Assembly: GCA_014871385.1 (NCBI GenBank)
Contig: CM026423.1
Span: forward strand, 4,034,408 to 4,098,407
DNA from: Ceratodon purpureus
Lineage: Eukaryota; Streptophyta; Bryopsida; Pseudoditrichales; Ditrichaceae
Length of the DNA stretch: 64,000 nucleotides
Direction of reading: 5' to 3'
Shown here: one piece after another, positions 1 to 64,000 of the stretch
Position numbering within the stretch: position 1 is the first letter of the stretch
Layout: every line of letters starts with the position of its first letter
Position numbers and translations under genes: made by a program
Notes under the pieces: generated by a model
Databases searched by the model: none
What the model was told of the DNA's origin: nothing
Seen by the model: only the letters and a program-made list of their open reading frames with translations

Positions 1-691
1 TTGACAATTTCAGCCCATTGTGTAAACACGCGAGAAAGTGGCATCTAAAACTTCTTGATGGGAAATTAAGTTTGGAATACGGAAAGTAGACTTGATGTAC
101 TACAATTTCCGAAATTTGCGCTGGTAGTTGTTGAGTTGAGACACGTCTACGGACACCACAGAGTTGAACAAAGTAAATGCAATCATTTGAAAAAGTGACC
201 GTATCACATTGTAGTTTTGACAGAAATCACTTTTGACTTTGAGGGGCCCTTCGTTTGTACATTACGCTTGTAGAAATAATCCGGGTGGCCGTGTTTGCAA
301 TCCTAGATCGGCGAGAAGTACCGCAGGGACGTTTTTAAAACACTGTTTTCCGCAAAACTTTTAGTGAGTTTTTTTTCACCAAACATTGTTTTTTAAATTG
401 AAAAAAACATCCTCTAAAGACAATAAAGGGCCCCAAATGAAGAAATTAAGACTTTGGAAAAGTTCATTTTCATGATTTAGAACTAGTGGTCAAATTAAGT
501 TTCAATTGAAGATGTTTTTTTATGAAGATGTATATAAGATACCTTGTGACACCCTACAAAGTGACTAAAATGCTCAAAAAATACACCGAAATGCTCAAAA
601 TTAGCTTTAAGCTTTAAAAAACAGCACACTTCATATTCACTTCCTAGTGATTACATGTTGCACTTTGTGGTCCACTTTATTGTGCTCTCCC
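1..691 (-). repeat. R730 TIR repeat, copy A (cut by window edge)
   Basis: This is an inverted copy of the repeat found at 51770-52505 and 10729-11468. It runs in reverse from the window start to a terminal sequence reading CCACTTTATTGTGCTCTCCC. The other two copies show that both ends of the family carry an AAAGTGGACCA-type inverted repeat. About 50 bp of the outer end lie outside the window. The conserved middle includes TTTGGGGCCCTCTATTGTC in the family orientation. No coding capacity is seen, so it looks non-autonomous. Confidence 0.8.
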
Positions 692-2107
692 TTGGTACCC
701 TAAAATGATTTTTCAATCTCTAGTTGTTTGTTCATGTGTCAAACAAATCCATTTTTTAATCATAATAAAGTAAGGTGTGTCTATAAAGTGAAACCTCAAG
801 CAAAACATTGCTCCTAAGTAGATAACATGTGATTGAAAGGCATTCAATACTTTGAGTAGCCCTTGAGTAAGCTTTATTTGAATATATCTTCATTATAAGT
901 ACCTATCAATAAAAGAAATAGGTATTTCAAAAAATCTTCTTTCCTTTGTACTAGAAACAGAAAAGAAATTGTTGTTCTTTTTAGGAATTTTACAAAGTTG
1001 AATGTTTGTTCTTCTAATCATTTATATTTATTTTACACAAGACACTGACTAAGATTACCTACTTTGTAATACATAATGTTATGTTTTTGAACTCAATAGA
1101 TGCAACAATGTTATACAATTTTGACTTGTCATTCAATACAAATGTTCAAATACATATAGAAATTGGAGTGTCGACCATGATACATATAGAAATTAGGGCT
1201 CTTATCATCTATCACGGCAACCTTAATCATGATTGTGTAAGAATATCCATTATTAGAATATCATTTCTCTTCAAAATAGTCTTACAAATCTGGCACCTAG
1301 AAAGTGAACTCAACAACTTTCTATTCCATACCACACCTCTAAGAACCATGGTAGTATTATAGATAGCTACATTTCTAGACATCTTTGAAAAACTTTCAAT
1401 TAAAATGCTATATATTTTTTTTCTAAACCATACTACTTACATAATATCACACCTTGATACCAAACAATCAATATCTAATGATAGAACAAGACTTCATAAC
1501 ATACTAAGACATCCACACAATTCATCAAGAGAGGATCACAACTAACAATCCAAATATTTTGCCACTAGTAATGTGATCCACAACGTCCAAACTCATGTTT
1601 ACAACACCACTTCCTCATACTATGCTACATCAAATTATATCCATAGACCATGATATAATGTCATGTCAACAACAACTAGAAATTCATCTATAACCTTCGT
1701 TAATGTCCACTTACTTCAAACCACCATGAATCATAATACAAAATCCTCAACAATTTTTTATAAAGTCAATCCTTAAAACCCAGGAATATATGTAAGACGT
1801 GCCTATTGTAAGGCTTGTTGTAAACACATTTCATTGTAAAGGTGGACATATCAAATGCCCTTCCATTTGTGTTGAAAAGCCATGGCCATTATGTGCATGA
1901 AGGTACAAGCTTGAGTATATTAGACTAAAATCAAGAATCTCTTGGAAAGCCATGTATTCAAATTTGTTGGTTAAGATGATTGTATTTCATATAATACTTC
2001 TAGATTAAAAACTCATTAAATTTGTTTTGAGCAATTTGTGAGATATATTATGGATTCCCATTGCTAGGAAAAATTTTGTTGATAGGAAAAATTTCATTCA
2101 GAGGAAA
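692..2107. other. AT-rich spacer without a recognisable gene
   Basis: The stretch between repeat copy A and element E1 is AT-rich. Its only reading frame of note (1081-1362, plus) has no recognisable motif and no splice context. I see no RNA gene or promoter in it. Confidence 0.5.
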
Positions 2108-2121
2108 TGTTGTACCAAACA
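2108..2121 (+). repeat. Left flanking direct repeat (target duplication) of E1
   Basis: TGTTGTACCAAACA occurs here directly outside the left end of E1 and again at 10104-10117 directly outside the right end, in the same orientation. Each copy sits 5 bp from the matching part of the TIR. A 14-bp duplication is long for a plant cut-and-paste element. Confidence 0.75.
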
Positions 2122-2126
2122 GCGAA

Positions 2127-2155
2127 GCTATCTTGTGAGCAGCGAGCAGGAGCAG
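2127..2155 (+). repeat. E1 left terminal inverted repeat
   Basis: This 29-bp segment matches the reverse complement of 10070-10098 exactly. It is followed by AGAGCAG units and a run of about 20 T at 2181-2200. Confidence 0.8.
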
Positions 2156-2478
2156 AGAGCAGTGGAGGCGTTTTTGACGATTTTTTTTTTTTTTTTTTTT
2201 GAAAAACGCTTCGTTTTTTGACAAGTTTTCGGAAATTTTGGGAATTTTTTACGAAATAGGAGAGAAATTACTAAAATTAGTAAAGGACCTATCACCGTGG
2301 ATTTTCGTGGTTTTCAGGATATTTTTGTCAAAAATTCTAAATATAGAAGTTAAAAAAAACTGATCATATATACACTGATTTTATTGAAATGAAGATTGGT
2401 TAAAAATGATTTTTTACCCTATTTTAACGAAATTTACTAAAATTTTTAATATTAATTTTTTTAAATAGAAAAAATTTG

Positions 2479-2679
2479 ATGCGTTGGAGGTGTATCTCAG
2501 ATCCGAGAGTCCCCTTGGCTGTGCCTTAAGGGGACCCTCGGATCCGAGATACACCTCCAGCGCATCGAATTTGTTCCTAAAGACATAGTTGGATTTGCAA
2601 TGCTGGAGGTGTATCTCGGATCCAAGAGTCCATTTGGCTGTGCCTGAAGGAGACCCTCGGATCTGAAATACACCTCCAG
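2479..2679. repeat. Two tandem hairpins with GGATCC-type cores
   Basis: Two stem-loops lie side by side, at 2479-2567 and 2603-2679. Each has arms of about 30 bp containing GGAGGTGTATCTC and its complement, around a loop reading TTGGCTGTGCCT. The stems contain TCGGATCCGAGA-like cores, the same core as the E1 palindrome arrays. Confidence 0.8.
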
Positions 2680-2930
2680 AGGACAGACATTCAAGTAAAC
2701 TCAATGATATGTTGTTGAGTTTTCTCACCGGAAAATTGGTATTATTTGTCATAGGGAAGAAGGACAGAGAGAGATTTCTATTTTATTGTGGAAAAAAACT
2801 CACCTAATTTGATTGTATATAATGGCATATAAAAATATCATCTTTATTTTTCGCAATTCAAATCAAGACAAATCCAATCCAGAACAAAACACTGCTGATA
2901 TAATAACCTATTGTCCACTAGGAGGCTACT

Positions 2931-3004
2931 AACTGAATAATTCTTCAAAAGGCACCCATTCGTTTATAACTGAATAATTCTTCAAAAGGCACCCATTCGT
3001 TTGA
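2931..3004. repeat. 37-bp tandem duplication at the end of the SWIM pseudogene
   Basis: A 37-bp unit beginning AACTGAATAATTC and containing AAAGGCACCCATTCG occurs twice in a row, at 2931 and 2968. It duplicates the last codons and stop of the minus-strand SWIM pseudogene. Confidence 0.85.
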
Positions 3005-4358
3005 GGATTTCCATAACCTCGTTGAAACTCTAACTCGGAGCGTGCATGAAGGAGTCTTCTTTAGGATCCATTTTGCACATGTACCGAATAACATAATAAA
3101 TATATTTGCAGTATTTCCATTGCTTGTTTTTCCCTAGAGTCTCCGAAAGCATCTTGATGAAATCTAGGCAAGTGTATTCCGGAAAGCAGCCAATGGTGAT
3201 GCGGTATAGCTTGCCCCTTCCCGTGTTAAGGGTAACAACACAACCATATCCAGGATACAGAATAGTTGTTATCCATGTAATACCGCAATGGTCCATGACA
3301 GCGGTGCTTTCCCACTTGTTACAATGCTCCACAGTTGGGGCATCAGAGTTCCTGCGAATGGAATATTCACCTCGGAGCGTAGGTGTGCATTAGGATCTCC
3401 TGGTGCCTTGAAATGGTATCTCAGAAGAGGCCAGTTCGAATTTGCTTGGAATTGGCGGCATGGTGATAGAGCGCCACACTGTTGCCATTGGAAACCCGCT
3501 TCTTCCAGGGAGAGTACCTCCTATCGAGTGACATTGGTTCCTATTTTGACTGGCCATACCATAGGAATTTCCGGCCAATCCACAACAAATGACTTAGGAC
3601 CCTCCTTCACGCATTGGTTGATATCATCAGAGCAGAACCAAAACTCTGCTACAGTCAAGCGTCTGGTGTGATAATCCTTCTTGTGTCCGGAATATATAGG
3701 CGTCGCTATACCCTGAGCTTCCTTCGAGATCTTAGCGTTACACTTCGTACGAGTCTGCGCCTGAAGCGCTTGACGTTTTCGTTCGGATCAATTTGAAAGG
3801 CGAGCAATGTGCCACTCGAATGGATCGCACTCCGACTCCTGAACAGACGTGGTGTGCTCTACACAACACGTTGGATCCGAAAGAGCCTCCTGGATCCGCC
3901 GCCCGCGCCCTTGTTGATCGAGTCCCCATCGTAGGGATGGAATAATTGACCTTATGAGAGCAGCAAAAGTCATGGGTTAAACTAGGAGGAAGATCAAGCT
4001 TCCTCTTCATAGAGCCAAAAATCTCTACTCCTTCAAGTCCCTTCTCCTTCGTTAACACGTCTCCAGCTCCGAGATACGCCTTCATTGCCTCAGCTATCAT
4101 TTCCGGGTCTAAGCTCTGCTGTACTTGACGGAGGCGGAGCTCTGCCTTGTCTAGTCCTTTGCCTCCCCTTCCTCCCTTTAGATACCTTCTATATTGAGTG
4201 ATCTCCATAAACGCTCGCATTATGTTGTCCACAATTGCAGCGTATAGACATTCGCCCGTGTTTCGGGACTGTTGAAGCCACTTGTTATGTATAGTCTCTC
4301 TTAGGTTGCACGACGACATGTCCACTCTCTTGTCTAGCAATAGGTTTTGTATAGGCAA
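2982..4358 (-). pseudogene. Decayed gene with C-terminal SWIM-type zinc finger
   Basis: On the minus strand a protein-like reading continues from 4358 to a terminal TGA at 2982-2984, with at least two frame changes and several in-frame stops. The first part (4358 to about 3970) is open and starts MPIQNLLLDKRVDM. The middle includes FVVDWPEIPMVWPVKIGTN. The last part (3332-3030) has a SWIM-like pattern: IGCFPEYTCLDF, then WKYCKYIYYVIRYMCKMD, then HAPS, a stop, and SFNEVMEIL. The usual CxH of the SWIM finger reads CxY here. From memory this C-terminal layout belongs to a multicopy SWIM protein family of seed-free plants, and SWIM fingers are also a hallmark of MuDR-type transposases. No DDE core is visible. 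The most likely role is a dead element-encoded protein of E1. Confidence 0.7.
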
Positions 4359-4587
4359 TCAAGAGAATGCGTGTGATATAATATCATGTAGAAAATCTTT
4401 GTGTCTATTACCAACATCAAGAACATATAACAACATACTTTAAATATCATCACACTTAAGATACCTTCACACTTCTAAAGATCTAAAATCATTTATGGCA
4501 TTATTCCATTGAAATCCAAAGGCCACCTTCATCTCCACTATTTTTCAAAAATATTTACAAGACTTGACCCCTTCTTAGATTCCAAGA

Positions 4588-5311
4588 ACATTTCCATTCA
4601 ATTCAAAATTCAGTACATATAACCTGCCTAAAACCTTTGTTGGATCGCCAGGTCATTTTATTCATTCATATAATTTTTTTGGATAAAAATGTGCATCTTT
4701 TTGTTAAAAATGTGCATCCTCAAAAGGGCTCTCGGATCCGAAAGTCCCTTGAGGTGGGACTCAATTTTGCTCATAGTTTAGAATCTCGATGAAAAAAATG
4801 ACATAATTTTTTTTTTCTTCAAGATATGGCTTGTTATATGTTTTTGGAAAGCTCTCATTTAAGGCTTTCCAATGGTATATTACAATATATATTTGGACAA
4901 AATCTCCATATGTAGTGCCTATTTTTAAAATACAGGTGTTGGCATATGCCTCTACCTCCCCTCCTTTATTTTAAAAATAGGCACTACACATGGAGATTTT
5001 TTCCAAATATATATTGTAATATATCATTGGAAAGCCTTAAATGAGAGCTTTCCAAAAACATATAACAAGCCATATCTTGAAGAAAAAAAAAATCAGGCCA
5101 TTTTTGTCATCCATATTCTAGACTATGAGCAAAATTGAGTCCCACCTCAAGGGACTTTCGGATCCGAGAGCCCTTTTGAGGATGCACATTTTTAAAAAAA
5201 AGATGCACATTTTTAACCAAAAAAATTATATGAATGAATAAAATGACCTGGCAATCCACCAAAGGTTTTAGGCAGGTTATATGTACTAAATTTTGAATTG
5301 AATAGAAATGG
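4588..5311. repeat. Large hairpin: 345-bp arms, 34-bp loop
   Basis: The arm 4588-4932 is repeated in inverted orientation at 4967-5311 with few mismatches, around a loop at 4933-4966. Each arm contains one TCGGATCCGA core (4733 and 5158 regions). The hairpin fills the spacer between the minus-strand SWIM pseudogene (5' end about 4358) and the plus-strand pseudogene (ATG at 5369). It is therefore where a bidirectional promoter of E1 would lie. Transcription through it would give a long double-stranded RNA. Confidence 0.9.
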
Positions 5312-5554
5312 TAAAATGACATTTTTATGTTAGGTTTGTTGATACATCATGAATCTTAATACATCCCCATGGATATCAAGAGAGCTCTAGAAGATGAAGA
5401 ACCTACAAAAGACCCTGGAGTTCACGTGACGGTATAGAAACTACGGAAGAATCCTGTTGGCAACTCACACATCATTCTAAACCAATCAATGGAGGCTCCT
5501 ATTGGAAAGTTGGATATTACATTGTGTAGGACGGTGACAATGACAAATATACGA

Positions 5555-6010
5555 ATGCTTGCCATCGCCAACACTACAAATGGCGAGGGATTCATCAATG
5601 AGATATGACTTTGCTAATTATTTAGAAAATTGTTTATATCGTACAGTGTACTTTCGGATCCGAAAGTACTTCTGTAGTACCTGCTTTTTTCCTCTATCTT
5701 TCACTTTGCAGCATAAAATGAAAATATTTAAAGAATATCTTGGTAAATTTAACTTGTTGCTATGCTTTTCCGGCGCATGAAATGGCTACAAATCCTGAAT
5801 TCTTTTTGTTTTTGGACAAATTATACATCATTACAAAGTTATTGCAATTTGCAAGTAAGGCCTGCACACCAATATGGATCGATTGCTTGCCATCGCTGAC
5901 CCCGCAAATGGCGAGGGATTCATCAATGAGGTACGTTAACTCTTCTATGTGTAGCAAACTATCTATACCGTACGATGTACTCTCGGATCCGAGAGTACTT
6001 CTGTAATACT
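5555..6010 (+). repeat. Duplicated exon plus palindrome segment
   Basis: The end of exon A with its downstream GGATCC palindrome (5555-5680) is repeated at 5884-6010, about 329 bp further on. Both copies encode LAIA followed by NGEGFINE. Only the second has a clean GT donor (GAG then GTACGT); the first reads GAG then ATATGA. Confidence 0.8.
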
Positions 6011-6395
6011 AGAAATTCATCTATTCAGTGTGGCAAAGCTCTCTACTTTAGAAGAATGTATAGACAGCCCAATGTACTTTCGGATCCGAGAGTACTTTTG
6101 TAGTACTAGAAATTCATCTATTCAGTGTGGCAAAGCTCTCTACTTTAGAAGAATGTATAGACAGCCCAATGTACTTTCGGATCCGAGAGTACTTTTGTAG
6201 TACTAGAAATTCATCTATTCAGTGTGGCAAAGCTCTCTACTTTAGAAGAATGTATAGACAGCCCAATGTACTTTCGGATCCGAGAGTACTTTTGTAGTAC
6301 TAGAAATTCATCTATTCAGTGTGGCAAAGCTCTCTACTTTAGAAGAATGTATAGACAGCCCAATGTACTTTCGGATCCGAGAGTACTTTTGTAGG
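6003..6395 (+). repeat. 97-bp minisatellite carrying a GGATCC-centred palindrome
   Basis: Four copies of a 97-bp unit lie in the putative B-C intron. The phrase AATGTACTTTCGG starts at 6071, 6168, 6265 and 6362, exactly 97 bp apart. Each unit holds ACTTTCGGATCCGAGAGT, an almost perfect dyad. The copies are nearly identical, so the amplification is recent compared with the decay of the exons. Confidence 0.95.
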
Positions 6396-6815
6396 ATGGC
6401 ATTTTTCTCTTTAGTTCTTAAAAAGCTGCACTAAATCCTGGTTTCTACAAGATATTTACGTATATTTAAGGAAGTTTCTAATTAAACTAATATTTTAGGA
6501 AAAAATTGCTTCTAATATTGATTTTTTATTGTTTTGGGACAGATTATTGCCGATTACAACTGCAACATGTCAAATCCGGAGATGCTTCCTGAAAAAATTC
6601 AGTACATAGCGACGGCTAAAGTTCCAGCCCAATACAAGCAACGGTGGTTAAAATGGTGGAATATGAGCAAGGATCAACAATAGGCCAACAACTTCCCAGA
6701 GACCCCTTGCTCAACTACCGCCCTTCCACTATGAGTGGAAATTGCCTCCTTCTACGCAGGCGTGAGTTTCACTTGCATTATTCCATTTCTTATCAAAATA
6801 AATCCATCTCCACAG

Positions 6816-7540
6816 GTACTTTCGGATCCGAGAGTCCATATTGGGGAGGCTGATTTTTCTTCAAGCATTTTGAGATTCGTCATTTTTTGTCATGATTAGT
6901 GGTCTCTAGAGAATAATTCATGGTGTGTCCAGGGTACTTTCGGATCCGAGAGTCCATATGGGGGAGGCTGATTTTCCTCAAGCATTTTGAGATTTGTCAT
7001 TTCCGGTCATGATTAGTGGTCTGTAGAGAATAATTCATGTTGTATCCAGGGTACTTTCGGATCCGAGAGTCTATATGGGGGAGGCTGATTTTCCTCAAGC
7101 ACTTTGAGATTTGTCATTTCCGGTCATGATTAGTGGTCTGTAGAGAATAATTCATGTTGTGTCCAGGGTACTTTCGGATCCGAGAGTCCATATGGGGGAG
7201 GCTGATTTTCCTCAAGCATTTTGAGATTTGTCATTTCCGGTCATGATTAGTGGTCTGTAGAGAATAATTCATGTTGTATCCAGGGTACTTTCGGATCCGA
7301 GAGTCCATATGGGGGAGGCTGATTTTCCTCAAGCATTTTGAGATTTGTCATTTCCGGTCATGATTAGTGGTCTGTAGAGAATAATTCATGTTGTGTCCAG
7401 GGTACTTTCGGATCCGAGAGTGCATAAAGGGGGGATTGATTTTTCCTCAAGTATTTTGAGTTTTCTGGTTCTCGCTAATAATTTGAGGCCTCTAAAGAAA
7501 AATTCATGGTGTGTCGAGGGTACTTTCGGATCCGAGAGTA
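6816..7540 (+). repeat. 117-bp minisatellite with the same palindrome
   Basis: GTACTTTCGGATCCGAGAGT occurs at 6816, 6934, 7051, 7168, 7285, 7402 and 7520, so the spacing is 118, 117, 117, 117, 117 and 118 bp. The spacer text (GGGGGAGGCTGATTTTCCTC and following) is unrelated to that of the 97-bp array. The two arrays thus share only the palindrome. This array fills the putative C-D intron. Confidence 0.95.
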
Positions 7541-10069
7541 CAAATTGGGGGGACTGATTTCTGCAAATCTTGTTGGTTTTGTTGCAACTAGAGGAAGAAG
7601 CAGGAAAGCTGTACTCCAATATCATCGAAGAAGACGGTCTTCAGATTCCTCAACCGGGCTTCCAGGGCGTCATAATTAACATTCAGAAATTTGTTCTTGT
7701 CGGAAGCCAGAGAATCTGCAATTACGGCTACCCGGAAATACTTGGGAAGGGAGGAAAATTCAACAAGCAGAAGGAGTTTCTAGAGTAGGAGAAGACCATA
7801 GAAGCTGTGTGCAGGGTTGTGGTGAGATACTTTTACCAGGAATTGTTGAAGAAAGGGGCAATTATAGAAGACCAATTTCCAGCTCGTTTCAGATAATGGT
7901 TGGACACGGGAAGCGAGGACTGTATTCTAACTCCAAACCAACGACGCGATTTCACAAGGCTGCACTTTTGTCGGTGCCCTTGGTACATTGAGCTCTCACC
8001 TGCAGATCCTTGCCTAGATCATGAACTGGAGATATTCGTCGTCTGCAAGAGGGAGACTGAAGACATGAAGTCCAAAGGCCTGGACCTTGAGAATGCGACT
8101 CTATCGGTGCATATGTCTGAACAACAACGCAAAAAGATAACAAAGAAGCTTGAACGTGACAAGCAACTAGCAAAAGCGCGTGCTGAAAAGGCGGAAAGGG
8201 AGAACGAGGAATGAAAGAGACGGAAGGAAGAGAAGCAAATTCGCATCAGCCAAGCCAAGAAGGTGGAGAAAATGGGCTTGAAGAAAGCCGCCGAGGTTGA
8301 AGGTATCTCACCCTCTGATAGTAGCATGCCTTCTAATAGTATTCACGAGACATTTAGCTTGCCTTCGCAATCTGTCTACACTATAAAGACTCAGGATCCG
8401 GAACATGAGTGTGCGGATGTTCTTATACTGAATGAGAGCACCACGAGTATCTTGGACGAGTTCAATGATATCAAGATGCATGATGACGACACGAAGCCGC
8501 CACTGTATTCGAAGATTCTGAAGTTTGTCCAAGAACACCAAGGACGTAAGTCTCGTGCATACAAGGGGCAAACGTCATCAGGTTGCGTGGACTTCATTAT
8601 TAGTGTTAGTTTCGGGTTGTGTTGTGTTAGTTTCGGGTTGTGTTGTGTTGGTCTCGGGTTTTGGTTTTGGGTTTTGATCTCATGTTTTGGTCTCATGTTT
8701 TGATCTGGAGCCGAAGAGATTTTGTGGTATCGGATTTTGTTCCCTTGTTACTATTTCATTGTTTGATTTTATTTCTCAAGCATTATTTTGATGTGAATGT
8801 TGTCTTTGTGCAGTGCCTATTATTTTCCGCGACCCTTGCAAGTACTATGTTTTCTAAATTCTTGACAGATATTTTTTTTATAATGCCTTCATTCCTTGCG
8901 CGGGTTTCAGTACTGACACTCTGTCAATAATTCTTACTTGAAAATATACATGTCTTTGCTCTAATCTGATTAATTGTTTTCACTTGTAGACTCCAAGAGT
9001 TTTCTTTTCCACACACCACCATGGTACTCACGCAGGCTCAGCGACGGAAGCTTTCTGAGGTTGGAGTTTCTCCAGACTTGGACCTTCTTGCTCGAGTTGC
9101 AACAAAGAATACTCCCCCAAAGACTCCTTCAACTACACCACAGAAGGAAGTACATGCCTCAGAGGTGGCTCCAGTCCCTCAGCCTTTCGACTATCTTTGT
9201 GATGCAGGAGTAGACGTTGGAGGCTGTGAAGATGTTCTCACCATCGAAGTAATTGAAGTGGGGAACACCAACTATTATGTTGAAGTTCTCCACTCAGACC
9301 ATGGAAACGCAAAACCCAAAGATCCCTGGGGGTTGGATGTCCATGGCACCCTAGGTGATGACTACTCTTTAGATAATGACTACGACTCCGATGGTTTGGA
9401 TGAGTTTTTTGGCGGCCAGATCGACTACACGAACTACCCTCCTCCATTATCGGCCCACACCCCCTCAGCATACGATGAAGCCTCCTCAATCGATGAAGGA
9501 GCCTCGAACTCCACCAATGGTTAGGGTGATAGTGAGGATATCTTTATTTATATAAGAGATAGTGATATCTTTGATAGTGAGGGTTTTCATATGCATTGAG
9601 ATCATTTCTAGGCCTGTATTTCAGATTTTGTGTGTTCTTTAGATTTTTTACTTAGATATACCTTGATATCGTAGCGCATACTACATGAGCATGTATGTTG
9701 GACTGCATTTTATATAGTATTAATCTTAGACCGTATCTATATATGAATAGAGTAGATGGTCATTTATTCACATCATCTATTGTGACCCATTTTTGTAAAT
9801 TACTGGTGTAATTAAATTCAGTAGCCGTTGCTACAATTTTTTGAATTCAAATTTGTTTTTTCTTTGAATTTGGTTACATTTGATTTGAGGTCTTTCTGTC
9901 GAAAGAATATTCCAAGAATTTTCATAGATTTTATCCTAAATATTCTCTCAAGATTCTCTAAAGATTCCGCGGTAATACACACTGTATTATTTTGCGAAGA
10001 AAAAAAAATCGGAAAAAAATATCAAAAAAATCAAAAAAATCAAAAAAAAAATTCAGTGCTCCCTGCTTG

Positions 10070-10098
10070 CTGCTCCTGCTCGCTGCTCACAAGATAGC
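10070..10098 (-). repeat. E1 right terminal inverted repeat
   Basis: It is the exact reverse complement of 2127-2155, preceded by A-rich sequence and TGCTCCCTGCTTGCTGCTCC. The outer direct repeat follows at 10104-10117. Confidence 0.8.
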
Positions 10099-10117
10099 AT
10101 TCCTGTTGTACCAAACA

Positions 10118-10728
10118 ACAAAGCCCACCCAAACTATCTAAGATAGAGCTAGAAGATGCACCAATAAGACGAGATGGTGGCTATTGCAACCAACTCACTA
10201 AAAGGCGCTAGTTATTACTACCTATTTTTTAAGAATATATATGTATATCAAATACACTTAACATCATGGCTTTGATCTATATTGTCATATGAAGGTGTAG
10301 GATTAAAAAATACATAGCTAAGACATTTATGATTTCAAGCTCGTATGTTTAAAGTAATATAAGGAAATTAAATAAGTCATTTGATAGTACATAAAGAACA
10401 TTACATAGAGATTTTCTTGCAATCTTTGAAAGCTATAAGTAGGTAAAGCAATTTCCTCAATAGTGAATTGAGTTAATAAACCTACTACATCACGCTTTGA
10501 TTAACCTAAGAATATGTTGGCAGCCTTGGAATAGGAATTTCTTGCTAAATCATTTGGATACAAAATAATCAAAATGCATTGGATTCTAGGTTGCTGAAAA
10601 TTGAGATACTTGTCATTATGAGGACTCAAAATATAATCATGCAAAACATAAGTTCCAAACAAAAAATCATACCGTTCCTACTATGATTCCAACTAGTATC
10701 AAACTAAGATTCCAATAAGTTTCTAATA
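10118..10728. other. AT-rich spacer, nothing recognised
   Basis: The sequence between E1 and repeat copy B is AT-rich, without a convincing frame or RNA gene. Confidence 0.5.
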
Positions 10729-11468
10729 GGGTGTAAGCACGGTAAAGTGGACCAATAAGTGCAATGTGTGATCACTAGAAAGTGAATATGAAGTGTGCTG
10801 TTTTTCAAAGCTCAAATCTGATTATGAGCATTTTGGTGTAGATTTTGATCATTTTAGTCACTTTCTAAGGTGTCATAAGGTATCTTACACGCATCTTTGT
10901 AAAAAAAACATCTTCAATTGAAACTTGATTTGACCACTAGTTCTAAATCATGAAAATAAACTTTTCCAAAGTTTTGATTTCTTCATTTGGGGCCCTCTAT
11001 TGTCTTTAGAGGATGTTTTTTCCAATTTGAAAAACAATGTTCGGTGAAGAAAAACTCACTAAAAGTACCGCGGAAGTGACCCTCCTGAAAAGCATCCTTG
11101 CGACACTTTTGGAACCCTAAACCAATTAATGAGTATACGAATTGACCATTTTAGAATACCTCTTAAACATACAGAGGGCCCCCCTTCATCAAAAGTGATT
11201 TTGAGATAGTTTTTGATTCTTTTCTAGCCACTTTTTCAAATAGTCACATTCACTTTGCTCGGATTTAAAGCCTTCATACAATAACTTAAAAGTGTCTAAT
11301 TTGCATGAAACTTTTCCAAGTTGTACAAAAACAAGTTGAGAATCTATATTAGCAAAAAAAAATGAATTCAATAACATTTTTCCATCACTTTTGCACAATT
11401 TTAGCAAAAGGGCTGAAACTGACAAATAGTTAAGCACTTTTTTGGTACACTTTACGATGCTTACACCC
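10729..11468 (+). repeat. R730 TIR repeat, copy B
   Basis: The ends are GGGTGTAAGCACGGTAAAGTG on the left and the reverse complement of GGGTGTAAGCATCGTAAAGTG on the right. The first 330 bp or so align well with copy C; the middle has diverged. AATA flanks both ends and may be a short target duplication. No coding capacity is seen. Confidence 0.85.
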
Positions 11469-11654
11469 AATACACCTTCAATCTTATATTGTATGCATTC
11501 AAAACAAACTAGATTACTTCTCATATCTGTCAATTCATTTAAATTATTAGACATATTCTTGTTCCAAAGAATTTAAATACAATAATGACACCGTCAAAAC
11601 AATCTTGCCCAAACTTCCTATTGCTTAGATCCAACACACAATAACATGTTCTTT

Positions 11655-12229
11655 TAACCCCTAAGCGTCCTCACCCATGTCCATTTTAGGCAGTTTTATA
11701 AAGATGCATTATAAAATGCAATCAATATGAATATTTAGAACTTGATGTATAAATAAAAGTTATACATCTTGAATTTTAGATTCCATCTCTACGGTTAGAT
11801 CTATGACTACTTTTATTAATCTTTTTATATAGATTTTGAAACATAAAATAAAAAATTATTTTGAAATTCAATTACAAATAAGGCATTGACAATAAGTGGA
11901 TGAAATTTGTTGTGATGGGTTATAATGTAGTACTTTAGGTGTACTGATTTTTGGAGATTTTTTGGATGCTCAATTTTATGAGTTTATTTTTTCAAGAACA
12001 CTTTTAGACTAAAATCTTCAAAATTTTGGGTGGAACATTGCAAGACAAAATGAAGCATAATTTCTTCAGAAATCGTTTCCTTTTTGATCGGATGACACAT
12101 ACGAGAAGCTAACTTCCCATAGAAAATTCAATAAAAAAATCACACCACAAAAAGTGCATGACGGATGAGAAAATGCGGATGGAATCTGTGCATCAGGCCA
12201 AAATGGCCTGCTTAGGCAGTTAGGGGTTA
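11655..12229. repeat. TA-flanked ACCCCTAA-ended MITE, copy 1
   Basis: It begins TAACCCCTAAGC and ends GGCAGTTAGGGGTTA, so the ends are inverted repeats flanked by TA. The length is about 575 bp. Related ends are found at 42221-43077 and 45668-46588, and a likely right end at about 54050. There is no coding frame. Confidence 0.7.
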
Positions 12230-13736
12230 AGAATGAAGCCCCTCAAATTGTATCCTACAAATTTCATCTTATTCCTACACTTGTACAGTAGGGTCCAACA
12301 TGGAAGGTCGTTTTTGCAATTCCAGGGATGGTGTCCGACACTGCTGCCAACTTTGACACCCTCCACAGGACTAAAAAATTGCTATTTTACCTTGAAAATT
12401 TGGGGAAAACATCATCTCTATGGTGAGAATATGCATACCAAATTTCAAGTCCAGGGGAATTATGAAACAAAAGTTATCAAAGATTAACCACCATGGGGTA
12501 GCTGTGAGAAAAGTTTCACAACTGCCAAATTTGACACCCTCCCAAGGATTGAGGAAATTTTTTTTTACCTATGGAAATTTTGGAGTGGAAACAACTTCAT
12601 GTTGATTACATGTGTGAAAATTTTCAAAGTCCAAAAGACCCACACAAAAAATGATATTCCAAATTTACCAATAGGCGTAGTTGTGAAAAACAAAGAGGAA
12701 AATCGTACCACAACTTTGACAGCCTCCCTAGAGTGGAGTATTTGTCATTTCAAGGGGTGGTCGTACTATAAAGCTCAGTCTTATATTTATAAAAACCAGT
12801 GATATTGATGAGTTAGTGAGATTTAGCTCTGGATTGAGCAGTAAAATATCACACTAAAGTACCTGGTTGATTCAAAGGATTTCTGGTCCTTTTTGTTAAC
12901 AATACACATCTTTTCTTTCAACTTGGTACCAGTGAGGTTCTCCATCATTCGTTAAAGAATAATGCAAAAGATTTTTGACACGTTTGTGTACATCTAATAT
13001 ACTGGTATACACTTCAGAACGCCTTCGGTCAGAATCTCTAAAATCCATGAATTGTACTGATAGTGTTTGCTTTCATGACAGCCGCAATTTTGGATGCGGA
13101 TTTCCATGATGTGAACGAGTTCCCAACTTGGATGGACTTGTTGCTATTCCATTCAAATTTGATTCAGCCCGTCCAAGTTCACTACTTCAGCAAGAAACCA
13201 CATTCCTTGAAATCTATTGACCACGTACGCTTCAATTCAAGCACTTATGTATTTCCGGCATGATTACTGCTCAAATCTATAGACAAACTTGTGTGCAGAG
13301 AGCTTATAAGAACACACATTTCCAAGAGGTCTAAGAAGGCTTGAAGTAGTAAATGCAGGGTTAAACGACCCATCCAAAACAACAAGTGAGAGCTGAGACC
13401 CTTGGTCGCAGTGATAGAAACATATGGCCAAAACTTGTACAGTTCAAAACTTGGCACCATACAGGCTGCATCTTATGAACAAAATTGGCTTCATCTTCAC
13501 TTCGGATAACACACTGTAGCACTCTTAATCCTTCGAAGACTTGGCAGACTGTTTTCAAAACTAGTCGTGATCAAGCCTCACCAAAAATATCACTGAAAGT
13601 TTAAGAAGAAGAGGCATCAAATAAGAATTTATCAAGTTCTCAACTTCTCATTTTTCGTAAAAGAGAGCTACTGGCAAACTGTTCCAACCTAGACTTCCTT
13701 AGTCGAAAAAACAGATACCGATCTTGATCTCCTACA
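12230..13736. other. Spacer with diverged tandem sequence
   Basis: From about 12290 to 12760 a phrase like CAACTTTGACACCCTCC recurs three times at roughly 190-230 bp, within otherwise unrecognised sequence. It looks like an old diverged tandem repeat. The remainder up to 13736 is the downstream region of the RING gene, and I see no gene in it. Confidence 0.4.
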
Positions 13737-16700
13737 TCAAAAAAACAATTTAAAAGGGATAGGGACGGGCTTCAAAATTTCAGTTACACATATAGGGCAT
13801 TTCTTCGTCCTCTTCCACTCTTGTGTGGTGCACTCCATACACGCACTTGCATGCCCACATGGTTCAAGGCACGCACGCTTCCGTTTCTGGGAGAACTTGT
13901 CAAAACATACAACACAACTGGAGTTGGGCACCCTCTCCAAGCTTTCCCTGTGTTTGCCGACCATCTGTTGCAACATCAAGGCCTTCAGTGGGTAAGATTT
14001 TATGAAAAGCACGTAACGAACATCTGAAGCGCCGCTCGTGAAGAAGCGCTCAATTAAGGTTTCAATAGCAAGTTCACAAGATACTCTGCATCGTTGTATC
14101 CAGTAGTATTGGCAAGTGCACGCTAGAAGTGTACTACAAGTTCAATGCATAACAGAAATACCAACTAATTCACAATGACCACAGTGTGATCAAAACTAGC
14201 AACGCATCATCAATCGGAAATCAAAATCACAAACAAGCTGGTGCATCACCTCCCTCAGAGCATCCTGGGATTTCTGAAACAGCCTCTTCAGTATGTCCTC
14301 GGCCGATAAGTCCTCATCTGTTCCAAGACTGGCTCTCTTCATGCTTGCTAACACTTTCGCCTTCTGATACAACGCTTCCCAAATCACATCCTCCTTCTCT
14401 TTGCGACATACTTCCAGGTACTGTTGGACACAAAAGTGCATCATTAGCGGCAGCACATTCCAATCTATTTCATCACTTCTTATTCTAATTTACGATCAAA
14501 CATCTATAAACCAGCCGATGTTGACGAGTCACTATTCGCAAATAAAAACGCATTCTTCTCACATAATGTTATCAGAGCTTCCGAAAATATTGATCAGTAA
14601 AGAAGCGAGTCTTACTTTCTCGAGTCTTGTGTGTTGCTCTTGCCTGAGCGCATCATAACCCTCTGCATGCTTCTGGCCGAGCTCTTCTACCTGTCGAATA
14701 ACATTGCAATGAACGAAGCTCTCCTCCTTCAAGGCTTCCAGTACTTGCAATTCAGCTGCCATGGCATCCACCATTACATTAGGCGCCATAGACGTCTCAC
14801 TGCACACCCCGGAGAACATGATGTGTATTATATAAGTTAGCGAACAAGTCAAGACAATATGCAACTGGCTAAGGCGTGGCAACATCATCATCAATTCTAA
14901 ATATTAGCAAAACTAACAACCTCACTGTTGGAACAAAGGAATCAGATGTTATTCACAGATGGAATGAATGAAATCACAAAAACTCCTGATTCCAGACCAT
15001 GTCGAACAGACAACCCATTTCGAACAGCAATACAATAGTTAGAAGTCAAATTTGTATATATTTAATAAAATCATTTGGAGTACGCCCAAAATCTGAGAAA
15101 TTTGAGCAACAATGCTTACCAAACAGAGGAAATTATATGTTTAGCAATTCTACAACTAATAAAAATCGAAACCCCAAATGAGAAAATGTTCTGGAACCCC
15201 ATAAATGTTTATGAGATGTTATGAATTGCAAAAATACCAAAATTAAACTATCTGAACACTCAGCTTTTGAAACTGCCTTCGCCATATGGTACAACCGTCA
15301 ACTAATCCAGCTACGATAATCAAATAAATGCAGACTCGTTATTCCAGAGTCAATACTTGACTGAAGTTTAAATTTCTGAATAAACGTAAACCTCATTAGT
15401 GTATCTGTTGCGCTCACAAATAGATGGTGTTCAGCATTCTTACGAGACATCAACATTGATGCTCAAACTTTTAGCCAAGACTAAGCGATCAAGGCACTTC
15501 TTCGCAGTCTCATGTCTGGTCATGGGAAAATCTATTGCCAGAGTCTTTGCGAGCTCTGACGAAGTAGTTGCATGAAGATCCAGCTCCTGAGACTTCCATG
15601 TTTCAGCTTTCTTTTCCTGCATGTGCATGATACAAGCTGGAAATAAAACCTTGCAACCTGGGCTTTGTAAATACTGCTACTATGGATAGAATAAAGCCAC
15701 AATGAACACGTAACAAGAATCCAAAGAAGTAGACAGAAACTTACACACTTTGTTCCTGATATGTACTCTCAATATAATTGCCTCAAAGGAACCTGGTTTA
15801 CATTCTACTTACAAAGTATTCTTTTGAATTCTTAAGAACATCACCCATGTCTGTGGAAATACATGATGTCATATCTGCACTGGAGCAAGCCTGCAGAAGT
15901 TTTGCTTGCTGGTCACTCGGCTGCAAATGAGTGTCTTTCACAGGTTCAATTCCCTGTATTCAGTACGTGATCACAATTCAAACAAATACCAGCAGACGGC
16001 CAGTCCCAATAAAGAACAGAAGGTACCTTCCATACACAATTCCCAGTAGACTTCCATACACAATTCCCAGTAGACCTCGCAGTGTGCCAACATGAACAGC
16101 AATTCAAGTGCTTGTTTTGCGTAGTTTTTTAATCCATGAAAAGAGTTTTATTGCCAGAGGCATAGCAGACAAACTTCAACACAGTAACTTTCAATGTATG
16201 CGATGGTAATGCACTGCAGCACAACCTCTGACCGATCTCAATTTAAGAACCAGATGCTTACATGATGGGACGTGTAATGATCAGAAACATCACACATGCA
16301 GTCCACCAAGTCCTTCTCCGGAACGCCAGCCGAATGCTTCTTCATCAGAGTCAAAAACCTTTAAGACAAACGAACTCTCAGATTACTGTTGAGTATAGGA
16401 ACTAGGACATAATCCAATTTCTGGCTACTTTTGTAGATATGTTCATGCACCTTTTTTCCCAAGTTCTCTCCTTGTCGTTGGTGAGGAGCTTTCTTAGAAT
16501 AAAGAAGATTCTTGAACCATAAATAACTGAATCAGCCTGCCAACGTGAAAAACACCAGCTTAGTTGGACTTCATTTTGCCTTTGTGTTGACCGTGATCAA
16601 GAGATTATGAAATGATATAATCACTTGAACAAGCAACAAAGTTCAAACACAATCTTTGGCATGCAACTTCAGCTGTGAAATCTGGACTACCATTCAAGAG

Positions 16701-18758
16701 TTGAACATTAGAAAACTTCAGTTCATGCAGAATTTCATGCAACATGATCACCTGACGACTCTCCAACCATTCGAGAACTCGTTCCAAAAAGCCAGCCGAG
16801 TATGAACTAGCATCAAGTTCATCCAGCACAACAGCTGCCGTCTGAGTTTTGAAAAATAGGAAGAAGACATGGAAGTAAGGTACAAAGGCCAAGTAACGAA
16901 TTCATCCAACACAACTCTCTTACCTGGTTATATTTCAAACATTAGAATGTGAGTCGAGTTCAAGCTAGCCTAATCCCAAACAGCAGAAACAGAGAAACCA
17001 GCGCTCTAATAAAATGCAAGGACCTTGATAATTCCAAAGACTTCCATGTAAACTCGCAGAACCATCATTAAATTCTTGATTACCAGGTCAGGCGAAGCGT
17101 AGAACTCATAGTCCTCCTCGTCGTCAGAATGGTCATCACTATAAGTAATTAGAGCTAAAAAGTCCTTCTCTTCTAGCACCACTCCCTTCTTGGCTACAAG
17201 TGCCAGAAAATCTTTCACCTGGGTGTTCAGACAAGATAATTGTGCAGATGAGCTTCAATACGAGAAGTTGAAAGTCCCAGTCAAGGAAAAAGGCCATAGG
17301 TAACAAACTTGCCTCTGAGAAATCGTCGACTTCGAAGTTGAAATGAATGCACCTATAAACTATGTCCTTCTCCTCAAGCCACTTTAGGTGAAACAGAGAT
17401 TCCTTTCTGCAGTAAAAGAAAACAACAAAATGGTATTAATATTGACGATGTTCTGGTTCGTACCCAGCAGGTAAAAGTCAACAATAAGTTCTGAGCAGTT
17501 CATACCCACAAGTCGGTGTAAGGGTAGCTGCTATTGCAGCTCCGATGTCTTTGCAAGCCAACAAATTCCAGCCCAAATCAAGGAATCGTTCCCATGTCCT
17601 TTCTTGCAACTTGCTGAGTGAGTCCCTTATTTGTATGAGCTCTAGAGTACCACCATAATGATTCACTCCCCAGCATGTGATTGTGTGGAGGTGCTTGATG
17701 ATATCTGAGAAGGCCTCGTGATTTTCCTGGACAACTTCCAAGCTAGAACAAGGATTCACAAGCTCTTCAGCTGGGATCATGTCGTCCAGAGTCTGAAACA
17801 ATTTAGAACATGCCTCACTGCAAAGATCCTTGAACTCAATTTTGGAATTAGTCTCTATCTGTGGGATGACTTTTCTCCAGCTATTGCTACCAGTGTCAGT
17901 ATTCAGCAACTGACATAACGGACGTAGAAGAACTGCTGTTGTTGGAAGGCTAAATGTTTCGGAAAAGTTGAAATGGTAACAGAGCATCCTCAACATCAAC
18001 TTGTATCCAGATGCCACCTTTGAAAAGATTGATGTGAGGCTGAACAATACTGGATTTGCCCATGCTGGGAGCACACAACATAAGCAACCGCCTTCACGAC
18101 CATGATCCACTCCTTTCTGAGAGCAGAAATAGTGGACCTGACCATGGATACGCCCGCCACATACCTTCACGAATACTCCTGGAACTTGCAAGAGTGATTC
18201 TAATCTCCATGGACATACGAGAACCCCTCTCTTCCTGCCCAATCTAACGTAAAATTTACTCTTTGAGTTCAAGACATCGCATAGAGCTACCAAGAGCTGT
18301 GAAATGTTTGGTCCCATTTTGATAGCTTGAGTTGCGAGGTCACCAGTTCCGGGGGAAAACATCGCTACCACCAGTTCTACAAACACAAACAAGACCTCAA
18401 AGAGATACGCTCGTAACTCCTCTTCGTGGCTCAATACTCCAGTCATGGTTCTTTTGATGGCAGCGGGAAGAAAGCAGCACAGTGCGTTCAAACTGCTGGC
18501 CTCTCCTCTCCTTGCCACCTTCGTGGCATCTCGGAGAACATCGCTGAAAGTCCTCAGCACCGTCACAGAGGGCGTGGTTGCAGAATTGCATTCTGCAGCA
18601 TAGTCCTCAACGAATCTCAAAGCCATAGTAGAAATGTGGCCCGGAAAATCACCAACACCGCTCCCCTGGTTAACCTTTGGTTGCGGATTCACTTTGGTTG
18701 TCGATTTGGCAATGGCCATATTGACCTCCAGTCCAACATCCACCCCACCCACCTTCAC
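13737..18758 (-). CDS. RING-finger protein, about 914 residues, 11 exons
   Basis: Exons on the minus strand join in frame: 18758-17506, 17406-17313, 17218-17024, 16841-16752, 16536-16451, 16358-16262, 15953-15813, 15616-15444, 14799-14616, 14420-14235 and 13982-13737. All introns have AG acceptors. Donors are GT except the second, which is GC (GAG then GCAAGT), so that intron would be GC-AG. The last exon carries a C3HC4 RING: CVVC, then ACLEPCGHASACMEC, then CPIC, close to the C-terminus as in E3 ubiquitin ligases. An acidic patch (SDDHSDDEEDYEF) lies near the middle. The long N-terminal part looks helical and I do not recognise it. A second in-frame ATG at 18719 could be the true start. The RING implies ubiquitin ligase activity; the substrate is unknown. 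Confidence 0.8.
16026..16076. repeat. Short tandem duplication in an intron
   Basis: The phrase CTTCCATACACAATTCCCAG occurs twice in direct succession inside the intron between the sixth and seventh exons of the RING gene. Confidence 0.8.
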
Positions 18759-19857
18759 TTGGCGCCACTTGCTTCAAAACCCACTATCTCCAAATCTCCA
18801 CCCATCTCTAGGCACCTCCCTTACCCCTACCCAGCTGACTCTGATCTTCTACACCTCGCAAATTGGCAGCCTCCTCAGCCCAAGCGAATGGCGATCCAAG
18901 CAAGACGCCCACCATGAAAAAGGTCGCTCTTCTAGAATGAAGTCATAGACAAAGTATGCATTGAGAAGCTGTAAGGCCGAAAGCACAAACTTTCAAGCTG
19001 CAATTGATCGAGAGTACATGAGGCATCGAAGCACAACAACTTCCATGAAATGCAGGTACATACCAGGGTGTGCCATGCACAAGTATATTGATCGAACTAC
19101 ACTGCAGTTGTTGTGGAGTAGAACTGGGAAACTTCAAACCCGCCATCACTCTGGCATTGCACTGATGCAGGCCTACAGCTTCGAAACTCCCACCTTCAAA
19201 CTCAGGGCGCGAGTAAGCGTCGGTTTACTGAAGTACCAAGTTGATAGACAAGAAAAAATGGCTACTACAACAATCGAGATGAAATGAATGAAGAGGCGCC
19301 ATGAGACACCAAACCAGGCTTACAAAACTCAGAGCTCTCCAGTTTCCAAGTACAAGTCGCCGTTTGGTAAACTTAATGTAAGTTCTTTTATAGTATTGAT
19401 CGAACAACATCTACTTGTCATACTGTTTATGAATTCGGCTACTTGTCATAATGTTTGATACTGGGACATCGCCTCGCAAATGATCACGACTTGCACTCCA
19501 CGACCCTCAAATTAATACTCTCACCCCACTCACCTGTCTTCTCATTCACTACGAATCATCTCAGAGCCTATGGTGTCTCCTTTGATGTCACTCCTAGTGT
19601 GGAGACATGGGCATGCAGGTAAGTGTAGGAAAAACAGGATGGTTACACCGCAATGTTCAAGACAATCACACAGTGGACGACCAAGTGGAGAGATGTGAGA
19701 GAGTGTGCTCGACTCGGGCAGGGACCTGTCTCTCCTCATGCTCCAGTATAATTCCCCAATTTAGTTAGTTCCTTAAAAGACAATAGTAAGTTTGCTCACT
19801 AGATAGTTTCCCAATTTAGAACGTCCGTTCTGATGCCCCTCCTTCCTTTCTGCCCCG
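18759..19857. other. Upstream region of the RING gene, no other gene seen
   Basis: This spacer should hold the promoter and 5' leader of the RING gene. Short frames on both strands lack splice context or recognisable motifs. Confidence 0.4.
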
Positions 19858-19874
19858 GTCCCACTGGGGTACGG

Positions 19875-20490
19875 GTATATAAAGTAGGGACACTCTCTTC
19901 ACCATTTGTTACCCTAATCTGTGATGGCACTCTACCTCTTCGAACCTCTACGAATCACAAGAGTAGTCAAGTCCTTTGACCTCCAAATACGGAAACACTG
20001 AGGTAACCTCGGCATTGAGTGCAAGTAGGCGCCTAACTTACTGGTTTAATCAATTTCGCACTCATTTCAATTGCAAGTTTTGCCTCAAACTTTAAAGGTA
20101 GAGAGGTATTTAAGACGTCGTCCTCAATCATTAGTTTTAGGGTAGGCTTTCAGCTAATTAGTGGAATCAATTCCACTTGGCAGCTCACCACACAGACATT
20201 GGTCACATGCACACTCATTGGACTTCTCGCGGTGAGATAGGGGCCGGTGACCTTGACCTCCCCTCCGTTTGTTTTGTAGGTTTGGTTCTTTTTTTGTGCA
20301 TTTTAAACATGAAGTTTGTGCGCCTATCTGCACTCAACACCAAGGATACCTCAGTGTTTTTGTTTCCGGAGTCAAAAGAAATTGACTACTTCCCTAATTC
20401 GCAGAGAGCTCCAAGGGAGGTGGAGCGCCCTCACAAATTAGGGTTACAAATGGTGAAGAATGTATCCCTGCTTTATATACCTGGACTCCC
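19875..20490. repeat. Inverted pair of a TATA-bearing module
   Basis: The segment 19875-20045 recurs in reverse at about 20320-20490. In the shared orientation both read GTATATAAAG, then CTTCACCATTTGT, then ACCCTAAT, then ACACTGAGGTA, then TTGAGTGCA. A third relative lies at about 61325-61475. A TATA box followed by a conserved leader suggests the promoter part of an LTR or another element, arranged head to head. The reading frame across it (20177-20557) is a by-product. Confidence 0.6.
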
Positions 20491-21498
20491 GATTTACGAA
20501 GTTAGGAACTCTTATCTGTCGGGGTTTAAAGTTTTTTTGATTCGAGAAGAAACTTGACCTACTGCAACACAACTTGGAACAAACTGCCTTCCAGCGAATC
20601 ATGAGTCGTTGGACAACAAGATTTTTGGACTATCTCCCCAAATCTCACTCCCCATTTGTGATGCATTAATTAATTAATGAGGGGGTTGGGAGTGGGGCGG
20701 GGGGGGGGGGGGGATATGTGGCGCAACCAGGACGTTCATGGGGGTCTTTGGGGGGGGGTTATTCCATATGGTTTGTACGTCCTCACCTCCCCTCAAAGTA
20801 CAAAGGGGTGGGTAGGGAGGGGAAGGAAATTTAAAAGTTCCTCAACTTGCCATGTGGCACCCTCTCAAGGAGGTCCACGTGGCAAATGTCACTGAGCGTG
20901 AATTCTGCATTAATTAATTAATGCAGAATTCACACTAAGTGACACTATAAGGGATAATCTCACTAAGTATACTATGTGGGGATGTGTTGTTGACTGAAAT
21001 GTGGAGTCATGGTTCCTTTATTCTTATTGAATGTTTCAATGTTTCCACACAAAATATTAGTGGGTTTTGGAGTTGGATATAGTCACATCAAAACTTCAAA
21101 AGAGATATTTTTAGAGCTTGGTAATTTATATTAATACAAAACTTGAGGTCAAGATATTGTATATACAACACAGCAAAGAGTACGACACATTTCTTGACTA
21201 TATTCCACGGATGACACTTGAAAACTATCATTTCTAGTGTTTCTAAAAAACTATAAAAATAGATTGAATTTTTATATCTTCAACCAAAGGATCATAAAAT
21301 AGACTTTATAAAAAATGACTAACATTTCTTTTCAAATTTTTGACCCTATAGACTGGAAGGTTTCAATATTTAAAGTAAAAATGAATGTTTTTTTGAAACC
21401 ACGCAATATAGGATAAGCAAGGCTTTAATTTGTTATCTAGAATGACTTTCTTGCACATTCAAGTTTGAGTAAATGTAACCTAATGTTATCCTTGGACT
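20491..21498. other. Spacer with a G run and near-palindromes
   Basis: It contains a run of about 15 G near 20700, GCATTAATTAATTAATG at about 20664, the 56-bp near-palindrome listed separately, and AT-rich sequence. There is no gene. Confidence 0.5.
20888..20943. repeat. 56-bp near-perfect palindrome with 36-bp perfect core
   Basis: Bases 20898-20933 read the same on both strands, centred on TTAATTAATTAA with GAATTC on each side. The dyad extends to GTCACT at 20888 and AGTGAC at 20943 with two mismatching pairs. It can form a cruciform or hairpin and may be the remnant end of a foldback element. Confidence 0.9.
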
Positions 21499-21723
21499 AT
21501 AAACCTCGCCCTCATCTTCATGACAAGGCTGGCCCTCCCCCTTTTCCTATTCCTTTTCTTTCTCCTCCCCTCTCTCATTTTATTTTGAAGGGGCTTGAGG
21601 CCCTTTTTTTAGTAATATTTATATTTATTAATAGAATCAAGGACCCCAAATTTTCATCAACAAGCAAATTAATGGGAGCCCTAGATGGGGGGCCTTTGTC
21701 ATTAAGACGAGGGCGAGGTTTAT
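21499..21723. repeat. Small MITE (about 225 bp)
   Basis: ATAAACCTCGCCCTC at 21499 is matched by GAGGGCGAGGTTTAT ending at 21723. The arms continue inward with a few mismatches for about 33 bp (TCTTCATGACAAGGC against TCTTAATGACAAAGGC). There is no coding capacity. Confidence 0.75.
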
Positions 21724-24300
21724 TGCCATAACTGTTATCATATCTAACTTACAAAGTTTTATTTAATTTTTTTTTATACTTATAATTAGATAATAAAAAA
21801 ATTATTAAAAAAATATCATGAGTAGAGAGAGATATGAGACAACCTAATATTTTAATTGACTTGCTTAAATTGATAATTATCTAGAACTATGTTCATTCTT
21901 GTACATTAGGCAAAGTCAATTGGGCTTGGAATATGCCTAAGATGCTCTATATACACAAAAGTTAAGGCTAAAAGCCAAAACATTAAAAGCCTTATCTAGA
22001 TTCATTACTTTGAAACTAAAGTCTAACCTTTAATAGCAACTAAATTTGAAATCAATGTAAAATTAAATAAAAGTATGATATAGACCAAACTTTCAACTTA
22101 TCTACTAAAAATCACATCAGAGTCTTTTTAGATACAAAATTAGAACTCATTTAAAAAAAATAGAATAAACTATGCTAATTTCAAATGATTCAATTGGAGA
22201 TGTATTTTAGAGGATAAAAAAAGACATAATATTTTAATATAATATATATTTTGGATTTTGATGCCTATTATTGTTAAAAAAAACTTCTATTTGAAAATCT
22301 ACCAATGGACTTGAATTCATAAAAATTGAATTAGTTCCTACCTTTTTTTATAGGAAGGTAGAAGATTCAAGTCTTTTAGTTTTAATTATTCTAGATATTT
22401 TTAGCTCAACTTCTATATAATTTTCATAAAGACTACTTCCTTGAAGTATAAATTCTACAAGACACTAGACTAAAAACTTTTTGGCTAAAAAAAATACCCA
22501 TATTTCTTCTTTCTACCATTTGTTTTTTGAATTTAAAGTTAATTTTTAGAGACTTTTTTATTTCAACCTTAAAAATAGAATTGAAGTTGCACAATTTGGC
22601 CTATCAATTTTGAATGTAAAGAGGCCATAAGCAAAACAATCCTTCCCCATATGGTTGACTTTTGAACAACCAAATCCACTCTAAGTCTCCCAAATATAAA
22701 ACCACACACATAACTCTAAAAAACAGGCTACATTGACTCACTATTAGTTTTAGATTCTTCTATGAATCAGAAGAAAATGTCATGCTCGTTCATGATGGTC
22801 CAAGGCCAATGTGTGGAAAGAACGCATTAGGGAAAAAATCAGGTCACAAAGGGGCCTTACAAACTAACACGTGAGGAAAAATAAGTGGGTGCCCATGCAC
22901 TTTTGACGGTGGCACCAATGGTACCACCGTAGTGCCAGCGCTCCCGGCGAGAGGGGTCAAACCAATCACCTCGAGCTCTCGCGTGTGTAGAGCGTTGCTA
23001 CAGTGGCAGCGCTGACAACATGCGGAGCTGGTGGGCACAGATCCCAAGCCTCGCAGCTTGTGTCAAAAAGGATATTCGGCATTGTATTAATGAAAAGAGT
23101 TACACTTTAGCATAGTCTAAATATTCAACCATTCAACCTCAGTCGGGTCAAAGCCATCAAGCACTCCTCTTAACTGTACGGGCAACATTTTTGGCATCTG
23201 CTGCCAACAGCAGAGGGACCTTTGGGCAGCCGGTTTACCTAATCCGGGCTGCCTTAGGGGCCCCTTTGAGAGGTCAAATTACACGTAATGGGGCAAGCAC
23301 TTGACAAGAAATTCTCAGAAGTGGTCCTCCTTAGTAAGAGAGAAACAACTTGGGTAGCTTGCCAAGGCATGGGCCTAGCGATTGTCCCACAAAACCCCTT
23401 GTAACGTACAAATACCCCCCACTCCGGCAGCTCCATCGAGGGCGATGGAACTGCTGGAACTGCAGTTGCAACCGAGCTGCTGACGTGGACACCTGGCCCA
23501 ACATTGGCCTCCGTTCCACGTCACTCCAGCCTCTGGTCCACGTTGACCACTCCTGGGGAAAGGCGTGAACCAGGTGCCACCTCGGCATCCACGTCTCCGC
23601 TTCTCCCTCTGAACCCCTTTCCACACTGCCAGTCCTGGGTTGACCGCGCCCCACCCAACATTCTTTCCCACTTCCCCTACTAATCATAAACTACTAAGCC
23701 CAAGCTGACGTGGCATAGTTACTAGTGTTCCATAATTCAGAATAAGTGCTCCTGATTATTGTTCAGGCATCCATCCGGCATCAGATCACCAATCATCACC
23801 CACTAATAATATTTCTTTGATCTGAACTATGGATGGTACGGTAGGGTCACTGTCCCGAGTAAACTAACCCGGAGCAGGAAAGGGATCACATAACAATTGT
23901 GTGAAGCCACCGGTGCAAAACAGTTTGTGCATGGGATGATGGGACCGACCGAACGAAGAGAAAAAATAAACAACAACTTCCAACTTGACCCAGCATGAGC
24001 ACCGTTCAAAGTGAGGACGAGGAAAGCGTTCAACGAGCGATGGATTGCAGTCGCGCCTCATGGGAGAGCCCAAATTTGAAGGAGATTACAAAATTGGACG
24101 GCGCCCGAGGCACCGATCAGCGCCAAACTCGACCCAACCCTCGCTAAACTGGCGGCTCATGGCGGGAGTCCCCATGCCCCGTCCGCACCTAAAACCCTCA
24201 CAAACCAAGCGCATCTACCCATTACGAACATTACCTAGCTTCAAATCTACTCTTCTGCCGGAAATTGGCGCAGTGACGGGTTGTGGTGTGGCATCCGTGG
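21724..24300. other. Spacer upstream of UGE; no gene recognised
   Basis: 21724-22740 is very AT-rich. 22840-24300 is richer in GC and has several open frames on both strands, but none with a recognisable domain. The last few hundred bases should include the UGE promoter. Confidence 0.45.
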
Positions 24301-24304
24301 AGAA

Positions 24305-24543
24305 AAGTATATATAAGTCAAGTCGCAGTGAGAGTGGGGAAAGCGAATTCCGAACGGGAAAAGTAAAAAGCAAAACGTAAAAGTATATATAAGGGAGGGG
24401 AAAAGGCTCGAATCCATATATGCAAGAAAGAAATCCGAGAGGGAGAGCGCGAGAGCGAGAGAGCGAGAGAGCGAGAGCGAGAGGGAGAAGGAGAGAGTGA
24501 GTTGAGCGAGAGGGAGAGCGAGAGAGTGAGTTGAGAGGGAGCT
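24305..24543 (+). promoter_or_regulatory. Putative UGE core promoter and GAGA-rich leader
   Basis: TATA-like GTATATATAAG occurs at about 24307 and 24383. From 24435 to 24540 the plus strand is almost pure GAGAGCGAGAG-type purine repeat up to the UGE start codon. Such GA/CT leaders are common in plant 5' UTRs. The assignment is positional. Confidence 0.55.
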
Positions 24544-28803
<4,260 letters not shown>

Positions 28804-29779
28804 ACCGACTGACTGCATACTAGTAGACAGTCGATGGTATTCATAATCTGGGGTCAACATGGGTATTGCTCCACTTAGAAGTAAATTTATCCTGAACGCT
28901 TCACAAATATGACAAGATACAACTGGGCACTACATGCTGCAATCATGTGAGAAAAGCTGCATCAAAAAATGGGCCCGAGGATCACGGAGTCAGTTCGGTT
29001 TTTCCACTTTGGAATTCAAAGATATTTGATAAAGCAGTTTGAATGCATGCTTTGGGTATTGTTATGATGACTATAAGCTCTGCTCATTGTCGTTTTGAAA
29101 CGAGAGGATGCAATTGAAGAATGATCTGTTGGACACTAGTGACGAATTCAACCAAGTTCGGTGAAAGATGATCCAGCTCCATCCGCTGTTCATGAGTGAT
29201 TCTGAAAGAAGGCTGAATTTCACATTGTTCATGATAAACCTGGGTCCATTTGACTAGAGAAAGAGGTTGAAGTTTTTTCTTACATGGCCAGAAACATGCA
29301 CGACAGATACATGCACACTATTTATTGATGTGTGTTGTTGAGATGAGTCTTTTCGGTGTTGAATTTTGAACAGTACATGAAGATGAAAGAGTGGTGGTCC
29401 TGCAAAAACGGAACATCTGCAAGCAGAAGACGTTTAATGAAATGTGATGTTCGTAGGAATTCATTAATTGCGTGTCCATTTTACGGTGGAGAACTCATAA
29501 CTGTTTGCTGTGATGATATATCAATTAGTTCATAAGAATTGAGGTAACGGCATTCCGTAACGCTTTCCCTAAACAGGAGTTGAAGATGCAGAAGGATAAC
29601 AGCAGTAGAGAATAAACTTAATCTTAGTCACTCATATACAAAGCTGCTCACAGAATTCAAAAGAAATAAGTGCTACAGGAAATAAGTATTAAGATCCAAG
29701 ATTGTTAAAATCCTCAAGAATCATGCATCGGTTCCAAATTTTCAGCTTCCAAGTTTGAAGAAAAAATCTTCCTGAGGCA
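28804..29779. other. Spacer between UGE and the bestrophin-like gene
   Basis: It probably holds the UGE 3' UTR and the promoter of the next gene. No other coding frame is supported. Confidence 0.5.
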
Positions 29780-30994
29780 ATGGCCGTGGCGATGATGGCT
29801 GCGATATGCTCTCTCAACAGTCTCCGAATACCCGCCGAGAAACGTCTGACTCTGTGGACTCGATTTCAAGGAAGGGCACGGTTTAGCACGAAGAAGGCGA
29901 GGAGAAGATTGCATCTGTGCCAAATATCTGGAACATTGCCCCAGCATGCCAGAGATCTGGAGAACCCATGTCCATTAAATTACAGAGGATATTTCAACCC
30001 TAATGTTGCCGATAAAGAGAAGGAGGACGCGATGAAGTACAGAAGAACAGTCTACGATCATGAGGACTGGAGACGGCACCGCAGCAGCAGACGTCACGCC
30101 AGACATCTGCTGTCGATACCCACCTCGCGGGTGGCTTATGCGATTTGGCCTCCGGTCCTTTCACTGACCACCATAGCGGCGATCACCACAGGCTACAACG
30201 AGGCCGTCATGGTGCACGCGTTGCCACAGTGGATGCCGTTGCTGCACCTGTCCACTCTCCCGCTGTCTTTCACCGCATCCTGTCTCTCCCTCTTGCTCGT
30301 GTTCCGCACCAACTCATCTTACACAAGGTTTGACGAAGCTCGCAAAGCGTGGGCGACCACCCTGTGCAGAACACGAGACATGGTCAGGCAGGCATTGACG
30401 TGGATGCAGCACCCGGCGGATGCGAAGAAACTTCAGAGCTTCCTAAACTACGCTGCGTCGTTTCCTTACACCTTGAAGAGCATTCTCGTGGAGGACGCGG
30501 ACATCAAGTCGGAGTTATCACTCTTGCTGGACGCCGAGGAGACGGAAGCTGTGCTCAAAGCCACCCATCCTTGCAACTATGTGCTACAAATCATCTCCGA
30601 AATTGTACACAACTCCCAATTGCGTGAGATGGAGAAATCCATGATGGACATGAACATCACTCAGCTCCATGAAAGCTTGGGGAACTGCGAAAGGATATTC
30701 GGGACGCCGCTTCCGTTGTCCTACACAAGGCTCACGTCCAGGTTTCTCATCATCTGGCATATCATCCTCCCGATCGCGCTCTGGGACCCATGCAACTGGA
30801 TTGCCGTCCCCGCCACTTTCATCAGCGCGTCCGCGCTGTTTTGCATTGACGAGGTCGGAGTTCTCATCGAGGAGCCGTTCCCCTTGCTCGCCCTGCCAGA
30901 GATCTGTGACGACATTCGCAAGAACATCGCAGGCTTGGCGGCTGCTCACGACCTTTACCATGTCCAGACATCTGCCCCTTCAGAAAAACCGTAG
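29780..30994 (+). CDS. VCCN1: Bestrophin-like (VCCN-type) chloride channel, plastid targeted
   Basis: This is a single-exon gene of 404 residues. The bestrophin/UPF0187 family signature FRTNSSYTRFDEARKAW starts near residue 174, followed by LPLSYTRLTSRFLIIWH and PIALWDP in the last third. In plants this family (VCCN1/VCCN2) forms voltage-dependent chloride channels of the thylakoid membrane that tune the proton motive force under changing light. The first 70-90 residues are rich in Arg, Ser and Leu and poor in acidic residues, as expected for a chloroplast transit peptide. Hydrophobic stretches near 120-170 and 315-360 fit membrane helices. The length is close to that of known plant members. 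Assignment to VCCN1 rather than a paralogue is by family resemblance only. Confidence 0.88.
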   Translation: MAVAMMAAICSLNSLRIPAEKRLTLWTRFQGRARFSTKKARRRLHLCQISGTLPQHARDLENPCPLNYRGYFNPNVADKEKEDAMKYRRTVYDHEDWRRHRSSRRHARHLLSIPTSRVAYAIWPPVLSLTTIAAITTGYNEAVMVHALPQWMPLLHLSTLPLSFTASCLSLLLVFRTNSSYTRFDEARKAWATTLCRTRDMVRQALTWMQHPADAKKLQSFLNYAASFPYTLKSILVEDADIKSELSLLLDAEETEAVLKATHPCNYVLQIISEIVHNSQLREMEKSMMDMNITQLHESLGNCERIFGTPLPLSYTRLTSRFLIIWHIILPIALWDPCNWIAVPATFISASALFCIDEVGVLIEEPFPLLALPEICDDIRKNIAGLAAAHDLYHVQTSAPSEKP

Positions 30995-32664
30995 CTGATC
31001 AGCAACCATCTATAATTTGCCATACGCATATGATGCCGCTCCTTCTGTTCCGGTCACTTCGACAGCTTAAATGCACAATGAAACGCACTAACATCATCAA
31101 CTTCATCAGCGAAAGCAATCGAAGCTCCAATTTGATCGGTGCATTCCGCCCATTTTGCTTGGATCCAACATGAGACTGAAGATGCTTCCCATGCTGAACT
31201 ATATCACTCTAAACTGGCACCTCCAATTGACAGAAATATTTTCAATCTGCACAGGTTCGTTGACACTACGCTCACTTCGCAGCTGGTTTCTCCGCCACCA
31301 CCATGACGGAAATATTATCCAAAATTGGGAACAGACCAACTGATTTCGTAATGAGCCTCCTCGTCGGAAAGACGTCCGAGACAAACTGGAAGAGTACTTC
31401 TTCATGTTAGATTTGCACAAGGGGCTCGACGTTGTTGAGAAAGGATTTTGTGATCTTCAGCCTCGTGGCAAAAATGCATACTTACAGACATAGTTACCAT
31501 TATTTGAGACGAGTGTATTTCTCAATGCCGGTGATCTGAGATTATGAATTAGACAATGTATGTGGAAGGGAAGCACACAACCAGGCTCCAATATGTCCGC
31601 AAAATTCCTGAGTCTCCAGCAAAGTATCTGTGTGCAGACACCAACCCGTCGATGGCGGACAAGATGCCTTTCGCCATCGATGCGAGTGCCACGATCGAAC
31701 GGCAGACTCGGTCAAATTTTGGAAGATGTGCAACGTCTTTAGACCAATTAGAATAATTAATATTGGATTGATATTTTGGATTAATATTATTTCTGGTGCT
31801 ACCACCTACCATAACAAACAGAGAATGATTCGGTCAGATACACTTTGACGTGTATCGGTTCTATACACGATTTCAACTGTATCTCAAAAGGTCGTTACCA
31901 GGTCGCTTCCTCCACTTGTACTCATGCCGACAGAAAACCTTGAACACGTTAATTTCTTCGGACACAGAGAATTATATGAAGAGCCTCCCCTCCCCGACTC
32001 CTCATCTGATGCTATCCTCCGATCGGTGCTTCACTTCGGGTTTTGTAGCAGCAATGGTCGAGTGAGTGCTGTACGCTAGAGTGGGTCAACTCTGAACGGA
32101 GTACACTTATGTCTGTCTGTGACTGAGTTTGAGATGGTGTAATGAGGATCGTTGTTTAGAGATAGGAGTGGAATTTCTCAGTGGAGCTGTGATGTTTCTG
32201 CCGCGTTTGGGCCAACTTTGTGGAGTGGTCAGAGGCTTGCTGCTTGGTGTGTGATGCTGTCGAGGGTTTAGTGCTTTGACAGTCATGGGAGTTTTCGTTA
32301 GCTTTGGTGTTTTTCTGGTCTATCTGTGAGAGGGAGCTTTGTTGTGATTTTTTTGGTAAACATTTTTTGTCGGTAGGTGGGAGGGTCATGTCTGTGAATT
32401 TCGTTTTGGAGTGTTTTAGTGTTGATGGGAATTGGTATGGTGCAGAGTTCGTCAAGTGGAAAGCATAGTCGGGTTTGGATATGTGTTTGAGATTTGATTT
32501 TTGTTTTCTGATTTTATTTTGTGTAGATACTGTGAAGATTACTTTGCTGCCAAGGAGATCGCTCGTTTAGAGATCATAGCTTGCAGGTGATCTATTGAAC
32601 GGTCTTGGTGAGTGAACGCATTCTGGTCGGCCGACAGGCTCGTTGAAGTGGAGACAGGTTTACG
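30995..32664. other. Spacer; 5' leader region of the membrane-protein gene
   Basis: No recognisable coding frame is present. The last 500 bp are GT-rich and include possible splice sites, for example TTTTGTGTAG at about 32520, so a 5' UTR intron is possible. Confidence 0.4.
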
Positions 32665-34191
32665 ATGGAGCCCATCGGTGTGCTGCCTCGTTGGCTCGTT
32701 GGCTTGAGACTCATTGATGTTACGATTATGGTTTTAAGGATCCTTCTTATCAATTACTGGGGTCTGACAGAAGACGGGTTTGGAATATTTAACATGATCC
32801 GATTCGGCATCCTTTACCCATTGTGTGGGATAGCTCCCCTTGTATTCACACTTGCGTTCAGAGCAGAACAGAATTTTCTTACAAATATGAGTGGATCATA
32901 TAGGATTTCATCCATGCTCATCTTTAGCATTTTAGTTGAAATGTTTGACCGGGATCTCCCAAATTATCATTCAAAGGATGGTTGTGATGAAGGCTGCTAC
33001 TCTGTTATACAAGCCTGCTTTTGGGTGATGGTGCTCCTCAATTGTCTTCAGATCATCATTTCTAGCCTGATACCAGTTGACAATCCCTCGAGGAGTGGAG
33101 ACTTAGAACTGATGGTGGGCAATAGTCGCTTGCGCGTTCATTCGGGGCTCTTTGGTGGTCTATCTAGTGTGCTGATTAGGTGTGGCCGTGTCATGGGGGG
33201 AGTTGACGGGCTGGTGGCGTGGCGCCTTGGCTTGGGATCTATGGGTGCTATGATATTAACTTTTGTTCTTGGCGGTTTTGGGAGTGTGATGACAGCCAAT
33301 GTATTACGGACATGTTGGTGGCTCGGCTTCCTGGAAACTATATTGGTCTGCGCAAGTCGAGAGAAGATGCTCAACATATGCATGGGTGTTCGTTATATAA
33401 TTTTCTCCGGGTTGAAGATTGGCCTTGTCAGTTTTTCTATCATGAACAACCATTTCCACTCTCTAACTGAGAGCAGCGGTTGTAAAGTGGGGACTACCTG
33501 CTACTCCCGTCTTCAAGAGTGCTTCTGGGTGATGCTTGTTATTTACTTTCTCGAGGTGCTCCTTGCAGTTCTGTTGTTACTTGTCCATCACCCAAGACAA
33601 GGGATGTCTTGGATTAATATTCTGGCAAACTCTTATGGAGTATTTCTAAGTATGTCATCAGCTTTGTCAATAACCCAAGTAGCGATTGTAAGCCTTCTCT
33701 TGGGCGGAAGCTATGGCCCCCTCATGACAGCGAGAGGCTTCTGGCTTTGTGCTTTCACTGGAATTGTAGAGATGGCCGCCCTTATGGGCATCACGGATTG
33801 GGTGGGTAAGGTATTAAAAACTCGAATAGACACTGGGATGTCATTCTCGAACACTATTTCATCATTTTTTATAGTCCCAGTACTGAGGATGTGTGGACTA
33901 TTTATCATTATGGCCCTCTTAGACATAGCAAAACTAAATGGTGAGAACTTTTTCATCGCGGACATGAGCAATTGCGATGAGACTTGTGAGGCCCGAGGCA
34001 AAGACCTCTTTGCCATTTGTGGACTGGCTGTAAAGGCACAGGTCTATCTCAGTTTATTATTCGTCGGTTTCATCGTTAATCACCTAGAAGGAATAATGCA
34101 CAGGGAGAACCGGCAGCGAGTGGGAGCAACAATGCTTGGGGCGAACAGGCAGCCAGTGGGAACAAGGACGAGACTTGTATGCGAGCGGTGA
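32665..34191 (+). CDS. Multipass membrane protein of three related modules, interrupted by E2
   Basis: This is an intronless frame of 508 codons as it stands. Three modules of about 160 residues repeat the layout of hydrophobic helices followed by a Cys-rich loop: C107/C111/C117 with CFWVM, then GCKVGTTCYSRLQECFWVM near 272-290, and NCDETCEARGK near 436. About four membrane segments per module are likely. I do not recognise the family. The frame runs into element E2: the last codons, from ...RQPVGT onward (RTRLVCER), are element sequence. The natural continuation TMHGEDRQLV... and its stop lie at 49949-50009 beyond E2. That part repeats the RQxVGxTMxG pattern just before the break, so the insertion replaced only the last 16 or so residues. 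The truncated protein may still be made. Confidence 0.7.
   Translation: MEPIGVLPRWLVGLRLIDVTIMVLRILLINYWGLTEDGFGIFNMIRFGILYPLCGIAPLVFTLAFRAEQNFLTNMSGSYRISSMLIFSILVEMFDRDLPNYHSKDGCDEGCYSVIQACFWVMVLLNCLQIIISSLIPVDNPSRSGDLELMVGNSRLRVHSGLFGGLSSVLIRCGRVMGGVDGLVAWRLGLGSMGAMILTFVLGGFGSVMTANVLRTCWWLGFLETILVCASREKMLNICMGVRYIIFSGLKIGLVSFSIMNNHFHSLTESSGCKVGTTCYSRLQECFWVMLVIYFLEVLLAVLLLLVHHPRQGMSWINILANSYGVFLSMSSALSITQVAIVSLLLGGSYGPLMTARGFWLCAFTGIVEMAALMGITDWVGKVLKTRIDTGMSFSNTISSFFIVPVLRMCGLFIIMALLDIAKLNGENFFIADMSNCDETCEARGKDLFAICGLAVKAQVYLSLLFVGFIVNHLEGIMHRENRQRVGATMLGANRQPVGTRTRLVCER
34156..34165 (+). repeat. Left target duplication of E2
   Basis: GTGGGAACAA occurs here and again at 49939-49948, on either side of E2, in the same orientation and within the same codons of the interrupted gene. 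Ten base pairs is within the usual range for Mutator-like elements. Confidence 0.85.
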
Positions 34192-34260
34192 GCGGCGAGC
34201 GGAGAGCGGAGAGCAGAGAGCGGAGAGCAGAGATTTGGAGTGCAGAGAGCAGAGAATGGT
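34179..34260 (+). repeat. E2 left TIR with GAGAGCG-type short tandem units
   Basis: It is a purine strand made of GAGCGGTGAGCGGCGAGCGG followed by GAGAGCGGAGAGCAGAGAGC. It is matched in reverse at about 49862-49924. The inner units vary between the two ends, as expected for slippage-prone repeats. Confidence 0.85.
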
Positions 34261-34388
34261 ATTCTAAATCTAAAAATAGACTTATTTTTACTAAAATTAG
34301 AAACTAAAATTAGAAGATGCGAATATTTCAAGAATATTCTTGGAATATTTCTTTTTTTAGTAAATAATATTAGCCCTATAACCGTGGA

Positions 34389-37300
34389 CTTATTTGATAG
34401 TATAGTTGAAAAAAGCTATATTTTCAATCCTATTTCCGTGCATAAATTATGCTATAAAATAAATTGACGAAATATAAAATAAAACTATGCCTCATTTCCA
34501 TCCTTATGTGTAAGATGAAAGTCGTTTATGAATATAATGTCCGGGTTTCAAGGGCGCCAAGCACCTTCATCATGGATATTTAAGCTTTAACAATAGGCAG
34601 TCTCTTCCTATTTATTCATTGTTTTTTTGAAACAAGTCTCAGTAGGAGCCGGCTACGGTTATGGAAGATGTCAGGGTTATTGCTGTCTAACTTGGTGACG
34701 TTGTTGGCCGATTTCAACCATATGTGGAGATTGAGGGGGAAGAAGAGGGCTGAGGCAAATGGGTGCAGCCAAGGCATAAGGGCTTAGTGTAATGTATGAC
34801 GTGGATGTAGGATTAGACATGAGAGGAGAGCCTTGAGCTGTAAAAGAGTCAAGTGGGATCGTAGTGCTTATTTCCAAGTTTTGTTTTTTGGACATTAAAA
34901 AACATTTTAAGACATGATTTCACCACTTGGATTTTCAATCCAACATTTATGTACATGCCGTTTTTACTATCATATAATAATTTTTTTTTTAACTCCATAG
35001 CCTTTGTGTATGAATTTCAGCATACCTCCGTGTGAAAAATCAAGCATTTCTTTAGGTATTAGAGGTCGTATGAGGATAAATGCATAGAAATTTCCTAATC
35101 CACATAGGAACAATAATTTGAAGAATCTCAAGTCAAATTTACTTTTGAAATTGATCTTTTTGGCTCAAGAAACTCTACAATCCCATTTTGCAAGGGAAAA
35201 TTTAATTTTTTCAACTTTGAACATTATAATCTTGCAAATGATAAGGATTTTGAATCTAAGATTTGGAATAAATGTACATGTAAAGTAAGATACTAGATCC
35301 TACAATTATTTTCCCCCAAAATACATCAAAACTTGAAAACTTATATCTTGTATTAAAAGGGGCCAGTTCAGAGGGTTTTTGGCAGTTTTGAGGCCTCTTG
35401 ACTTTAGGGGTCAATACAATAGCCATAGTAGAATAACAATTTACTAAAGCAGCTCCAAGAGCTACAGTTGTAAGGATTGATCGCTCACCCAACTCCTAAA
35501 ATCATAAAATACAATTATTACCTATTGCAACGAAAAAGAGTAAATAGAATGAAAGCGTAATGAAAATACAAACTAGAATCATTAATTGTTTGTTTAGGTC
35601 TAGAGATAAGTGTAATCAACAAATCTAAAGCTACTACAAACCCAGATACCACAAAATCCGCCAATCTCAATTAGACTCATGAAATATAAACTCCTAACTA
35701 CAAAGATTAGACTAAATGCTTCTGACACCATGTCAAGCTGTGTTGCTACGTTCTTAGTATGTATACACATAAATTAAAGAACGTATCATATTACAGTTGT
35801 TCAAAACAAGTAAAATTGAGACATCAAGTAAATAAGCTGGACTAATAACTGTATATAATATCATACCTTTCATATCATATATTAACGTAAAAGATTATGC
35901 CTTTTTCTCCAACTATGTACCGACTGAGGCAAAGAAATCTTTAAGTACTCTATGATTTCAGCATTTAATTTGTATCATGCGGAAACCAACCAAGAAATCA
36001 TTTGAACATCACAACAATCTAAGTTGAAATGGATCAGTTCACCAAAAACACATAACATACAGACAAAACCTCCTGCCCAGTAACCACACCGCCCAAAGGG
36101 AATGTGAAGCTCATCTAACCTAATATTTTATTTTATTTTTAAACCCCACCAATACGTAGTACACACACACTCACACTCACATAGCACTACTCTTCACCCT
36201 CAGTTCCCACACCCTGTTGCTAACTTCTCACCAGGCTTCCAACTTCCCCTCTACGTGCAACAATCCTAAGCCAATGCTCAAAAACACCACTATCAAATCA
36301 CACCAGCTACAAACGAAGTGCAGCATCCTTGCCATAAACTCAACCAACCTCCGAAATAAACCCCGTTTGTCTAGTAACCTAAAACTTATCAATAAAAAAA
36401 CCACAAACCTCTCCCCTCACTGACCTGAAAGCTGACATTAAACTCAAACATAGAGGACAAAAACCCTACTCAAAGATCAAGCAACCAAAACCCATCACCC
36501 AATCCAACTCTGAAACACAAAAACTTCATCAATTACCCAGACGATCCATGGATGATGCCACAATTACAGTGCACGTGTACCACGTTTGGCTTTCAGAATT
36601 GCTTGAAAATAATTTCCATGTTTAGGATATTGAACACCAATCTGCAACAGGAGCTTTTGCCCAAATGCGGCAGCCTGCATCTGCCACACTGCCTCCATGT
36701 CCTGTATACCGGTATACTAAGGCCTCATTCACAATATCAGCACCTCCTCTCACCAATGTCTGATGAGCAAATATATCCTGCACGTCCTCCAGGAGAATTG
36801 TTGCAATACAAAACAAACAGTGCAAGATCAACAGTATGGTCCCTAGTTCATACACACTAGGTTAAAGACTCTCCATGAAAGGACTGTCATGCAAAGGCTT
36901 CGCTACGAGGTCTAATCCAAGTGCAAAAAGAAATGTCAAGTGCTCGTTCTGCCGAAGGAGTGTTCGTCACCTGCTTGTCAAACCACACTGACTACATCAG
37001 AAGCGCAGGTTTCACCATCCATCATATACCAACCTAGAGCCTGGACAAGCAAAAGCAAATAACCGAGCTCTATTAGAATCCTTATGATACTGCCAACACT
37101 TCATAAAACAAAAAAGTTCAAAAGGTTTGCTGAATAAAAATACAGTACACAGGACTAAGAAGAGAATAAGAAAGAGCATGATTAAGCTAGCAACTAAGAA
37201 AGCACATAATTAGAACTCTTTCTAAGTCACCCTGAGGACTGTAAAACAGGTTTTAGCCGAATATAATATTTTATTCCCAACTAAATCAAAAACAATGCAG

Positions 37301-37502
37301 TTGAGCCAAGTGAGGTAAATATCAACTGATGTTCACTGGAAAAATGTTGGGTGACATGAAATTAAACAAAACTCCCATCTAACTTTGAGACAAGTCAATT
37401 GCTATGTACAGTGGTCACCAAGTCCACCGTCCCGTTAATCTTCGGTTTATAGTTCAGGTGTATAGTTAGAAAAGAGAGGCACAGAAGCTGAAATAGAATG
37501 CA
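34389..37502. other. E2 left interior, possible captured exon at 35256-35492
   Basis: Most of it is AT-rich without genes. On the minus strand at about 35496-35256 a frame reading ELGERSILTTVALGAALVNC follows a TTTTAG acceptor and could be another captured exon, but I cannot name it. At 36855-36700 (minus) DVQDIFAHQTLVRGGADIVN looks protein-like, also unnamed. Confidence 0.35.
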
Positions 37503-38936
37503 CTAGAAATCTCTACATCGTACGCCAAGTACATTTATGAAATTCATTACATTCAGAAGATTATCTAGTATGATGGCAGGTGTGTCACTGTGGCTAGCCT
37601 CACGCAAGTCCTTTTGAGTGAAGATCCCTGTGCAGACGCCAATTGCCAAGGCTCCACCAAATTCTGCTGCCCGGATGTCGTTTGGCTGTATTTCCATCAC
37701 ATGTTTACATATTCATCAAAACAAGTTTCAAATATCTGCTTTTTAAAACAAGAGGTGACAGCATCCGGCAGTGCAAACACATCACTACACCGTATTAAGC
37801 AATATATTCCTTTTCCAAATGATCTGATGAGGCGTATTCAGGCCTGACTTTAGAATGTGCTCAACGAAGAATACAGATCCTTGAAAACTGAACACACAAT
37901 ATTTTTTGCTCCACGCTACATCTCCTTTCTAGACATGCTACAATTGAAGCCACCTACTATCTCTGCCTATATTCATCGTCAAACCAGAGGAAAAGCACCA
38001 GCAATCAAAAAAAGCCAAGACAAATGCAAGAACTTGCAGCACACAAGATTTAACTTACCGTATCTCCAACATGAGCACGCAAGCGAAAGCCTCCCGGAAA
38101 CATTTGATCAGCACGAGCTGCAGCAATTCTCACCAATTCTCCTCTGTCACTGTGATCACTTCCAAATCTGCAAAATTGAACATGGCTCAACAGAAGAGAA
38201 AAATAACTTGATCCCAGACTCTATAAAAGTGAACATACTTCACAAACATGAATCTGCAACCTGTGCACCTTCAGATGAGAACATGCCCCGTTCCCTTCGA
38301 GCAGACCCATTTAGAGTATGATTTTTGGTATCATTGTTTGTGGCAAAAGTCTATGAGAACGTTACGAATGGTAAAAGCGTACAGCCAAGAGTCAGGTGAT
38401 TACCCTCCAAAATTGGGAATTGAAAAGAACTGACGAATACCAAGACCTTCCATTTTGAGCCAGGCAATATCCTCCAGGTTGCCTGTCACCTGAAATCCAA
38501 ACGCCCAAGCATATTGAATACTTTTAAATCTACACAAACCATCACCATGAGTAACTTGCTCCCCAAAGAATGGAAACTCTAGTCGATGCACCAAAATATA
38601 TGGCACCAAAAGATGCCTTTCGTGAAGTCACACAAAGCCCCATATAGTTTTGACCTCAACACCAGAGTTCTGCATGTAATTTATATCCTTAAATTACCGC
38701 ATCCTGCATACATGGGTACATAATCCCAGCTATGCTGCAAGAACAGCACATCAATAAAATTGAACGAAGTAAAGTAAAGATTCAATAATCACCTCCTCCT
38801 GTCTAGAAAGAACCTCGAGCAGCTCTCGCACTCCAGGAAGGACCTCTAGGCCCTCACCGACCTCACTTGCATGCTGCATCGCATACTCAACCATCTTGGC
38901 CTTCAGCTCTCCCAGCTTTGGGGCGGCTGTCTGCCA
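37503..38936 (-). pseudogene. Captured HAD-family hydrolase fragment (four exons)
   Basis: Minus-strand exons with good splice sites are 38936-38793 (VLPGVRELLEVLSRQEE), 38489-38404 (VTGNLEDIAWLKMEGLGIR), 38167-38059 (FGSDHSDRGELVRIAAARAD to VGDT) and 37685-37503 (PNDIRAAEFGGALAIGVCTG to the stop). The last three join in frame. Together they give the middle and C-terminal core of a phosphoglycolate-phosphatase-like HAD enzyme, with motif II-like TGN and the motif IV region GDTPND. The first exons with the DxD nucleophile are not found upstream, and a few residues are missing between the first two exons. No stop interrupts these exons. Introns are retained, so capture was at the DNA level. It cannot make an active enzyme as it stands. 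Confidence 0.75.
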
Positions 38937-40210
38937 TGGTCACAAAAGCACTGAGATCATTCACCACACTGAGCTAGTCAGACAAAATACAAAAAAAGAG
39001 CTGTCAGTTCGACATTGTCCCTGGTGTGCACTAAATTGCTTTACATCACAACTAAACACTTCCAGCCAGGGAACCACACTCAAACTCGGTAAGTTCAAAC
39101 AGAACAGCCACAATGCCCACTCCACCGCCATTCCACCACACTCTCGTAACAATCCTCCAAACCAAAACCAATAAGCATGAAAACACCAAAACAACCAAAT
39201 TACAAAACCTAATTCACACAAGACATCCAAAACACGATTCAACTCCATACCCGTAAGTGCCAGCACGCGTGGCTTCGTACTATGCCGCGTCCGGCGCCCC
39301 GCCACGCACCACAACGCCTGACTCTTCACTAATCATCACCAAAAACCTCCAATCGCAGAAATCAACCTCTGATCTCACCTCCTGCACCCAAACCCTAGCT
39401 CCCTGGTGACTCACCAATCACCACAACCGCAAATCACCACAACCGCAATGCGAACTCCGAAATCGCAACCTCTCACCTAACCCCACCACAACAACCTCCC
39501 GCTCCTCCAACCCTAGCTCCAAACAATTCCCCCGATCACCTCCGCAACAGCATTGCAACCTCCACTCTCTCCCTCCACCACCCTCACCACCAACCGCCAC
39601 ATCAACATCACCACCACCTCCAACAACCTCCAGATCTCACCCCCGCTCCTCCAAACTCCAAACCCTAGCTCCAACCTCCTCTCCACTCTACTCCACTCCA
39701 CATCGCCAGCTCCAATCACCCTTACCAGCAATGGCCGCAACAACAGTAACAAAAACAACAAAAACAACATCACCAACAACAATGCAACGTCCAATTGCAA
39801 CGATGAATCTCACCTCGAAACTCTAGCTTTGAAGCGCCATGGCGATCGCGTCCACGGCCATCGCATTATAGCCATTCAATTAAATCCAGAAATCATAATC
39901 TTCAATTTTGCTCGTATCCCATACTCGTTGGCATTGTCAGCAAACAGCTGCGGATATCCACCGTAATCAGCACTCGAGATTTATCACCTTGGTATACGCT
40001 GCAAATTTCAGCACCACAGAAACATCTAGAACATAATGATCCAGTGCAATCCTATAAATGATGATAAAAGATTATAGAAGCTGGAAGGAGGGAATCTAGC
40101 TGTTGCAGCGATGGAGCGTGCTTCAGCGAGCTTCAGAGGCCGTCAAGTGATGCAATGCAGCAAACCATAACGGCATTGATGTCATGTGCCCAGGCAGGAC
40201 TGCAACTCAC
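38937..40210. other. E2 interior between the HAD and WOX13 fragments
   Basis: 39370-39830 is strongly CA/CT-rich on the plus strand (ACCACCTCCAACAACCTCC type) and gives long low-complexity frames on both strands that I do not accept as genes. It may be a captured 5' leader. The rest is unremarkable. Confidence 0.4.
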
Positions 40211-40328
40211 CAGGAAGGGCTGCTTGCTGCGGCACACTCGCTTTATGCATTTCAACCAGCTGTTGACATATCGTAGAATACACTGAAATCTGCCGTCGCA
40301 ATGTCTCCAGCTGCTCATCCGTCATCAC
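40211..40328 (-). pseudogene. WOX13: Captured WOX13-type exon (N-terminal conserved block)
   Basis: The minus-strand exon 40328-40211 is bounded by GGTCAG (acceptor) and GTGAGT (donor). It encodes VMTDEQLETLRRQISVYSTI followed by CQQLVEMHKASVPQQAALP. This is the block just before the homeodomain in WOX13-clade homeobox proteins (MTDEQ, LRKQI, LVEMHK). No homeodomain is found downstream on this strand before the HAD exons, so only a fragment was taken. A GC-rich segment at about 40594-40780 upstream may contain part of the preceding exon, but its frame does not join cleanly and has a stop. The exon itself is open. Confidence 0.75.
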
Positions 40329-40739
40329 CTGACCAACACTCCCCACAAATGCCCTCACAATCAGCAAAAACCCGAAATAAACATAATCTTTCCAACATCC
40401 CCGTCACCGCCAGATCACAAAATCTATCCCTCCGCTGCCTCGCAACTGGTCAAAAAAGTCATTGCAAGTAAATGAGCCATGAACGAAAGCAATGCACAGC
40501 AATTCTCCCATAAATGCCACCGCACATCTCCGATCAATCCCAGTTTCCACTGCCATGACATGAATTCAAAACCTCAAGGAAGGTAGGGTTCACCGCATGC
40601 TGATCTGCCCAGAGCCCCGCGTCTACAGCGGCTGCGGCAACGACCTCTCCAGCGAAGGCCCCAGCACGAGGCCAGACCCAGGCTGCGCTTGAATCCCAGA
40701 CCCCATGGACACCGGGATCGAATGCATCCAATACCGCAC

Positions 40740-42115
40740 ATCGAGCACTGCCGTTGACGGCAGTGGTCCGAGGCCCCATTCAAGTCCCTTCACCGGGGTA
40801 CTAGTTGGTGCCCAAAGCACTGCCATTAACGGCAGTGCTGCCCAAAGCACCGGCAGTGGTCAGGCCCCATTCAAGCCACTTCACCGTGGGTATTGGCCAC
40901 TTCACCGTGGATACTCTATTCGAGACACTTCATTGTGAGCACAAAAAGAAACTCTATTCCAAAAAAAACCATTGCCGGTGTAACGGTGTTGGTAAGGATT
41001 TGAAACAGGCAACCCCATTCACACTACTCTCGTTGCCGGTAGTGGTTTAAAAAAGACATGTGCATTTTGAATTTACTTTTATGTGAATCTAAATCCTTTT
41101 TGTACTTCTCTTTTTTCTGAATTGATCTACTTAAAAGTTTGTTTGTGTAATTTATTTGAATCTTGTATTTGTTAATGTTTTAGATGGTCCTTAAGACAAA
41201 ATCAATCCTATCTTGAATAATTTAAATTGGAGTCAAGTCCAATGCGGTTAACGGCATGGGTCCAAGAGATACACTTAAGTTTTGGATTAGCACACTGTAA
41301 ATTGATGTTTCATAAATATGTACTTTCTCTATATTGATTAATCTGAAATTTATTCAAGTAACTATTTTTCTATTTGTTCTCTTTTTAGTTCCGATAAGAG
41401 ATGTTTGAAAGAAATGAGGATTAATCTTATATTGTTAAATTGCATTTAAGACCTTCGCTGGGACTTGTATTAGTCAAAAAATGAACATCTGGATTTTGCA
41501 TGTTACTTTTTCAAGCTAGTGCTCACAACGAAAATTGTCAAAAGGGGCATTTTCTGTTTTTTGATTTGACCTTTTCAAACCACTGTCGGCAATGGCAGTG
41601 GTCCAAAGGGACAATTTTTATTTTTGAATTTGACCTTTTCAGAACACTGCCAGCAATGGTAGTGGTCCAAAGGGCCATTTTGGTTTTTGAATTAGACCCC
41701 TTCAAACCACTGCAAGCAACGGCGGCGGTCTAAAGGGGAACATTTGGTTTTTAAATGTGACCACTTCAAACCACTGCCCGTAGCGGCAGTACTCGAAAAG
41801 GACATTTTTGGTTTTTGAATTTGACCTTTTCAGACCATTGCTGTTGACGGCAGTGTTTCGAAAGGGAACATTTGGTTTTTGAAATTGACTCGTTGAAACC
41901 AATGCCGACAACGGCAGTGGTCGAAAAAGACATTTTGGTTTTTGAATTTGACCCCTTGAAACCACCGCCGTCAACGGTAGTGGTCCAAAGGGGCATTTTG
42001 GTTTTTGAATTTGACCCCTTGACACCACTACCGTCAACGGCAGTGGTTAAAGGGCCACTTTGGTTTTTGAATTCAACCCTTTCAAACCACTGCCGTCAAC
42101 AGCAATGGTTTCAAA
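40740..42115. repeat. 63-bp array of a CACTGCCG/CGGCAGTG palindrome, left part
   Basis: The dyad ACCACTGCCG...CGGCAGTGGT recurs. Nine units have their core at 41581, 41645, 41708, 41772, 41836, 41900, 41963, 42026 and 42088, that is 62-64 bp apart. They are separated by a spacer like CATTTTGGTTTTTGAATTTG. Looser copies begin at about 40746 and 40820, next to the captured WOX13 region. Units differ from one another in one arm or the other, yet most keep the dyad. Confidence 0.9.
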
Positions 42116-42220
42116 GGAACATTTGATTTTTTGAAATGATTTCAAATAGTTGTACTATTCCTTTTACTTCCTCTAAAATGATACAGAAATGTGTTAGCAA
42201 ACTTGTTTTTGTATATTTTT

Positions 42221-43077
42221 TAACCCCTAAAGTTCTGAGGGTATTTTTCATCAAAACTGCCTCAAAACAGCCCCTCTTCAAAGCAAGGTGGATTTTGCAA
42301 ACTTGGGGTCTTTTTTAGAACATCTAACCGTAAGATCTTGTAGCTAACTTCTATGTCTACATGTCCACCAAATCTCACACGGTCATTCTTCACCAATTGC
42401 AAGATTGTAACGTTCAAAGTAGAAAAACAAGTTTTTTTTCCCTGCAAAAAAAGGGGATAACAGAGTTTTGAAGGCCCAAAAAACCATTTTTTTGCATTAT
42501 GGATTTTGGGGGTTTTGATGCACATCAAAGAAGACTGAGTTAGCTAATAGTATTAAAAAGATTATATTCAGAAACGTTGTGGAAAACTGCCCAAAAAATC
42601 ATTTTCCGCTAGGGGGTATACTGAAATTCACAAACAAAGGCCGTTTTTGGACAATAAATATAACATATAAAAAATTCTTGGATTAAAATTCCGAACGGTG
42701 GAAACATACTCTACTGCCTTCTCTATACATAAAAATTTTTATTTTTGAAAAATATCAAAATCTCAATTTTTGGTGGAATTTCAAAGTTTCGTCTTTGGGC
42801 AGATTTTGGCAATTTTGGGCAGTTTTGGGCAGAATTTCCTGCATTCACAGTGGCTTAGAAAAATTCAGCAGCTGCCTAACGAGCAGCGTTTGGCACTTAA
42901 ACCTTCATAACTTTTGATCCCGATGTCGGAATTGAAAAATAAAAATACGCACACGAACATCTCCGAACGGCCCACCTTCAATAAAAATTTCAGAAAATCC
43001 TGATATAAATTGCATTCATAAATACATGCCCAAATTCCAAAAAAGCCCAAATGTGGCAGATTGTTCTTTAGGGGTTA
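42221..43077. repeat. TA-flanked ACCCCTAA-ended MITE, copy 2, inside the E2 array
   Basis: It begins TAACCCCTAAAGTTC and ends TCTTTAGGGGTTA, about 857 bp, with no frame of note. Palindrome units lie on both sides of it (up to 42115 and from 43195), so it inserted into an existing array. Confidence 0.75.
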
Positions 43078-43194
43078 AAAGTTACAAGTGGGCTCTTTGT
43101 GCCAAAAGAAGTTGCTTTGGGAACTTTTTTACTTGCTCCAAGACCCATGCAAGCCTTAGCACATGTCTAAAAGAGATTTTTAAATTTTAGAATG

Positions 43195-44425
43195 AAACTC
43201 TAGAGACTACTGCCGGCACCGGGAGGGGTTTGAAATGGAACATTTAAATTATGAAATTGACCTATTCAGACCATTGTTGGCACTAGCAATGATCTAAAAG
43301 GAGAATTTTAAATGATTAAATTGACGCTCGACACCACTGCCGGCAACAGCAATGGTCCTAAGGAGACCATTTGGTTTTCGAATTTGACCCCTTTAAATCA
43401 ATGCCAACACCGGTAGTGGAACACTTGATTTTCAATTTTAATCACTTGAAACCACTGCCGGCAATTGCAATGGTCCAAAAGTGGCATTTTCTACTTTTGA
43501 ATTTGAGCCTTCAAACCATTGCAAGCAATGGCGGCGGTCTAAAGGGGAACATTTGGTTTTTGAATGTGACCACTTCAAACCACTGCCAGTAACAACAGTG
43601 GTTTATGAGGGAACATTAAAAAATTTAAATTGATGTATTTAGACCATTGCTGGCACTAATAGTGGTATAAAAAAAATTTTGATCTTTGAACTTTATTCTT
43701 ATATAGATGTTGATACAACTTAATTTTTTTAGAATGGAGCTTCGTTTGTCTCAAGCAGCCTTCAGAGTAATAAACAAAGACCATATTGGAAAGTTTTAAA
43801 TACAATTAAGTTTTGAAGTACTTCATTTGAAGGGAACTAAAGGTTATGTAAATGACAATTTCTACTCATACAAAATGAAACAGAAGTCAAATGTACCCAT
43901 TGATACCCGTGCAATTGACAGAAGTGGTTTGGATTGCAACTTAACATGTTTAAAATGAAGCATTTTTGTTCATGTCTAAAGCATCGTATTTGTAAAATAG
44001 GGCTTCTCAAACCACTGCCGTTGCCGATAGTGGTCTGGGCCGCTACCAAAGTTCATTCCTAATGGCGCTTTGTAGACCACTGTTGTTGCCGGCTATGGTT
44101 CCAACTTGTTAATTTAAACATCAAATGTTCATCTTGAAACCACTGTTGTTGGTGGTAATGGTTTTGACTGCCAATTTTAAAATTCAGAGTTTTTTCCTTT
44201 ACAATATCATGGTTGTAAATTGTGGTTTTAAAGGTAAAATTCTTGATTGAAAAGTGATGGAACGGGTGACAAGGGATTAAAATATAAGCGTTGTTAGTGG
44301 AGGTTGTGTCTTCATCGGGTCATACAAAATTAAATGGACCCTCTCATACCATTAGCGGCAATGATAGTGGTCTGAAAGCACCAACTTAGACCATTGCTGG
44401 CATCGGCAATGGTCAAGGCTACAAA
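43195..44425. repeat. Right part of the E2 palindrome array
   Basis: Further units such as ACCACTGCCGGCAACAGCAA, ACCACTGCCGTTGCCGATAG and ACCATTGCTGGCATCGGCAA occur between about 43200 and 44420. Spacing is less regular and divergence greater than in the left part. The last unit lies just before the captured PrxQ exon. Confidence 0.85.
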
Positions 44426-44471
44426 TGCATAGTGGACTTGAGGTAGTGAGTTTGTTTCTAAGCTTTGAGTT

Positions 44472-45341
44472 CCAATTCGTAGCTACGGCGACCGCTGCTC
44501 TGTGCGCTCTGGCCACCTCCGCGCCTAGCACTGCCATTGCTTCTTAGGGTGCTTGTCACCACGTTGCCAAGGTATAACCTCATGTCAAATTCCTGTTATC
44601 TGTGAATCCCAAAGTCAATTTGACGGATAGCATTTCCAATCTCAACTACTATGCATGCATGTTTGCAAGCTTAAGCCAAAGCTTGCATCTTCATTGAGGT
44701 CGGTCTGTACCTATAGTTGAGTAATATCCTTGCAGAATTTCATCCTCTAGATGTAGACTTACAATACATACTAGGGCATTTGCATCTCAAAATTTATAGC
44801 ACTGTTGTAGGCTCTAGGAGCAATGACGCTAGGATCTCAACAATTGATCTATCAGCCACTATTTATTGATTAGAGAGCCAATATTTTATATCTTCAAGAA
44901 GGGTGCTAGGTGCAAGTACAGTTTGTTGCAAGTAACAATGTCTACGCTCTTTTTGTCATTAGTAGCAAATTGTCTCATCAGTGTACCCTTTGAGAAGCAA
45001 AAGGTTCATGAAACTATTGCATTAGTCCATGATGAGCACTTAGGTTGCAGTCTCTAAAATGCCTACATGATGTAGGAACTAGAATCTTCACTGATTGTTA
45101 CCCTCGATAATTGATATTTTGTTTTTTCATATATTGATGTTGTTTGTTGCAGGTTTCCAAGGGCAACATTGAACCACCAGTGGGGCTCAGAGACTAGGAT
45201 GGCAAACTTGTGAACATGGACAAGTTAAAGGACAAGTCGTTGTTGCAATGCTACTACCATGCCAACGAGACTTCAAGATACATTAAGCAAGCATGTGCAT
45301 TCCGCGATTCATATGAGAAGTTCAAAGAGAGCTGGTGCTAA
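44472..45341 (+). pseudogene. PRXQ: Captured peroxiredoxin Q fragment, degenerate
   Basis: Exon 1 remnant (about 44472-44571) encodes an Ala/Thr-rich transit-peptide-like stretch ending GACHHVAK before a GTATAA donor. Exon 2 (45153-45341) follows a TTGTTGCAG acceptor and encodes VSKGNIEPPVGLRD, a TAG, DGKLVNMDKLKDKSLLQ, then NETSRYIKQACAFRDSYEKF. This is the start of plastid PrxQ. The stop stands where the family has Gln (DQDGK). The peroxidatic Cys of the family motif (TPGCTKQ) is Tyr here (TSRYIKQ). One extra base then breaks the frame after YEKFK. Exon 1 also has a TAG. Introns are kept, so this is DNA-level capture. The product could not act as a peroxidase. Confidence 0.85.
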
Positions 45342-45667
45342 TTTGGGTACTAATTTGAATCTAATTTGCACATGATGCTGCTATTAATGTTTTCTGTCAA
45401 TGGTGGATTATTTGTAGGGATTATTAATGTTTGTGATTTTGCATGTAGGTTGAGCAGAAGACGGCAATGGTAAGTAAGTGAAGGGGATTTTTAGTGTGAG
45501 GAGCAGAGCGATGCCATTGGAGCAGAGCGATGGCAATGAACAGGCAGTTGACGAGGTGTTGATTAGCGTCTTGTTTAGTAATCATTTTTTTGAATTTTGG
45601 GTTTAATTTTTTTTTTTTGCATGGTTAATAAGAGGCTATTGGGATGCTTCACGTGTTAGGATTGGTT

Positions 45668-46588
45668 TAATCCCTAAAAATCCAGGAAAGCCGAAATGGA
45701 TTTTTGTTGTTTTGGGCAGCCAAGATGAAGGGGTTAAACTTCATATTTTTGCCTATGATTTTTACTGGATGCTCCCTATATTGCAAAGTGTATGTGGTAA
45801 AAGTTTGAAAGCGAAATTCCAATTTTAAGACCTTCATCTAGAATATTTAGGTTTCAAGTCCATAACGGGCAGCTTAAAATTAGGGTTTTTTTAAAAAAAA
45901 ATTCTTGAAATATTTTCATAACCAAACCACCACTCAAATTCCAAAGAGACCCAAGTCAAAAAATATACCAATTTTACAAGGGCAGCCTCCAAAAATTACA
46001 AAGCCAAGCTTCAAATTTTTGAATTATTTCTTTCAAGATTCGTCAAAATTTGAGATTTTGAAAATTTTCAAAAATAATTTCGTCCAAAAATTAAAATGTA
46101 TAAAGGCACCTAACCACCGTTTAGATTTTTCTGAAACCAAGTATACGTAACGTCATACATGATTTACGATATCAACTTTTTAGACCCACTTCTAGAAATT
46201 AATTTTTGAGAAGGTCCTAAGAAAGGAATAAGTCTCTAAAATTTTGCATGGTGGTACCCAACTTGATTACCTACATGGAAAAAAAATATGAGCAAAATGT
46301 TTGGGATAATGAACATCAAGTCCCCATTTTCACCATTTACCTTATGTCGTTCGGTTGATACCCAAAAAAACTTTTGCTGCAACTTTGATCATTATAATCT
46401 CACGAATGGTAAACATCCAACGGTTCAAAATCTCATCAGTACTTCTAAAGAGGGTAAAGTACAAGATCTTACGCTTAGATGTCTAAAAAAGGAAAAAAAA
46501 TTGGTCCATACCGTCATTCCCACAAAGCGGTCAAAATGACAGTTTTGGAACTTGGAGCTTCCAAAAACGGCTGGATTTTTAGGGGTTA
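45668..46588. repeat. TA-flanked ACCCCTAA-ended MITE, copy 3
   Basis: The ends are TAATCCCTAAAAATCCAGG and its near-reverse CTGGATTTTTAGGGGTTA, about 921 bp. It is AT-rich with no recognisable gene. Confidence 0.7.
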
Positions 46589-46741
46589 AATTAGCATTTG
46601 AGTTGCTATCTATTGAAGGATCATTTTGAGCTAGTAACTTAGATTGTTCAGAAACGACATTGCCTATATTCGCCTTAGAGAACTATTTTCTTCTTTGATA
46701 GGCAACGTCATATTCTCCATGGACAATGGTCAAAGTTGTTT

Positions 46742-47645
46742 TTAACATTGCCTAGGCTTGTAGCTAAAGGAGAAAAGCATATGTTGTTGGAAGTGGCCTG
46801 TAGTGATCAAGTTGATAAGAATGGGATCGATGTGTTGAGTAACGCCTTCGACAACGCGATCTCTAGGGATGGACAAATAGTTGAGTTGTTTGTGAGAAGA
46901 TTTCTTAGGGTAAATTCTAGAGATGAGAATGGCGGCATGGATTGCTCCATCACCAATTAGGGGGAGCTCAAAAATCACGATGTCGTTGAACACTGCAGGC
47001 AAGTACTCAACCTTCTCCTGTCTCACTAAGGAGCAATCTATTTTTTTGAGAATGTTTTCCCTCCGTGGTCTCTCCGCAAGTTTCCTAATTAGATGGACTA
47101 CACTAACAGTCTCTTCCTTGGAAGGTTGTGAGTTACTAGCACATTTGACTAGAAATGTAGTTGGCAGCCTAGATTCTATAGACTGTTTTGAACATCAGGT
47201 GATGCTTTCAGAGAACTTGTCTCCTTGTCCGAAAAGAGGGAGATGACTGGCGTTACATCAGGAGTATCCAAGCCAAGCTGGACTTTAACCTTCACATCAC
47301 GAGGCAGAGGAGTCTGAATAGTACAAGTAGATGAACAACGAGGAGTTAGAATCTCAGTGGACGCCTGCATTTGGGACTTTGTGAGACCATAAACTCTGTA
47401 TCTACCCGGAAATAGGTTCCAGACCTGTTATCGTCATTGTCTTTCTCAGAAACCTGATCAAGCGTATGTGTAATCTCATTGGTGTCATCATCATATATCT
47501 CTTCCTCAATACTAACAGTTTCTTCTCTGAAGTGAAACCTAAGATTGAAGCGTTGCACCGTCACAGTTGCCAATCCATCGTCATCTATACGTACTGTAAG
47601 TGGAATACCAACACCCTGAGCTCTGAGCACGGCCATGCCTAACAC
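46742..47645 (-). pseudogene. Unrecognised decayed gene in E2
   Basis: On the minus strand protein-like sequence passes through three frames. 47636-47350 starts MAVLRAQGVGIPLTVRIDDD. About 47370-47176 includes PLPRDVKVKVQLGLDTPD. About 47200-46742 is open for roughly 145 codons and includes VEYLPAVFNDIVIFELPLIG. One-base shifts or missed introns would join them. I do not recognise any domain. It may be a captured gene or an element gene. Confidence 0.45.
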
Positions 47646-49819
47646 TCTGTCTGCAGGGATGTGAGTAGAGAGCTCGGAGTGTGACTAGACAAATTAGCAA
47701 ATACAGATTGAGAGGATTAGTGCATTGTCCGCGCCCTACTTATTAGATGTTTAGAACTCATTCGTTAACTTTGTAGCACAAAATCCTTCCAAGTTTGGAT
47801 GTAAAGTTAATTCAAATAATAGTATTAGTCAATTAAGGAGCCGTCATTTTCAGTTAGATCTTGGGTGCACCGTGCAAAGCTGTAAATTTAATGTATTAAT
47901 AACATTTGCATCATGGTTGTAATTTGATTTGATGACTACTTGTATTGTTTTAGATCGTGCCATCATTTGAAGGAACAATATCTACTACTGGTACCAGATT
48001 TCGAAGTATTTGATTATCAATACATTTTTTAAACACCAACTTTAATTCAAAATATACTTATATTTAGTTGTAAACAATATTAGTTTTGAAATAAATACCT
48101 TGGTGGACAATAATTTCTAGACTGGGATTTCGGGTGTATAAGCTGAAGGGAAGTTCTAAAAGATCTTAAACATGTGACATGTTTTCTATTTTCAATTTTA
48201 ACCATCTAATTCAATGTTCATGGCCTTATGAAGGAAAGACATAACATGTGCCAATGTGATTCTGAAATTCCTCATAAAAAATTTACAGAATTCTGGACCC
48301 TATATAATGTTAAACCACATTAGTCAGGAAGTTGGTTCTTTTTTATAATCATAGCATGAAATTAAAAACAATAACCTCAACATATAATTACAATTGACAA
48401 CATCAAAATGTTCAAAAAATATATAGAACTATAATCATTTTTGCCATTGCGGAAATATTAGCTGTAAATAAGTCCACTGTGATGAATTTTTGGCTCTACC
48501 ATTCATACTTCGAGAGGAGTAAATGAGGTCATACTAACGTTGTTTTCATACAGTCAATGTCCGCCATCCATCTACTGAGGCCAGCCTTAAGCAGACTGGA
48601 TTCACTCAACACCCATAATGCCAATGTTTATTAGCCACAAGAAAAAACATAACATATTTCTATAGAAGTGAAGTGTACTTTCCGCATGTCATACTGAGGA
48701 GTACACTTACATATAGCACATGAATAAACATCTAATTGTTACGCATGTCCACACACGGGGCCTACATATCATCTCGGTAAAGGAAGCTAACTCCGGAAGC
48801 AGAGATACAGTCCTCTACGGCGCATAGACACTCCATGAGTTTCCTATTTCTGCCACCAAACTCTTGTTTAGATTACCTTGAGGAGAGCTTGACTGAACAA
48901 CTGGATTCACGACGCCGGTGGAGGCCACGAGAAACGGGATAAGGAACTCTGACATGATGCTGATGAGCTCAATGGTACAGGTCACTGTCCACCGCCATTC
49001 CCCATCCAAATCCACGAGACATGCGACGTGCCTAAACGGCAGAAGGTCCATACCTCGAATCGTGGCCCGCTCCACCTCCACCAGCCATGGCCATAGCTCC
49101 TACAGACTGCCGGTGCCTTGGGGACTAAACCCACAGCCGCTCTCGTCCTCCTCGACGTCGCATTACGAACCTTTGGCATTTCGCCCCAGAATTGGTTGTT
49201 GTTGCCGACCGTTTCAAGCTAGGCTGCAGAATTATCACCCCAACGTCATACTCTACCCCTGCATACAGCACGGAATGGCGGAGACTGTATCACTATGCTA
49301 AGACGCCACCCACAAACGAGCTGCAAAATAAGGAATGGCCTCCTCGTATGAAACTCACGTGCTGTAACGTGATGAGAATCATCCACTTGTATCACTCAAA
49401 TGAAGAGGATTCGATGCGTGGGAGGACGGAGAAATCTTCGATGACGACAAAGACTTTGACAAGGAATATCTTGGTTTCAGCAGTACCATTATTATACACG
49501 AACTTTGAAATATTCCAGGAAGTTTTCAGACCTTGTTTCCTTTACATTTTGTGAAATTTGTTTTTCCTATAATTAATTACATAATCCTATGCAAGAATTA
49601 CTTGTTTGATCTAAAAAACGTAACGCTCGAACATTGTATCCAGATCCAACCCTAAACCACATCTAACGGAATGTATGCATGACGTCATCATAACATCAGC
49701 CCTAATTTGTACCTCTTAAAAGAAACGTAATAACTGAAGCGATTTTAACCCTGAAATCCACGGAATTACATACCTTTTCTAAAAAAAGTAACCAAAAAAA
49801 TGCCTTATTTTAGTATTTT
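47646..49819. other. E2 right interior
   Basis: 47700-48780 is AT-rich with nothing recognised. A GC-rich patch at 48815-49330 has open frames on both strands, for example minus 49081-48815 including DGEWRWTVTCTIELISIMSE, and could be another captured exon, unnamed. The rest runs to the right TIR. Confidence 0.35.
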
Positions 49820-49861
49820 TCCGCGGTTATAGGGTACACTTTACTATTGAAAATATGGTTA

Positions 49862-49924
49862 AAGGTCCATTCTCTGCTCTCCATTTTTTGCTCTCCGCTC
49901 TCCGCTCGTCGCTCACCGCTCGCA
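49862..49924 (-). repeat. E2 right TIR
   Basis: It reads CTCTGCTCTCC, CTCTCCGCTCTCCGCTCGTC and GCTCACCGCTCGCAT, the reverse of the left TIR. The target duplication follows at 49939-49948. Confidence 0.85.
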
Positions 49925-49948
49925 TGCTAACTTTCCCCGTGGGAACAA

Positions 49949-50009
49949 CAATGCACGGAGAAGACCGGCAGCTAGTTATACATCAACCGACCAAAATTGA
50001 CCAAAATTG
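49949..50009 (+). pseudogene. Displaced 3' end of the interrupted membrane-protein gene
   Basis: Directly after E2 and its 10-bp duplication, the frame of the gene at 32665-34191 continues as GTTMHGEDRQLVIHQPTKID and ends at TGA about 50007-50009. The stretch RQ-x-V-G-x-T-M-x-G matches the tandem repeat just upstream of the break, which confirms that the two parts were once contiguous. Confidence 0.8.
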
Positions 50010-51247
50010 ATATTTAGCCAATAGAACTTGAATGCCTTAGGATATTTTTCGATTGAAAATTCTAAAAATTTCCGGTTGAAAATTCTAAAAATTATGTATT
50101 ACATGAATATCACATTGGCTCCAATATGTGCGCAAAACCATGTATTCACTCAAGCTCACCACTTGGTCATTCACTAATCACTTTTATGGTTAGGAATGAA
50201 AGTTACATTTTTCTATACTTACACCACTTCACATATGTCATGTGAAGAGAAAAAATAAAAAAATTGTATTTGATTTGATTTTTATTGAATCTTGTATAAT
50301 GACATGGTGAAGGCAAGAAAATGAGATTGGCGTAGGCGTTACACATGGATGTCTCCCAGTTGAATTTGATTATGCCTTGGAATGACCCTTCCATTCTAAA
50401 AGAAATTACACCTTTAAGAGAAAGGATTTTCAAAGAAATAGCTAAAGAATGTTATGAAATTTATAACTTGCAATTACTTACAGATTTAGATTCACAATAA
50501 TACTATTATTAGATGCATGCAATTGTAGAGCCAATGTGGAATCTAAACAAATTGTGAAGAATATACATGTATCTTGTAGCAGTTAACTCTAGACTTATTG
50601 TCAGTCCAAAATCGTCACTTACTTCTAACAATCCCTATTGTAAGCCATTGCAAAAACTAGTGCAAGGGTGATGGAGACTTAAGACAATTCAACATGTATT
50701 AGAAGTAACCGTTTGTCAAATATGTTAATCAATTGGACGTATCACGCAACATTCATCGCTATGGTGATTGTGTATTACGCGTTGCAAACTTAATTGCCTT
50801 GCCGAGATCGTCTTCTCACACAGTCTTGGCGGTCCACTTCCAAAATTCTTTTATATGTCAACTCCTTAACTCTTCTTTATTTTGTCATTGTAGCTTATTT
50901 ACAACAAGCTTTGGCTTGAGAGGTCAAATCAAGTTGGTAGTTGTGAGAGCATTCCAAGGTTTCATAATTAGTAGCTCAATCCATTGCAAGTGCCATGTCT
51001 CAAACTTTTTTGCATAGTGTTTTGCTGCACGGCACCGGTGCTAAAATTTGAGAGGAATGCAAGCATGCCGATAAGATTCTCTACAACCTCATATCGGAGT
51101 TCTTTGGCGAATGCAAGTTTGTCTAGGATCACGTCGAGCTCAGGAGCGTCTATGTCATCAACACAGGTTTTGGTATATATGCGGCTAGATGGATCTTTGG
51201 ATTTCAACTTTCATCGAGTGACTAGCATTGTGCATTTGTAATACTTA
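50010..51247. other. AT-rich spacer
   Basis: No gene is supported. Frames on both strands at 50733-51240 are moderately protein-like (minus 51207-50968 reads DDIDAPELDVILDKLAFAKE) and may be part of the decayed gene that follows, but strand and exon limits cannot be decided. Confidence 0.35.
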
Positions 51248-52924
51248 TTGGGGATAAGTCCATCTGAAATTGATGTGATGATTGCATTTGCAGCTTTTGC
51301 TCATGTAGGTCAAGTAAAGCAGTGCATGGACAAGGTTAACGATGTCACTAAGACCATGAGCTACATCATCTTCAAGGACAGATCTATGTATAGCACCTTT
51401 AGCGTTGATGTGCAATTTGTGTCCGTAGACAAGTCTAGTAATGTGGCCCTCACCAAAGTAATTTGGACTAACAAGTATGAGCGAGTAAGAGATGTGGACC
51501 CTCACAAGCACCTTAAAACAATCACCATACAGCTTTTAATGGCTTTGGAGCGTGCAATTGACTCCAAGAAATCACTAATGTATACAAAGACTATGAATAG
51601 TGCTCCTGACGCTATTTGAAGAATGTCTACAATATTTTGTGAAAGGCCATGCCGCAATTCTTTGCATCTACCACTATGCTCAAGGGCCATGGTGAGCATG
51701 CCAATATCCGCATCGTGAAGATGGGTCCAGGTAAGTCATTCACTCATCCTCCTCACTCCCGATCGTTTCGGGGGGAAGCACAATAAAGTGGACCACCAAG
51801 TGCAATATGTGATCACTAGGAAGTGAATATGAAGTGTGCTGTTTTTTATAGCTCAAAGCTGATTTTGAGCATTTTGGTGTAGTTTTTGAGAATTTTAGTC
51901 ACTTTTCAAGGTGCCGTAAGATATCTTACAGGCATCTCCATAAAAAAATCATCTTCATTTGAAACTTAATTTGACCGCTAGTTCTAAATCATGAAAATGA
52001 ACTTTTCCAAAGTCTTAATTTCTTCATTTGGGGCCCTCTATTGTCTTTAGAGGATGTTTTTTTCAATTTAAAAAACAATGTTCGGTGAAAAAAAACTCAC
52101 TAAAGGTTCGCGGAAAACAATGTTTTAAAAACGTCCCTGCAGTACTTCTTGCCAATCCAGGATTGCAAACGCGGCCACCCGGATCATTTGTACAAGCGTA
52201 ATGTACAAACGAAGGGCCCCGCAAAGTCGAAAGTGATTTCTATCAAAACTATAATGTTATACGGTCACTTTTCCAAATGTCTGCATTCACTTTGTTCAAC
52301 TTTGTGGTGTTCATAGAGGTGTCTCATATAAACAACTACAAACGCAAATTTTGGAAGTTGTAGTATATCAAGTCTACTTTCCGTATCCCAAACTTAATTT
52401 CCCATCAAGAAGTTTTAAATGCGACTTTCTCACCTTTTTACACAACGAACTGAAATTGACAATGAGCTAAGCACTTTTGTGGTCCACTTTATTATGCTTC
52501 CCTCCTTTCATTGCAATATAGCTGTCATCTCATTGTGGGACTTCTTCACTTGATTATCCAGGTCGATGTGCTCTAGATTTCCAATAGTAAATTAATGGAG
52601 CTCATCGTATGACTATTTGCTTGATTGAATGGAATATCGATCCCAAACCCAAAGGAAGTAATCTAGCCCATAGACTTATTTGATGATGCGGCTAGGAAAT
52701 TGGGCTACACGGTGCTAAAGGGCGATTCTTGCTACAAGTATATGGCAGCCACTATGCAATTCAGTTGTGGATCAAGCGAGGACTGCACCACTACTCTGTA
52801 GGAGGCAAACTACGTGAGCAAGGGTGACATGGGCCCTTCCGAGCATATCAAGGTCATTGTGTCGCTAGTGTAAAAGGCCCTCGCGAACGCCATGTGGATT
52901 GCTGCGGAGTTTTATGTTTAACTT
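51248..52924 (+). pseudogene. Decayed two-part gene with a repeat inserted in its intron
   Basis: The first part (51248-51730) starts MGISPSEIDVMIAFAAFAHV. It shifts frame near 51620 and continues KAMPQFFASTTMLKGHGEHA up to a GTAAGT donor at about 51731. The second part starts after a TTATCCAG acceptor at 52562 and runs about 120 codons in one frame, including PIDLFDDAARKLGYTVLKGD and EANYVSKGDMGPSEHIKVIV, with six in-frame stops (TAG, TGA, TGA, TAG, TAG, TAA). Repeat copy C sits in the intron between them. I do not recognise the protein. It may come from another mobile element. Confidence 0.5.
51770..52505 (+). repeat. R730 TIR repeat, copy C
   Basis: It begins GGGGGGAAGCACAATAAAGT and ends in the reverse of GGAGGGAAGCATAATAAAGT. 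TTTC flanks both ends and may be a short target duplication. It is the most complete copy and aligns along its length with copy A in reverse. There is no coding frame. Confidence 0.85.
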
Positions 52925-54500
52925 CTTTTGTTGCATAGTTATTCTATACCTAACTTGGTTGCAAATTTTCATTCCAAGTATTAAATTTGTCCATGGACTT
53001 AGCTAGCTTGCTTCTTTGTTCTAGATGTAATTTCAAGTACACTTGTTCTTTCTGCATTTGCAACATCATCTAATCATAGCCTACCTTGGTTCTAGTGAGA
53101 TGATACATTATATGCAACACACTTGATCACATGCAATTCAACATTATCCCGGTATTCTACATTTTTTACGTTTCCGGATTCTTTCGGGTACTTGTTGCAA
53201 ATCATCGGTTGGCAAAGGTAGGAAAGTTTGTAGCAATATGCTTGGTTCACCTACTAGCTTGATTTTGAAATAATGATAATTTGTCAATATAAGGTAGATT
53301 AGAGAGTCTTAAAGTTAGAAAGTCTTTCAATCACATGATCATACATGTAAGTGCAATTAATGAAAGTAGATCATTCTCTTTTTATAAATTCTTTTGTACC
53401 ATTGTTTGTGGTGCATCCAACCGTATATTCAAACCTTGTTAATTTAATTTTTTTAATTTCAAATAATTTATTTATTCAAAAATTGTATCTTTATTAGCGT
53501 TAGGATTGAACCGTTTTCAAAGATTTATTATAAAATCGATGACAAATACATATTCATGTCTTGATGATCAAATAAAATTTAGAGCTTCTTATTTTTAGGT
53601 CAAATCCGCATGGTTAGATTTATTATTATTATCACTAAAATTTTTCCATAATTTTTGAAATAAAAAAAATCAAAAATTCTTCTAAATTACGTTATGAAGA
53701 AAATATTCATGATTTTTGAGTAAATATTCATGGGATGGATTTGAAATGTGGTAATCTGACACCTATATTTTTGAAGTATTTTTTCATTATCTTCAACTAA
53801 AATTTCATTATTTTGATGGCCCTTTTGAACTAGAAATCAATAAAGTCAACCCTTAACTTAAATATATCCTCAAATTTTTATTGAATTATGTAATAAAGCA
53901 ATATCAAATCCAACCGTTGATTAGTGACATAAACTTGTTAAGCTACCTAATTAAAAAAAATCAACCTAAAAAAATCTTGCAATAGAGAGTACCTGTTGTG
54001 TGAAAAATGTAATCGACCCAAAATGGGTCGATTTGGCCTTTAAGGGTTAATTTACAACATCTTTCAAAAATAGAGACTTCATATAAGTTGTTCTATCTCA
54101 CTATCCATCTCAAACTTACATCTTCATGTATCCCAAATTACTTAGAGCCTTTAATACAATAACTCAAACACATGTATAAAAAATTAGTTATTAAAGCAAG
54201 TCTACATATTGGCAAAAAAAGGGGAAGTAAACAGGCATAACTTGGTCAAACAATTGCTACAAGGCACAACACCCATCCCAAAAAGACACAAAACTTCACA
54301 CGATAGCACTATTCTCAAATATTACACAAAATTTGCTCCTACATCCTCATCTTGTAATTGCACTACATTTTTCTATTAAGTTGTCAGCTTTCCATGTGCT
54401 CAGGCATCCTCATATAACAGATGCAGGAGCACATAGTAAATAAAAAAATAAAAAATAAAAAAACAAAAAAATGAAAGGTTTTTAAATTTAATTTCATCTT
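52925..54500. other. AT-rich spacer with one MITE end
   Basis: TTTAAGGGTTAA at about 54040-54050, preceded by CCAAAATGGGTCGATTTGGC, resembles the right end of the ACCCCTAA MITE family. The left end is not clear. No gene is seen. Confidence 0.4.
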
Positions 54501-54529
54501 TTATTTTATTTCAAAATGTTTTTCTGTAT

Positions 54530-54725
54530 ACCGGTCAAAGACCGGGAGGAGCGATATACCGGAGGGGGAGAGGATATACCACCTGGACCGCGAGTAGCAT
54601 ATGGAGAGGATATACCCGGACTGGGAGGAGAAATATACCCAGGAAGTGAAATATACCCGGGAGGAGAAATATACCCGGAAGGAGATATATAACCGGGAGT
54701 AGCAATATACCCGGGAGGGGAGAGG
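54530..54725. repeat. 18-bp minisatellite upstream of the TRF4-like gene
   Basis: Units like AAATATACCCGGGAGGAG repeat about every 18 bp between about 54620 and 54722, with looser copies back to 54530. It lies 500-700 bp upstream of the TRF4-like start codon. The minus-strand frame over it is repetitive (LLPGIFLLPG) and not a gene. Confidence 0.85.
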
Positions 54726-55246
54726 CAGTCGACGAAGGGACCGGGACGGGCATGATAAATTAGGGCTTGGCGAGAGCGGGGACGACGTCAAGGTTGGCAG
54801 GGAACTGATGCTATGGCGTGCGTCGATGAGTCGTGGCCATGGTAGGGCAGCGATGATGCTGCTCAAGTGCATTTGCTTCCATGGCTGATGAGTGTCACCG
54901 CCGTCTTCTCACCATTTGAGCCTTTGTATTGTACTACTTGTCTACGACTTATTTCTCACTATTCTTCTCTCGTCTTCTGTCACCGGACAACTTACTACTT
55001 TTTATTTTTATTTTTTCACTTTAAATCATACCGAAGGAATTTGGTTGTGGAAAATTTGTGCGAGTTGCGAGTTGCGCAGCAGCTCGATTGAAGTTTGATT
55101 TTGGAAAGTTAAGTCCGGGTTTCGGTGCGCCGGGGGATTGGTACGTTGTTGGTTTTGTGGGAGGAGGAGGAGGAGGAGGATGTTGTTGTGTGAAGGGCGG
55201 AGTTGATTGATGACACCGGAGGGCTTAGGGTTTGCTTTTCGTCGTC

Positions 55247-58200
55247 ATGGCAACCGGGGGCGAGGGCGTGTTTCTGTATAACACTTTGACGCCGCTCGGG
55301 GATGAGAGCGTGGGGCATGGGGAGGATGAGTATATCAGCTTGGACGGTTCGTTTCTGCCGCTTGAGAGCGCGGGGAGCCCCGTTGCGGAGCAGGCGACGT
55401 CTACCGTGACGGTGGAGCGGCAGGAGGCAAAGTTTTCCAGGAATGCGTATCAGAAGACGAGCGGGTCGACAGAGGGCAGGAGTTTGCAATCCCTAATTGA
55501 CGCGGAGAGTGACTTGTTGGCCGAAGCGTCCACTCCGGAGTTTAAAGGGAGGCCTGTGCCGTCGGGGTCAGCTGGTTTGGGCGTGCTTAGCACAGTTAAT
55601 GCGTTCTCTGTTTCGCGAACCAGTATTCAAAGTGCAGGTAGCGCTCAAGTTGAGCAGGATGTTGAAGAATCAGAATTCATTTCTTTGGATGTTGGAGACG
55701 ACAATATCGAGTCAGTTGTGCAGGAGACAGTATCTATCAAAGAGAAGCGGGCGGAAGTGCCGGAAGATTATAATACGACCCCGAAGGAAGTTCCGCCCTG
55801 GGCCCGTGGTCGCGACGCTTGGATTCAAAGCCCTCTGCTGCAGCTCCACCAAGGTCAGTTGCTTCTGCCTCATGGAGCTCGGGCTTTATTTGTTAGCGCT
55901 GGTCGCAGCTGAAGGAATGCTGTTGAGGGGCTAGTTCTTTCGTTCCTTTTAGTGTGTTCATTTCTTGTTGACGATTTATACAATTGCGTTCTGATACGTA
56001 CGGGAAATGTTCAGAGATCGTGGATTTTTGTGAGTTTGTTGCGCCAACTGAGGAAGAGCAATATATGCGAGATACTGCAGTGGAGCGCGTGAGCGCTGTG
56101 GTCAAGTCAATATGGCCTTCCTGTCAGGTATTTGGTCCACTTGCCCTTCTAGGGTTTTGCACTTGTTCGGTTTTTAGAAGCTCTGTTGATGTAAACGTGC
56201 GTCCGCCGGGTTAGCTGCTTGGCTGGCAAGATTTTCGATTAGCTCTGTAAGGTTTAGATCGTAGATTCGCGTGAGGATTTTGTGGTGTAGATACTCGACT
56301 TTGCCGTCCCTATGCGAAGGGGAATTTTTGGTTTTTCTGAGAAGCGTCTTGGCAACAGTCGACACTGAGTACTTGTATGGTACCGCAGGTGAAGGTTTTC
56401 GGCTCGTTTGCGACTGGTCTCTACTTGCCAACCAGCGATGTTGATGTAAGCTCCTTGATATATACTGAATCGATGCTTCTCAATGTGGAAACTCTCAAGT
56501 GCTACATGAGTCTTACGGTTTAACAGAGGGGCTGTGTCGTGACTAGCTCAATCGTCTTCAGCTGGTCGTTTTGAAGAAAGTTCTGCCATTTTGAAACTGT
56601 GAAATGTAGGAACGATGAGATATACTGAAGTGGTTAACTCTTTCTTGCTACTTGTCTATGGCAGGTGGTGGTTTTAAATTCTGGTTGCCAAGCTCTACAG
56701 GATGGATTGAAAGCTCTGGCAAAGGCCTTAACGAGGGGCCATGTGGGCAAGAGCATTCAGGTTGGCCTAAGCCGTACTTGAAGCAGTTGTATAGATCTAT
56801 GCATTTATAAGGGCTACGGTGGAATCATGCTTACCATGTCAGTACGAGATGCGTTGGATTTGTGGTTTTTGGAACCTGTTGCTCAGAAGTGCATGTTGTT
56901 GTATGATGTCTTTGAAACGTGCTTACTGTGATTCATTTGTAGCTTTGGGAACAGGTTCAAGTTCGTTTGTAAATTTCGAATTCATATTATCTTCCCGCTT
57001 ATCATGTTTGGTGTTTATATTTGGGGCAGGTTATTGGAAAAGCTAGAGTACCTATAATCAAGTTCGTGGAGACCACAAGCAACATTCCGTTTGACATTAG
57101 GTATATGAGGGCTACGTCGCACGAGTGCGATGAACAAAATTAGGTCTACGCAGACGACTCTGTTTATAAACCTTTTAGATTGAGTTTGAGAAAACCTTTG
57201 GTTCATTTTTCTACCCCTGCTTAGCACATCCTGTCCTGCTGTTACCGTATAATTCGTGAATTATTCTTAGGACTTCTGCGTTTGCTTTCCAAAACTTAAA
57301 AATGTACCAGAGCACGAGTGAGTAGAGCATGAAACAAACTGCATTGTGGTTTCAGAAGGATTGCAGGTGCTGATGCGCTTGCTTTGCCTCAAAGCAACTG
57401 CCAAATGTTGATGTCTTATGCGAAACCTGGTTTGTGATTTTGTGCAGTTTTGACGTGGCAAATGGACCTGAGGCTGCGGACTTTATTAAGGTGCTTGCTG
57501 CATGTCTGGTTTCAATTCACTTGAATTAATCTGCTCGGGAAGGGATTCATGCTAATAGATGCGAATCATTGTCAGTATGACATACTGTGCTCTACTACTT
57601 GAAATCCTCTTAATATTATCTATTCGTGGTGTCTTACAGACAGCAATGAGTGTTATCCCGCCTCTGAGACCTTTATGTTTGGTGCTGAAGATATTTTTGC
57701 AACAACGGGAGCTGAATGAGGTATCGTTGTGACTCTCCACTTTGGTGATTTCTGGTTAAAAAGATGATTCTGAATAACTCTGTTCCGTGTAGAGGAACTA
57801 CGTGCACTTCACATCTGAATTTTGATGGGATGATGTTTTTCAGCGGAATTGTTGGAAAGGGATCTTTGACAAACAATTTGCCTTTTGTGTTTCGAATGCA
57901 TCATTTAACTACAAAATTTTGGAAAATGGTGTTGAAATCTTAACCGAGCAACAGAATAGTTCAGATTAAGTATCTCTCATTAGTTCATTTGTGGATCCTT
58001 TGACCTACATGGAACTAACTTCGACAATTTATTGACTGTTCTGCAGGTTTATCAGGGTGGGATTGGGTCCTATGCTCTTCTTGTGATGCTTCTCACACAT
58101 CTGCAGGTCGGTCAGATCTACTTTTTGATGGATCCTTTTATGCATTTGCAACTCAGGCTGTGAGAGGAAGTTTATGTAAGAATTGGGACAATACTAGCAT

Positions 58201-60373
58201 CGAGCTTCGAACATAGAAAGTAAGCGCTGTTTAAAGTCCATTAGACAGAATTCCTACTCATTTTCCTTCCTTACATTCTGTGTTTCAGATGCATCCAAGT
58301 AAGCGTCGTGCCAGTAATCGTGGCCAAGGTCCCCCACTGGAAACCAACCTCGGCATCTTACTGGTAACAGCTTGCCCTCGGAACATTCCGATGCGTAAAC
58401 TGGATTGAGAGAGTTGACATGTGAAAGTTGTATCAATGTATGAATTAAGTTTACATAGCAAAGAAATGTATTCCTGTGTCCAACTCCAATTTGTGCAACA
58501 TGTTCTCTGGGGCTTCGATCTGAAAAGTATGGTTTGTCTGCTATTTGATATCATGACTTGGTGGCAGGTTGATTTTTTGGACTTATACGGTCGAACTCTC
58601 AATATGAAAGACGTGGGTGTTTCTTGCCGAGGTGGAGGAAGATTCTTTCCCAAACGAGACAGAGGGTGAGGATTTGTTGAAATTTTCATTATTCACCAGT
58701 TTTTTGGACATTAGTGAGCTTGTCGAAAGGGACCCCTTCTCTCTTCTCTACATGGAAGCGGGTACATTGTTATGCGCTGATCATGAAGAATTAGGACTTG
58801 CTGACAGGTGCATATGTTTTTGTTTTTCTCAGTTTCAACGATCATAAGCGACCGTTTCTCCTCTGTGTAGAGGACCCTCAGGTGAGCAGCATATTGTGTG
58901 CGCCATTTCTGCTGTTACGAGTTGTTTTTTGTGTGATACTCGTGTGAAATAATTATGATGTCGATGAAATTTTTGGCATTTTACTCCCTGAGACCCTCAC
59001 CTAATCTTTGTTGACGATTTGCAGTCACCAGACAATGATATTGGAAAGAATTCTTATGCAATTCAGAAGGTTCGTTTTAAAACTTGACCATAGTATCTTG
59101 GTTATAATGGACTACTATGTGCAACACCAAGGTTTGCTTGAAGCAAGTCATTCGGTTTTGGGTCTAGAAAACTAGGAGTCCGTAGGGTGAAATTACCAGT
59201 GAGATTTTTCTGCGTTTGCCCTATTCAAAGCTGCTTTAAACGAAGTGTGTTTCAATCTTGCAAAGATTTTACCAGCAGTAAATAAGAGAGCGTTTCAATG
59301 ATGAAGGTGGTGCCACCAATGGAGAACCTCTAGTGCGTTCATTATAAACGATCTTTTTATAGACACTATTGTATTCCACTTTCTGAACTGTTTCTGACGC
59401 TTCGATACAGGTCCGTTCAGCGTTTATGATGGCCCATCGGCTCTTGACGAACTTGACTGGAGACAATGAGGTTGGCCTTTTAAGTCGTATTGTGCGTATG
59501 GATGCAAAACTTGTGGGGCGCAAAGTACCTGTCCTTCCTCCAAAATCACAAAGTGTACCTGCAAAGAGGCCACATCCAGTTACCTTTGCCGGATACTATC
59601 ATGAACCAAATCCTGATGCAGGTGAAGACAAGTATGTTGTGGGCGATGGAACATTCTCAAATTCTGAGTCAGATGATGCACTGGGCTTTAAGACTTCAGA
59701 TAGACGGCGTCGAGGTCGCTGGCAGGACTACGAGGAGGAAGATTTTCCACGGGGTGAGTCAGCAGATGGTTACCTGGCTAAAAAGGCTAAAAGAGTGAAG
59801 AGGTATAAAGAAGGAGTCCATGATAAAGATCCGTATACTACTCCTCAATTTGCATACGATAGGTACAACGACGGTTCAAGTACACCACAGGAGACTGGAG
59901 GTGAGTATTCCAGGAAGCGCCATCGAGGAGAAGATCATCAGAGCTCACGTGGGAAGGACACACCTAAGAACAAGAAATCGACGTTGAATGCGACGGAGAG
60001 CTCTGGGCCAGAAGAGGGTGAGGTTAGACTTAGTCGAAGAGCTAGAAAACGGGAAAAGATCGAGAAAGCTGAAAGGGATGCACGTGAGAAGCTTGAACGT
60101 GAGGGTAACAATTTGAGCGATGAAGTGCGCAATGGTGAGGAAACAGTGAAGGCTGCAAAATCAGTGGGTAGGGGGAATGGCCACAATCAGCATACACAGT
60201 GGAATGAGGATGATGTAGAAAGTTCTAGGAGCAGTAAAAAACACTCCAGATTCAAGGAGCTGGCAGGTAGAAGGGGCAACGACAGCAATGGTGGATCGAG
60301 GGTAGAAGCATCTGAGTCAACACGACGAATTGTTGTTACAAAACCTGCGCATAAGAAAATAAAATATGTGTAG
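55247..60373 (+). CDS. TRL: TRF4/5-like non-canonical poly(A) polymerase
   Basis: A TRAMP-type nucleotidyltransferase of this kind adds short poly(A) tails to nuclear RNAs to aid exosome decay. Thirteen exons join in frame to about 785 residues: 55247-55853, 56015-56127, 56389-56445, 56665-56760, 57030-57100, 57448-57490, 57640-57720, 58047-58106, 58289-58363, 58568-58665, 58833-58881, 59025-59069 and 59411-60373, all GT-AG. The polymerase-beta-like core has GSFATGLYLPTSDVDVVVL (Gly245-Ser246, Asp257, Asp259) and the third Asp at about 313 in IPFDIS. The PAP-associated part follows (YQGGIGSYALLVMLLTHLQ and VDFLDLYGR). The C-terminal 320 residues are charged and disordered with a Lys/Arg/Glu helix and a basic end, fitting nuclear localisation. 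The start is the ATG at 55247; nothing upstream is in frame with an ATG. All three catalytic acids are present. Confidence 0.93.
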
Positions 60374-63300
60374 GTTCTCGTTGACGAAGCCAAATTTGCG
60401 GCTGAACCGTGGTCTGTTCAAGTCCACAATGTACGGTATGTCAGCTATGTCTATGCTCTCCATTGTTTTGTAGTATCTTATTCAGTCCGTTTCTTGTATC
60501 TTTGTCCTACAAGCTGTTCCCTAGTCCACTGTATCTAGAGTTTCACGAGACTGCTCTGCCAGACTCTGCCAGTACAAGTTTGCACAGTTCCCTGATGATT
60601 GTGAGTATCTCATGGAACAGTCTGTACCAGTGTCGTCTTAACTTTTGGTTATGTGACGAGTGCTCTCTAGGATCTGAGGGTAGCACCGAGTGAGCACTCT
60701 CGTGAGGTACAGAAATAAGTCGAATTAGATTCTCCAGAAAAATGAAGATACAGATGCTGCCAGGAGCTCAAAATTGCAGAATCGTGAATTGCATCGGACA
60801 ATCGAATTCAGTCTGATTTTATAACACAACAAGTTTGTACCAAAAAGTAGATAATCATAAATCCGAACAGGTTTTTAAACCCGTAACGGAGTAAGGCTGT
60901 TTTCCCCTCAAAACTGTCATTCATTTGATGTTGTGACAATTTTTTGGTACATTTTTTTATTTGATATTGTGATAGTTTTCAATGAATCAAACTGGAGGAT
61001 CTTATCTTTCAATAGAGTAGAAGACCTCTCCAAAATTTAGAGTTAGGATCCGAAACTAGGTAAGAAGGGTCCTAAATAATGATTGAAAAACAATTTCAAT
61101 ATATAAGAATTCATTTTTTCAAGCTCAAGTATGCAACCATGTGGACACAAGAAAAGAAGTACGAATCCATTTGCTCAAAGTTTAAATCCTGCGAGTGCGA
61201 GATATGCCCAAAATAGGCAAATATTGATTGCCCCACGGCAGCAATTGTTCATGTTTTGGGAGGAGGGGGGCGTGTGCATGCGGTTAAACCGGAAGTCCAG
61301 GGCTCACTCCCGAGGTTACCTCTTCCTTTCTAACTTCGAAGTGAAAGTATCTTGAGGTAGGGCTCAGATTCCTTGAGAGCTCCGAGAGAGGTGGAGAGGC
61401 CTCACAGGAATAGGGTTCGGAATGGTGAGAGTCTGTCTCCGTTTTATATACTCGGACACCCGGTTTAAGGCGAAGGCCTTCTACGGCTTCATCATACAAC
61501 CTACATACGTCAGCATTTGATTTAAAAAAAAATCGAAAAAAATCTTATCTTATTTATTTCTTGTTTGCACTAATTCGTTGTCCATCTCGCCTCTAACAGC
61601 AATCAGATTGTGTACTTCAAAATCCCTCCACTTCATTGAAGCAACTCCCTCCTCATTTGACTTTCAAGCTCAGTTACGTCCGTTTTGGTGGATGTCTTCT
61701 TTGCCTTCACTTTAAGTGCAACCTTATTTTTCAATAGATGCCCCTTCTTCTTCTCACGTCCTTTGCTGCTATCGCAACCTCCCCTTTTACTTGTAAAATT
61801 TCAACTCCAACAATAAAAGAAGGCACATGAAAAGACGGTCGGATTGTCGCTAGAAGAAGAGCTAAATAAATTTGGACTATGCTACAATTCAGGATGCAAA
61901 ATCTAAGAAAGAATTCAAGAATTGGTCCTAAAAATCAAAGCTGCAATTCCTTACATCCATTCTAAATTTTGGAACCAATTCCATCCTTGCAACTCTTTCA
62001 AAGAATTCTCGTCAACAATATACCCCTCTATGCTTTGAAAAAAAAAATGAAAAAAAACAAGCAAAAATGACAATTGAGCAAAAAACAAGGCATATAAGAG
62101 AAATGAAAGAGTGCTACAAAGAAAGTGACAACCTTTTCTACTTTGGGTTCAAATTGTAACGATATGAGGTAATAAAGGGTGGCCGTCTATCTCGTTAGTA
62201 ACGTTGGGCCCGCTAAAAAAAATTGATTTAAAAATTCACAAAACAACTATTTTTAGGCCATGATCCCTTCGTTTAGCAACAAGAGAACCCAAGTTGTTGC
62301 CTCTCTTGCCACAAAATCTAGGAGACCCTTAATTATTATCCACTAGGCCTATTTTTAGACCTTAGGAGGACCTCAACTCCTTTGGTCACTTCACTTTTTT
62401 CTTTGTAGTGTAAATCCAAGTCGTCCTAGGACAAGTTCAAGGAGCCAATCACAAATTTTACACCTCCATGGAAGCAACTCTTGGTCCATGGTGTAAACCA
62501 CCCCACTCTGTTTGAACTATGTTGTACCCTTGTCTACTCAGCTATTCTGGAGTCTAGACTCTAGAGCTGTCAAAGCACTGCAATGGGACTGCTATGCCAG
62601 ACCCTGCCAGTGCAAGTTTGCAGAGTTCCCAGGTGATTGTGAGAATCGCTTCAACAGTGTACCAGTGTCGAGCTAGTCCCTGTGAAGAGTGATCTAGGTT
62701 CCGAAGCTGGGACACTCGTGATAGCTTGAAATGTAAGCCTGGTCGAGATTCTATGGCAATGCCCATGCGCACTGGACGTAGCACCGAATGAACACTGTAC
62801 TAACCTACCTCTCACACTTAACTCATGACCAGCAGTCTTGTGAAAGGTGTCCAGAGTGAATCCAGCTGGGATTTCATACTCCATACCCCATGCGAAGTAC
62901 TCTCGTGCATGTGAAATTATGCGTCAGGTTTGTTGCAGTTCACTTCAGAGCATGCCCTTGATCCAAACCGCACAACAGCTACTCTCCCAGAAGCATATTC
63001 TATCGCAGGTTTGTTACCAGCAAGCAAATTGGTTGAAAGATCACGCAAGACGATGTTCAATTTCATCACGTTGATTGACTGTGTGATGTAAAAAATCACC
63101 ACAATTACAAGCATTGACATATTTCCTGCAAGATAAACTCTACAAATCCTGACAAAATTTCCATCAATATCCCAAGAGTTGAACCCTACTAGAAGGATGA
63201 AATTAGAAGTTTGAAATTAATTCCTGATATTGTACAAGGCCTCAAACGGGCTCCATTTTCACCCTTATATGTACAAGGAATATCAGTTCATCACTGCCAG

Positions 63301-63479
63301 GGGGATATTCAGAAACAAAGATTAATCAGCTAATACACTCTGTTTTAAGTAAGCCAGAACCGCCCCTTCACAAGTCTATCAATCGCAAGAAAGGTCGGCA
63401 AGAATGGCGATAAACCGAAGTCGCAACGAGTCGTTGACGTTTGTGTTGGAAAAAATGGGGTGTGGCCGGAAAAACTGTT
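60374..63479. other. Downstream region of the TRF4-like gene with duplicated segments
   Basis: It holds the likely 3' UTR and two related segments of about 62 bp (60551-60612 and 62588-62650, sharing TGCCAGTnCAAGTTTGCA and GATTGTGAG). It also holds one copy of the TATA-bearing module (61325-61475) and AT-rich sequence. I see no gene. Confidence 0.5.
61325..61475 (-). repeat. TATA-bearing module, third copy
   Basis: It shares GAGAGCTCCGAGAGAGGTGG, then CCTCACA, then TAGGGTT, then ATGGTGA, then TTTTATATACTCGG with the module pair at 19.9-20.5 kb, in the same orientation as the right-hand one. Confidence 0.6.
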
Positions 63480-63812
63480 CTAAGCTACGTCCACTTGGTC
63501 AGGTCTGTCACGGGGATACGGGTTCGGGGTGAAGTGATGAAGGCGATTGCCATGCTCGTCGTAGAGGATGAGGCCTGAGAAGTCGAGAGGCTCACAACGC
63601 CTGCCTTTCGGGATGGTCCGCTTCCAGAGCGCCGGATGCTGGTCATACTGGTTTGCACCTCTCTTGGTCTCTCGCCAGCCCTTCGTCCCCAGGATTGCGC
63701 TTCCGTCGCTGCTGCTGGTGCCACTTCGGGGCGAGTCGTGATCCTCTCCGTCCTCCAGAGGCAGCATTGGTCGCCGCCCATACTTGAAGCTATACATCGC
63801 ACACATGCCCAT
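63480..63812 (-). CDS. Small plant protein with CEPLDFSGLI motif, 110 residues
   Basis: A single minus-strand frame starts MGMCAMYSFKYGRRPMLPLE and ends PYPRDRPDQVDVA. The C-terminal half has WKRTIPKGRRCEPLDFSGLI followed by LYDEHGNRLHHF. From memory, a (C)xPLDFSGxIxYD...GN block ends a family of small plant proteins of unknown function. Internal ATGs at 63806 and 63797 are also possible starts. The gene may have further exons beyond the window. Base composition and the conserved block support it over the overlapping frames. I cannot assign a function. Confidence 0.6.
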   Translation of the reverse strand: MGMCAMYSFKYGRRPMLPLEDGEDHDSPRSGTSSSDGSAILGTKGWRETKRGANQYDQHPALWKRTIPKGRRCEPLDFSGLILYDEHGNRLHHFTPNPYPRDRPDQVDVA

Positions 63813-64000
63813 GTTTGCCCAAGGCTAGCTAAAGAGCAGAACTGGTGAACACTTGATTAAACCAACAATTGCTACACACCAACCACAATTGTTTCCCCCG
63901 GAATGAAATCACCTGCTGCTACGTGAAAAGAGGTAACAATGGGCCAGGCAGCGTGCAACTAGACCCTCTTGAAATGCACCCAACCAACGCCTGCGAGCTC
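63813..64000. other. Right edge, nothing recognised
   Basis: This short stretch is upstream of the small minus-strand gene and probably holds its promoter or leader. Confidence 0.4.

Follow-up and report, generated by a model that had tools for sequence, protein, structure and literature searches.

Among published systems, the closest found for the locus studied here comes from Arabidopsis, where related VANDAL families carry different motifs (Hosaka 2017; Sasaki 2023; PMC5735166, PMC10398659). Such a motif is short, largely confined to its own family, and gathered in introns, in upstream regions and in non-coding parts near the ends; a VANC protein binds it and removes DNA methylation. VANC21 binds YAGTATTAY in introns, intergenic regions and terminal non-coding regions, and according to the sections of these papers drawn on here VANC motifs build up through tandem repeats that differ between related elements (PMC5735166; PMC10398659). 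The YAGTATTAY motif is a short one whose arrayed copies share a single orientation, and the string 'palindrom' is absent from the text of PMC5735166. MULE elements are a second point of reference. They have long TIRs and target duplications of 8-10 bp, and in the portion of the source considered here Muta1 of Aedes aegypti serves as an example with complex TIRs, Muta1-type MULEs having short subterminal tandem repeats as well as derivatives with host gene fragments (PMC5225508).

The window analysed here is a stretch of DNA of 64,000 bases. It contains an element, E1, that is probably a DNA transposon carrying one palindrome of 20-22 letters repeatedly in its non-coding parts. We tentatively read the arrays of this palindrome, the dyad, as clusters of binding sites for a regulatory or anti-silencing protein encoded by the element family, VANDAL/VANC-like in its working; this reading, which is drawn by analogy, is given a probability of roughly 0.4.

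E1, its genes and the sister element E2

E1 is delimited by GAGC-rich inverted ends of 45 nt that are 89% complementary and give it an extent of about 2118-10107; the left end (2118-2162, plus strand) was taken from the inverted repeat and the right end (10063-10107, minus strand) from inverted-repeat analysis and flanks. Both borders carry a 14-bp flanking repeat, TGTTGTACCAAACA (2108-2121 and 10104-10117). As its left copy overlaps the left end, the true border of E1 lies between 2118 and 2122, and the presence of the repeat at both borders gives a target duplication of 6 to 14 bp, depending on the choice of end. Another repeat, with copies at 1-691, 10736-11075 and 51772-52462, the second and third inverted relative to the first (aligned arms 85-93% and 88-91%), has its first two copies standing on either side of E1.

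A sister element, E2, was located at 34166-49938. Its GAGC-rich ends measure 55 nt with 91% complementarity and are flanked by a 10-bp repeat, GTGGGAACAA (34156-34165 and 49939-49948). The motif TATNACCGYGGA occurs once, pointing inward, inside all four ends (E1: 2290-2301, plus, and 9966-9977, minus; E2: 34377, plus, and 49820, minus); only these four are found in 64 kb as compared with 0.02 expected, a figure that is not a blind test because the motif was defined on these same ends after alignment. When the inner sequences of the four ends were compared, two of the six pairs were alike beyond shuffles (4/200 and 1/200 as good), and for the other four 30 to 158 of 200 shuffles were as good. 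Judged by the GAGC-rich inverted ends and TATNACCGYGGA, E1 and E2 are likely members of one family. The best tblastn match of an E1 ORF inside E2, among the matches listed (E 0.010, 9825-10094 against 34275-34355), lies in the end regions, outside any gene, and ten E2 ORFs compared with Pfam gave none above the cut-off. A GAGC-rich stretch at 24436-24535 was considered as a third family member and rejected, as it is without TATNACCGYGGA. At 40185-40403 (minus strand), a weak QLQ match (E 9e-4, below the cut-off) marks a probable host gene piece in E2 near its palindromes.

E1 is most likely a decayed two-gene element, the genes of which diverge from a large hairpin at 4589-5310 in the gene model that we drew up. 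The minus-strand gene (3033-4358) consists of ORF pieces in different frames, 3741-4358 (206 aa) and 3033-3389 (119 aa). The Cys-bearing end of the latter was judged by eye and may be SWIM zinc finger-like; this Cys pattern gave no Pfam match above the cut-off, and the best PDB match (E 0.45) was unconvincing. Beyond the 3' side of this gene lies a perfect 37-bp tandem duplication (2930-3002).

The predicted plus-strand gene starts with exon 1 at 5874-5930, followed by the donor GTACGT at 5931, read by eye as was the in-frame join of exons 1 and 2 (5930/6543). Exon 2 (6543-6761; ORF 6522-6680) contains an in-frame TAG at 6681-6683. Exon 3 (about 7592-8583, its end being guessed) would encode a lysine/glutamate-rich product interrupted by three stops, and its ORFs 7558-7785, 7789-7893, 7897-8211 and 8215-8700 share one frame. 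A further plus-strand ORF from an ATG, 9021-9521 (167 aa), had no Pfam match. Both genes are broken in the present copy. Eight E1 ORF pieces, short and broken, were compared with Pfam; no family scored above the cut-off, two weak matches fell below it, and no DNA-binding domain was found in these pieces. Among six ORFs of the window compared with Pfam, only 29759-30991 matched (bestrophin, E 1.2e-76); 17478-18773, whose somewhat FRIGIDA-like look raised the suspicion of a plant host, had no Pfam match at E 0.01.

Number and placement of the dyad

The core dyad, TCGGATCCGA, has 16 exact matches in the window as compared with 0.04 expected, a number reached in none of 100 shuffles, and all 16 are located within E1. 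With one mismatch, four extra copies appear in E1 (2497, 2616, 2657 and 3871) and one outside (61044); with two mismatches there are none in E1 and nine outside. The sequence-only reading had regarded this GGATCC-centred dyad as E1's own, which holds in the window for every exact copy but not for the single-mismatch copy at 61044. It had also given the dyad a length of 18-20 bp. The same core does recur throughout, and a wider consensus, GTACTYTCGGATCCGARAGTMC, was read by us from column counts; among the 16 exact copies, however, only 5654 and 5983 have perfect symmetry over 20-22 bp, and where these two differ, a change in one half is matched in the other.

The dyad recurs in four contexts. 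The first comprises two similar hairpins at 2.5 kb, with four dyads, one exact and three with one mismatch: hairpin 1 (2468-2576) contains 2497 (one mismatch) and 2538 (exact), and hairpin 2 (2603-2679) contains 2616 and 2657 (one mismatch each). The second is the large hairpin, situated between the two divergent genes of the inferred model, whose arms (4589-4936 and 4963-5310) are 348 nt long and 95% complementary and carry the dyads 4732 and 5158. In the third, an exon-like segment of the plus strand (5552-5681, dyad 5654) aligns with its duplicate at about 5880-6009 (dyad 5983), and this pair is grouped with a 97-bp array of 4.3 units (5975-6394, plus strand) that has five dyads and lies in predicted intron 1 (5931-6542). 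The fourth is a 117-bp array of 6.4 units (6815-7560, plus strand) with seven dyads in predicted intron 2 (about 6762-7591). Thus, the earlier observation of one dyad common to both minisatellites, to both arms of the large hairpin, to both 2.5-kb hairpins and to the neighbourhood of the duplicated exon was borne out. The intron arrays hold 12 of the 16 exact dyads, and none of the 16 falls in an exon, although the single-mismatch copy 3871 does; this placing depends on our own gene model. The rightmost exact dyad, 7535, is about 2.6 kb away from the right end of E1 at 10107, and the interval between them is free of copies even with two mismatches allowed.

The spacers of the two arrays had been described as unrelated. 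In agreement with this, the 97-bp and 117-bp spacers gave no alignment (score 16; 112/300 shuffles as high), whereas ungapped counts at fixed offset point the other way: the flanks of 6177 and 7174 agreed at 48/120, compared with a mean of 31.1 (sd 5.0) for random E1 pairs, 0.15% of which were as high. Several dyad pairs had ungapped flank counts above random (44-50 of 120). By this count the flanks are not wholly independent, and the dyad sites may go back to a shared ancestral sequence somewhat longer than the dyad. When the gapped 40-bp flanks of 5158, 6177 and 7174 were compared with one another, nothing significant was obtained, and the flanks of 5158 and 5654 likewise showed no clear match. 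The downstream gapped 40-bp flanks of 5654 and 6177 matched (31/1000 random segments and 7/1000 shuffles as good), and the sequence that these two dyads share downstream reflects their link through the exon duplication; the gapped flank score of 5654 and 7174 was weak (119/1000 random segments and 43/1000 shuffles as good). The suggestion that the dyad, not the spacer, is the unit being multiplied has to be narrowed: it applies between contexts, but within each array the whole unit including the spacer has been multiplied. A 17-bp segment of the 97-bp spacer (6008-6024) is matched exactly at 1675-1691, outside E1.

E2 contains another palindrome, CCACTGCCGNNAACGGCAGTGG, with 19 copies at up to five mismatches between 40745 and 44412. 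At this threshold 19 of the 20 matches in the window are in E2 and five shuffles gave none; its half-sites number 20 in E2, none in E1 and three elsewhere in the window. With up to one mismatch allowed, E2 in turn has no E1 dyad. The E2 palindromes occupy the middle of the element, with over 5 kb between them and each of its ends. The idea of a family in which each element bears a private palindrome accordingly keeps its basis, in that E1 and E2 look like kin with different palindromes, and extends to these two members.

Other sequence collections were searched as well, namely IMG/VR and a collection of prokaryote contigs, neither of which is expected to contain a genome such as that of E1's host. 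A 17-base dyad pattern matched one identical stretch in two IMG/VR contigs, L001 and L002, in the latter within a long ORF, and was set aside as a chance match. Paired dyads with a gap of 75-105 bases, a range that takes in the 97-bp spacing and leaves out the 117-bp spacing, were found in one IMG/VR contig, L003, with other extended flanks; there (4893-5009) two TCGGATCCGA, separated by 107 bp, sit in a context of about 25 bp that is itself repeated, and their flanks are unlike those of E1. No paired 14-base dyads occurred in the prokaryote collection within a range covering both spacings. The GAGC end pattern matched two IMG/VR contigs, L004 (GC 0.71) and L005 (a long GAGCAG-type repeat), which were rejected as they are without TATNACCGYGGA. 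Five IMG/VR stretches matched the pattern of the 206-aa ORF, and none of them encodes a relative.

Upkeep of the dyad and explanations for its spread

If the dyad arrays are clusters of protein-binding sites, their palindromic form suggests a dimeric binder. Each palindrome would be the dimer-binding site of a sequence-specific DNA-binding protein encoded by the element family, and the bound protein would act as a regulator or anti-silencing factor. Such sites would have been gathered in the non-coding parts: between the divergent genes, in two introns and in the hairpins near the left end. Tandem duplication may have multiplied them there. In favour of this reading are the location of all exact dyads in E1 and of none in a predicted exon, their recurrence in four contexts, the unchanged core of the five pairs described below, the matched change between the two perfectly symmetric copies and the different palindrome of E2. 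The decay in the 2.5-kb hairpins, the excess in ungapped flank counts, the broken state of both genes, the negative Pfam result for a DNA-binding domain in the E1 ORF pieces and the short, one-orientation motif of VANC21 count against it. We infer the binding by a protein, the encoding of this protein by the element and the effect of binding, and likewise the gene model.

Upkeep of the dyad was studied in five duplicated pairs. Two of them were the arms of the large hairpin and the copies of the exon-like segment; the other three were array units that we picked out of more, namely 1/2 and 6/5 in the 117-bp array and 1/2 in the 97-bp array. In these pairs, 0/50 sites were changed in the 10-bp core as compared with 84/766 elsewhere (one-sided Fisher p 0.004). 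Changed CpGs numbered 0/10 in the core and 7/12 elsewhere (p 0.005), and over the 22-bp dyad 4/110 sites were changed as compared with 80/706 (p 0.006). The 2.5-kb hairpins showed the opposite trend, with 3/20 core sites and 3/4 CpGs changed, and three of their four dyads are one CpG-type transition off the core. When all seven pairs were taken together, 2.5-kb hairpins included, the core had 3/70 changes against 90/823 (p 0.051) and the CpGs 3/14 against 8/14 (p 0.06). We take these figures as a partial, moderately strong sign of upkeep of the dyad core, one based on few pairs and on a division into five pairs and hairpin pairs that was set after the data had been seen.

The main rival, and a serious one, is growth driven by hairpins without any function. 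In that case hairpin-prone palindromes would stall replication and recombine, producing duplications, foldbacks and arrays in which the dyad is the breakpoint. Both arrays begin at a dyad and end 14 and 25 bp past a dyad core, the hairpin arms contain dyads and the left hairpins at 2.5 kb are decaying; moreover, hairpin repair could have produced the paired change by which 5654 and 5983 differ, and the fixed-offset excess in the flanks would suit copies of a somewhat longer unit. The recurrence of one sequence in four contexts with mostly non-aligning flanks is, however, not readily explained by breakpoints, nor is the similar amplification of a different palindrome in the sister element E2. 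We regard growth of this kind as rather unlikely.

It is also unlikely, a little more so in our judgement, that the GAGC-end family, which would not belong to the VANDALs, is one in which each lineage evolves its own palindromic address together with a matching DNA-binding protein, the two changing in concert. The same low probability is given to the accompanying proposal that this protein protects or switches on its own copies only, anti-silencing having been invented independently.

Quite improbable is that the dyad is the site of a host transcription factor, gathered by E1 to drive its own genes. Two exact dyads do lie in the hairpin between the divergent genes, where a promoter region is expected, but elsewhere in the window there is a single one-mismatch copy, at 61044, most exact copies (the 12 mentioned above) sit in intron arrays and E2 uses another palindrome.

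In maize En/Spm, repeated subterminal motifs are bound by TnpA. That the dyads are likewise transposase-binding sites for end pairing is very improbable: the repeated motif is private to E1 and the first 600 bp from the left end hold four dyads, one of them exact, but the arrangement is not bilateral, the motif common to the four ends is TATNACCGYGGA and not the dyad, and binding at the ends fits poorly since the right 2.6 kb of E1 is free of dyads and the E2 palindromes are central.

Comparison with CACTA, MULE and VANDAL elements

With En/Spm, a CACTA element, E1 shares a repeated private motif within a DNA transposon. Unlike those of En/Spm, its dyads are not bilateral and subterminal, being absent from the right part of about 2.6 kb. 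The ends of CACTA-class elements read CACTA, whereas the ends of E1 and E2, examined by eye, do not.

As in MULEs, the ends of E1 and E2 are inverted. The 10-bp flanking repeat of E2 would fit the target duplications of 8-10 bp described for MULEs, and the 14-bp one of E1 would give a duplication of 6 to 14 bp owing to the ambiguous border. One E2 end carries 7-bp GAGCGGA repeats, recalling the subterminal repeats of Muta1; unlike in Muta1, as far as it is described in the source used here, where the repeats are within the TIR, the E1 arrays are internal. The E1 ORF pieces gave no Pfam match above the cut-off for a MULE transposase domain.

The reading of the dyad arrays as binding-site clusters for a family-encoded protein takes its analogy from VANDAL/VANC, and the differences are clear. 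The motif of VANC21 is short, whereas that of E1 is a palindrome of 20-22 bp, and the degenerated TIRs of VANDALs (PMC10398659) differ from the GAGC-rich 45-nt ends of E1, which are 89% complementary. In the E1 ORF pieces no known Pfam domain was found above the cut-off, and the likeness to VANDAL/VANC is one of motif placement and apparent dynamics. E1 is therefore likened to VANDAL elements and not assigned to them: its TIRs are not degenerated, its motif is palindromic and no relative of VANC was seen. Should intact relatives confirm the proposed reading, a further private-motif-array system would exist in DNA transposons, outside the VANDALs, and it would become testable whether such addresses arise often, reach different introns and promoters and coevolve with the protein. 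Altogether, and as far as the VANDAL/VANC sources drawn on here extend, E1 resembles that system in having a motif that is private in this window, is clustered in the non-coding parts of the inferred gene model and has grown by tandem repeats, and the related elements E1 and E2, two members so far, bear different motifs, as related VANDAL families do.
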